DNA of 43,916 nucleotides from a virus. The stretch covers positions 1 to 43,916 of IMG/VR virus record IMGVR_UViG_3300026512_000260; one strand, given 5' to 3'. A program made the position numbers and the translations under genes. Shown here one piece after another: positions 1-43,916 of the stretch; the stretch's first letter is position 1; each line of letters starts with the position of its first letter. The notes below the pieces were generated by a model that did no database searches, was not told where the DNA came from, and saw only the letters and a list, made by a program, of their open reading frames with translations.

Positions 1-230
1 CACAATAAATCTTTTTCAAAATTAGAAATTATGTATGGATCTAATTCAAGATCATTATAGTTTTCTAACGCATCACGTACTTTATCTACACTAATATCAA
101 CAAATCCTGTGTCGCATGATAATTGATCGAATAAATCTAAAAAATCAACCAATTTTTCATTATGTGTAAGATTAAATGTTGGCATTACTTCATACTCAAT
201 TTTGTTTAATCTATATGCTCTTATTGACAT
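1..230 (-). CDS. Hypothetical protein, 3' end outside window
   Basis: This reading frame is open from an ATG at 230 to the left edge, giving 76 visible residues starting MSIRAYRLNKIEYEV. The start is set by an AAGGAG box about 10 nt upstream. The product is acidic and has no signal peptide or membrane segment in the visible part. I recognise no domain. It follows the 120-aa gene closely and is probably in the same transcript. The C-terminus lies outside the window, so neither length nor family can be judged. Confidence 0.7.
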   Translation of the reverse strand, partial: MSIRAYRLNKIEYEVMPTFNLTHNEKLVDFLDLFDQLSCDTGFVDISVDKVRDALENYNDLELDPYIISNFEKDLL

Positions 231-248
231 ATAACCATATCTCCTTTA

Positions 249-611
249 TTAGACTTTCTTGTTTATTTTATTGTTTTTTAAAACATTCTTTGTTTTTAAT
301 AGTTTGTCATATACAACCCACATTGTATTTATTTTTGTTGTTATCATATCGTGTACAAGTTTTTCAAGGTTTATTATATTTTCATCTAGTCCAAGTAGTT
401 TTAATTTTATGTTTACTTTCTTTCCATTTTCATTAATTACGTAAAATTCATTATTTTGAAAAATAAACCCATGTTGGTTAAAGTAATTAATATTTGATTT
501 TTTTAATACATCTTTTAGTATTTGCAATCTGTTTTCTACTTCGTCGTTTAACAGCATATCTATTTCTAAATATTCATTTATCAACTTTTTCCATTGTGTA
601 TAATTTACCAT
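249..611 (-). CDS. Hypothetical protein (120 aa)
   Basis: A 120-residue soluble protein with a lysine-rich C-terminus (LKNNKINKKV). It starts at ATG 611 behind a GAAAGGG box. Its start codon overlaps the end of the 44-aa membrane protein gene (ATATGGTAA arrangement), so the two are probably translationally coupled. The sequence predicts mixed helix and strand, and I see no catalytic motif. I do not recognise the family. Confidence 0.6.
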   Translation of the reverse strand: MVNYTQWKKLINEYLEIDMLLNDEVENRLQILKDVLKKSNINYFNQHGFIFQNNEFYVINENGKKVNIKLKLLGLDENIINLEKLVHDMITTKINTMWVVYDKLLKTKNVLKNNKINKKV

Positions 612-739
612 ATAATCACCCTTTCAAATAATTTATTTTTATTTGAAATTCCACCAAATGGATCCGGGCGAGTAAACTCTAACAAAAGTAGAAGTATAAA
701 TAATATTGACCAAAAGTTTTTTCTTATAAATTGTAACAT
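605..739 (-). CDS. Small single-pass membrane protein (44 aa)
   Basis: A short gene coding for 44 residues that begin MLQFIRKNFWSILFILLLLL. The N-terminus has the form of a signal anchor: a basic patch (RK) followed by about 14 hydrophobic residues, then a polar tail. It starts at ATG 739 five nucleotides after a perfect AAGGAGG. Its TAA stop overlaps the next start codon. The shape fits a small phage inner-membrane protein; a role in lysis or superinfection control is possible but nothing in the sequence shows it. Confidence 0.6.
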   Translation of the reverse strand: MLQFIRKNFWSILFILLLLLEFTRPDPFGGISNKNKLFERVIIW

Positions 740-761
740 ACAATCCTCCTTAAAAAAATAT

Positions 762-959
762 TTATCCTATATTATTTTTTTCTTCCCAGAAAAATGTGTA
801 ATTATCATTATCTACATTTTCATCAATATTATATTGATGAAAATGATTTATTCTTTTACGTTTATATTTTTTATTAGGAAATATTTGTGTTCTTGTTTTA
901 CGTTTATCGATGAGATCATTTAATTCTTTTTTGTAATTACCATCTCTGTTAACTTTCAT
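762..959 (-). CDS. Small basic hypothetical protein (65 aa)
   Basis: A 65-residue protein, basic in its first 40 residues (KKELNDLIDKRKTRTQ, then a KYKRKRIN patch) and acidic toward the end. The start at 959 has a GGAGG box 9 nt upstream. It is the first gene after a structured 200-nt leader that contains three hairpins, so its expression may be controlled there. The basic N-terminal half suggests nucleic acid contact, but no fold is recognisable. Confidence 0.6.
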   Translation of the reverse strand: MKVNRDGNYKKELNDLIDKRKTRTQIFPNKKYKRKRINHFHQYNIDENVDNDNYTFFWEEKNNIG

Positions 960-1130
960 TCTTTACTACCTCCAAAAATTAAATCGTTTTAGTTTAATTC
1001 ATAACTACATTGGCGGAGAAATTCCACTAATGTAACTTTTTTGCATACCGAGCGGAACAGTACTGGTATGCGGTTGCGACAAATCTAAACCCGAGGATTT
1101 ACGTGCATTATCACTACCTCTTAATCAAAT
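960..1130 (-). promoter_or_regulatory. Structured leader or candidate small RNA upstream of the 65-aa gene
   Basis: A non-coding gap of about 200 nt between the helicase stop (1169) and the gene starting at 959. It holds three hairpins: 1081-1085/1096-1100 (AAATC/GATTT), 1043-1049/1065-1071 (GCATACC/GGTATGC) and 1006-1011/1029-1034 (TACATT/AATGTA). The last two loops share GCGGA on the plus strand. On the minus strand a GAGGTAG box is followed by ATG and seven codons (MHVNPRV) that end inside the first hairpin, so it could be a leader peptide of an attenuator. It lacks the C/CAC signature of the seven-copy RNA family elsewhere in the window. Strand and role are inferred. Confidence 0.45.
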
Positions 1131-1168
1131 TATTATATATGTAATTTTTATTTAACAAAAATATTGAT

Positions 1169-2914
1169 TTAATCAGGTGGAGTATTAACCATTTTTTCTT
1201 CTTGATTTATTACAGGAGGTGCAACTAAATTATCTGGATATACATTAGATGGTGGTTGATTAAAATTGTTAGTTTGTTTTACAAATTTAGAATTATCATT
1301 ATCATTTTTATAGTACTCATTACTAAGATATTCTGAATTGTCGTAATCAGTTTTAGAGTTTTTAACATCTGCAATAAGGTGTTTAATATCAGCATCTGAA
1401 ATGTTATCTGTTATTTCAGAAATATCAGAGAATTTAAATAACCCTGATGTATAATGTAAAACAATTAGATCTTTTCCACCGTTTCTATTTTTATCGATAT
1501 TAATTCCAATTAGTGAATAATCCTTACCATATAATTTATTTTTATGTAAATTAATTTTTGATAAAAAGTTATTACTTATTTTATTTATAGGAATTTCAAA
1601 AAGTAATCCTATAAAATCAGAGTTTTGTGCAATTTGTCTTGATTCGTCCAAATTTCGCATTGAAGGAATACCTTCATATCCAGCAGTATTTAACTGTGTT
1701 GGTATTATTACCGGACAATTAAATCGTTTTGCAAGAATTTTTAATTCTGCGGTAACCATACCAAGTTCGTGTCTTTTTTCTATACCACGTTTTGATTGTA
1801 CAGATGAAACTAAATTAAGATAATCAATATAAATTGTTTTTATATTATATCGTTGTTCAATTTGATCGATGTACAAGAATATATCCATTGTTGTTGTATT
1901 ATATGGCTGCATGTATTTTAATATTATATTTTTATTTAGAACCTCATCTATTTTCGATTGTATGTTTAATAAACTTGAATTATCCAAATTACTGATTTTT
2001 ACTTCAGACTTAGTTATAATTCTTGCAAGTCGTTCTGTTGTTTCAACTATATCATTTTCTAATGTAATATATACAATAGCATCTTCTTTATCCAATTTGT
2101 CTCGTTTGAACACAATACTGCTATCATGTGTATCATTCATTTTAGTATTATTTACAAGAAAATTCATTAGTAATGCTGATTTCCCTAATCCTGGTTTTCC
2201 ACCAAAAACATATATTCGTGTTGATTCAAAACCATTACCATTTAATAATTCATCAAGTTTTTTGAATCCTGAACTTATTTTAGTTCTTGCTACGGCCATT
2301 GATGATACTGTTTGTATTATATTTTTCTGTATACTTTTTTTACTGATAATGATTTGGTTTTCTTCTTCAAGTAATTTATTATCCACAACTTTTATGTAAT
2401 ATTGCTGTATTATTTTTTCAAATTTATCAACAGCATCTGATTGTAATGTCTCTGCTGATAATTTAGATAATTCTGAAACCATATTGTTTACATCATCTAT
2501 AACTGTTAATGACTGTATTTTGTTTTTAGCAAATTTTATGAAATTTGTAATCTTATCATTTGATAAAATAATACGTTTACACTCTTTAAATTGATTTAAT
2601 CGTTCTTCGTATAGTTTTGCGAGATTTTGATTTAAATCAGATTCATCAAAAATTATATGCCCGGGAATATTTTCATTTTCAATATGTTTCTTACATATTA
2701 TTTCCATAATATTTTTTAATTCTGGATCAAAATTTATTGATTTTTCCTCATTCAAAAGTTTGTTAATTAAAAATTTTGCGAATATTTTTTGTTTTCGTAA
2801 AGTATCATTATCTTCTGGTCTTTCGATAAGCAAGCATATTGATTCTTCTATAAATTCATTACTGGGTGTTAATTCATTTTGATTTTGGTTATCATTGCTT
2901 ATTTCTTTTGCCAT
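1169..2914 (-). CDS. dnaB: Replicative DNA helicase, DnaB-like
   Basis: A RecA-fold hexameric helicase that unwinds the replication fork with ATP. The C-terminal domain shows Walker A (GGKPGLGKSA, about residue 240), a conserved acidic segment (VYITLEND), Walker B (TIYIDYLNLV), a PVIIPTQLN sensor segment and the R-Q switch region ESRQIAQNSD. The first 200 residues are helical and match no DnaB N-terminal domain I can name. The last 60 residues are a disordered Asn/Pro-rich tail. At 581 aa it is longer than cellular DnaB (about 470). Start at ATG 2914 behind AGGGAGGA. It directly follows the transglycosylase gene and sits in the replication block with the polymerase. Confidence 0.9.
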   Translation of the reverse strand: MAKEISNDNQNQNELTPSNEFIEESICLLIERPEDNDTLRKQKIFAKFLINKLLNEEKSINFDPELKNIMEIICKKHIENENIPGHIIFDESDLNQNLAKLYEERLNQFKECKRIILSNDKITNFIKFAKNKIQSLTVIDDVNNMVSELSKLSAETLQSDAVDKFEKIIQQYYIKVVDNKLLEEENQIIISKKSIQKNIIQTVSSMAVARTKISSGFKKLDELLNGNGFESTRIYVFGGKPGLGKSALLMNFLVNNTKMNDTHDSSIVFKRDKLDKEDAIVYITLENDIVETTERLARIITKSEVKISNLDNSSLLNIQSKIDEVLNKNIILKYMQPYNTTTMDIFLYIDQIEQRYNIKTIYIDYLNLVSSVQSKRGIEKRHELGMVTAELKILAKRFNCPVIIPTQLNTAGYEGIPSMRNLDESRQIAQNSDFIGLLFEIPINKISNNFLSKINLHKNKLYGKDYSLIGINIDKNRNGGKDLIVLHYTSGLFKFSDISEITDNISDADIKHLIADVKNSKTDYDNSEYLSNEYYKNDNDNSKFVKQTNNFNQPPSNVYPDNLVAPPVINQEEKMVNTPPD

Positions 2915-2932
2915 GAATAAATCCTCCCTAAG

Positions 2933-4339
2933 TTAAATTATGAATCTTTGATTATTCAATACTGTATTTTCAGTATCCAATGTTATTGATAATGTCTCAA
3001 AGTATTTTAATAAATCGTCTTTTGTTTTATCTTCAACAAATCTTGAAATTGTATCCATACTTGTTTTTATTGATATTGATTTTGCTGTATTATTCTTTTT
3101 TGTGTTAAATGTTTTAAATATATTATTAAGAATAACCATAAACATATGATCATTTCCGGTTTTGTAATAATGATACAATTCTTCAGAAATATCATTCACA
3201 ACATACTCTGTAATTTTATTGAGAGCGTATGATTCCATGGCAAGAATATATGGTAATAATTCTCTATGTATTGTATTTGTATCTTCACAATATATTGTTC
3301 TAATCATTTCAGTTGATGGTAACGCATCTTTCATGTCTATATTACTAAATTCAAAAATTTTTTCTAATACTTCAATAACGATTTCTCTGTTTGTTTTTCC
3401 AATAAACTTATTTATATTGTCTAGCTCTGAAGATTTTAGTGAAACATCAATAACACGTTTAGTTTTTTCATCAAAATATGTGAATATTCTTGACATTTGT
3501 ACTTTTGAAAAAACAGTACTTGAATCAAATGTTAAATTAACTTCTTTTAAGTTGAATAATTCTTTTATATGCTTTTTTATCATTGCATTGTAAATTATAT
3601 TTTTTGCAGTAGCTGATCCAAGTATGTGAAAATTAAATGGATCAGGTAAAGATTTACCTAATCCAAAAATTATTTGTAGTATTCCAAGTGTATACAAATT
3701 GAATTGTAGACGTTTGGTTGCTGGTTGACTTGAAACTAATCCACCAATGGCATAATTGTGATATTTTTTTAGAATATCAGTTTCAAATATTATTCTATTC
3801 CATACTTTTTCTAATTCTGTAGTTCTAAAATGTGATACAAAATACAATTTGTTTCGTTTTTCTGGTAAAATATTATCAATTAGATTGTATGCACGGATGT
3901 TTAAATTAAATAATTCTTCCCTTGTTTTTAAATCTGGTAGATGTGGAATATCTAATGAAAATGCATAATCAAAATCGTACTGGTTTAAAAAATCAGTATA
4001 TGCAGAAATAAAATCTGGTATAAGTTCTTTTTTGATATATCCACATGAAACTTGATATCCACCTGAGTCTATAAATAAATCAATAGAATTTCGTATTTTA
4101 CTTATATCGTAATATTTTGTTAAAAATTTTCCAACATTCTTTACGTATCTATCTTTTAAAAAAACATTGTCACGACTTGTCTTACTATTCAAATTTAATC
4201 CAAATGAAATTAATCCTTTGTTACAAAAAGCTTCAACATACTTATTAATATCTCTATCATAATTTAATAATCTCTTTTTTGCTATTCGTAACATCGATTG
4301 TGCAGCTGCTACTACAAACATTGTATTTTTGTTTTTCAT
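2933..4339 (-). CDS. dpdA: TGT-like DNA transglycosylase, DpdA-like
   Basis: A tRNA-guanine transglycosylase-fold protein, probably the DpdA type that exchanges guanine in DNA for a 7-deazaguanine base. Visible TGT-barrel motifs are DSGGYQ (residues 91-96, cf. DSGGFQ), FSLDIPHLPD with the likely catalytic Asp at 130, FVSHFR (168-172) and AIGGLVS (197-203, the GG loop for base binding). The 468-aa length and the divergent C-terminal half fit DpdA better than tRNA TGT. QueC and GAT-QueC at the other end of the window can supply its substrate. Start at ATG 4339 behind GAGGT. A tRNA-acting TGT cannot be excluded by eye. Confidence 0.8.
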   Translation of the reverse strand: MKNKNTMFVVAAAQSMLRIAKKRLLNYDRDINKYVEAFCNKGLISFGLNLNSKTSRDNVFLKDRYVKNVGKFLTKYYDISKIRNSIDLFIDSGGYQVSCGYIKKELIPDFISAYTDFLNQYDFDYAFSLDIPHLPDLKTREELFNLNIRAYNLIDNILPEKRNKLYFVSHFRTTELEKVWNRIIFETDILKKYHNYAIGGLVSSQPATKRLQFNLYTLGILQIIFGLGKSLPDPFNFHILGSATAKNIIYNAMIKKHIKELFNLKEVNLTFDSSTVFSKVQMSRIFTYFDEKTKRVIDVSLKSSELDNINKFIGKTNREIVIEVLEKIFEFSNIDMKDALPSTEMIRTIYCEDTNTIHRELLPYILAMESYALNKITEYVVNDISEELYHYYKTGNDHMFMVILNNIFKTFNTKKNNTAKSISIKTSMDTISRFVEDKTKDDLLKYFETLSITLDTENTVLNNQRFII

Positions 4340-4369
4340 ATTTTTATATACCTCGTAATATTTTTGTAG

Positions 4370-7300
4370 CTAAAAATTAAACATATCAGCAAATTTTGAA
4401 TCATATATTTCATTTATCTTGTTTTGTTTTATATCGTACAGTGAGAATATATAACTAAAATCTGAAATTGATTCCAGAAGATTCAAAACTCGCTGATACC
4501 AAATAAAATTCATCATTTCTTTTTTATTTACTTTGATGGGTGGTGTTGGATCAATATCATTTCTTCTAGATGTACTAAATTTGTCAAAAAATCTTTTTAT
4601 TTGATCTTGACTATAATCTTCTGGAACTACTATGTTTGATATTTGCCCCTTAAATCCAAGATTATTCAACATTTGTTTTATTTCTGTTTTTGTATTATTA
4701 TCAAATGAATCTAAATTTACAGTAACCAAAAATTGATATCCTTTAGTACCAGGTCTAAAATCTTCCCTTTCGTTTAAAATGTTCCATAAATTCATTCCTA
4801 TTACATGTGATGGAACTTTTTTGTATTCGTTGGTACTAAACGATACAGGCTTACATATTGTTGTGTCAAAGTTATCTATCATATTTTGCATCATTATATC
4901 TGTTTCTTTTATTTCTTTTTCAAGCTTGGGTATTATTTTTACATCATCCTCAGTAAGTATAATTTCAACTAGTTTTTTAAGTCGTTCACGTGTAATGCTT
5001 GGATAATCGGATCTTTGTATTTCTAATCCTTTAATAGAAATGTTTTTATCACGTGTGATGTATGCATAACGTTTTTTCTTTTTTGCTGGCCAATATGCTC
5101 TTTCTGCATAATCTTCATACTCTAACAATAAATGGTTTTTGTCTGACTCAAAATTAAATAATTTTGATATAATTGATGGATACAATATTTCATTAATATC
5201 TTTAAATATTTTATCACCAAGTTTCATAACATCTTCATATTTTGGTTTTTTGATATTGTCGATTATTTTTTTGTAGATAGAATCTGTATCCGTGTAAACT
5301 GTATCGTCTAAGTCTATGTCCTTAATTTTATATTCATATTTGTCATTTTTAATTTTGTTAGTGTTAAAATTTATCCACCATTTATCAAATATTTCATTTG
5401 TTACATCAATAATTTTTATTTCATCTATATTCTTTGTTTTGAGTAAGTTAGAATATCTTGCTGATACTTTGATTAAATATTGTCCTGTCGTTGTAATTGT
5501 ATTAGTTATATCAACGTCAAATAGTCTACTACCTTCGAATCCATAATATCCATAATTACTATTTGATATTTCTTTAAATGTGCGTTGTTTATTATTTTCT
5601 TCTTGTTTCTCATGTTGGTTTTTAGCATTTTTCATTTTCTTTTTGTGATAATTTCGTTTATCAGCAAGATAAGTTAAAATGTCGTAATTTATTGATGGGT
5701 TTACTTCGTGTTTATAGAATATTGTACCGTAGGGTGTTAGAATTTTGTCATTTAAAAAATCTTTAATTTCTGATAAATTCATTTTTACTTTTTTGTTTTC
5801 AATTGATGGATCTATAAATAACACATATTGTTTTTCAACATTATTTAAATAATCTTTTACATCATGCCACAAATTCTCAAATTTTGCTACGTACGTATCA
5901 ATCCCTATATTGAATGTCTGAATTATCGAAGGATATAGACTTTTGAAATCGACAATGTATATTCCATAATGTAAACCATTTATTGGTGTTTTTACATATG
6001 CACCAATTTTTGGAATATTTGAGCTTTTATGACCATAATTATTGCGCAGTATCATATTTTTACTTTTTAAAAATTTAATCATGTTAGATTCAACAATTTT
6101 TGAAACATGTGAAATATAATTCCATGTAACTGCAGTTGAATTACGTAATTCCGACTCAAAAGAAATTATGCTTAGTTTCTGATCTAATTTTAATATTTTT
6201 TCAACATCATCGATGTTGTATAATAATGCACGCTTTTTATCTTTCTTAAAAATTAATCCAAAATCAGATCCTTTTTCAAGTTTTCTTTCACCAAGTTCAT
6301 AATTTGCAATATAATCAAGTTTATAAGATTCTCTTTCACCGTACGTTAATTGCTTATACGATGATAATAAATCTATTATGATAATTCCTGGAACCTCAAT
6401 AATATTTCTTTTCAAATCAATTTTGGGATACATATTTAATGGACTTGCATCTTTAAAAGAACGTTTTAATTTATTTTGAAACCTATTTATTATGTATCCC
6501 ATATCGAATGATACATTCCAAGCAGTTATTATATCAACTTTCCTTATGTGCTCTTTAAATTTTTCAATCATTGTACGTTCGCTTGAAAAAAATTCTACTT
6601 CATAACCATTAAGTATTTTTTCATTTATATTTCCACTAGTTTTACTAAACACAAAAGATTTTTTTATATCTCCATATCTAAATGATATAATTGAAATGGG
6701 GTATTTTGCTTCTTCCGGAGATGGGAATTCTCTATTTTTGGTTGCAACTTCGATATCAAGATACATTATTAATGGTTTAAATGAATTATCTAATTTTCTC
6801 ATTTCTAAATTATAATAATAATCTATACTATGTTTTAACACGTTTGGGATATCAGCTTCATACAATGTATATTTTGAATTATCTATATTTTTTGGTGGAT
6901 AACCAATCATGGGTTTTATTGTCTTATTTATTTTTGTAACATGTCTATCATTGGGGGTTTCAGATAAATAATAATAAAATGTTTTATTGTCTTCCAATGA
7001 TAATAATTCTCGTTTATATGTTTTTCTGTTTCTAAAAATATAATAAATTAGTTTTTTATTATAGTCATAAACGATATCTATAAGATAATAATCTGTATAA
7101 TATTTTTCATCTAATGTTATTGCCAAAATTGATGAATTATTGTCCTCAGTTTCAATATTATCTTTTGAATTATCATTTTCTTTATCATTAAGTAAATTTA
7201 ATAATTTTGTAAAATCTTCATCATATATTGATTCTTTGTTTCCACGTATGATGTATGACGGGTGAACTGTTGGAAAAACTTTATACGATTTTCCGTTTTG

Positions 7301-8239
7301 ATGTTTGTAATTAGAAATTTTTCCACGTAATGATAAAATTCCAGAATTATTTGGATTTGCATTTAGTCTGGTTATTGCTGTTTTACCTAATGATACAATA
7401 TATTTTGGGTTTGTTATTTCTATAATTTTATCTAAGTTTGGCGCACAATTATTTAGTTCATCACTTGTTGGTGTTCTGTTGTTATCCGGTCTACATAAAC
7501 AAGTATTTGAAATAAACCATTTTTTGTTTGAAAAATATTTTTCTATCATACGTCTTAATAATTTTCCAGATCTTCCAACAAATGGTTTATTTTGCTCTAC
7601 TTCGTCTTTTCCTGGTGCTTCACCAACAAATAAAATATCACAGTTACTAATATCTGATTTATTATTAGAATCAAATAACACCAAACCACCATTTCGTAAT
7701 GTGCATTTTTTACATAACGTAGATGATTTTATATTCTTGAAATTATTTATAACAGTGTTTAATGACATTTTTTTTGTATTATTTTTATTTTTTCGTGCAG
7801 ATTTATAATCATCATTATATAATGTGTTGATTTCATTTTCAATAATTTTATATTCATATGGTTTTATAAAATTTAATTTTTTATCCATTTTTATTTTAGT
7901 TTTGTATTTCTTATATAGTGGAAATAAAATTGATGGATCAATACAATAATAATGGAATATTTCTTTAAGAAATAATAAAATTTCTTTTTTTGTGAATTTG
8001 TTTATATTCTCATATGAATTTAAATATTCATTTATTATTTTTCTTGCATAATCATGTTTATAAAAAAGTGTAATTAGTGTATTTATTTGTATCATATCTA
8101 ATGCATCATTGTCTATATCATCAGCATCTTTATCTATGATAAATTGTTTTATTAAATTTAATGCTTGTACATATGTTAACTTTTTTTTATTGTTATTTTT
8201 AGTTTGTGTTGTTTTAACGTTATCAAACAAATAGTTCAT
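4370..8239 (-). CDS. Uracil-DNA glycosylase fused to family B DNA polymerase
   Basis: A 1289-aa fusion. Residues about 170-350 form a family 4-type uracil-DNA glycosylase: a CKKC pair, the active-site loop GEAPGKDE, a SNTCLCRP segment and VHPSY. From about residue 490 it is a family B replicative polymerase with Exo I (YLDIEVA), Exo II (WNVSFDMG), Exo III (YNIDDVEK), motif A (VDFKSLYPS, about 765), motif B (ISNSNYGYYG) and motif C (YTDTDS, about 980). All key acidic residues are present, so both proofreading and synthesis should work. The gene starts at ATG 8239 behind GCGAGGT, just after a strong terminator hairpin. Coupling to a glycosylase and the nearby dUTPase suggests the phage excludes uracil from its DNA. 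Confidence 0.93.
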   Translation of the reverse strand: MNYLFDNVKTTQTKNNNKKKLTYVQALNLIKQFIIDKDADDIDNDALDMIQINTLITLFYKHDYARKIINEYLNSYENINKFTKKEILLFLKEIFHYYCIDPSILFPLYKKYKTKIKMDKKLNFIKPYEYKIIENEINTLYNDDYKSARKNKNNTKKMSLNTVINNFKNIKSSTLCKKCTLRNGGLVLFDSNNKSDISNCDILFVGEAPGKDEVEQNKPFVGRSGKLLRRMIEKYFSNKKWFISNTCLCRPDNNRTPTSDELNNCAPNLDKIIEITNPKYIVSLGKTAITRLNANPNNSGILSLRGKISNYKHQNGKSYKVFPTVHPSYIIRGNKESIYDEDFTKLLNLLNDKENDNSKDNIETEDNNSSILAITLDEKYYTDYYLIDIVYDYNKKLIYYIFRNRKTYKRELLSLEDNKTFYYYLSETPNDRHVTKINKTIKPMIGYPPKNIDNSKYTLYEADIPNVLKHSIDYYYNLEMRKLDNSFKPLIMYLDIEVATKNREFPSPEEAKYPISIISFRYGDIKKSFVFSKTSGNINEKILNGYEVEFFSSERTMIEKFKEHIRKVDIITAWNVSFDMGYIINRFQNKLKRSFKDASPLNMYPKIDLKRNIIEVPGIIIIDLLSSYKQLTYGERESYKLDYIANYELGERKLEKGSDFGLIFKKDKKRALLYNIDDVEKILKLDQKLSIISFESELRNSTAVTWNYISHVSKIVESNMIKFLKSKNMILRNNYGHKSSNIPKIGAYVKTPINGLHYGIYIVDFKSLYPSIIQTFNIGIDTYVAKFENLWHDVKDYLNNVEKQYVLFIDPSIENKKVKMNLSEIKDFLNDKILTPYGTIFYKHEVNPSINYDILTYLADKRNYHKKKMKNAKNQHEKQEENNKQRTFKEISNSNYGYYGFEGSRLFDVDITNTITTTGQYLIKVSARYSNLLKTKNIDEIKIIDVTNEIFDKWWINFNTNKIKNDKYEYKIKDIDLDDTVYTDTDSIYKKIIDNIKKPKYEDVMKLGDKIFKDINEILYPSIISKLFNFESDKNHLLLEYEDYAERAYWPAKKKKRYAYITRDKNISIKGLEIQRSDYPSITRERLKKLVEIILTEDDVKIIPKLEKEIKETDIMMQNMIDNFDTTICKPVSFSTNEYKKVPSHVIGMNLWNILNEREDFRPGTKGYQFLVTVNLDSFDNNTKTEIKQMLNNLGFKGQISNIVVPEDYSQDQIKRFFDKFSTSRRNDIDPTPPIKVNKKEMMNFIWYQRVLNLLESISDFSYIFSLYDIKQNKINEIYDSKFADMFNF

Positions 8240-8266
8240 TGTACACCTCGCATAAAATAAAAAATA

Positions 8267-8290
8267 TGCCGGTCCTGGCTAGGACCGGCA
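8267..8290 (-). terminator. Intrinsic terminator after the 242-aa gene
   Basis: A 10-bp perfect GC-rich stem (TGCCGGTCCT/AGGACCGGCA) with a 4-nt loop, followed on the minus strand by TATTTTTTATTTT. It sits between the stop at 8316 and the polymerase start at 8239. It should end or attenuate transcription of the dUTPase group, giving the polymerase gene separate control. Few stems in this AT-rich window are as GC-rich. Confidence 0.85.
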
Positions 8291-8315
8291 ATATAAAGGA
8301 TTATAAGAAGGGCAG

Positions 8316-9038
8316 TTATGATAATAGAGGAATATTATCACTGAAATTATCATTGAGTTTTTCAACAAGGATGTCAATAAATTCTTTAAATTTATTATTA
8401 GTAATTTCTTTATTTAAATCTTTAACTTCAAATTTTTTACTGTTTCTGTTATATCTTATTCTACATATTATTTCATTTGTACCGAAATCGTTGACATAAT
8501 ATGGAAACAAACTTTCTCGTTTAACATCATCTCTTGTTTCACAAAGCACGAATAATATATTGAGTATAGCATATTTGTTATTTGTTATATGGCCATTTAA
8601 TTTATAGTTTTCTATTATAATATTTGCTGTCTCGCTTGCATACCCATCAAAAGCCACAACTTGATCATACTTATCATAATAAATTCTACCAACTACGAAT
8701 TCGTCAGATTTATGTTTTGACGTATCATCAGTATCTTCGTCAAAATAGTCTTCTATGTCATCATTATCATTAGAAGTATTCGTATACTTATCTACTGAAA
8801 ATGTTATAGATGAATTAGTCATATCTTTTGATAAATATATTTTGTAATAACTTGAATCTTCCTCTAACAATTTATTATTTAGCAAAGAAATATATTTTGT
8901 AAAATATTTATTTTTTATTAAATTCACTGGCTCAGATATCACATAATCTTCTATTCGTGTATGGAACTCATCAGGGTTTTCCTCAAAAATTAAATCTTCA
9001 TCAAATAGCGGCATTTTCTCATCCATCAGTTGATCCAT
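8316..9038 (-). CDS. Hypothetical acidic protein (240 aa)
   Basis: No recognisable domain. The middle (about residues 85-110) is a highly acidic Asp-rich linker between two predicted globular parts. The second ATG of the open frame (9038) is preferred because it lies 8 nt from GGGGAGG, while the ATG at 9044 is only 2 nt away. The gene overlaps the end of the dUTPase gene by about 20 nt, implying coupled expression, and is followed by a strong terminator. Its place between dUTPase and polymerase suggests a replication or nucleotide role, but nothing in the protein shows one. Confidence 0.6.
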   Translation of the reverse strand: MDQLMDEKMPLFDEDLIFEENPDEFHTRIEDYVISEPVNLIKNKYFTKYISLLNNKLLEEDSSYYKIYLSKDMTNSSITFSVDKYTNTSNDNDDIEDYFDEDTDDTSKHKSDEFVVGRIYYDKYDQVVAFDGYASETANIIIENYKLNGHITNNKYAILNILFVLCETRDDVKRESLFPYYVNDFGTNEIICRIRYNRNSKKFEVKDLNKEITNNKFKEFIDILVEKLNDNFSDNIPLLS

Positions 9039-9618
9039 ACCCATTTCCTCCCCTGTCTGATTTTAACAATGTTTCCCAGTTATTAAATACATCATTTGAG
9101 TAAAAAATTCCAATTTTTATTTGATTTGAAAAGTCATTTATTACTTTATCGTAAGATAATAATGGTATATATGGTTTAAGTACTAATTGACATAGACGTG
9201 TTCCAGATTTTATCACATTATTTGGTATATCTTTTGTGTGATTAAACAATTTTACTAATATCATTCCAATTTCTCCACGATATTGAGGATCAATTGTACC
9301 AGGCGAGTTTGCAACAATTAATCCATATTTGTGCAACGATGATCTCGGTCTTACTTCAAAATATAACGATGGTTTTGTAAAAGTTTTTACACCACTTTTT
9401 ATGATTTTTGGTGTATTTTCAAGATCATTTAGTTTTATATTTTCAGTGTTTACTATGTCCATACCAACATCATCGTTATATTGTAATATATAATTGTGAT
9501 TATTGTTGTAGTAATATTTATTATCCATAACTATCATTGCATCGAAGTCTGTTGATTTAACAATATCTGTAAACTCTGATGTATCAGTATTTGAATAATG
9601 TATACTAGTAATTATCAT
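9019..9618 (-). CDS. dut: dUTPase (trimeric dUTP diphosphatase family)
   Basis: It hydrolyses dUTP to dUMP, limiting uracil incorporation and feeding dTMP synthesis. The family motifs are in order: motif 2 (RPRSSLHKYG, about residue 88), motif 3 (GTIDPQYRGEIG, about 106), motif 4 (GTRLCQLVLKP) and the C-terminal P-loop-like motif 5 (RGGNGYGSTDG). At 199 aa it is longer than the usual 150, with extra residues before motif 2. Start at ATG 9618 behind TAGGAGG. It pairs functionally with the uracil-DNA glycosylase domain of the nearby polymerase. Confidence 0.9.
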   Translation of the reverse strand: MIITSIHYSNTDTSEFTDIVKSTDFDAMIVMDNKYYYNNNHNYILQYNDDVGMDIVNTENIKLNDLENTPKIIKSGVKTFTKPSLYFEVRPRSSLHKYGLIVANSPGTIDPQYRGEIGMILVKLFNHTKDIPNNVIKSGTRLCQLVLKPYIPLLSYDKVINDFSNQIKIGIFYSNDVFNNWETLLKSDRGGNGYGSTDG

Positions 9619-9729
9619 AATACTACCTCCTAATTAAAAAATATATTTTATAGTTATGTGTAATTTTCGGCATTTCGTTATATTTGTTTAAAATTCGTCT
9701 ACATTATTGAGATAAATGTTAATAAATTT

Positions 9730-9945
9730 TTAATTTTCATCGATGATTTTAATATTTACATTTTTGTCAATTTCTGCAATATTCTTAATATTATATGAAT
9801 ATATATTATATGCTTCTTTTATCTCTTTTTGTATTTCGTTGATATCCAAATTTAATTCTGAAACTAGATTTTGTGTTTTTTCCATATCTTTTCGTAAATC
9901 AAATATTATTTCAAATAATTCGTGTATTTTAGTATTAGATTTCAT
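9730..9945 (-). CDS. Small coiled-coil protein (71 aa)
   Basis: A 71-residue protein with heptad-like spacing through residues 10-50 (LFEIIFDLRKDMEKTQNLV and onward), consistent with a short coiled coil. It begins just downstream of the 98-aa gene. The ribosome binding site is weak. No known family is recognised. A 110-nt gap to the dUTPase gene shows no feature. Confidence 0.5.
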   Translation of the reverse strand: MKSNTKIHELFEIIFDLRKDMEKTQNLVSELNLDINEIQKEIKEAYNIYSYNIKNIAEIDKNVNIKIIDEN

Positions 9946-9956
9946 AACATTAAATC

Positions 9957-10253
9957 TTATTCTATTTGTTTAATTTTTATTTTGTAGCATGATACATCAT
10001 AATCACATATTAAAAATTCGGTTATATCTGTTAACAATGTATTTTCTATAATATTGTTTATTTTTATATCAATATCAATTCGTATGACTATATTATAATC
10101 ATTATCATGCGCGAAAAAATAGCATCCAAAATTTTGCCATTCATATGCTTTTAATATTTCGTTTTTCTTTTCGTTTGGAATATAAATAATATCATCATTA
10201 TTTTTATAATTTCCAATTTTAAATTTTTCATGTAACAAATTGTCTATATTCAT
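9957..10253 (-). CDS. Hypothetical protein (98 aa)
   Basis: A 98-residue protein whose ATG overlaps the stop of the RuvC-like resolvase gene by 4 nt, so the two are almost certainly co-translated. Predicted alternating strands in the second half (YNIVIRIDIDIKINNI). I recognise no motif. The coupling suggests an accessory role to the resolvase or simply operon packing. Confidence 0.6.
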   Translation of the reverse strand: MNIDNLLHEKFKIGNYKNNDDIIYIPNEKKNEILKAYEWQNFGCYFFAHDNDYNIVIRIDIDIKINNIIENTLLTDITEFLICDYDVSCYKIKIKQIE

Positions 10254-10852
10254 AATATACCTCGTATTTTTAAATAATTCTGTTTAAAAAACATTTCCAT
10301 TACAATAATAGCATCTGCGATATGTTCCTGAAAATATTTTTGTTTTGGAATTATTAAATTTGGATGTAATCGTTTCATTGTATCAATTGACATATTTTTA
10401 TCAGTTTTGACTTTTTTTGGTATTAATAATGTTTCGTAAATGATTTGTTTACATTGTATGGGTTGAAATAATTCTATATCAATATTTTTTATTGCTGCTA
10501 ATGTTATGATCATAGAACTTGAATAACCCATCATCAATTGAGCTCTAGAACTTTTTGAACCAGATGATGGAATTTCACATACAATTGTTTCTATATCAAA
10601 ATTGTCAATTATATCTGATAATTTTTTTGATGTAGATTTTATAATTTCTGAATACTGATTTATTTTATATTTACTTTTATTTTTTATTTTATTTTCGATT
10701 TTATTAATAGATTTCGATTGCTGTGAACATGTAATTTCTATTATTGATGTGTCCGTATTTTTTATGACACCACAAGTGCTTATTTTTCGTGTTTCATTAG
10801 AAATTACCCAACCTGTATTTCTAAATCCAATATCTATTGATAAAATATTCAT
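10250..10852 (-). CDS. ruvC: RuvC-like Holliday junction resolvase
   Basis: An RNase H-fold nuclease that resolves four-way DNA junctions in recombination-dependent phage replication and before packaging. It has the acidic catalytic set: SIDIGFRNTGW at the N-terminus, TIVCEIPSSGSKS in the middle and HIADAIIVME near the C-terminus, matching the D-E-DxxD layout. At 200 aa it is slightly longer than cellular RuvC (about 170). Start at ATG 10852 with a poor ribosome binding site. A 210-nt gap upstream holds the terminator of the SSB gene. Confidence 0.85.
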   Translation of the reverse strand: MNILSIDIGFRNTGWVISNETRKISTCGVIKNTDTSIIEITCSQQSKSINKIENKIKNKSKYKINQYSEIIKSTSKKLSDIIDNFDIETIVCEIPSSGSKSSRAQLMMGYSSSMIITLAAIKNIDIELFQPIQCKQIIYETLLIPKKVKTDKNMSIDTMKRLHPNLIIPKQKYFQEHIADAIIVMEMFFKQNYLKIRGIL

Positions 10853-11026
10853 ATTTCGTGGTTATAATATTTTTATTTTAAAAATAAATTATTATGCTCA
10901 TCTATATCTATATAAGTTTATTTATTATTTGTGACGTTTAATTTCATGTTAATAATACTCCATAAATGTTTATTCTACTTGTTTATACAAATTATCTTTT
11001 TTTGTTCTAATGAAAAAATACGATAT

Positions 11027-11053
11027 TTGCGCAGTGAAAAAATCACTGCGCAA
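11027..11053 (-). terminator. Intrinsic terminator after SSB
   Basis: An 11-bp perfect stem (TTGCGCAGTGA/TCACTGCGCAA) with a 5-nt loop lies 10 nt past the SSB stop codon. On the minus strand it is followed by ATATCGTATTTTTTC. The remaining gap to the RuvC start shows only a 9-codon ATG frame after a GGAG box, too short to call a gene. Confidence 0.75.
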
Positions 11054-11062
11054 TAAATTTTA

Positions 11063-11650
11063 CTAGAATAGAATATCACTTTCGCTTGGTTGTTGTAAAT
11101 TTTGAGGAAATTGTGGTTTTTGTGGTGCGTTATTCGTTGTTGTAGTCGTAGTAGTAACATTTGGTGATGATGGTGTATTAAAATTATTATTCGGTGGTGC
11201 GTTATAATTATTACTATTTTGTGATGGATTATAGTTGTTATTTGGCATTGCGTTATAATTATTACTCTGTTGATAATTTGTATTTTGATTATTATTATAT
11301 TTTTGTTGTTGATTCTGTGGTCTTGATATTATTCTTGCACCTGATGCTACAATTGTAAATTTCGTAACAGGATTTCCTCCATTTTGTGTATTATTTAATT
11401 TATATGTTACAAGTTTTCCTTCTATCCATATCAATGTTCCTTTTGTTAATCTTCCATTATAATATTCTACTAAACTTGGATTTTGCATTTCAACCGGAAT
11501 CCAATATGATCTGTCTATCCAGTTTCCGTTTTTATCCTGATATGGATCGTCTACTGCAATTGAAAATTTTATAAATACATTTCCAGATTGCATTGTTAGA
11601 TTTTCAGCATCATGCCCTATTCTTCCAATACCTACCCATTTTTGAATCAT
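11063..11650 (-). CDS. ssb: Single-stranded DNA-binding protein
   Basis: An OB-fold protein that coats ssDNA during replication and recombination. Residues 1-105 are the OB fold, opening MIQKWVGIGRIGHDAE, with the typical FSIAVDDPYQDKNG and WIEGKLVTYK segments. Residues 115-185 are a disordered Asn/Gln/Pro-rich linker, and the protein ends in an acidic tip SESDILF, equivalent to the bacterial DDDIPF tail that recruits partners. This is bacterial SSB architecture rather than T4 gp32. Its own terminator follows. Confidence 0.93.
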   Translation of the reverse strand: MIQKWVGIGRIGHDAENLTMQSGNVFIKFSIAVDDPYQDKNGNWIDRSYWIPVEMQNPSLVEYYNGRLTKGTLIWIEGKLVTYKLNNTQNGGNPVTKFTIVASGARIISRPQNQQQKYNNNQNTNYQQSNNYNAMPNNNYNPSQNSNNYNAPPNNNFNTPSSPNVTTTTTTTNNAPQKPQFPQNLQQPSESDILF

Positions 11651-11671
11651 AATTTAACCTCCTTCTTATTT

Positions 11672-12280
11672 TTAATCGTTGAAGAAAATATACAACTTGT
11701 TTAATTTTTTCTGTGCATTAGAAATAATTACATTACTGTATTGTGAAAACATACTGTTAGAAAACGGACCTTCATTATAATATTTTAATGCGAGATAAAA
11801 ATTTCCGTTGGATTTTTCTAAATATTTGATAAAAATATTTTTCGATATTCTGATATTTGTTCTATAGTTGAAAAGTTGTTTATATGATTTTAATTTAAAA
11901 TGTTTTTTCCATACAGAATATTTTATTTGTAGTAATCCGTAACATCCACTTTTAGATATTGCATTCTTGTTAAATCCAGATTCCATTTCTATCCATTGCA
12001 AAAATATTAATCGTAATAATTCTATCCTTAATGGTTTTTTATGATGTTTTATTCTTATATAATTTATTGCAGAATAGAAATTGTATGAATTATAAATTTC
12101 ATAAATTAAGTTATCTTTGTATTTATACTTATTTATTTGGTAAAAATTTTCAATGACAAGATTTCTAAATGTGACGTATTCATAATTGTTTGTATCCATT
12201 AAAATACTTGCATTTGTATTTACTTCACTTACAAAAGATACAAAAAGTATTGTAAACATTACAATAACAAATTTTTTCAT
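11672..12280 (-). CDS. Secreted lytic transglycosylase (SLT family)
   Basis: It cleaves peptidoglycan between MurNAc and GlcNAc. An N-terminal signal peptide (basic MKK, hydrophobic core to about residue 17, then NTNAS) predicts export. The catalytic domain shows EMESGFNKNAISKSG with likely catalytic Glu100, followed by CYGLLQIKYSVW and ALKYYNEGP, the standard SLT order. At 202 aa it is a single-domain enzyme with no binding repeats. It lies between SSB and a set of unknown genes, so it may be a cell-lysis enzyme. A signal peptide argues against a tail-bound role. Confidence 0.82.
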   Translation of the reverse strand: MKKFVIVMFTILFVSFVSEVNTNASILMDTNNYEYVTFRNLVIENFYQINKYKYKDNLIYEIYNSYNFYSAINYIRIKHHKKPLRIELLRLIFLQWIEMESGFNKNAISKSGCYGLLQIKYSVWKKHFKLKSYKQLFNYRTNIRISKNIFIKYLEKSNGNFYLALKYYNEGPFSNSMFSQYSNVIISNAQKKLNKLYIFFND

Positions 12281-12295
12281 ATTTATTCCTCCATT

Positions 12296-13135
12296 TTAAG
12301 TATAATCTAATGTTTGTGGAATTTCGTATTCAAGTTCGGATTTCAAAATATTTAATTCGTTTTGTGATAATTCTTTATTGTCATCTAAAATATAATTAAT
12401 TATTTTTTCACGTGAATCTTCCCAATACTCATATGGATCAAATATCTCATCAAATATATATTCTGTATTTCCAAGCTGTATATTACAAACCCATGGAGCA
12501 TCCCATAAAAAGTTATCAACATTTTTATGTATTAATTTAATTTTATTAGATGATTTTTCCCGGTTATCATCATCAATTTGTGGAATTATTACATTAACAA
12601 CGTCACCTTGAGAATACCCACGTGATGTATAAATATCATGTTTTTTTATAAAATCACCCATATCTATGTCAAAGTAATCAGGATAATCTAATAGTTCACA
12701 TAATCGTATTTCAGTATCTACAAAATTTTCTAAAGTTTCTTCAATTATTTCAATAATTTCTATACAATTTGTATTTTTTTCTATATCTATATCTAATATT
12801 TTTATAATTTCAGATAGACATTCAATATTATCTATATCATTAGATAAAGAACATTGTATTTTTATTTCTTCTTTTATAGAATTATTTAACTGTATATTTA
12901 TTTCATCCTCTATAAGAGAATAAAAATCTTTGCTTGTGTCAAAATACCACGAACTATCATTGTATACATATAAATCAATATTATGTTGAACATCGTAATA
13001 ATCATGTATTATTTCGGCAATTCGATTATCATCTATTTCGATAAACAAATCTTCAAATACTGTTTGAGAAATAGATTGTGAATAGTAAGCGCAACACGAT
13101 AAATCTAAAACTTGTTTATATGGTAATTTTTTCAT
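12296..13135 (-). CDS. Highly acidic hypothetical protein (279 aa)
   Basis: An unusually acidic protein, with long Asp/Glu runs such as EIIEIIEETLENFVDTE. Around residues 168-185 it contains SRGYSQGDVVNVIIP, a short motif I associate with uncharacterised phage proteins. It starts at ATG 13135 behind GAGGTG, overlapping the tail of the 135-aa gene's regulatory space by a few nucleotides. Extreme acidity can mean DNA mimicry (anti-restriction), but no fold can be assigned by eye. Confidence 0.6.
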   Translation of the reverse strand: MKKLPYKQVLDLSCCAYYSQSISQTVFEDLFIEIDDNRIAEIIHDYYDVQHNIDLYVYNDSSWYFDTSKDFYSLIEDEINIQLNNSIKEEIKIQCSLSNDIDNIECLSEIIKILDIDIEKNTNCIEIIEIIEETLENFVDTEIRLCELLDYPDYFDIDMGDFIKKHDIYTSRGYSQGDVVNVIIPQIDDDNREKSSNKIKLIHKNVDNFLWDAPWVCNIQLGNTEYIFDEIFDPYEYWEDSREKIINYILDDNKELSQNELNILKSELEYEIPQTLDYT

Positions 13136-13138
13136 TTG

Positions 13139-13546
13139 TTACACCTCAAATTTATTTTTTCTGTAATTTTGAATAATCATATATTCATCATCAATTAAAC
13201 GACAATACGTTATTTTTTCAATTTTATCATATGTTAAAAAATATCCCCATTTATTACAATCATTTTCTATGAATTCTATTAATATTTTTCCGGAAACAAT
13301 ACAGTCGTGAAACAATTTAATGAACGTCTCGTCGTTATAAAAATCACCTTCATAGCTTTTAAGTATAATTGCTTGTAATATATTTGTTTCTTTAAAATAT
13401 TTTATTTTAACATCAGAAAATCCACCAACTTCTCTAAGAGTTGTTTCTGAGTTCGAAGAAAATAACGTTTCTAATAACTCAACGTTAACAAGATTTAGAG
13501 TTACGGGTTTTATTATTTCATAATGAAATCGTGATATATATTCCAT
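13139..13546 (-). CDS. Hypothetical protein, paralog of its upstream neighbour
   Basis: A 135-aa protein clearly related to the next gene upstream: both share GFSDV followed by K/E-I, then ILxxY, FY, F.K.FH.CIVSG, DC..WGY and YDKIE..T in the same order and spacing. The two are a tandem duplication that has diverged considerably. No known domain is recognised. Start at ATG 13546 behind a GGGGGC box. Confidence 0.65.
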   Translation of the reverse strand: MEYISRFHYEIIKPVTLNLVNVELLETLFSSNSETTLREVGGFSDVKIKYFKETNILQAIILKSYEGDFYNDETFIKLFHDCIVSGKILIEFIENDCNKWGYFLTYDKIEKITYCRLIDDEYMIIQNYRKNKFEV

Positions 13547-13602
13547 TATTATGCCCCCATATTTATATTTATTTATACCATTTTAAAATAAAATTATTAT
13601 TT

Positions 13603-14022
13603 TTACAAATTTTGTTTTGGCATCAGAAGACGTCTCTGTCTAAAATTGTAAATTAATTCATACTCCTCCGTTGTTAATAATAATGGTGTTAGTTCTTCAA
13701 TCTTATCATAATATAATTTATATCCCCATATATCGCAATCTTCACCTTTGAATATGAATTTTATCGTTCCAGATACAATACATTTATGAAACATTTTAAC
13801 AAACAATTCTTGATCATAAAATTTTGACGTATATTCTTCAAGTATGATTTCTTCTAACTCGTTTGTTTTTTCATTATAAATTATTTCAACATCAGAAAAT
13901 CCATATACATCAGCATTCTGTGAATCTGATGAAAAATATTCTTCAATATCTTTTACAATTTCAGGATTTACTATTAGTGGAGAGGATTCGATTTCATATT
14001 CAAATTGTGAGTTGTATCCCAT
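13603..14022 (-). CDS. Hypothetical protein, paralog of its downstream neighbour
   Basis: A 139-aa acidic protein, the second member of the tandem pair. Shared landmarks are YGFSDVEIIY, KMFHKCIVSG and DCDIWGYKLYYDKIEEL. The WGY and CIVSG motifs are the best-conserved points and may mark the functional surface. Start at ATG 14022 behind AAGGAG. Function unknown. Confidence 0.65.
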   Translation of the reverse strand: MGYNSQFEYEIESSPLIVNPEIVKDIEEYFSSDSQNADVYGFSDVEIIYNEKTNELEEIILEEYTSKFYDQELFVKMFHKCIVSGTIKFIFKGEDCDIWGYKLYYDKIEELTPLLLTTEEYELIYNFRQRRLLMPKQNL

Positions 14023-14024
14023 AT

Positions 14025-14210
14025 CTATTCTCCTTTCTTCTTTTTTAGTTTTTCATTAAGTTCAGATATTTTACCTTCGATACGCTCTGATGTAATATTC
14101 AGTTCATCAAATATATATTCTGATAAATCTGCATACATTTTTACTGTATGTATAGTATCACTAATTATATTTTTTATATTATGAAAATCAGATTTATGTT
14201 TTTTTTCCAC
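14025..14210 (-). CDS. Small coiled-coil protein with GTG start (61 aa)
   Basis: A 61-residue, mostly helical protein ending in a lysine-rich run (NEKLKKKKGE). The start is GTG at 14210, supported by AGGAGG six nucleotides upstream and no alternative ATG. It ends 3 nt before the next start, so it is operon-coupled to the paralog pair. No family recognised. Confidence 0.55.
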   Translation of the reverse strand: MEKKHKSDFHNIKNIISDTIHTVKMYADLSEYIFDELNITSERIEGKISELNEKLKKKKGE

Positions 14211-14271
14211 ACAAAACCTCCTTTTTGTTTAAAAAAGAAACGAAACAGAAAATAGTTTTATTTTTTTAATT

Positions 14272-15033
14272 TTATGCGAGATCTACAAAAAATGGATTAT
14301 GTATTATTCCTGATTTAACTATTGCACATATGAAGATTGGTTTTCCTATTTTTATGTCTTTTCTATAAGTTTCAGTATAAACTGTTATGTTTTTATTTAA
14401 TCTAGAATTTGGAAGCTTACACTTTAAAATATTACTCTTAATAGAATCATCATGATAATAATCACTTACAATACATTTTATTAATTTATTGTGTTTTGAA
14501 AATAATACATCATAATCGAAATTAAATTCGTGAATGTAGTTACGTAAAAGTATTGATGTATTACTTGATTTTGTAATATCAATTAATCTATTTATTATTT
14601 CATAATTTGATGAATTATAAAATTTTATAGTTTCAGGTTTGTATAGATCAAATCTGTAATTGTTCAATGTCAAGTTTAAATATTCTAATCTTGATGAATA
14701 TTTAATTCCCATAGAAATATCAAAAATTTCGTATATTTGATTATCATCAATAGATTTGTATTTGTAATATAAACTATTTTTCTTATAAAGATTTGAATTT
14801 TCTATTTTTTTATAAGCTAAATATATATAGTTAGAGTTCAATTTTAAAATATTTTGTTTTGTTGTATTGTCAACATATATTTCAGAATTATCATACAAAT
14901 CAAAAATTTTCATCAAATTTGGACTGATTACATAACTTCGTTTAAAAGGGAGAATAAAGTATTTTTTTTGAGATTTAATAGCTTTAAGAATTCCCGGTAC
15001 AGAAATCTCTTTTATATTTATTTCTATTTTCAT
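14272..15033 (-). CDS. Hypothetical protein (253 aa)
   Basis: A Tyr/Asn/Ile-rich protein with an N-terminal strand-rich segment (MKIEINIKEISVPGILKAIK). ATG 15033 is preferred to a TTG two codons earlier. No domain, signal peptide or membrane segment is visible. It is the last gene of the virion block that includes the terminase, so it may be a minor structural or assembly protein. Confidence 0.6.
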   Translation of the reverse strand: MKIEINIKEISVPGILKAIKSQKKYFILPFKRSYVISPNLMKIFDLYDNSEIYVDNTTKQNILKLNSNYIYLAYKKIENSNLYKKNSLYYKYKSIDDNQIYEIFDISMGIKYSSRLEYLNLTLNNYRFDLYKPETIKFYNSSNYEIINRLIDITKSSNTSILLRNYIHEFNFDYDVLFSKHNKLIKCIVSDYYHDDSIKSNILKCKLPNSRLNKNITVYTETYRKDIKIGKPIFICAIVKSGIIHNPFFVDLA

Positions 15034-15049
15034 ACTCAATTATAACTTA

Positions 15050-15727
15050 CTACTTATATTTAGAAAGTTGTAACTGTATATCTTTTAATTTTAAAATATA
15101 GTTCTTTTTTACCTTCTCTACTTTAGATAAACATTTTTTACGCTGTAGTTGATCCATCAGTGTGTTACATTGTGATTGTTGTTGTGATAACGAATTGATT
15201 ACTTTGTTATAAGCATCAGCTTTGCATTGTAATTTACTTCTTCCGATTTTATTAATACATGATGCTGAGAATTTATCATAAATCTTATACGCAAAGACTG
15301 AAATAACAGCAGCAATACTTACGCCTTTTGCTATGTTTCCAGCATTTATTACTGATGATAATCCTTTTGTAACATCTAATTCTTCAATAATTGATATACT
15401 TTCCTGTAATGTTTTTGTGCTTGATTTTAATAATGTATGGGATACAACTGTAAAATTTTTGTTTTCAATGAATCCTATATTTTTTAATTGTGTTTTATTT
15501 ATGAATTGTACTACTAATGTGACAATTTCATCTTTTATACCCATGGGTGTTTGTTGACTATTGATATATATATTTTTCACTATAAAGTTTACAGTTTTTC
15601 CCATTATTTCTGCTGTTATTATGTCATTTATTTCAACAGTTCCTTTTATTATTTCGCATGTTATTAAATAAACATTTGGGCCATGTGTTTTATCAACTTT
15701 CGTTACTTTGATTTCCGGTAAATTCAT
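15050..15727 (-). CDS. Putative structural protein with hydrophobic segment (225 aa)
   Basis: The N-terminal 110 residues are strand-rich. Residues about 127-148 (INAGNIAKGVSIAAVISVFA) are hydrophobic enough to be a membrane segment. The C-terminal 80 residues are helical and contain four cysteines at spaced positions (ASCINK, LQCKAD, SQCNTL, KKCLSK), which could form disulfides in the virion. Start at ATG 15727 behind AAAGGAG. Placement beside terminase and tail genes suggests a virion role, but the family is unknown. Confidence 0.6.
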   Translation of the reverse strand: MNLPEIKVTKVDKTHGPNVYLITCEIIKGTVEINDIITAEIMGKTVNFIVKNIYINSQQTPMGIKDEIVTLVVQFINKTQLKNIGFIENKNFTVVSHTLLKSSTKTLQESISIIEELDVTKGLSSVINAGNIAKGVSIAAVISVFAYKIYDKFSASCINKIGRSKLQCKADAYNKVINSLSQQQSQCNTLMDQLQRKKCLSKVEKVKKNYILKLKDIQLQLSKYK

Positions 15728-15752
15728 TGATTATTATCTCCTTTTAAATGAG

Positions 15753-16028
15753 TTATATAATTCCCTTTTCATGTTTCTTTTTAAGAGATTCAATTATTTT
15801 AGATGCTTTTGCTGCTATATTTGGGTGCTTCTTTTTATTCCATCTTTCTAAATTAGTTAGTGCTTTGACTATATTTATATAACCATTTTTCTTACAAAGA
15901 TTAACATAATGTTTTAATGGCATATTCCAAAAGTTTTTTCCTTCTGGTATCTCTAATTCTCCTGGATGTTTTACTGTTATTTTCGTTGTTGGTTTATTTG
16001 AACTTTCAAGTAATACTTTCATTAACAT
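15753..16028 (-). CDS. Hypothetical protein (91 aa)
   Basis: A basic small protein. The start is set to the ATG at 16028, 8 nt after TTGGAGG; an upstream in-frame TTG would place the ribosome site inside the gene. The core reads KHPGELEIPEGKNFW, then MPLKHYVNLCKKNGY and ALTNLERWNKKKHP, a pattern that looks like a conserved small phage domain, but I cannot name it. It lies between two putative structural genes. Confidence 0.6.
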   Translation of the reverse strand: MLMKVLLESSNKPTTKITVKHPGELEIPEGKNFWNMPLKHYVNLCKKNGYINIVKALTNLERWNKKKHPNIAAKASKIIESLKKKHEKGII

Positions 16029-16067
16029 ACTCAGTTCCTCCAATATTAACAAAATCTATTTTTTGTT

Positions 16068-17207
16068 CTAAATAATTATAATTGAAATTAGGCTGTTTAT
16101 ATAGCCTGATGGAAGAATTAAAGTATTTGTTAATGAATTTATTTCATAATCATTCTGAATATTATGATTTTTAATAACAATAAGTTCATTATCATCGCGA
16201 TTAAAATCTTGATAAATATCAGTAATTGAAATTTCCAGATCGTTATCGTTTTTAATTTCTTTATAAACCCATCGCTTTATATCTTTATCGTATAAGTTCA
16301 TCTTATTATTCAATATCATTGAAAATGGTTGATGAATATCAAGTGATGGATTTGTTGTATCATCATCATTTGGTGTTAATTGAACTAAATCAGATAATAC
16401 TTTGAAACTCATTTCTCTACCGGGAATAACTAATGTTTTAAATTGTTGAACTTGCCAGTAACTTTCAACTATAAAAAATACTGGTATTTCAAATTCCATT
16501 GTAATATCCATTTGTGCTGCGCATGTTGCTATATCTTCACCAGAATCTTTGTCACGTGTTCCTATTGATTGTATTGCATCAAGTCGTACTAAAGGAGACA
16601 TATACATTTGCATCATTGGTATTTCTTTGTTTATGGTATCTAGCAATGTTGGTGTTGCATGGTTCCAATTTATAGGTTGTGCAGTTGTGTCATCATGCGC
16701 TAAAAATACTTTATCTGGTAAAGGACACAAAACATTCATACCAAACATTTTTAAAAATCTATTTGTACCGTGAAATGCTTGATGGTATCGCAATTGAGCA
16801 TCTATCAATTGATAAATAGAATCAAACCATAAATAAATAGATACCAAGCTTGTGTATCTTACAAATCCTGGTGTAATTCTTATATTTTCATCCTGATATA
16901 TTGGTTCAAAATTATATCTTGATTGTGATGCTGCAACGGGAGTTCGCCATAATTGATTTCCAAACTTTTCATCAAAATTTATAGGTAATGTTGGATCAAG
17001 TGCTATTGCCGGTAAAGCAGTGTTTCTTGGTATATCAGGCTTAAGTAATTGTTGAACTGCTTTATTATATGTAGAAATCGTTCTTGTTTTGTACACGTCG
17101 TAAAGATGTGTACTCAAATATTCTAAAAATAATCTATACACATTCCCAACAACTTGATGTGCATAATCGTTAAAAACATAACTTGTAAAATACTGATTAT
17201 CAGACAT
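16068..17207 (-). CDS. Putative virion structural protein (379 aa)
   Basis: Its composition differs from its neighbours: fewer lysines and more Pro, Gln, Trp and His, as is common in abundant virion proteins. Segments such as YHQAFHGTNRFLKMFGMNVL and MQMYMSPLVRLDAIQ suggest a compact mixed fold. The C-terminal 60 residues are strand-rich and end in a very hydrophobic stretch (SGYINSLISIIII). Start at ATG 17207 behind AAAGGAG. Position next to the terminase suggests a neck, tail or baseplate component; I cannot assign which. Confidence 0.6.
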   Translation of the reverse strand: MSDNQYFTSYVFNDYAHQVVGNVYRLFLEYLSTHLYDVYKTRTISTYNKAVQQLLKPDIPRNTALPAIALDPTLPINFDEKFGNQLWRTPVAASQSRYNFEPIYQDENIRITPGFVRYTSLVSIYLWFDSIYQLIDAQLRYHQAFHGTNRFLKMFGMNVLCPLPDKVFLAHDDTTAQPINWNHATPTLLDTINKEIPMMQMYMSPLVRLDAIQSIGTRDKDSGEDIATCAAQMDITMEFEIPVFFIVESYWQVQQFKTLVIPGREMSFKVLSDLVQLTPNDDDTTNPSLDIHQPFSMILNNKMNLYDKDIKRWVYKEIKNDNDLEISITDIYQDFNRDDNELIVIKNHNIQNDYEINSLTNTLILPSGYINSLISIIII

Positions 17208-17229
17208 TTTTATATTTCTCCTTTTTTTA

Positions 17230-18138
17230 TTAAATAATATTATCAGTAAATGCTATGTTTACAATATCCAATAATTCTTTCATAAACAATGCGGTAATAA
17301 TCATTTTTAATTTTTCAGATCGATCATCTGATAATTCAAAATTTTTCATTATAAATTTTGTATTTTTATTATGTATAACCGATCCTGCTAATGCAAAAAT
17401 ATCATTATCATTCTTTAAATAATCTTTTATAGAAATAATTATATCTTCAAGAATATTTCTTAATGTTTGATTTGAAATTTTACTTGTATCGATTTTCCAA
17501 TATTCATTCATAAATTGTTTTAATTCATCAAGATTTTTATCATCAATGTCCTTAACTTTTTTTGTAGTTACAATCACATTTACGACTTCATGCAACCTAT
17601 CTATATTTTCGATAACTATTCCATCATCGTTTTTATTTTTATTTGTTTTTGTTGTATTATTTGAATTTGTTTGTATTTGTTGCTCTTCTTTGTTGTTTAC
17701 TTCGTTTATTTTTTTATATTCTGTATTAATTTCTGTATTTTTTTGTATTTGCTGTGAATTAACTGCACTTGAGTTGTTATTTATAAAAGGTATTAATGGT
17801 AAAATATTCAAGATTGTTTCAGATATTTTTATAAATGGATTAAGTTCATTTTCTAATAAATATGAAAAGTTATTATTACCATTTGACGAAATCCATACAA
17901 CATTTTGTGAAAAATCAATATATACATTTAAATTATCAACAACTACTGATTTATTTTGTATTTCAATGGGTGAATTTTTTCTAGCCTCAAATTTTGAAAT
18001 TACTTTTTGTATCAATGAAGATAGTTTACATATTGTTACAGGTGAAACACTAACGGTTTCGTTAGACGTTAATAAATTTAATGATACTCCATTTTTATCG
18101 AGTAAAATAGTAATATTTGTGAAATTTACAGAATACAT
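17230..18138 (-). CDS. Hypothetical protein with Asn/Lys-rich linker (302 aa)
   Basis: Two folded regions (about 1-125 and 175-302) are separated by a low-complexity linker rich in Asn, Thr, Lys and Gln (NNTTKTNKNKND). The C-terminal part is helical. Start at ATG 18138 behind AAGGAGG, 20 nt after the terminase stop, so it is in the same transcript. A bridging or assembly role would suit this layout but is not shown by any motif. Confidence 0.55.
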   Translation of the reverse strand: MYSVNFTNITILLDKNGVSLNLLTSNETVSVSPVTICKLSSLIQKVISKFEARKNSPIEIQNKSVVVDNLNVYIDFSQNVVWISSNGNNNFSYLLENELNPFIKISETILNILPLIPFINNNSSAVNSQQIQKNTEINTEYKKINEVNNKEEQQIQTNSNNTTKTNKNKNDDGIVIENIDRLHEVVNVIVTTKKVKDIDDKNLDELKQFMNEYWKIDTSKISNQTLRNILEDIIISIKDYLKNDNDIFALAGSVIHNKNTKFIMKNFELSDDRSEKLKMIITALFMKELLDIVNIAFTDNII

Positions 18139-18158
18139 TTGGCCTCCTTTTTTTTCTT

Positions 18159-19895
18159 TTAAAAATCGTTCAAACTTTTAACTTTAATTAGGTTATTATA
18201 ATAATCATCAATTGCTGTATTATCTTGTGTAACATAAGAAAAAAAATCATCTTCAGACATTTCTTCAATAATCTTATGTTTCAATTCATTCTTTATGTTA
18301 GATGTTATTTTATTTATATCAAATAATTTATTTTTATTACCATTAGTATTATCATTTGAAAATATATCATTTAATATTTTTTTATCATTAGAAGTTACAG
18401 ATGATTTTGTTGTTGGTAAATCTTCTCTAAAATAAGTGTGTACGTAGCATATAAATGAATATGCCATTAACCTGTCTGTCAATCTTTTTGATGTATTATC
18501 TTTTTTTAGAGCCATTAATTCAGATGCCAAACTCTTTGATTTTATTCTTGTTGTATCTTCAGTAACAATATTGTACAAAGATGACATCATTTTTGGTTTT
18601 GTTTTATTGTCAGTAATAACACCCGGATTTAATTCAATGATTTTCGTTTTTTCTTTATTATATTTCTTTCTATAGAACATTCGATTTGATATTATTTCGT
18701 TTTCTTCTAGTCGCTCAACTAATTCTGCAGCATATGAATTTGCTTCTATTATAAGAAATGCATTTTTATGAGTTGTCATAAATTCAATGATTTCATTTTC
18801 CAAATCAATAATTCTGAAATCACCAACAAATTCAGCACATTGTCGTAAATATTCATCAGTAACTTCAATTACAGAGTTACATGCACCATAAGATGTTGCA
18901 ACATCGACACCGACATAATAAATTTTATCAGGGTTTAAATTAGAATAATATTCCCATGTTCCTTTTCCAAAGCCATTTTTTCTTGTATATGTTTTTTCTT
19001 CTTCTCGAATTACATTAGTTTCCATATTAATTAAATTTTGTAATTTGTTGAAAACTTCTCTATTGAGGAATGTATCATCACCACTTATAAATTTTAATTC
19101 CAATTCCTGTTCAATATCGTCTTCATTTCCAATTGATAAAATTAATTTTTTCTGTTGTGCTAACCATTCATCATCAGCAAATGGTGCTTCTGAATAATGA
19201 ATTCTCATTGGGTTAAAAATTGATTGTCCAGAAATTGATTTTGTCCATGTATCGTAAAACCATTGACCTATACCATATGTTTTATTTGGAGTAGATAGAA
19301 TTGCTATTCCGTGAGGAATATTTTTTTCACGTGCTACTTGATGTGCTTTTATAACAGCTGGTGCAATACCTGTAAAAGCTATTTGAATATTTCTTACGAA
19401 TGCAGCTTCATCGATAATTAAAAATGTTATTGTTTTACCTCTAAAAACACTTGTAGGGTTTGCTTGGTTAACTGTAGATGAAATAATTCTTGAATGGTTT
19501 TCTAACTCATATGTTTGCTCAGTTTTCTTTATATATTTCAATTTCATCCATTGAGGTAAATCGTCATAAATAATTCTACATTTTCTTGCAAAGTCTGTTG
19601 ATTCATCTCTGTCTCTAGAAATTATACCGACTGTAATATTAGAGTAAAATGTTGTTATATAAACTGCAAAAGCTTGAGTTATTGTAGAAATACCTATTTG
19701 CCTTGATTTTAAAGTTATTACGTAATGATCATTCATAAGTGATTTAACAAATTCTTTTTGCTTTTTGTAAGGTTTAATTTGTATAGTGCTTCCAGGTTCT
19801 TCTATTCTAACATAATTTTCAATAAAATAATTTGGATTAACTTTACATCTTATTAATTCTTTGGTTATATTCACATTGTGCGTTGATGATGACAT
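18159..19895 (-). CDS. terL: Terminase large subunit
   Basis: The DNA-packaging motor: it hydrolyses ATP to translocate DNA into the prohead and cuts concatemers. The N-terminal ATPase has a Walker A variant (KSRQIGIST, about residue 60), Walker B with catalytic Glu (LIIDEAAF, about 162) and the coupling motif ILSTPNK. The C-terminal RNase H-like nuclease begins at VGVDVATSYG (about 330) with a later acidic EANSYAAE. At 578 aa it is close to T4 gp17. ATG 19895 is chosen because GGAGG lies 8 nt upstream. No small terminase is recognisable in the window. Confidence 0.93.
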   Translation of the reverse strand: MSSSTHNVNITKELIRCKVNPNYFIENYVRIEEPGSTIQIKPYKKQKEFVKSLMNDHYVITLKSRQIGISTITQAFAVYITTFYSNITVGIISRDRDESTDFARKCRIIYDDLPQWMKLKYIKKTEQTYELENHSRIISSTVNQANPTSVFRGKTITFLIIDEAAFVRNIQIAFTGIAPAVIKAHQVAREKNIPHGIAILSTPNKTYGIGQWFYDTWTKSISGQSIFNPMRIHYSEAPFADDEWLAQQKKLILSIGNEDDIEQELELKFISGDDTFLNREVFNKLQNLINMETNVIREEEKTYTRKNGFGKGTWEYYSNLNPDKIYYVGVDVATSYGACNSVIEVTDEYLRQCAEFVGDFRIIDLENEIIEFMTTHKNAFLIIEANSYAAELVERLEENEIISNRMFYRKKYNKEKTKIIELNPGVITDNKTKPKMMSSLYNIVTEDTTRIKSKSLASELMALKKDNTSKRLTDRLMAYSFICYVHTYFREDLPTTKSSVTSNDKKILNDIFSNDNTNGNKNKLFDINKITSNIKNELKHKIIEEMSEDDFFSYVTQDNTAIDDYYNNLIKVKSLNDF

Positions 19896-19896
19896 G

Positions 19897-20673
19897 TTAA
19901 CATCCTCCACCTGCTGATACTGTAACCTGTACAGACCTTCTTAATTGATCAAGATAACCAAAATATGTATTTATATAGGTGTTAAAATTGTTTATCTGTG
20001 ATGTAAGAACTACAGGAATATCAGTTATTTCTGATATTAGTTCGTTTAAGTTTTGTGATGCATTTATAAACTGTTGTAAATTTATATTTTCAAATTTTTG
20101 ACTTATACTATCTATGTTTAATCTTAAAATAAATGATTTTAGAAAATCTATATCATCATTATCATATGGGCCGTTGGATTTTACTTGTGCAATTTTATTA
20201 AGTTCTGTATCACACAATTCCACAATTTGTTGTGTATAATATGAAATGTCTTGAATTTCTTGAATTGTTTCGTACATATACGTTATTATTTGTAATAACT
20301 CCCCTATAACATTTGAAATAGTCTTTGGAAAATTTTTTATATTATCAGTTATATCGGATAAAACTGGGATATCATCATCTGGATATTGAAGCATATGATT
20401 CATAGAATCATAATTAGAAACTTCAGGTGTTAAATATGTTTTGAAAATTGAAATAAATTGTTTTATATATTGATTATCATTATTTATACTTGAATCAAAA
20501 TTATTACAAGTAACTAGTAATTGGTTTGTATTATCAATAATGTTATCAAAATTTGATTTAAAATTACTGACTGTATTTCTATAAATCGAATCCATATTTA
20601 AAGCTTCGGTTTTTAATTCATTAAAATTTGTTTCTATTTCATCAATTATTTGTAATAATTCTGATATTGTCAT
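19897..20673 (-). CDS. Helical tail/baseplate-associated protein (258 aa)
   Basis: An acidic, Asn-rich, almost entirely helical protein with long heptad stretches. The ATG directly follows the stop of the putative hub gene, and the protein ends CC-proximal with AGGGC next to the terminase start. Its composition and helical layout resemble the 306-aa protein at 23747-24667, so the two may be distant relatives. A structural role is likely from context. Confidence 0.55.
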   Translation of the reverse strand: MTISELLQIIDEIETNFNELKTEALNMDSIYRNTVSNFKSNFDNIIDNTNQLLVTCNNFDSSINNDNQYIKQFISIFKTYLTPEVSNYDSMNHMLQYPDDDIPVLSDITDNIKNFPKTISNVIGELLQIITYMYETIQEIQDISYYTQQIVELCDTELNKIAQVKSNGPYDNDDIDFLKSFILRLNIDSISQKFENINLQQFINASQNLNELISEITDIPVVLTSQINNFNTYINTYFGYLDQLRRSVQVTVSAGGGC

Positions 20674-22200
20674 TTATAATTCTCCAACAGATTCTTTTAA
20701 ACTTGTTATATTATTTATTTTTTGCGAAATATTATTTCCAGAATTATGCACTTGACTCATGTTATTTGTTGTTTCAGAAATGGTTTGAGTTGTGTTATCA
20801 ACAATATTTGATACTTCGGTTTTTACATTTGATGAGAATCCATTTACTGAACTTTGTATATTTTTTAGATTATTAGATATGTCATTTACTTTACTTACTG
20901 GAATTATAGGTGATGCAGATCCTGGTTCTGATGGTGATGCTAAGTTTACATCATTTTTCATCATATTTGTCCGTATAATTGTAACTTCAGTTCCTAGCTG
21001 CCATGTTTTTCCTTTTTCTCGTGTTAATCGATATAATACTGATTCGACAATATACATTCCTGTATGTGGTCTTTGATCCGGATCATTTGACTTTATTTTT
21101 ATAGCTTCAGATGGCCACACAAATCTGAGTGTTGGTATATTTTCAAATTTTACAACTCCACGTGTTACAAATGTATACTCATACCCTAAATGACTTGTTA
21201 TAGGATCAAAACAACATTTATATGATGGATGTTCTGAAATTATAACATGCTTTATATTATTAGCCTTTCCTATTACATTTTCTTTATTTCTATCATATTT
21301 TACATGAACTGATCCATGTTTGTTTATTAATTTCTTTTCATCACATTCTAGTTTCTTAAATAAAATTTTATGTGGTTTTGCTACAATTGTATATTTTGTT
21401 GGATCTATTGTGTGTGAACTAAATTGAATTTTATCAGATACAACAAAAGTTTTACCACCAAGTTCTTGTTTCATTAAACTTGGTATATTTATTGCACCCG
21501 GTGTTCTGATTACAAATTCTTTTTCATAATTTTCACTTTTAAGTAGCTGGTGAGTATTTATTATATAAAGTCTAACATTTGATGTATCTGTAGAATTTTT
21601 TGACGGCAAGATACATTTAATAACTGCATCAGACGAGAATCCATACCACCAATCTATATAATTAAGAACTTTTAAAAATGGTTCTTTTTTAATATAAATT
21701 TGAGGAATTTTCTTTTCTTTTTGAATTTTATACTTTTTAAATTCTTCAACATTTGGTGGTTTAATTAAATCTACGACTTCATATGGTTTTTTGTTTCTTA
21801 ATAATTGGGGGTGAACATTATAATTTACAGCATCATAAACCTGACGCATGTAAAACATCATATAATCTCTACCAACATTTGGTATTCTTCTTTCTGATTG
21901 TGGCAAACTGACTTTCCTTGTTGGTGAATACATATCATGTTTTGATAAAATTGGAATTAATGAATATTTGTCGATATGTAATGGACTTTCTGAATGTTGA
22001 TATGTTTCTATTGTTAAGTCTAAAAAGATTATATCTTTAAAATATTTATCAATAACCTCTTTTGTAACAACTATTGCTACTTGAGGAATTGGTAGATTTA
22101 AACTGTAAATTATTTGTATGTCCTTCACATATGAAGATATGTTAAACTCACCAGCTACAGTATAAAGCTTTGCCTTTATTTTATAATCATCTATTCTCAT
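20674..22200 (-). CDS. Putative tail hub / baseplate protein (508 aa)
   Basis: A mixed strand-helix protein with the layout of contractile-tail hub proteins: an N-terminal strand-rich domain opening with KAKLYTVAGEFNISSYVKD, a central domain with RTPGAINIPSL, and a late strand region ending GMYIVESVLYRLTREKGK, which resembles the end of gp27/GpD-like hub domains. The last 90 residues are a Ser/Asn-rich helical tail. It lies two genes from the PAAR spike tip. The hub call rests on context and general pattern, not on a diagnostic motif. Confidence 0.55.
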   Translation of the reverse strand: MRIDDYKIKAKLYTVAGEFNISSYVKDIQIIYSLNLPIPQVAIVVTKEVIDKYFKDIIFLDLTIETYQHSESPLHIDKYSLIPILSKHDMYSPTRKVSLPQSERRIPNVGRDYMMFYMRQVYDAVNYNVHPQLLRNKKPYEVVDLIKPPNVEEFKKYKIQKEKKIPQIYIKKEPFLKVLNYIDWWYGFSSDAVIKCILPSKNSTDTSNVRLYIINTHQLLKSENYEKEFVIRTPGAINIPSLMKQELGGKTFVVSDKIQFSSHTIDPTKYTIVAKPHKILFKKLECDEKKLINKHGSVHVKYDRNKENVIGKANNIKHVIISEHPSYKCCFDPITSHLGYEYTFVTRGVVKFENIPTLRFVWPSEAIKIKSNDPDQRPHTGMYIVESVLYRLTREKGKTWQLGTEVTIIRTNMMKNDVNLASPSEPGSASPIIPVSKVNDISNNLKNIQSSVNGFSSNVKTEVSNIVDNTTQTISETTNNMSQVHNSGNNISQKINNITSLKESVGEL

Positions 22201-22235
22201 ATTTTTTGTTCCTATTTTTTTGCATATTATTTTTA

Positions 22236-22670
22236 TTAAAAAGAATCGAATACTTCATACGATACAAATTCTGGTATTTCAATAAACAATTCTAATTCTG
22301 ATAATTTAAATCCATATTTTGATTTAAATGAAAAAATTAATGGATCCTCGTCTTTATAAATATATTTTCTATAATTTTCAGTAAATTCATTATTTACATG
22401 TGTTTTAATAAACGCATTTTCTAAAAATCGTATACCAATGTCTGTTTTTATTCGTGTATAAATATTTTGTTTGATATAATTATTATTGAGTTTTAGTTCG
22501 TGTATTTTGCCCATACTACTAATTATTTCATAATAGTTATTTGAAGATACATTTACTTTTAACAAATTTTGATGTATAATTTCCAGCGAATTAGGAACGT
22601 ATACATCAAATATTATATAACCTTTTCGTTTTATAGGAAAAGGATAATAATTTCGTTTAAGCATTTTCAT
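22236..22670 (-). CDS. Hypothetical protein (144 aa)
   Basis: A 144-aa protein starting within the end of the sliding clamp gene (14-nt overlap), so translation is coupled. It contains FDVYVPNSLEIIHQNLLKV and a strand-rich end (LELFIEIPEFVSYEVF). I recognise no family. Its position between clamp and hub would fit a tail completion or baseplate factor, but that is context only. Confidence 0.6.
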   Translation of the reverse strand: MKMLKRNYYPFPIKRKGYIIFDVYVPNSLEIIHQNLLKVNVSSNNYYEIISSMGKIHELKLNNNYIKQNIYTRIKTDIGIRFLENAFIKTHVNNEFTENYRKYIYKDEDPLIFSFKSKYGFKLSELELFIEIPEFVSYEVFDSF

Positions 22671-23394
22671 CGTTTATAATTCCACAATAAATGTTTGTTT
22701 TTTCATCATTAGTTTGAATATGTGCTAAATACCGATTTATTTTCTGTAGGAAGTATACATTTAAGTATACGTCTGAATTGAATGGATGATCAATTATTAA
22801 AGAATTTGTTATGTGCTTTCTTCCAATTTTTAAATCATTAATTTCAGGTATAATATCAAATTTAGCATTTTTTGTTTTAGATTCTGATTCAAAAGTTAAC
22901 AATGATTTGTTTTCCTGAATAATGATATTTATTATTGAAATAAAACTTTTCGAAATATGTTGCATTCTTGCTAATGATTTAAATGGAATTCTTGATTTAA
23001 ATACAAGGATTTTTTCATTTATTCCATTTTTATCTAATTCTTCATCGGTAATAAATGGATTATTACAAACATCTGAAGATGCCAAACGTGTTGTTACACT
23101 TGTAAAATTGTCCTTTAATGTTAGATTTCGATCATCTACATCTATTTCAACGCGGTCTTTTGAATTTGTAGGTAAAAATATTTTTGCTAAATTTAAGAAT
23201 TCACTAATAGATACAATTGTTAAAGAAACGTTATTAAAACTATCATCCAATTTTATGTCGTACGATACAATTTTATTATCACTTCTAATACGTATTCTAC
23301 CATTTCTTATTTCACAATCACTACATTTTTTTGAAAGTGCTGTCAAGATGTCTATAAAATTTCCATATTGTTCTCTGTCGAAAGTTAATGCCAT
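22657..23394 (-). CDS. Sliding clamp (PCNA / T4 gp45-like)
   Basis: A ring-forming processivity factor for the polymerase; in T4-type phages it also activates late transcription. The 245-aa length and two-fold repeated strand pattern fit the clamp fold: FTSVTTRLASSDV, FKSRIPFKSLARMQHISK and a matching C-terminal half (NVYFLQKINRYLAHIQTN). ATG 23394 lies 8 nt after TTGGAGG; the longer frame would start at a TTG inside that box. It sits among tail genes, between the PAAR tip and the hub, unlike T4, where it is with the clamp loader. Confidence 0.7.
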   Translation of the reverse strand: MALTFDREQYGNFIDILTALSKKCSDCEIRNGRIRIRSDNKIVSYDIKLDDSFNNVSLTIVSISEFLNLAKIFLPTNSKDRVEIDVDDRNLTLKDNFTSVTTRLASSDVCNNPFITDEELDKNGINEKILVFKSRIPFKSLARMQHISKSFISIINIIIQENKSLLTFESESKTKNAKFDIIPEINDLKIGRKHITNSLIIDHPFNSDVYLNVYFLQKINRYLAHIQTNDEKTNIYCGIINDENA

Positions 23395-23423
23395 TAATTT
23401 AACCTCCAAATAATTTTTTATAT

Positions 23424-23747
23424 TTACGTATTTCCTTCATTACCAGTATATGTATCCGGACTTCCTGTTACAATATTTCCAGTAAAGCAACCAACAAATG
23501 GATCAGTTATTCGAGCTTTTTGTAAATTATTAACATATACAGTTGGACTTCCGGATATTATTATCCCAATATGACCACAAAATCCAAGTACAATATCAGT
23601 TTGACGTGCTGAATTTAAATTATTTATATATACGTCTGGGCTTCCTGTAACGATTACACCACACATAGGTATTGGTACAATGTGACAAAAGCAAATACCA
23701 CAACCAATGTCTGTTAAACGTGCAGAATTTAAGCATATACCACTCAT
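23424..23747 (-). CDS. PAAR-repeat spike tip protein
   Basis: A small cysteine- and glycine-rich protein that caps the tail spike and helps pierce the cell envelope, as T4 gp5.4 and type VI secretion PAAR proteins do. It has four imperfect repeats of the form TGSPxVYxNNLxxARxTD, with Cys/His residues (CFCHIVPIPMCG) that could bind the metal typical of PAAR tips. At 107 aa it is the usual size for a bare PAAR protein without effector domain. Its start overlaps the upstream stop by 1 nt (TAATG). Confidence 0.85.
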   Translation of the reverse strand: MSGICLNSARLTDIGCGICFCHIVPIPMCGVIVTGSPDVYINNLNSARQTDIVLGFCGHIGIIISGSPTVYVNNLQKARITDPFVGCFTGNIVTGSPDTYTGNEGNT

Positions 23748-24667
23748 TATATTATGACCCTATTGATTATTTTAGAATCAATATAATTACTTAAGTTGTC
23801 AAAATATGCATCAATTGATTCAGGTGTGCAACAATCTATTTCTGACTGAAATTCAGCATGTTTTGAATTTATAAAATTATTTAAATTTAAAAATACTGAC
23901 TTTATAGATTCTACATAATTATCATATATTTCTTCTAATTCAACACTTATATCATTCATTATTTGAGTTGTTGATGTATAATTTTTTTCAATGACAGTTT
24001 TTAATGCACTACCTTGTGGTGTATTATTTGCATTATCTGAGTAATATTTTATAAATTGAAGATTATCGAAATCTACATTTGCTTTTATTGTATTTCTCAT
24101 AGCCATGAATGATACAAGGTTACCAATTTTAGAATTTGTTTCATGAATCGATTCTTGTGTTGAATCTATATTTGTCGTTATTTGATTAAGTGAATTTATA
24201 AATTCGTTTAATATTTCGATAGTTTTATTTATGATAAAAACAACTCTATTGTAATACGTATTTTCTGAATCATCATCGATATGACTAATATCATTTACAT
24301 CAGAAAATAATTTTTTTAAATAATCTTGTAAGAAATTATTTAAGAATATAGAAAAATAATATTTAAAAAATTTTGTGTAAATTACAACATTGTTAACAGA
24401 TGATACGATAATTTTATGTTTTGCATTTATTGGACTTGCAATAACATGATTGTTGAATAAATCAAACTTATCTTGAAAACTTTGTTGAAAATCTGATATA
24501 AACGGTACTATTGTAGTATTTCTATAATCCGTAAATCTTGATATTTCTATATCACATTTTGAGTACGATGATCCATTTGGTGATTTTATTTTTATTGAAT
24601 TCAAAAAATCTATGAAATCATCAGAGAATGTTTTCAAATATTCGATATAAACCGTATTGTTGTTCAT
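23747..24667 (-). CDS. Helical structural protein (306 aa)
   Basis: A mostly helical protein with long amphipathic segments, encoded immediately before the PAAR tip and overlapping it. Start at ATG 24667 behind GGAGGCC. No enzyme motif is present. Probably a baseplate or tail-tip component from position; similar in composition to the 258-aa protein before the terminase. Confidence 0.55.
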   Translation of the reverse strand: MNNNTVYIEYLKTFSDDFIDFLNSIKIKSPNGSSYSKCDIEISRFTDYRNTTIVPFISDFQQSFQDKFDLFNNHVIASPINAKHKIIVSSVNNVVIYTKFFKYYFSIFLNNFLQDYLKKLFSDVNDISHIDDDSENTYYNRVVFIINKTIEILNEFINSLNQITTNIDSTQESIHETNSKIGNLVSFMAMRNTIKANVDFDNLQFIKYYSDNANNTPQGSALKTVIEKNYTSTTQIMNDISVELEEIYDNYVESIKSVFLNLNNFINSKHAEFQSEIDCCTPESIDAYFDNLSNYIDSKIINRVII

Positions 24668-24710
24668 TTGGCCTCCTTCTACAAAATAACAAAGGGTAGG
24701 GAAATCTTAA

Positions 24711-25016
24711 TTAATCACTGTTTTTTAGTTCATCTCTAATTTTTGGTTTTATTCTGTCTAACAATTCCGTATCATGTAATGCATGTGAATTTTCCTTTAA
24801 TTCTTCATCGATGAATTTTGTTGCTAAGTTTTGTATTTTTCCAGATAATTCTAATACAATATCTGCATCAAATTGTGTTTTTGGAATTCCAGATAAAAAC
24901 ATGTTAACGACATATCCTGTAGATCCATCTGCATTTTGTACTTCTTTTCTTTGTATTTGCATGCTATCGATTATTAGGTTCATCAACCATTCTTCTTTAG
25001 TAGACATAATTTTCAT
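24711..25016 (-). CDS. Hypothetical protein (101 aa)
   Basis: A 101-aa acidic protein with an N-terminal strand pair (LIIDSMQIQRKEVQNADG, YVVNMFLSG) and a helical second half. Start at ATG 25016, 8 nt after GTGGAGG. No domain is recognised. It may belong to the tail cluster that follows it in the transcript. Confidence 0.55.
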   Translation of the reverse strand: MKIMSTKEEWLMNLIIDSMQIQRKEVQNADGSTGYVVNMFLSGIPKTQFDADIVLELSGKIQNLATKFIDEELKENSHALHDTELLDRIKPKIRDELKNSD

Positions 25017-25051
25017 TAATCAGTCCTCCACATAAAAAAATTTATTAAGAA

Positions 25052-25756
25052 TTATTTAGATTTATATTTTTGTTCAATAAAAAGATAAATGGATTGAATG
25101 TATGGGAGGATTTTTAACCAGTAAAAATCATAATTTATTTTTGATTTATAATATTGAAGTATTTTTGGTTCCATTGTGTTTACGTTATTTATAATTACAT
25201 TATTTTTTAGATAGAGTTTTTGTTTATTTGTAACAAACATTACAGGTTCTGCATTTAGAAACCATAATTTAAAATAATACATCCATTGCTTATATTCATT
25301 AAAAAACAAATATAAATGTTTCAGTATACCCAATGGTAAATCATCACCTTTAATTATAATTTTGTTATTTTCACAAATAGCAAAATATGATTTTTTGTTT
25401 TTGTGTATAACAAGTAATTTACTTATCCATGATTTTTTAAACGTGAAAATTGAATTTTTTGCGAAAATTGAATCGTTTATATTTTTATTTATTACAACTG
25501 AATCTTGGGTATAAATTATTCCATCCATTTCATAACATATTAATTTGCTGAATGAATAAAGAATGAAGGGTAAGTATCTACTTACCCCTTTTTCTTTTAT
25601 TTTTTTACCAAACAATACATTACGTTGTTGTTTATTTTCTACTTTCAATAAATGATCATCATCAAAAAGATGTGCATATAATGTTGGTCCTGCAGCATTT
25701 ATATCATAGTATGTAAACGGTGTATTAAATGCTAGCTTATTTGTTACTATCTTCAT
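25052..25756 (-). CDS. Hypothetical protein with polymerase-palm-like motifs (234 aa)
   Basis: Function unassigned. The N-terminal region has YYDINAAGPTLYAHLF, which recalls the family B polymerase motif A (DxxSLYP), and 75 residues later ICYEMDGIIYTQD, which recalls motif C (YxDTDSI). The spacing is shorter than in true polymerases and motif B is not evident, so this may be coincidence or a degenerate minimal polymerase-like protein. Its start overlaps the end of the 265-aa gene. It is followed by a strand-rich basic half. Confidence 0.5.
   Translation of the reverse strand: MKIVTNKLAFNTPFTYYDINAAGPTLYAHLFDDDHLLKVENKQQRNVLFGKKIKEKGVSRYLPFILYSFSKLICYEMDGIIYTQDSVVINKNINDSIFAKNSIFTFKKSWISKLLVIHKNKKSYFAICENNKIIIKGDDLPLGILKHLYLFFNEYKQWMYYFKLWFLNAEPVMFVTNKQKLYLKNNVIINNVNTMEPKILQYYKSKINYDFYWLKILPYIQSIYLFIEQKYKSK
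25568..25587 (+). terminator. Possible antisense intrinsic terminator inside a gene
   Basis: An 8-bp stem (GGGTAAGT/ACTTACCC, 4-nt loop) followed on the plus strand by CTTTTTCTTTT. It lies inside a minus-strand coding region, so it would stop antisense transcription. It may simply be codon coincidence. Confidence 0.3.
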
Positions 25757-26534
25757 CTTTAAGTATTTCTTTTTTAAGTTTAGAAATTATTGCAATTGGT
25801 TTTGTAACATTGTCTTTCTTTAACGAATAAAAGAATGTTGCCCAAATAATCATATGCCATGTTGTGTATGCTTCCAATGCGGTAAGATCTTCTTTCATAT
25901 GTTTAAAATCTTTTTTAGGCATCACATCTTCAAGTATTGATTCTGCAATGTTAACATTTATATTTTTTATTGTATCGACATTAAAATCAGAAAATCCACT
26001 ATCTGATGTTTTTTCAGCTTTTTCTATGGATGAACGCATGTGTGCTTTTTCTATGTTGTTAATATCAACTTTTATACTTATCTTTCTTTTTGTTTCTGAA
26101 TGTGAAACAATTAATGCGTTTCCCATTATAAGTTTACTCGTACCAGCATAATTATTTATTATATATATTCCCTCAGTTGTTTTGATATTTAAAAAGTTAT
26201 AGTCAACATTACTTAATATTGCTATTATTTTTTTAGATTTTTCATCTAAATTAAAGAGTTTTGTATCTTTATTTTTTGTTAGCATTGCTTCTATAAATCC
26301 ACCATATTGATAAAAATACTGCATTGTATAACCACTTTTTTGTATATTATCAACAAGTTCTTTTGTTGATACATATGTATAACGTTCACTAAATAATCCA
26401 AACGAATAACTACCTAAATGAATTATATATTTGTTTGAATGTAGACTTGAATTTTTATTTATTACGTTTTCGATAATGACTGGTACTAAATCATTTGGTT
26501 TGTATGCATCTTTTATAGTTCCTAAAACTATCAT
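25737..26534 (-). CDS. Hypothetical protein (265 aa)
   Basis: A 265-aa protein encoded directly downstream of the RNA polymerase beta gene. It has a strand-rich first half (YIIHLGSYSFGLFSERYTYVS) and a helical C-terminus ending in an acidic-basic tail. I recognise no domain. Start at ATG 26534 behind AGAGAGGTG. Position suggests a transcription-related partner, which is inference. Confidence 0.55.
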   Translation of the reverse strand: MIVLGTIKDAYKPNDLVPVIIENVINKNSSLHSNKYIIHLGSYSFGLFSERYTYVSTKELVDNIQKSGYTMQYFYQYGGFIEAMLTKNKDTKLFNLDEKSKKIIAILSNVDYNFLNIKTTEGIYIINNYAGTSKLIMGNALIVSHSETKRKISIKVDINNIEKAHMRSSIEKAEKTSDSGFSDFNVDTIKNINVNIAESILEDVMPKKDFKHMKEDLTALEAYTTWHMIIWATFFYSLKKDNVTKPIAIISKLKKEILKDEDSNK

Positions 26535-26563
26535 AATAAAACACCTCTCTTTGTTTTTTATAA

Positions 26564-28408
26564 CTAATCATCAATAATTTCGGTTCTTAGAATGTTAAGA
26601 TATGATTTAAATAATTTTACAATTTCCAAATTATCTTTATTTGTTGTATTTGAGAAATCGTATGAATAAAGCTTATTTATGATGTATTCTAATTTTTGCT
26701 GTATGTCATCAGATTTTAATGTAATAATTTCGTTTAAATTAAACAATGCGTCATACGCCAACAATGTCCACATTTCCATTTCACCAAATCGTTGACCACC
26801 TTGGTTTTTTCTACCTGCAGTTGGTTGTAGTGTTTTCTTAGTCAACTTACCTGATCCTCTTGCTGAAATTTTTTCCTTTACCATATGTTTTAATTTGTAA
26901 AAATATACATATCCAACTGTAGCATAGAACTTATTGTTATTGTATTCTACTATCTCTAATAATGGAGATAAGTCTGGCAATTCTTTTAAGTCCTTTTGTG
27001 CAAAGTATAATTTCATGTTTTCTTTTATATTTGGATTTAAATATATTGTTGCATCAATTATTTGTTGTCTTGAAGATGATTCAAATGGTGGTGCAGGAAA
27101 TGTTAGTTGTAGATCATGAATTTCTTCAATTGAATTTATAGTTTCAAGTTGAGATTTCGTTTGCTCAATTATCCATTTTTCTTCTGTATTATCTATTATT
27201 TCATAGAATCCCATTATGAATTTTTTTGCATCATCCAAATTCTCCATTTCTTTTATACGTTTTTCCATGTGATATATACAGTTACCAGCAATTATTTCAT
27301 AAATCTGTCCTATGTTCATCCTGGAAATTATTGACATTAAATCAACATTTATATCAACCATTCTATTTTCATTCTTTGTTATAATAATAGGAAGATCATT
27401 GTTTGTTATTTTAGAGATTACACCTTTTGCTGCATGTCTATTTGTTATTTTATCTCCTTCTCTAATTTTATCTATTGATCTTAAAACAATTTTTACATAC
27501 ATATCAAACTTATTTTTACCATAAACTATTTTAGACTGTTTGTAATTCATTAAATTCTGATAATCAAATAAATTATGATAACGTTTTATTTCTGATTTTA
27601 TATATTCGTCATCTATTGTTGCATCTATTTTTTGTGCTAATTTATCTTTTTGTTGCAAAATTTCTAAAACTGCAATATCGTATTCACGAATATCATGATT
27701 CCAAACATTTGCAACTAAATCTGTTTCTATTACTTCAGAATCCTCTGAAATATAAACTGGTTTTGGATCTTCTATTATTGATTCAGAAGATGAATTTTTT
27801 AACAATAAAATAGGTTCAAATGCTTTTATTTTTTCTCCAACGGTAGGAAGAATTTTATATGAATCTTTATTGTCCAATGATAATAATGAAACTGTAGCTG
27901 GTACATGTTGTTCAATAACGTGATATTTATAGCTATCAAGATTTACAGTATCGCTTAAAACGATTGAATCTTGATAACACCATGGATGCAAGATTATACT
28001 ACAAAGTAAATTTTTACCTTGTGCTAAATTTCCATTATTATCAAAATAACCTATTTTGTATGAGATCACATCACCTTTTTTGAATTCAGTTTTTTCTTCT
28101 GGAATTTTATAGTAATATGAGACTTTGAATATTTTATATTTATCATTATCTGATGATGGGTTTTTATTTTCGATTAATATAATACGTGTACTACTAAATA
28201 CTACGACACAGTCAAATGGTGCATAAATAATATCTGGCTCAAGAACTTTATTTCGTTCTAATGTTGTTTCTACAATAGGAGGTTCATTTTCTACTAACGG
28301 AACTGCTTGTCTGCATTGTGATGCAGCCATTTGATTACGTATTGCATCGTTATAATTACAAAATGGTGTGCTTATAGATAACTGAGGACAAAATAATATC
28401 TTTTTCAC
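26564..28408 (-). CDS. RNA polymerase beta subunit, C-terminal half
   Basis: The C-terminal half of a multisubunit RNA polymerase beta subunit, as in jumbo phages that carry split polymerase genes. It begins in the region around NDAIRNQMAASQCRQAVP, then shows DKITNRHAAKGVIS (about residue 320) and the near-universal QPTAGRKNQGGQRFGEMEMW (about 530-548). It ends soon after, as beta does. At 614 aa it lacks the N-terminal lobes, which must be encoded outside the window. The GTG start at 28408 follows AGGAGG by 6 nt and a long hairpin lies just upstream. Confidence 0.92.
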   Translation of the reverse strand: MKKILFCPQLSISTPFCNYNDAIRNQMAASQCRQAVPLVENEPPIVETTLERNKVLEPDIIYAPFDCVVVFSSTRIILIENKNPSSDNDKYKIFKVSYYYKIPEEKTEFKKGDVISYKIGYFDNNGNLAQGKNLLCSIILHPWCYQDSIVLSDTVNLDSYKYHVIEQHVPATVSLLSLDNKDSYKILPTVGEKIKAFEPILLLKNSSSESIIEDPKPVYISEDSEVIETDLVANVWNHDIREYDIAVLEILQQKDKLAQKIDATIDDEYIKSEIKRYHNLFDYQNLMNYKQSKIVYGKNKFDMYVKIVLRSIDKIREGDKITNRHAAKGVISKITNNDLPIIITKNENRMVDINVDLMSIISRMNIGQIYEIIAGNCIYHMEKRIKEMENLDDAKKFIMGFYEIIDNTEEKWIIEQTKSQLETINSIEEIHDLQLTFPAPPFESSSRQQIIDATIYLNPNIKENMKLYFAQKDLKELPDLSPLLEIVEYNNNKFYATVGYVYFYKLKHMVKEKISARGSGKLTKKTLQPTAGRKNQGGQRFGEMEMWTLLAYDALFNLNEIITLKSDDIQQKLEYIINKLYSYDFSNTTNKDNLEIVKLFKSYLNILRTEIIDD

Positions 28409-28424
28409 ATTATACCTCCTAATA

Positions 28425-28478
28425 ATAACTGATTGGTAATTATACGCTTTATTTGCGTGATAAAAACCAATCAGTTAT
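28425..28478 (-). promoter_or_regulatory. Stem-loop in the 5' leader of the RNA polymerase beta gene
   Basis: A 13-bp perfect stem (ATAACTGATTGGT/ACCAATCAGTTAT) with a 28-nt loop that contains a smaller ACGC/GCGT hairpin. It ends a few nucleotides before the AGGAGG of the beta gene. Neither strand has a T tract after it, so it is less likely a terminator than a processing site or translational control element. It lacks the CAC signature of the seven-copy family. Confidence 0.55.
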
Positions 28479-28510
28479 ATTATTATACAAAAAAATTTTT
28501 ATATCATTAT

Positions 28511-29098
28511 TTATTGTTGTGGTTGCTGTGTTTGTGGAAATGATAATTGATTATTATCATCAACTCTATTTTGCTTAAAATTGTTATTTTTGTACTTACT
28601 TCTAAATTCATGTGAATGAATAAATTTAAAATAATCGTCTTTGAATGGTAAATCTATTATTTTTTTGAGAAAATGTTTGAATACTCCTATTTGATCTATT
28701 TTATCAGTTATGGATAATGACATACTATTTGTGCGTTTTTCATTGTTTTCAGATTTTGTTAATGATAAGAAAATTACATATTGATTTGGTTTATGTAACG
28801 AAAATACTGTGAATCTATTTTTTGATTGGTTTGGAGAATGATATAATGTGTAATTTTCTGAATTGTTCATTGTTATTTGATCATTATCTATTATGCTATA
28901 AATTTTTGATGCTTCATCTGGAGAAAGTGTAAAAACTATTTTATTATTCCAATCAAATATTTTTTGACCTTTTTGTAAACCTGATTGATTTATATTTACA
29001 TTAGGGTAAATATTTGCAATTTCTAATATTCCTATTTTTTTCTCATAAGAAAGTTTAATCGTCATTGCACCTTTTTTTACATTGTAAAATGTATACAT
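28511..29098 (-). CDS. Whirly-like ssDNA-binding domain protein
   Basis: The sequence IFDWNNKIVFTLSPDEASKI, followed by NYTLYHSP and YVIFLSLTKS, matches the order seen in Whirly proteins of plants (YDWNKK..FSLSP.E, FFHDP, YFVSLSV), which bind ssDNA and regulate transcription and repair. Residues about 1-150 form that domain; the last 30 are a disordered Asn/Gln-rich tail. Start at ATG 29098 behind AAGGAG. It lies directly upstream of the RNA polymerase beta gene, suggesting a role in phage transcription or recombination. Family recognition is by eye. Confidence 0.6.
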   Translation of the reverse strand: MYTFYNVKKGAMTIKLSYEKKIGILEIANIYPNVNINQSGLQKGQKIFDWNNKIVFTLSPDEASKIYSIIDNDQITMNNSENYTLYHSPNQSKNRFTVFSLHKPNQYVIFLSLTKSENNEKRTNSMSLSITDKIDQIGVFKHFLKKIIDLPFKDDYFKFIHSHEFRSKYKNNNFKQNRVDDNNQLSFPQTQQPQQ

Positions 29099-29120
29099 GT
29101 TTCTTCTCCTTTTTTATTTT

Positions 29121-30161
29121 TTAAATTATTTGGTTAATTACATCAATATATTTTTGATAATCATTTTTTGGAACTCCACTTTTTTCTAAAAATTCTTCTT
29201 GTATCGAATTTATGTTTATTTTTGAAAGTGTTACCATTTCTTCATCATCAATTAGCTCCTCATTTTTATCATTTTTTTCAACATCATATGTAAAAACATA
29301 TCCAGAAAATTCCTTTTGTAATTCTTTTATTTCTATTTTCTTAGAATAATTGTCGGGAATCATGAATACATAGTTTGATAGATTATTTACTATATCTTCC
29401 TTTATTTCATCCAAATCCAACTCTGTTTCTTTATCAAGATTTATTGTCTTGTATTTTGGATATATTGTTGGTATTGATTTTATGGTCATAGCATCAGTAT
29501 CAACTAAAATAAATCGTTTTTCGTCATCACGTTCATCAACTCTAACTGGATTTGGTGATCCTACATAATAAATATTATCAGATACTTTTTGTGGTTTATG
29601 ATAATGACCAAGAATTAAAAATGTATCTTTCATCTCTGAAAAATCAGAAATCGAAAATTCTCCACCTTTATATGATGTGTTTCCGGCTAATGCTTCTTTT
29701 AACCCAAAATGAGAAACTATAAGTCTTGTTGTTTCTAAATCAATATTCTGAAAATCTTCTTTTATTTTTTCTTTATCCCAATGATGACCTATTAATACAC
29801 AATCATTTATTGTTATAGGATTTCCAGAAAATGCTACTGGAATTCCTACATATTTTAAAAATGAAAACATTTGGTCATTATAAACAGTATAATCGTGATT
29901 TCCAGCAACAATATACGTTTCAACTGTATTTTTTGCATATTCAAGCTCGTCTTTTAAATAATTGTATACCATTTGATGCACAGAGTCTTTAGTGTCAATT
30001 AAATCACCCGCAATTATTAAAGTAGCATTGTTTTCTTTTGCGTAGTCCACAGCATTATGTAAATTTAATGTAGGGTAGTATATATGTTCTGGAATTCCAT
30101 TAACTGATCTACTATATCCTTTTATTGTAACATGTAAATCAGCAATAATAACATATTTCAA
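29121..30161 (-). CDS. Recombination nuclease, SbcD/Mre11/T4 gp47-like
   Basis: The nuclease subunit of the end-resection complex that works with the Rad50-like ATPase encoded immediately upstream. Phosphoesterase motifs are in order: IADLHV, IIAGDLIDTKD, VAGNHDYT, LIVSHFG and LGHYHKPQ, giving the Asp/His/Asn metal ligands. A capping region follows (VGSPNPVRVDERDDEKRF). At 346 aa it is close to T4 gp47 (339). The start is TTG 30161, 6 nt after AAGGAGG; no better ATG exists. It repairs DNA ends in recombination-dependent replication. Confidence 0.9.
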   Translation of the reverse strand: MKYVIIADLHVTIKGYSRSVNGIPEHIYYPTLNLHNAVDYAKENNATLIIAGDLIDTKDSVHQMVYNYLKDELEYAKNTVETYIVAGNHDYTVYNDQMFSFLKYVGIPVAFSGNPITINDCVLIGHHWDKEKIKEDFQNIDLETTRLIVSHFGLKEALAGNTSYKGGEFSISDFSEMKDTFLILGHYHKPQKVSDNIYYVGSPNPVRVDERDDEKRFILVDTDAMTIKSIPTIYPKYKTINLDKETELDLDEIKEDIVNNLSNYVFMIPDNYSKKIEIKELQKEFSGYVFTYDVEKNDKNEELIDDEEMVTLSKININSIQEEFLEKSGVPKNDYQKYIDVINQII

Positions 30162-30192
30162 TGTATGCCTCCTTCATTTAAAAAACGAAAAA

Positions 30193-32130
30193 TTAAATGT
30201 TGTTCATATCGATTATTTGTTCTGCTAATTCATTTTGTATATCTGGTCGATGTGATATAACAAAAATCGATAGATCATATTTATCGGATTGATTTTTCAA
30301 AAAGAATAAACTTTTTGATGCATTTATCTCATCTAAATTGTCTAAAAATTCATCTAAAAATAATGTTTTTAAATCATACTCACTTGAAAATACGTCACGT
30401 ATTGCAGAATAAAGAACTAGTTTCGAAATGATACCCTCACCGGTAGATGTATCTTCAAATGGAACTAAATCACCATGATGATTTTTTGATAAAATTATAA
30501 TATTATCATTTTCGTCAATATCGAATGATACATCAATTAATGAATTATATCTTGTTTTTATGATTTTATCAATAGTTTTGGAAAGCTTCTTTACAATTAA
30601 CTTGTTTAATAGTCGTGTATTTTTCCAAACCGATAAAATTCGTTGTTCTTCTTCCAAATTTTCAATTTCAATTTTTGTATCATTTATTGATTTGTCTGAA
30701 ATAATTTTTTTGTATTTTTTTGTTTCTTCTATAAGTTTTTTATTTATACTTTCTAAGTTGTCATTAATTGCATTTATCATGCTTTCTAGTTTTATTTTAT
30801 TGTCTATTAATTTTAATGTTTCAGAATAATTTTTATTTAAATCAGATTCTGATAAATTATATTTTTTCAATAAATCTTGATAAATTCTGTATTTTTTATT
30901 TTGTATTTCCGAATCCGACAACTGATCTTCCAATTTCTCTTTTTTAACAAGTAAATCTTCTATTTGTTGGTTAATTTTCTTTATTTTTTCAGTAACATTA
31001 TTATATGCGTCCATTTTTTCATTATATGCTATGTTTTTTAATTCATCGATTTTTCGATTGATAATATTAATATTATTTTCGAGATGTGATATATTATTTT
31101 TGAGTTCCAAAATTTTATTATTGTATTTTTCCATATCATAATCATTAATCTCATGTTCACAAACGAAACAAATTTTTTGGTTAATTAAATCTTCATATTT
31201 TTTTATTTCTGAATTTAACTGTTTTATTTGATATGAAAATTCATTTTTGTCGTTAATAAGTTTATTTATTTCACTTATTGCTTTTTTATCGATTTCATTA
31301 GTTTCGTTTGTATACTGTTGATTTAATGACTCAATTTCGAATTTTAAATTTTGAATTGGAATATTACATTCACTTTGAATTTTATTTTGTATATCTTTTT
31401 CTATATTTTCATATGTTGTTTTTAATTCGAAATTGAATTTATTAATTGTTTCTATTTTATTATGTATTATCTCTTTATTATTAATCGATGAATTATTCAG
31501 CGTGTTTTCTATATTCATTAAATCGTTTTTAAGGTTGTTAACTTTTTCCAATTCTGATTCATAGATGTTTTTTATAGATGCTATTGATGATTTAATATTT
31601 TCTATCTTATTTTCATGATCATCAATTTTTGCTTTTAAATTGTATAGTTTTTCATCATTCTCATTTTGTTTTGCTGTTATACGATTAATAAAATCACTAA
31701 CATCTGCATAATTCGATACAAGTTTTTTGATGTCTAATTGTTGTAACATGTTTAATTTTACTATATCATTTGGTATTAAATCATCAATTATTTTTTTTAC
31801 GTTTGCTCCAGTTGCTAATTTATCACCGTTTTTATATAATACTACACTAGATTTTTTTCCAATAGTCCGTTGCATGTTATAATCTTCATTATTTATTGTA
31901 AATAATAATTCTATGTATGATTTATCTTTTCCGTTTTTAATACCAGATGAAGCTGGTCGTCCATTTAATTGTCGATTGTACAAACATGTATATACAGAAT
32001 TCATTATAGTAGTCTTACCTTTTCCGTTTTTCCCAACTATTACATTTAAACCTTTTGTGAAGTCAATTTCCATATCTGATATCGATCTGAAATTAATAAT
32101 TTTTATTTTATTTAGTTTAATAATTTTCAC
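30193..32130 (-). CDS. Recombination ATPase, SbcC/Rad50/T4 gp46-like
   Basis: An SMC-like ATPase partner of the Mre11-like nuclease. It has Walker A (VGKNGKGKTT, about residue 33), a long coiled coil broken by a zinc hook (CFVCEHE, about 320), the ABC signature STGEG (about 560), Walker B (LFLDEFLDNLD) and a D-loop/His region (FVISHRPD). 645 aa is slightly longer than T4 gp46 (560). The start is set to GTG 32130, 9 nt after AAGGAGG; an upstream in-frame ATG would enter the structured island. The non-coding island lies immediately upstream. Confidence 0.92.
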   Translation of the reverse strand: MKIIKLNKIKIINFRSISDMEIDFTKGLNVIVGKNGKGKTTIMNSVYTCLYNRQLNGRPASSGIKNGKDKSYIELLFTINNEDYNMQRTIGKKSSVVLYKNGDKLATGANVKKIIDDLIPNDIVKLNMLQQLDIKKLVSNYADVSDFINRITAKQNENDEKLYNLKAKIDDHENKIENIKSSIASIKNIYESELEKVNNLKNDLMNIENTLNNSSINNKEIIHNKIETINKFNFELKTTYENIEKDIQNKIQSECNIPIQNLKFEIESLNQQYTNETNEIDKKAISEINKLINDKNEFSYQIKQLNSEIKKYEDLINQKICFVCEHEINDYDMEKYNNKILELKNNISHLENNINIINRKIDELKNIAYNEKMDAYNNVTEKIKKINQQIEDLLVKKEKLEDQLSDSEIQNKKYRIYQDLLKKYNLSESDLNKNYSETLKLIDNKIKLESMINAINDNLESINKKLIEETKKYKKIISDKSINDTKIEIENLEEEQRILSVWKNTRLLNKLIVKKLSKTIDKIIKTRYNSLIDVSFDIDENDNIIILSKNHHGDLVPFEDTSTGEGIISKLVLYSAIRDVFSSEYDLKTLFLDEFLDNLDEINASKSLFFLKNQSDKYDLSIFVISHRPDIQNELAEQIIDMNNI

Positions 32131-32173
32131 GTAACAATACCTCCTTATTATTGAAAATATATTTTTTATTAAT

Positions 32174-32322
32174 AGTCCGATACACAAACGAATGCGGTTA
32201 TGACGAAGAGTATATTATGGATATATTCTTCGTCAAACTCGCAGGAGTTGAATATGCTAAACTTTTTTTTTTTGAATGGACGTTTGAATATTATATTCAA
32301 ACTGATGTATCACTATCGGACT
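32174..32322. ncRNA. Structured RNA family, copy 1 (149 nt)
   Basis: Closing helix 9 bp (AGTCCGATA at 32174-32182 with TATCGGACT at 32314-32322). C follows the 5' strand; CAC (32311-32313) precedes the 3' strand. Inside are hairpins at 32201-32235 (TGACGAAGA/TCTTCGTCA), 32236-32249 (AACTC/GAGTT) and 32282-32302 (GTTTGAATA/TATTCAAAC). The 3' end runs into TTTTTTT on the plus strand. Strand undetermined. Confidence 0.75.
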
Positions 32323-32327
32323 TTTTT

Positions 32328-32444
32328 TCTCGATGCTTTAACAAGGTATGGAGTGAATATCATGATCTCCATACCAATTTGTATGCTGTGTTTTTTATCT
32401 TGTATAAGTATTAATACTCATACATGTTCTAATCACCATCGAGA
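32328..32444. ncRNA. Structured RNA family, copy 2 (117 nt)
   Basis: Closing helix 8 bp (TCTCGATG at 32328-32335 with CATCGAGA at 32437-32444), C after the 5' strand and CAC (32434-32436) before the 3' strand. Internal hairpins: GGTATGGAG/CTCCATACC and AGTATTAATACT with outer GTAT/ATAC. Its helix ends in G:C where the other copies end in A:T, yet pairing is kept. Plus-strand tail is TTTTTAT. Confidence 0.75.
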
Positions 32445-32454
32445 TTTTTATAAA

Positions 32455-32634
32455 AATAGCAATACTTCATCTACACCCCTCGTTGTAGATTCGTATCACC
32501 ATTGGTGCGATGGATACGAATTTTCATACGAGAATTCGTATCCGAGCACTATGAGGTGTTACGAATCTTATTTATTTTAGCGATGTTTGAAAATTTACTG
32601 TTTCAATTAATTGAAACAACACACTATTGCTATT
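32455..32634. ncRNA. Structured RNA family, copy 3 (180 nt)
   Basis: Closing helix 10 bp (AATAGCAATA at 32455-32464 with TATTGCTATT at 32625-32634), C after the 5' strand, CAC at 32622-32624. Internal hairpins include ATCTACA/TGTAGAT, a long pair ATACGAATT/AATTCGTAT that can compete with CGTAT-type pairings, and the near-palindrome TGTTTCAATTAATTGAAACA just before the CAC. Confidence 0.75.
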
Positions 32635-32637
32635 TAT

Positions 32638-32775
32638 TTACTTGATACACATAGTTTATGCATCTTCTTCCTTCGGATAAAGGGAAGGAAGTAGATGTGT
32701 ACAACTTGCATTTTTTTACTGCCATAAAATGAGAAATGAAATTTATTCATTTCTTTATTACTCACTATCAAGTAA
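32638..32775. ncRNA. Structured RNA family, copy 4 (138 nt)
   Basis: Closing helix 10 bp (TTACTTGATA at 32638-32647 with TATCAAGTAA at 32766-32775), C then CAC (32763-32765). One long hairpin runs ACACAT...ATGTGT with an inner CTTCCTT/AAGGAAG stem, and a second, GAAATGAA/TTCATTTC, lies 9 nt before the CAC. Confidence 0.78.
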
Positions 32776-32780
32776 TTACT

Positions 32781-32978
32781 TTCCGATAATACTTAATAAT
32801 TGTATGTTTATGAATTTCATTTTGTATTACTTAGGGATTCTGCTCAAATAACGGATGATCATAATCCCTTCTGGACGGTAGTCCAGTTGGGATTATGCTC
32901 TATCCGTTTTCGAAATTTGTCCTGACATTTAAATTTTGAGTTCATTAATAAAATGACTCGTTTTCACTATTATCGGAA
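32781..32978. ncRNA. Structured RNA family, copy 5 (198 nt)
   Basis: Closing helix 11 bp (TTCCGATAATA at 32781-32791 with TATTATCGGAA at 32968-32978), C then CAC (32965-32967). It has the most elaborate interior: nested stems AACGGAT/ATCCGTT, CATAATCCC/GGGATTATG and CTGGAC/GTCCAG, then a GAGT.CATT/AATG.ACTC hairpin 5 nt before the CAC. It ends about 26 nt before the AP2 gene's stop codon. Confidence 0.78.
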
Positions 32979-33004
32979 TTCCTTTGTATTATATCGTTAA
33001 TATT

Positions 33005-33799
33005 TTACTTGTAAAGCTTAACTTTTTCGGGCAAAAATATCTTTATGATATTTTTATAATATTTCCATTCTGCTTCACGTCTTGCTTTTTGTGCATCTGT
33101 CATATTATTAAAATAGCCAATATGTTTTTTTATACCATTCGAAGAAATAGTCACTTCATATTTATCTCTCCTTTTGTTATACACTATACCTGGGTGTTTT
33201 TTATTTTGTAAGTTATAAAGAAACACATTTTCTGATTGTGTTACAATCTTTAAATTTGATTTTCTTAAGTCTTGTTTTGTTTTAGTCGGTTGTTTTATTA
33301 ATTTTACTATTTTTTTATCTGAATTTTTCATGTTCATAATAATTCTGGAAAGTTTATCTTTTAATTGCTTTGTATTAGACCCATTTTTATAATTTACAAT
33401 AACACGGTTATCATTTACATAAATACAAATAACATCATAATCAATTAATTTTTTTATTCCAGATTTATCGATTAAGATTTTATAATTTGACGGATTATTA
33501 AGTATTAATTCTACATATTGTTTTTCATTTTTATCTTTGGGTTTAATCATATTAACTTTTTTAACGTTTGTTATATTAGATAAGAAATACAACTCCGTAT
33601 TTGTTAAAATCTTTTTTGAATTTTTATCAGACGTTTTTGCACTTTTATTTTCTTTAGATTGATCTTTTTTGTTTTGTTTAATCGTTCTTTTCTTTGTTTC
33701 GTTTTTTAGAGATCTTACATTTTTTTTCAATTTAGTATCTGATTTAACTTTGTTTCCACTTTTCTTAACCTTTTTTGTTTCCTTGTCTTTTTTAGACAT
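33005..33799 (-). CDS. AP2-domain DNA-binding protein with lysine-rich N-terminus
   Basis: Residues 1-65 are a very lysine-rich, disordered segment. The C-terminal 65 residues (HPGIVYNKRRDKYEVTIS, then KKHIGYFNNMTDAQKARREAE) match the AP2/ERF-type DNA-binding domain found in phage homing endonucleases and regulators. No HNH or GIY-YIG nuclease motif is present, so it is probably a DNA- or RNA-binding protein rather than an endonuclease. Start at ATG 33799 behind AAAGGAGG. It lies next to the tandem RNA array, so the array may be its target or mobile partner, though this is speculative. Confidence 0.7.
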   Translation of the reverse strand: MSKKDKETKKVKKSGNKVKSDTKLKKNVRSLKNETKKRTIKQNKKDQSKENKSAKTSDKNSKKILTNTELYFLSNITNVKKVNMIKPKDKNEKQYVELILNNPSNYKILIDKSGIKKLIDYDVICIYVNDNRVIVNYKNGSNTKQLKDKLSRIIMNMKNSDKKIVKLIKQPTKTKQDLRKSNLKIVTQSENVFLYNLQNKKHPGIVYNKRRDKYEVTISSNGIKKHIGYFNNMTDAQKARREAEWKYYKNIIKIFLPEKVKLYK

Positions 33800-33814
33800 T
33801 AATTAATCCTCCTT

Positions 33815-35146
33815 TTATAATTCTAAAAGATTTTTATACATATTATCAATGTATTCTTTAGAGTTTTTCTTAATTTTTCTTAATTCCTGTATCTTTTCAT
33901 CATATTTTGAAACATCAGTATTTATAGTAAGCAATGTTTTTATATTATATTTCGTTATGACATCTAAAATTACTTTTTCAGAGTATTTAATTTTATTAGA
34001 TAGTTCTTTAATAATTGTTTTTAAATCTTTTGTTGTATTTTTATATAAATGTAAATGCTGTTGTAATAATTTTATGATTTTTAATTCATCTTTTAAATCA
34101 CCAATTCTTTTTAGTTCATAATTTATATATTCAATATAAGTTTTAGAAAAAAACTCATATGAATATTTTAGGTATTCATCAACTGAAATTTGTTCTGTTT
34201 TTTCTGATTCTATATTGCTTACCACTATTTCATATTGATTAGAAAAAACCATGTTATCAACAGCATTACATAATTGTTGAAAAATTTTATCTTGATTTTT
34301 TTTAGAGTTGACTGTGAAATGAAAGCAAACAGTTTCATCTTTAGTGCATTTTAATTGTCGTGATACATGTTTTGGAACCGGTAATTCTATGAAACTAACT
34401 TGCTGATCTGTCCATAAATTACCAAGTTTTTTTATCACATTTTTAAATGTAAATTCAGGTGAAGATAATATATATACACTTTTACTTTTTAAGTCTTTAT
34501 AAGCTTTAATTCTAAAATCGATTGATACTTTTTTATTTGATTCAAGTAATTTTCTACATGTTTTTGCATCAGAAATACACGTTGCACCTATAATTTTTGG
34601 TTTTATAACTTTCGATTTATCAAACAATCTATTTATTAAATCATTTTTAGAATATACAGGTATTGTTGTTTTTCTACCAAATCCCATAAAAGACTGTGTA
34701 TATTTACAAATTAAACAAAATGGTAACATTGTTGGAAATGCAATAGGTTCTGGATCTAATTCATCAGGTTCCCATTTAACATGTTTCACATATTTTAATG
34801 CTAATTCATATGTAAATTTAGATAATTTTACATTCGTATATCTTGCTGCTGCGCACGAACTTGGTTCACTTCCAAGTTTTGTGCCCCACCAACCATCACC
34901 ATCTAAAAATCCATTTTGAACAGCCCATTGAACTGTTCCAAGTTGCTCAGCATGGGGATGCCATTTACCAATTATTTCACCAAGTATTTTTGCTGTTTTT
35001 GTAAATGATTTTTGTGCAATTGTATATGCAGCAAGAATAGTTCTTCTTTGTACAGGTAATAATCCATCACGTATATCAGGAAACATTTTCTTAAAATTAA
35101 CATACATTCCATATTCTTTATAGTATTGTGGAACGATTTTATCCAT
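33815..35146 (-). CDS. Type IIA DNA topoisomerase, subunit A (T4 gp52-like)
   Basis: The DNA-cleaving subunit that forms the covalent tyrosyl-DNA link. It shows the winged-helix/tower core: DIRDGLLPVQRRTILAA, KILGEIIGKWHPHAEQ and AAARYTNVKLSKF with the catalytic Tyr at about 103. At 443 aa it matches T4 gp52 (442) and lacks the gyrase C-terminal wrapping domain, so it is a relaxing and decatenating enzyme. Start at ATG 35146 behind GAAAGGAG. It is separated from its partner gene by the lone plus-strand gene. Confidence 0.9.
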   Translation of the reverse strand: MDKIVPQYYKEYGMYVNFKKMFPDIRDGLLPVQRRTILAAYTIAQKSFTKTAKILGEIIGKWHPHAEQLGTVQWAVQNGFLDGDGWWGTKLGSEPSSCAAARYTNVKLSKFTYELALKYVKHVKWEPDELDPEPIAFPTMLPFCLICKYTQSFMGFGRKTTIPVYSKNDLINRLFDKSKVIKPKIIGATCISDAKTCRKLLESNKKVSIDFRIKAYKDLKSKSVYILSSPEFTFKNVIKKLGNLWTDQQVSFIELPVPKHVSRQLKCTKDETVCFHFTVNSKKNQDKIFQQLCNAVDNMVFSNQYEIVVSNIESEKTEQISVDEYLKYSYEFFSKTYIEYINYELKRIGDLKDELKIIKLLQQHLHLYKNTTKDLKTIIKELSNKIKYSEKVILDVITKYNIKTLLTINTDVSKYDEKIQELRKIKKNSKEYIDNMYKNLLEL

Positions 35147-35169
35147 TTATTCTCCTTTCATACATTTTT

Positions 35170-35270
35170 AAAGTTGATACGATGATATTGTAATAAAATC
35201 AAATTGTGTTTAAAATATTATATGAAATAGGGAAATGAAGATCATTTCCCTTATTTTCACTATCAACTTT
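35170..35270. ncRNA. Structured RNA family, copy 6 (101 nt, minimal)
   Basis: Closing helix 10 bp (AAAGTTGATA at 35170-35179 with TATCAACTTT at 35261-35270), C then CAC (35258-35260). The only strong internal hairpin is AGGGAAATG/CATTTCCCT, 6 nt before the CAC. It is the smallest copy and lies between divergent genes: topoisomerase subunit A on the minus strand and the basic protein on the plus strand. A plus-strand T tract follows the helix. Confidence 0.72.
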
Positions 35271-35310
35271 TTAGAACAAATTTAAAATTAATTATGGAGG
35301 ATACAAGAAT

Positions 35311-35562
35311 ATGTCTTCAAAAACTAATAAAAAGAGCAAAAAAACATCGTATATAAAAGTAGATCCTCGTAAAAAAGCTAAAATGAAAGTTTCAGCTGCA
35401 GCTATCCAAATAGCCAAAAAACATGATGATCCATTATATAAAAAATATGCTAAATTTAGAAAACTAATGTTTAAATATAGAAAAGTTTTAGTTAAAAGAT
35501 ATGGATCAAAAGCAATGACTAAGCTTAGAAAATCTGGAAATATGGTTGTAAGATCTTGGTAA
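35311..35562 (+). CDS. Small basic nucleoid-like protein (83 aa), only plus-strand gene
   Basis: An 83-aa protein with about one third Lys/Arg (KKAKMKVSAAAIQIAKKHDD, then FRKLMFKYRKVLVKRYG). The pattern suggests a helical DNA-binding or virion-packaged protein, like small basic condensing proteins of large phages, but no HU or H-NS motif is present. It has a GGAGG box about 10 nt upstream. It is the only gene on the plus strand, set inside the two-gene topoisomerase unit and just after copy 6 of the RNA family. Confidence 0.75.
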   Translation: MSSKTNKKSKKTSYIKVDPRKKAKMKVSAAAIQIAKKHDDPLYKKYAKFRKLMFKYRKVLVKRYGSKAMTKLRKSGNMVVRSW

Positions 35563-35567
35563 ATAAT

Positions 35568-37364
35568 TTAAATTTTGAATTTATTATCTAATAATTGCCT
35601 TTTGTATTCTGAACTCGAAAGCAGTTTTTCCAATTTATCTAGTTTCTTTGTCCACTTCACCTGATCTAATTGCCTGTCTTTTCCTAATGTAAATCTAAAT
35701 ATTTCAGGTGGATTAAATTCACCAAGACCTTTAAATCTTCTTATTTTTATACCTTTATTTCTGCATTCGTTTAGTTCTTTTTCTGTCCATATAGGTTTAA
35801 ACGTATCATTTTTTCCTATCCCATATAATGGTGTTTTACACACATATAAATATGATTCCTTTATAACTTCAGGTATATATTTAGCAAAAAACATTATCAA
35901 TAATGTTGTTATAAATTTACCAGCAGGGTCAGCATCTGCAGCAAGCAAAATCTTACTATATCGTATATTTTCGATTTTTACATGTGGATGTATACCAGTA
36001 CCTATAGCATTTACCAAATCTGAAATAACATCATTTTTTATTAACTTTTTTGTATCCATTGTTATTGCATTGGGTATAACACCACGTAATGGTAAAATTG
36101 CATGTTTTGTTATATCTCTAATTGAATTTAATCCTGATATAGCTGAATCACCTTCACCAATTAATAATTCACCTCCTGGTTTGGTACAATCTTTTAATTT
36201 TGTGTATTTAGTAGAACCTCTTGTTTTATTGTTTTTAGCTTTTAATAATGATGCATTTCTTTGCTTTCGATATGCTTCAAAAAATTGACATAAATATTCA
36301 AATTGATCTTGATTTTGTTTTTTCCATTCTAATAATTTTGATTCAAGATTATCCATGATACTTATATCAGATTTACTTTCTAATCTAACCTTTACTTGTG
36401 CATCAAATGCTGTATTCACAATTCGTAAATCAATATAGCATCTTAATCCAACTAAACAATCATCTTTTTCAAATTTAAATTTCTTAACGTTGAAAACTTT
36501 TTTTAATGTATTGTAAAATTTATTTAAATGAACTCCTGAGTGAACCGGTACTAAATTTACTGATGTAAATGCTTTTGGCATAACACTACCTTTTTCATCC
36601 CAAGTAAACCATATATCGTATGATTCTATTTTCTTTTTATCGGTATGTTGGATTCTAAACCAATTATCTTTTGATGTAGCTGATAAGTCATGTAAAATAT
36701 CATAAATTGTTGAGTTTATTTCTTGTTGTTTTCCATCGATTATACATTCAATTTCTAATTTTGGGTATGCAATTTTTGCTAGCTTTAATCTTTCAATGAT
36801 TTTATCAATATCATAATGAATTGATTTGAAATACTTCTTATTTGGTATAGCATAAATCATTGTGCTAAATGGTGGTTCTGATTTATATGCATTTTGCTTT
36901 CTTAAAATAAATTTTCCTTTTTTAAATTCGTATGTTGCATGCTTTTTATCTCGATATATTTCCATTTTCAATTTATCACTTAATGCATTAATTGCTGTTA
37001 ATCCAATTCCGTGTAACCCAGACGCTATTTTATACGGTGAATCCTTTACATCTTTGTTAAATTTCCCAGATGTAGACATCTCTGTACAAGATAGAATCGG
37101 TGGGTCTTTTTCTATTGGTAGCTTTTGATCAAATGGAAATCCTCTTCCCCAATCCTTAACTTTAAATGCATTTCCGTCAATTTCTATAGATAGTTTATTG
37201 CAAAATCCAGCCTGAACCTCATCTAACACATTATCCAGTGCTTCCATTAATAAATGGTTTGGATTTTCTGTGCTTCCAATATACATAGATGTATTTTTTT
37301 GAATGACCTTAATATCATCAAGTTTTATAATATCTTTAGTCGAGTAATTGGGGTTTTTACCCAT
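35568..37364 (-). CDS. Type IIA DNA topoisomerase, subunit B (T4 gp39-like)
   Basis: The ATPase and Toprim subunit. The GHKL ATPase domain shows EALDNVLDEVQ (Mg-binding Asn), VKDWGRGFP and SGLHGIGLTAINALS. The Toprim domain shows LIGEGDSAISG (about residue 405), LPLRGVIPNA and AADADPAGKFI (about 476), then FKGLGEFNP. 598 aa is complete for the family. The ribosome site (GGAGGATG) lies inside the radical SAM stop region, so the two genes are coupled. It pairs with the gp52-like subunit downstream. Confidence 0.92.
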   Translation of the reverse strand: MGKNPNYSTKDIIKLDDIKVIQKNTSMYIGSTENPNHLLMEALDNVLDEVQAGFCNKLSIEIDGNAFKVKDWGRGFPFDQKLPIEKDPPILSCTEMSTSGKFNKDVKDSPYKIASGLHGIGLTAINALSDKLKMEIYRDKKHATYEFKKGKFILRKQNAYKSEPPFSTMIYAIPNKKYFKSIHYDIDKIIERLKLAKIAYPKLEIECIIDGKQQEINSTIYDILHDLSATSKDNWFRIQHTDKKKIESYDIWFTWDEKGSVMPKAFTSVNLVPVHSGVHLNKFYNTLKKVFNVKKFKFEKDDCLVGLRCYIDLRIVNTAFDAQVKVRLESKSDISIMDNLESKLLEWKKQNQDQFEYLCQFFEAYRKQRNASLLKAKNNKTRGSTKYTKLKDCTKPGGELLIGEGDSAISGLNSIRDITKHAILPLRGVIPNAITMDTKKLIKNDVISDLVNAIGTGIHPHVKIENIRYSKILLAADADPAGKFITTLLIMFFAKYIPEVIKESYLYVCKTPLYGIGKNDTFKPIWTEKELNECRNKGIKIRRFKGLGEFNPPEIFRFTLGKDRQLDQVKWTKKLDKLEKLLSSSEYKRQLLDNKFKI

Positions 37365-37367
37365 ATA

Positions 37368-38321
37368 TCATCCTCCTTCCATATACATACATGTCCAACT
37401 ACATCCTTCACAATATTTTCTGATATCAAGTTTACGTTTTTCAATATACTCATTTATAAATCCATTGTAATCATCTGACTTTATATATTTTTCAACATCA
37501 ATAGTTGGTGTTTCAGTTCCTCTTAATCTTAAACAATTGCGTATAGATCCATCAGCATCCATTGTCAATGAGTTTAAATTTTTATAACCACATTTTACTA
37601 TGCCATTACTTGATGATAAAACATGTTCAATTCCTTTTGGGTTTACTAATATTTCTGGATATTTTCCTTTTATATCGTTTATTATTTCTCTAAATTCTAA
37701 AATTTGATCTTTATTTAATAATAATGAATTTTTATTATAATTTTTTTCAGCAAAATCATAATAATTATTAAGTGGTTCCTCAATTATAGACACACTTATC
37801 CTAAAATTGTTTTCAAGTGCTAAATTTACTATTGAGTAAATGTTTTTATAATTTGTTTTATCAACAACGACTTCCGCAACCTTATCAAGTCTATTGTTAT
37901 TTTTATACGATTTCAACATTTCAAGGCCATAATCTGATTTTATATTTCTTGATTTATCTATACTATTTGGATCCAAACTTACTGTTAATCCTACTAAATA
38001 TGGCTCTACTTTTTTGACATTTTCAGGATACATTGCATTTGTTATTACAGATGATGGTACATTTTTTTCATATAATGATTTTATAAGTAAGTGAAAGTCA
38101 TTATATAGTGTTGGTTCTCCACCATAAATTAAGACAAATAAATCATTATCATACCTTTTTAAAAAATCAATAAAATCCATAAAATATTTATAACTTTTAT
38201 TGAAACCAATATAGTATTTTAATCGTGGATACTCTTTTGGAATGTTTGTATAATATTTAGTTATTCTACAATAATTACAACTTAAATTACAGATTCTAGT
38301 TACTAAAAGGTTCAAAATCAT
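37368..38321 (-). CDS. Radical SAM protein with SPASM-like C-terminus
   Basis: A radical S-adenosylmethionine enzyme with the cluster motif CNLSCNYC (Cys11, 15, 18) and the SAM-binding YGGEPTLY. The C-terminus has additional cysteines (KCGYKN, RNCLRLRG, CEGCSWTC) like a SPASM/twitch domain for auxiliary iron-sulfur clusters. It is 317 aa, larger and differently built than QueE (about 220 aa), so I do not call it QueE. ATG 38321 fits the GAGGTG box. It lies next to GAT-QueC and may carry out a further step in base modification, or modify a peptide; the substrate is unknown. Confidence 0.8.
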   Translation of the reverse strand: MILNLLVTRICNLSCNYCRITKYYTNIPKEYPRLKYYIGFNKSYKYFMDFIDFLKRYDNDLFVLIYGGEPTLYNDFHLLIKSLYEKNVPSSVITNAMYPENVKKVEPYLVGLTVSLDPNSIDKSRNIKSDYGLEMLKSYKNNNRLDKVAEVVVDKTNYKNIYSIVNLALENNFRISVSIIEEPLNNYYDFAEKNYNKNSLLLNKDQILEFREIINDIKGKYPEILVNPKGIEHVLSSSNGIVKCGYKNLNSLTMDADGSIRNCLRLRGTETPTIDVEKYIKSDDYNGFINEYIEKRKLDIRKYCEGCSWTCMYMEGG

Positions 38322-38338
38322 AATTTTCACCTCATTCT

Positions 38339-38496
38339 ATATGTGATACTCAAAAAAGATGTAAAATGTGATCCTACGGCAACTCGTGACCTTCGGGAAC
38401 GAAGTTGACTGTATGGATCTCATTTTACCGCTTTAATTTAGATTTTTTTAGATCTTACGTTGATAATATTATCAACGCTTCTTCACTATCACATAT
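38339..38496. ncRNA. Structured RNA family, copy 7 (158 nt)
   Basis: Closing helix 10 bp (ATATGTGATA at 38339-38348 with TATCACATAT at 38487-38496), C then CAC (38484-38486). A long hairpin GTAAAATG.GATCC/GGATC.CATTTTAC encloses CAACT/AGTTG and a CCTTCGGG tetraloop stem. The perfect palindrome GTTGATAATATTATCAAC lies 7 nt before the CAC. It fills the gap between the GAT-QueC and radical SAM genes exactly. Confidence 0.78.
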
Positions 38497-38505
38497 TTTT
38501 AATTA

Positions 38506-40131
38506 CTATGTTATAAGTTTTTTAATTTCTTCGATAGGGGGCAAATATTTTCTTATGTTATCAATGTTTTCACTATTCCATCTACTTTCCATGATGTCTG
38601 GTTTAAAAGCCACTTCATAATAATTTCGTTTATCTTTTATACCTACTATTTCAGCTGCCCATGATGATAATAACCCACTACCACATGCTGGTTTTCCTTT
38701 ATAGCTGCATTGATAAATTTTTCCATTTTCAATTTTTGCATTATCACAAGAAACTGTCATATTAAATAATTCTTCCATTCCAATGTATTTTAGTAAAATT
38801 AGTTCCTCTTTTTTTGTAAGATTTTCAAAAATATTTACCCAACGTATTTTTTGATTTGCACCAGCTAATGACGCAAAACGTAGTAATTCTTCAAATTTTT
38901 CTACAAAGCGCGATGAGTTGTCTGGGTAAAATGATTCTTCATCAATATTTGGATATCCCCCAGCAATAAAGATATTACTGTATTTATTATTATAGATTAG
39001 TTCTTCCGCATATATTGATGCCAATGACATAAATAACAAATTTCTTACCGGAACCCATGCGTTTGTAGTTTTTAGATTATCACCGGCTGTATCTATATTT
39101 ATGTTTTTGTTTATTAACATTGATGTTGGTTTTTCATTAATTGATAGCTTTTTATAAATGCTAGAAATATCCACAATTTTAAGATCAACATCTATTTTTT
39201 TACATATGTTTTTTACTGCTAATTCTTCTGCATCTTGTGATTTTTGACCATATTTTATATGCAGTGCAGTTACATCCATATTTATATGTTTTAAATATGC
39301 AAGTGTTGTTGTACTGTCAATTCCTCCAGATGCAAGAACTATATATTTTGTGTCTTTTTCATATGGCTTATCTTGTTTCCATGTTGGGTGTTTAAATTTA
39401 ATACTATAGTTTTCTTCAGTTAATAATTGACTATCAATATCTACTCTTATTATAGAATATGGTGGTCTATCATCTACATAAAAGTTTTCCCACGTTCTAG
39501 TAAATTTTATTTGACATTTTGTAAATTCTGATAAAGCTGCAGACACACCGTCACGTGTAGAATGTAAAACATATCCCATACCTTTCGCATATCCTTGTGC
39601 TAAAGGTAAAAAACTTGATATACCATATAACATTTTTGTTTTTATATCAAATGCTATAATACTCCATCCACCAGTTAATGCTTCTACTGTATTTTTCATA
39701 TTTTTATGATTCTGGTGATATATTCTACCGAAAACTTCACTATCAAAATCTATATCATCAAATTGCTTTACCAGAGTATCTGAAAATGCACCATTGTGTA
39801 CATAAAATATATCTTTATATTTTATTGGTTGTAAAAAGTATTTTTTGTCATAGTTCATTTTTTCAGTTTCAGGTGCATTTCTTGCACTAAACAATATAAT
39901 GTCATTGAGTTTGATATTTTCTTTTAGAAACTTATAAACTTCATCTACACTTTTTGAGAAAGGTGTTTGTTTGTACAAACATTTAAAATAATTGTTATCG
40001 TTAGTTTGTGGATGAATAATACACAATCCAAATCCATCACGTCCACGCTTTTCAGCTTCTCTAAATGCTGCAATAAAAGATTCTATAGGTGGTACAGATT
40101 CTGTTAAGTGAAATCCTGTAATGCCACACAT
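38506..40131 (-). CDS. GAT-QueC fusion (glutamine amidotransferase plus QueC-like domain)
   Basis: A class II glutamine amidotransferase domain (residues 1-240: MCGITGF with catalytic Cys2, RGRDGFG, SARNAPE, HNGAF) fused to a QueC-like ATPase domain (VLASGGIDSTTTLAYL, about 265, then ALHIKYGQKSQ). Such fusions make archaeosine-type bases by adding ammonia to preQ0, and in phages are linked to 2'-deoxyarchaeosine or amido-deazaguanine in DNA. The QueC zinc cysteines are altered (SCDNA, QCSYKGKPACGSG). 541 aa. Start ATG 40131 behind GAGGT. With DpdA it predicts modified phage DNA. Confidence 0.88.
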   Translation of the reverse strand: MCGITGFHLTESVPPIESFIAAFREAEKRGRDGFGLCIIHPQTNDNNYFKCLYKQTPFSKSVDEVYKFLKENIKLNDIILFSARNAPETEKMNYDKKYFLQPIKYKDIFYVHNGAFSDTLVKQFDDIDFDSEVFGRIYHQNHKNMKNTVEALTGGWSIIAFDIKTKMLYGISSFLPLAQGYAKGMGYVLHSTRDGVSAALSEFTKCQIKFTRTWENFYVDDRPPYSIIRVDIDSQLLTEENYSIKFKHPTWKQDKPYEKDTKYIVLASGGIDSTTTLAYLKHINMDVTALHIKYGQKSQDAEELAVKNICKKIDVDLKIVDISSIYKKLSINEKPTSMLINKNINIDTAGDNLKTTNAWVPVRNLLFMSLASIYAEELIYNNKYSNIFIAGGYPNIDEESFYPDNSSRFVEKFEELLRFASLAGANQKIRWVNIFENLTKKEELILLKYIGMEELFNMTVSCDNAKIENGKIYQCSYKGKPACGSGLLSSWAAEIVGIKDKRNYYEVAFKPDIMESRWNSENIDNIRKYLPPIEEIKKLIT

Positions 40132-40138
40132 ATTTACC

Positions 40139-40723
40139 TCAATTCTTTATATCATTCGTTATTGAAATCTTTTTATCAAGTTTCCAAAAGTCAAAATACG
40201 GGCAATTAGTTTTATTTATAAATTCGTCTGTCCACGGTGTTTTTACAGTTATCTTATTTTTGATTTTCTCAATAACATCAACGTTATCATCTATAATAAG
40301 TGTTGTATCGTTAGCAATTTTTTGTTTATCTTCGATTGATGCATTTGTTATAACTTCAATATCAGTAGTAGGGAATAATGTTTTTATTTTTTCTTTTGCA
40401 TTTTCTCCATATTTATCATATCTTCCTGTTATAAATTTTATTTTAATTTCAGGATAGTCTTCAATTATAGTTAACAAATACAAATATAATCTTAAATTCA
40501 CAAACTCATCCCATGAAACATAATTTAATAATAGATCTAAATCTTTTTCTTCAACGTTTTCTATTTTTCCAATACGTGCATAAGGATCTATTTTATTATC
40601 CATATTACATGATAAAACTGCTGCATTTGTATCTATAAAAACACCATCGATATCTACAGCAATTTCTTTTATATTGTTTTTTTGAATAATTAAAATAAAA
40701 TCTACAAATTTTTTAATTTCCAT
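40139..40723 (-). CDS. HAD-family phosphatase (194 aa)
   Basis: A haloacid dehalogenase-fold hydrolase with motif I (VDIDGVFIDTN), motif II (FITGRYDKYG) and motif IV (LIIDDNVDVI). The small size and layout fit a nucleotidase or polynucleotide 3'-phosphatase-like enzyme. It sits between QueC and GAT-QueC with only a 7-nt gap to the latter, so it may act on a nucleotide or intermediate in the same pathway; that link is inference. Start ATG 40723 behind AAAGGAG. Confidence 0.75.
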   Translation of the reverse strand: MEIKKFVDFILIIQKNNIKEIAVDIDGVFIDTNAAVLSCNMDNKIDPYARIGKIENVEEKDLDLLLNYVSWDEFVNLRLYLYLLTIIEDYPEIKIKFITGRYDKYGENAKEKIKTLFPTTDIEVITNASIEDKQKIANDTTLIIDDNVDVIEKIKNKITVKTPWTDEFINKTNCPYFDFWKLDKKISITNDIKN

Positions 40724-40742
40724 TTTATTCTCCTTTTACTAA

Positions 40743-41489
40743 TTAAATTACTTTATTTGACATATCAATTATAGTTTCACAATATTTCATACTTTGTTGC
40801 CATCGTATCGGATTGTATTTTTCCTTATTGGATTTTAATTCAGAATAATATTCTACAATTTTATTTTTATTAAATGGTAAAATTTTATATGGAAATAATG
40901 CAACATTTCTTCTAAAACATGCTCTACAGTTATAGCAATGAGGGTCAGGTTTTGTTACATCTGGATTATAACATGAAAACGTCTCTTTAGATAAATCTTT
41001 TATGTTACCATATCTTTCTATAAACCAATTTACAATTTCACTTTTAGTTAAATTAAAATTAAAAGCCGATTTCATTTTAACCTTGATGGGATTGTTAGAT
41101 TTTGTGAGACATGATGAAAATTCTTTATAAATTTCACGATTATTATCTGAAATTCTATCATCTAACAAACCACCGGTATATATATTTATATCTCTGTTAT
41201 TGTAATTAAAATGAATTGTTGTTAATAATGCCATCAATAAATTTCTGTTTGGAATAAATGCATCATGATGCTCATATTTAGAAATTTGATTAAATTCAAG
41301 TATAACACAATTTGGCCGATATTTCATAATATATTGTTGTTCAGTTTTACTATATATGTGATTTAGATTTATATATACCGGTATCAAATTTTCAATTTTC
41401 AGTGTGTCTTTTAAATAATAATATCCAATGTAACTATCTACACCACTGGAATATAATATAATGTTTAATGGTGAATTTTCATAACACAA
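40743..41489 (-). CDS. queC: QueC-like preQ0 synthase
   Basis: An adenine nucleotide alpha hydrolase-fold enzyme converting 7-carboxy-7-deazaguanine to preQ0 with ATP and ammonia. The PP-loop is YSSGVDSYIGYYYL near the N-terminus, and the zinc site is complete near the C-terminus: ETFSCYNPD then HCYNCRACFRR, as in cellular QueC. 248 aa. The start is TTG 41489, 7 nt after AAAGGAG; no suitable ATG exists in frame. It supplies preQ0 for GAT-QueC and DpdA. QueD, FolE and a clear QueE are not in the window and may come from elsewhere in the genome or the host. Confidence 0.87.
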   Translation of the reverse strand: MCYENSPLNIILYSSGVDSYIGYYYLKDTLKIENLIPVYINLNHIYSKTEQQYIMKYRPNCVILEFNQISKYEHHDAFIPNRNLLMALLTTIHFNYNNRDINIYTGGLLDDRISDNNREIYKEFSSCLTKSNNPIKVKMKSAFNFNLTKSEIVNWFIERYGNIKDLSKETFSCYNPDVTKPDPHCYNCRACFRRNVALFPYKILPFNKNKIVEYYSELKSNKEKYNPIRWQQSMKYCETIIDMSNKVI

Positions 41490-41520
41490 TTAATGTCTCC
41501 TTTCATTTTTATTGCAAAAG

Positions 41521-41937
41521 TTACTTTGAAATATTCAAATTACTTGTATATTTATTAGAAATATCGAAAATTATTTCTAATAATTTCTTCTCGCTTTCGC
41601 ATAAATCATTTTGAATTATATGTTTTATGATCGATTCATCAATGTTAAAAACTATTTTTGGATCATAAATATCATATTGAAACGCATTTGTATGACCAGT
41701 GAGTTCATTTCCAATTTCAGCAAGCACTTTCATTAAATGACCAAGAGGATTTTGTAATTTTCCATATCGTAAATTATAATTTTTTACTTCATCGATGAAT
41801 TGTTGTTTAATTCTACCTACACTTTCTTCTGGAAACATACCTATCATTTGTGCAGTTAAATTCCATGATTCTACCGATCCACCCAGTATCTTTTCCATAA
41901 TTCCTACTAACTGTATTTTCTTGTTATCGTCATTCAT
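41521..41937 (-). CDS. Hypothetical protein encoded next to the reverse transcriptase (138 aa)
   Basis: Mainly helical protein, acidic, with GSVESWNLTAQMIGMFPEES and GHLMKVLAEIGNELTGHTN as notable segments. It starts at ATG 41937 (AAAGGGA upstream); a TTG six codons earlier directly abuts the reverse transcriptase stop. It is the immediate downstream partner of the reverse transcriptase, the position where retron accessory or effector proteins are often found, but it matches no effector I know. Confidence 0.65.
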   Translation of the reverse strand: MNDDNKKIQLVGIMEKILGGSVESWNLTAQMIGMFPEESVGRIKQQFIDEVKNYNLRYGKLQNPLGHLMKVLAEIGNELTGHTNAFQYDIYDPKIVFNIDESIIKHIIQNDLCESEKKLLEIIFDISNKYTSNLNISK

Positions 41938-41955
41938 TTTTATATTCCCTTTCAA

Positions 41956-42957
41956 TTATTTTTCGTTTAGCATAGATATTAATTTTATCTCACTTATGAC
42001 ATTGTCATACGTTAATGGTGTATATTTTGATTGTTTTTCCACCATTTTTTCTAATGCGAATAGACCACGTATTTCGTTAGTTATATCTATTTTATTATTA
42101 TCTACCAAATAATGTAATGCTTTTATTTTTTTTCTTACTTCTTTGGGTAACGCAACTTTATCATTTACAACAAGTCCACACACAAGTTGTCTATATTTTC
42201 TCGAAACGCATATTGATTTTTTCTCATTAAGTAATATTTTTCCATCATATAGATTTTCTAACATTTTGGTTATTTTGTTTTTAAAATAACCGATGAAACA
42301 CATCTCATTCATGGAAATTGTTATGTCATCTGCATATCTAGTATAATTAATATTTAATTTGTTATCGTAGTATTTTTCTAGATTTTTAATGATGTTTACA
42401 ATTCCCCAATCAAATTGTCTCATTATAAAATTTGAAATGTGTGGACTTGTTGGTGCACCTTGTGGTAATCTATATTTTGGTATTCCGTTTTGGTCTATTT
42501 CCTTTACAAAGCATGTTTCAATTATTTGATCATATAATTTTTTCATTTTTTTATTACTGTTATTAGATGTATATAATTTATACATGTTTTTATTATATAG
42601 ACGATTATAATAATGATTTCTGTATTGAGAATATGCAAATGATTTGAACACTTTTCTGAATAATTTATCATCAATTGATGAAAAAAAATCTTTGATGTCA
42701 AATTTTATTATATATTTTTTACCAACATGTGGTAATGCATTTGTAACTATACTTTTATTTACAACAAAACCATGCGCAAATGGACTTATAGATAAATATT
42801 TATATAGTACATTTTTTAACAATTTACGTTGTTTCTGCTGTAGTTGACGATTTGGTGCTTCTATAATACGATATCCACCTCGATGTTTTGGAATTTTAAA
42901 TACAGTATATCTATCATCCAAAACATAATCATTTATGGTGTTTTCTTGGGTATTCAA
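41956..42957 (-). CDS. Retron-type reverse transcriptase
   Basis: An RNA-dependent DNA polymerase of the retron class. Motifs: SPFAHGF, NALPH (residues 73-77, the retron NAxxH region X), IKFDIKDFFSSI (motif A), LPQGAPTSPHISNF (164-177), YTRYADDITIS with the catalytic YADD at 208-211, and VCGLVVN (259-265), a variant of the retron VTG region Y that binds the RNA. 333 aa is full length. Start TTG 42957, 9 nt after AGGAGG. Only 23 nt separate it from thioredoxin, leaving no space for an adjacent msr-msd RNA. It lies in the same gene cluster as QueC. Confidence 0.93.
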   Translation of the reverse strand: MNTQENTINDYVLDDRYTVFKIPKHRGGYRIIEAPNRQLQQKQRKLLKNVLYKYLSISPFAHGFVVNKSIVTNALPHVGKKYIIKFDIKDFFSSIDDKLFRKVFKSFAYSQYRNHYYNRLYNKNMYKLYTSNNSNKKMKKLYDQIIETCFVKEIDQNGIPKYRLPQGAPTSPHISNFIMRQFDWGIVNIIKNLEKYYDNKLNINYTRYADDITISMNEMCFIGYFKNKITKMLENLYDGKILLNEKKSICVSRKYRQLVCGLVVNDKVALPKEVRKKIKALHYLVDNNKIDITNEIRGLFALEKMVEKQSKYTPLTYDNVISEIKLISMLNEK

Positions 42958-42980
42958 TTATTGATACCTCCTATATTTTT

Positions 42981-43337
42981 TTAATCAATATCAAATATTT
43001 TTTTTATTATTTGTTTAATCTTTTCTTTAGGTTGAGTTCCTACAATAATTTGTGGCTCATCATTCTTCTGAGCAAATAAAATTGTCGGTATGCTTTGTAT
43101 ACCGAATAAAGACCCTAGTTCCGGTTGATTTTCTACATCAATTTTATAAAAGTGAATTTTACCTTCATACTCTTTTGATAATTCTTCAATTATAGGTGAT
43201 ACAGTTTTGCATGGTCCACACCAATCAGCATAAAAATCTATAATTGCTGGAATATCATGCTCATATTTCCACTCGTCATACTTAGAATAATCAAATACCT
43301 TTTCCATAAAATCCTTACTTGTTAACTTTTCAACCAT
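42981..43337 (-). CDS. trxA: Thioredoxin
   Basis: A disulfide oxidoreductase with the active site ADWCGPCK (Cys40, Cys43), the KIDVENQPEL segment and the cis-Pro loop IQSIPTILF. 118 aa, full length. It could serve ribonucleotide reduction or act as a partner protein, as host thioredoxin does for T7 polymerase. Start ATG 43337 behind GGAGG. It precedes the reverse transcriptase in the transcript. Confidence 0.93.
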   Translation of the reverse strand: MVEKLTSKDFMEKVFDYSKYDEWKYEHDIPAIIDFYADWCGPCKTVSPIIEELSKEYEGKIHFYKIDVENQPELGSLFGIQSIPTILFAQKNDEPQIIVGTQPKEKIKQIIKKIFDID

Positions 43338-43368
43338 AATATATCCTCCTTAAAAATTAATAAAATAT

Positions 43369-43653
43369 TTATTTTTTATCTTCATTTTTTTTAAAAACAG
43401 TATCTATCAAACTATTCAAATCATCAAAATTATTTGGCATAACATTTTCATATTGTACAGGTTTAATATGTTTTATATTTATAGATTCAATGGAATTATT
43501 CAATTTATTAAAAATAATAACATAGTGAGCACCATCATCATATTCATATCCAATAATATCAATTATATCGTCTGCTTCATACCCATATTTTTTAGCCGTA
43601 TTTTCATGTATAAACGTGTAATCTAATGAGAAGTTAAACATACCAGTATTCAT
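43369..43653 (-). CDS. Hypothetical protein (94 aa)
   Basis: A 94-aa acidic protein with a strand-rich core (GYEYDDGAHYVIIFNKL) and a charged C-terminal tail. Start ATG 43653 behind AAGGAGG. No family is recognised. It is the gene before thioredoxin in the transcript. Confidence 0.6.
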   Translation of the reverse strand: MNTGMFNFSLDYTFIHENTAKKYGYEADDIIDIIGYEYDDGAHYVIIFNKLNNSIESINIKHIKPVQYENVMPNNFDDLNSLIDTVFKKNEDKK

Positions 43654-43705
43654 AAAATCCTCCTTCTAAATAAAAAAATAATAAAGATTGTTATCATATT
43701 TGATA

Positions 43706-43734
43706 GGTGGGAAAGACTAGATGTCTTTCCCACC
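43706..43734 (-). terminator. Strong hairpin overlapping the stop of a 39-codon gene
   Basis: A 12-bp perfect stem (GGTGGGAAAGAC/GTCTTTCCCACC) with a 5-nt loop. The TAG stop of the small minus-strand gene lies across the loop and stem. The T tract on the minus side is poor (TATCAAATATG), so it may stabilise or process the RNA rather than terminate it. Confidence 0.55.
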
Positions 43735-43836
43735 TTGTGTATTTGTAGATGGCAACGTTATAACATTACCATCATCTGTAATAATGATCTTGATACCTGA
43801 TTGCGTTAAAATTCTAACCAAAATATCACTTAACAC
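43717..43836 (-). CDS. Very small hypothetical protein (39 aa)
   Basis: A short frame reading VLSDILVRILTQSGIKIIIT and ending STNTQGGKDI. The GTG at 43836 is chosen because GGAGG lies 4 nt upstream; an ATG at 43848 has no ribosome site before it. Hydrophobic first half, no recognised motif. The stop lies in a strong hairpin. It may be a real small gene or a leader. Confidence 0.4.
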   Translation of the reverse strand: MLSDILVRILTQSGIKIIITDDGNVITLPSTNTQGGKDI

Positions 43837-43852
43837 AAATCCTCCCATTTTT

Positions 43853-43916
43853 TTTTCTGTCACAGACAGAAAACTCATCATATTTTAATTTGCCTGATGA
43901 GTGGCAATTTTTTTTT
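43853..43916 (+). promoter_or_regulatory. Two hairpins with alternative pairing at the window edge
   Basis: A 9-bp stem TTTTCTGTC/GACAGAAAA (3-nt loop) is followed by ACTCATCA/TGATGAGT. The second competes with TTGCC/GGCAA, which on the plus strand is followed by nine T residues to the window end. The switchable pairing resembles an attenuator, but no gene is visible on that strand here. Window truncation prevents a firm call. Confidence 0.3.

What the first reader, a model, noticed from the sequence alone, without database searches (positions are those of the whole stretch)
32174..38496. Seven-copy family of structured RNAs with covarying closing helices
Seven elements (32174-32322, 32328-32444, 32455-32634, 32638-32775, 32781-32978, 35170-35270, 38339-38496) share one plan. 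Each is closed by an 8-11 bp perfect helix, has C directly after the 5' strand, CAC directly before the 3' strand, and a short hairpin 3-10 nt before the CAC. The helix sequences differ between copies yet always pair: GATA/TATC with different outer bases, GCAATA/TATTGC, CTCGATG/CATCGAG. That is compensatory change, the signature of a selected RNA fold. Interiors differ widely in length and sequence, so these are not recent duplicates. I know no family with this C...CAC junction.
Basis: seen in the sequence. Interest (0 to 1): 0.92.

Follow-up and report, generated by a model that had tools for sequence, protein, structure and literature searches.

The report
Phage retron with seven RNA templates
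A bacteriophage appears to carry one retron reverse transcriptase but seven different template RNAs scattered between its genes, which would let it make a set of different small single-stranded DNAs during infection, whereas ordinary retrons have a single template beside the enzyme and use it for anti-phage defence.

Summary
The seven elements are real: perfect 8-11 bp closing helices with compensatory change, 7 found against 0.4 expected. On the minus strand, the coding strand of nearly all neighbouring genes, each element reads a1 helix | GUG ... 8-10 bp hairpin ... variable, usually long hairpin ... G | a2. That is the layout of a retron msr-msd RNA, with the priming G directly after a1. 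Control bacterial retrons show the same a1..A|G...G|U..a2 junction; two with exactly A|GUG match Rfam's msr family. The phage carries one retron reverse transcriptase 3.5-10 kb away (YADD, NAxxH, VCG; the 18 best structural matches are retron RTs), with no RNA beside it and no recognisable effector. A near-consensus promoter points at the first helix of the five-copy array. I read this as a multi-template phage retron that makes up to seven different msDNAs. An unrelated phage has at least four dispersed retron-like RNAs sharing an msr core. No msDNA was measured; the function is inferred, with decoy or counter-defence my best guess. New variant of a known kind, of high interest.

The parts
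32174..32322 (-). ncRNA 1: a1 32314-32322 (AGUCCGAUA), priming GUG 32311-32313, msr hairpin 32282-32302 (9 bp, 3-nt loop), long hairpin on the template side, a2 32174-32182
32328..32444 (-). ncRNA 2: a1 32437-32444 (UCUCGAUG, the one copy ending in G with a2 starting in C), GUG, msr hairpin 32401-32424 (10 pairs, one G-U on the minus strand), 9-bp msd hairpin
32454..32635 (-). ncRNA 3: 11-bp a1/a2 (AAAUAGCAAUA), GUG, msr hairpin 32599-32618, long msd hairpin
32638..32775 (-). ncRNA 4: 10-bp a1/a2 (UUACUUGAUA), GUG, msr hairpin 32732-32754, msd hairpin
32781..32978 (-). ncRNA 5: 11-bp a1/a2 (UUCCGAUAAUA), GUG, msr hairpin 32938-32959 (one bulge), long msd hairpin; first element of the array on the minus strand
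35170..35270 (-). ncRNA 6: 10-bp a1/a2 (AAAGUUGAUA), GUG, msr hairpin 35229-35251 (10 bp, 3-nt loop); short variable side without a clear long hairpin
38339..38496 (-). ncRNA 7: 10-bp a1/a2 (AUAUGUGAUA), GUG, msr hairpin 38458-38477, long msd hairpin; fills the gap between two minus-strand genes
32988..33015 (-). promoter-like TTTACA-16-TATAAT (11 of 12); expected start near 32981, a few bases before a1 of ncRNA 5, so the array 5-4-3-2-1 would be transcribed on the minus strand
   Evidence: one of five sites with 11 of 12 or better in the window, and the only minus-strand one whose -10 lies between genes; its -35 overlaps the last codons of 33005-33799
41956..42957 (-). retron reverse transcriptase, 333 aa: YADD, NALPH (NAxxH), VCG in place of VTG, about 30-aa insertion around residues 112-150
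41521..41955 (-). 144-aa protein directly after the RT; the only candidate accessory protein, no family match

Best explanation
The seven elements are retron msr-msd template RNAs on the minus strand, used in trans by the single retron reverse transcriptase of the same phage (41956-42957). In each, a1 pairs with a2; the G directly after a1 (GUG) would be the 2'-OH priming residue, the 8-10 bp hairpin the RT-binding msr, and the remainder up to the G before a2 the template copied into DNA. Because the template parts are unrelated to each other, one enzyme would make up to seven different small branched ssDNA hairpins. Shown here: anatomy, covariation, family of the RT, the same junction in control retrons, a promoter at the array. 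Inferred: that this RT copies these RNAs, that DNA is made, and what it does. With no recognisable effector encoded, the use I think most likely (about 35%) is a set of ssDNA-hairpin decoys or antidotes against host defence, such as host retron effectors or ssDNA-sensing proteins and nucleases, rather than defence.
For: Junction and layout match published retron rules (PMC6868368): complementary ends from about 8 bases, priming G directly 3' of a1, msr hairpins of 7-10 bp with 3-10 nt loops, long wobble-containing msd hairpin. Control retron RNAs upstream of RTs in other contigs, selected on G...G, all 23 also end a1 in A and start a2 in T. L017 and L030, with exactly A|GUG, match Rfam RF00170 'Retron msr RNA' at the predicted place. 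The RT scores as retron: PADLOC RT_X 1e-59, NCBIfam St85 2e-55 against group II 9e-13, Ec86 3e-28; the 18 best folds are retron RTs. A near-consensus promoter points at the array. An independent phage (G002/L144) has at least four dispersed RNAs sharing an msr core around one retron-like RT; L139 and L109 have two in tandem. The same scan over 180 kb of an AT-rich phage with a distant RT gave no such set.
Against: No direct evidence of transcription or msDNA. The RT has no ncRNA beside it and lies 3.5-9.8 kb away. The closest relatives of the RT found (L095, L113) show no such element in their 9- and 27-kb fragments. Whole-element folding is more stable on the + strand in 6 of 7, though this comes from the template side, whose complement is the cDNA strand. 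VTG is VCG. The sixth element lacks a clear long msd hairpin. RF00170 does not match the window elements, but it also misses Eco1-type L031.
Confidence: 0.8

Rival explanations
1. The elements are + strand structured RNAs (helix-C...hairpin-CAC-helix) unrelated to the reverse transcriptase, such as a tandem array of small regulatory or decoy RNAs.
For: Predicted folding is stronger on the + strand in 6 of 7; T-rich stretches follow the + strand 3' ends of several copies.
Against: The asymmetry of junction and hairpin fits the retron layout only on the minus strand. Nearly all neighbouring genes, and the promoter at the array, are on the minus strand. The msr hairpin of copy 2 has a G-U pair on the minus strand that would be A-C on the + strand. 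The energy bias comes from the template side, whose complement is the cDNA.
Confidence: 0.1
2. The elements are cis-acting leaders (attenuators, stability or processing signals) of the downstream minus-strand genes.
For: Copies 1, 6 and 7 sit just upstream of the ribosome-binding sites of SbcC-like, topoisomerase II A-subunit and radical-SAM genes.
Against: Five copies in tandem before one gene, unrelated interiors, an invariant GUG/G junction and an msr-type hairpin are not expected of a leader; other gene starts in the window lack them.
Confidence: 0.06
3. The elements are retron RNAs, but dispersed or decaying copies, as in the duplicated msr-msd repeats of retron Nex1 (Ne160), with no function as a set.
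For: Duplicated msr-msd repeats without a nearby RT are known in Nex1 (PMC6868368).
Against: Helices stay perfect by compensatory change while interiors have fully diverged, so each copy seems to be kept under selection; decaying repeats would lose pairing and keep sequence similarity.
Confidence: 0.04

Closest known systems
Bacterial retrons (Retron-Eco1/Ec86, Ec78/Eco7, Ec83, St85 family)
   Same: RT family and fold, a1/a2 helix, priming G directly after a1, short msr hairpin, long msd hairpin, A|G...G|U junction
   Different: Those have one template RNA beside the RT and an effector gene; here there are seven templates, none beside the RT, no recognisable effector, in a large tailed phage
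Retron-Nex1 (Ne160) of Nannocystis exedens
   Same: Several msr-msd repeats without an RT within a kilobase (PMC6868368)
   Different: Described there as apparently duplicated repeats; here the interiors are unrelated and the helices covary, and an RT is in the same phage
Retron-like RNAs of large phage contigs L144/G002, L139, L109 found here
   Same: More than one a1|G...G|a2 RNA around one phage retron-like RT; in G002 at least four dispersed copies share the msr core
   Different: RT in a different clade; RNAs lie near or directly after the RT; msr core recognisable by sequence
Rfam RF00170 msr
   Same: Curated family of retron msr; matches control retrons with the same A|GUG junction
   Different: Does not match the window elements; also misses Eco1-type L031
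Diversity-generating retroelements
   Same: Phage RT with a template RNA
   Different: RT is retron-type, not DGR-type; the msd regions have no match above chance elsewhere in the window

Membership tests
Retron | Retron-type reverse transcriptase with catalytic YADD, NAxxH and VTG motifs | tested here: met
   YADD and NALPH present, VCG in place of VTG; the three-member clade window/L095/L113 shares VCG; HMM and fold matches are retron. PMC6868368 reports substitutions in VTG in other retrons
Retron | Complementary a1/a2 ends of about 8 bases or more | tested here: met
   8-11 bp, perfect in 7 of 7, covarying
Retron | Priming G directly 3' of a1 | tested here: met
   GUG in 7 of 7; same place as the G in control retrons. 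That this G primes is not shown
Retron | msr hairpin(s) of about 7-10 bp with loop of 3-10 nt | tested here: met
   8-10 bp, loops 3-5 nt, 3-9 nt after GUG in 7 of 7, one with a bulge
Retron | Long msd hairpin (about 10-50 bp stem) | tested here: inconclusive
   Clear in copies 1, 3, 4, 5, 7; 9 bp in copy 2; not clear in copy 6
Retron | msr-msd and RT in one compact cassette | tested here: not met
   Templates 3.5-9.8 kb from the RT; none beside it. All experimentally validated retrons have the cassette (PMC6868368), so I file this as a variant, not a typical member
Retron | Associated effector protein (defence retrons) | tested here: inconclusive
   No known effector domain among the neighbouring proteins tested; one unknown 144-aa protein next to the RT; the record is a 44-kb fragment
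Retron | Makes branched msDNA with a 2'-5' bond | not testable with these tools
   needs an experiment
Rfam RF00170 msr | Reaches the family's gathering score | tested here: not met
   the model also misses Eco1-type L031
Diversity-generating retroelement | DGR-type RT and template/variable repeat pair | tested here: not met
   RT is retron-type; msd regions have no match above chance elsewhere in the window

The most novel reading that the evidence does not exclude
Large phages have turned the retron from a one-template defence module into a one-enzyme, many-template system: a single RT with no effector supplies a repertoire of unrelated ssDNA hairpins from dispersed RNAs during infection, probably to occupy, mislead or neutralise host proteins, including host retron effectors.
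Probability: 0.55. Interest if true: 0.9.

Novelty: new variant of a known kind. Interest (0 to 1): 0.82.

Why it matters
Retrons are described as three-part bacterial anti-phage systems with one template RNA beside the RT (PMC6868368, PMC12548924). A phage with one RT and at least seven dispersed, unrelated templates would be a different use of the same chemistry: a repertoire of ssDNA products, on the side of the phage. It would make testable what phage msDNA is for, how one RT recognises several templates, and whether phages use msDNA against host retrons or ssDNA sensors. In practice, a natural RT that accepts many unrelated inserts behind one small msr hairpin is what retron genome editing wants. 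The second, unrelated phage lineage with several templates suggests that the theme is wider than this genome.

Tried and rejected
Rfam at gathering and lax thresholds: nothing significant in the window; the caiA and snoU54 hits lie far below threshold. tRNA or tmRNA: none. Close relatives by TerL, GyrB and whole RT in IMG/VR: none; the array DNA in phage records: only chance-level hits. The top RT hit called 'Staphylococcus phage SA 1306 Kay' looks like a bacterial retron with an adjacent PRTase-like ORF, not a phage relative. An eighth element at 10971-11070 (minus; GTA junction; a1 inside the end of the SSB gene) looks like a terminator hairpin with a chance repeat and was left out, as was the 7-bp hit at 10377-10585 inside coding sequence. 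msd regions as antisense or donor DNA for other parts of the window: longest matches no better than shuffles. Unfiltered inverted-repeat scans were too noisy in AT-rich DNA to use. Extra copies in phages G005 (whole, 180 kb) and parts of G006-G008: no comparable set. Literature search in PMC for phage or multi-template retrons gave no such report; subscription papers and most preprints are not covered, so priority is not established.
Full report
Observation. Under a second-order model of the window, 0.4 such elements with arms of at least 8 bp are expected and never more than 2 were seen in 60 simulations. An alignment of the ends shows all 56 cells paired; six of eight pairs change on both sides; two never vary. 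Each element lies in a gap between genes: five in 32131-33004, one in 35147-35310, one in 38331-38505 (the SbcC-like gene most likely starts at the GTG at 32130 behind a ribosome-binding site).

Strand and anatomy. All genes around except 35311-35562 are on the minus strand. Read on that strand, each element is: a1 (8-11 nt) | GUG | 3-9 nt | hairpin of 8-10 bp with a 3-5 nt loop | a variable stretch of 49-146 nt that in most copies folds into a long hairpin | G | a2. A review of retrons (PMC6868368, read) gives as common features: complementary ends of about 8-30 bases, a priming guanosine directly after or at the end of the 5' arm, 1-3 msr hairpins of 7-10 bp with 3-10 nt loops, and a long msd hairpin with mismatches or wobble pairs. 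The elements fit this on the minus strand and not on the plus strand, where the short hairpin would sit at the wrong end and the junction bases would be C.

Controls. I fetched 80 contigs of IMG/VR that encode relatives of the RT and looked for inverted repeats upstream of each RT. The known layouts come out, for example Eco1 (CACCCTTA|GCGAGA...TGACG|TAAGGGTG) and the Ec67 type (GGCA|GATTTG...AAGAG|TGCC). The selection asked only for G and G at the junctions; all 23 examples compared also have A before the first G and T after the last. Two, L017 and L030, have exactly A|GUG like six of the seven window elements, and both match Rfam's msr family at the predicted position.

The enzyme. The window holds one reverse transcriptase, 41956-42957 on the minus strand. 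Its best library matches are retron RTs: PADLOC type X 1e-59, NCBIfam St85 family 2e-55, group II only 9e-13. By sequence the best solved structure is Ec86, and for an AlphaFold model of good confidence (pLDDT 85, pTM 0.81) the first 18 matches in the PDB are retron RTs. YADD and NAxxH are intact; VTG reads VCG, shared with its closest relatives L095 and L113, with which it forms a fully supported clade (100/98). No template RNA lies beside it. Known effector families are absent from the neighbours tested; a 144-aa protein without matches follows it directly.

Transcription. On the minus strand there are only four sites with 11 of 12 promoter consensus bases in 44 kb, and the only one whose -10 box lies between genes is TTTACA-16-TATAAT at 33015-32988, which would start transcription near 32981, just before a1 of the first array element. 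This is a consensus match, chosen after the fact, and the phage encodes its own RNA polymerase subunits; it is supporting evidence only.

A point against, and how I read it. Folding energies of whole elements are lower for the + strand in 6 of 7. The difference comes from the template side: there the complement is more stable in 7 of 7, because G-T pairs on the + strand are A-C on the minus strand, whereas the only wobble in the msr hairpins (copy 2) is G-U on the minus strand. In a retron the + strand here is the cDNA, so selection on the DNA hairpin would give just this pattern. Control retrons are split, 11 of 23, by type. The alternative, + strand RNA, is kept as a rival at 10%.

How unusual is it. 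Control bacterial retrons show one template upstream of the RT. A second scan with a short piece of the RT brought a clade of large-phage RTs in which several contigs have more than one a1|G...G|a2 RNA: two in tandem in L139 and L109, and in the 90-kb phage G002 (L144) at least four copies over 12 kb that share an msr core and differ in the rest. These are my own predictions and were not tested by covariation. On the other hand the nearest relatives of the window's RT (L095, L113) show no elements in the fragments available, and a whole 180-kb AT-rich phage with a distant RT has no comparable set, which also shows that the scan does not create such sets by itself.

Mechanism. Shown: anatomy, covariation, RT family, shared junction. 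Inferred: minus-strand transcription; folding of each RNA with a1/a2 paired; binding of the RT to the small hairpin; priming from the G; copying of seven unrelated templates into seven msDNAs. For the purpose I can only argue: in defence retrons the msDNA holds an effector in check or senses phage proteins such as SSB and methyltransferases (PMC13158370, PMC12548924). Here no effector is recognisable and the genome is a phage's, so a repertoire of decoys or antidotes against host defences is my favourite at about 35%; titration of host repair or ssDNA-binding proteins, supply of ssDNA for the phage's own replication or recombination, and superinfection exclusion are open.

Verdict. Precedent for several msr-msd copies exists only as duplicated repeats in Nex1. 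I found no report of multi-template phage retrons in the open-access literature searched, which does not prove that none exists.

Noticed in passing
G002 (L144; contig IMGVR_UViG_3300033463_000062), record positions 68851-68913, 77639-77703, 79080-79143, 80921-80980: At least four dispersed retron-like RNAs that share an msr core (GCGTTCGGTCTTATCGAACGT) but differ in the rest, around one phage RT, with a fifth different one directly after the RT (L144:10536-10686).
   Followed up: partly
L139:10542-10829 and L109:10711-11062: Two retron-like RNAs in tandem directly after a phage RT of the same clade, arms of 10-12 bp; L139 has tRNAs next to them.
   Followed up: partly
L150/L154 and L122: Possible second retron-like RNA upstream of the RT as well as one downstream.
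   Followed up: partly
L095:5650-6573 and L113:9593-10423: Closest relatives of the window RT sit in the portal-terminase gene block of phage contigs with no template RNA beside them; shared VCG motif.
   Followed up: partly
window 960-1168 (minus): Strongly folding gap (-45.6 kcal/mol) before the DnaB-like helicase gene with several GC-richer hairpins; no Rfam match, no retron junction.
   Followed up: partly
window 33005-33799 (minus): Gene directly before the five-copy array resembles the C-terminal DNA-binding part of phage HNH/homing endonucleases (PHROG matches 1e-8).
   Followed up: no
window 38506-40131 (minus): Glutamine amidotransferase-like domain fused to QueC, with a second QueC-like gene at 40743-41489: likely 7-deazaguanine DNA modification.
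   Followed up: no
window 26564-28408 (minus): C-terminal RNA polymerase beta-subunit fragment, as in jumbo phages with split multi-subunit polymerases.
   Followed up: no
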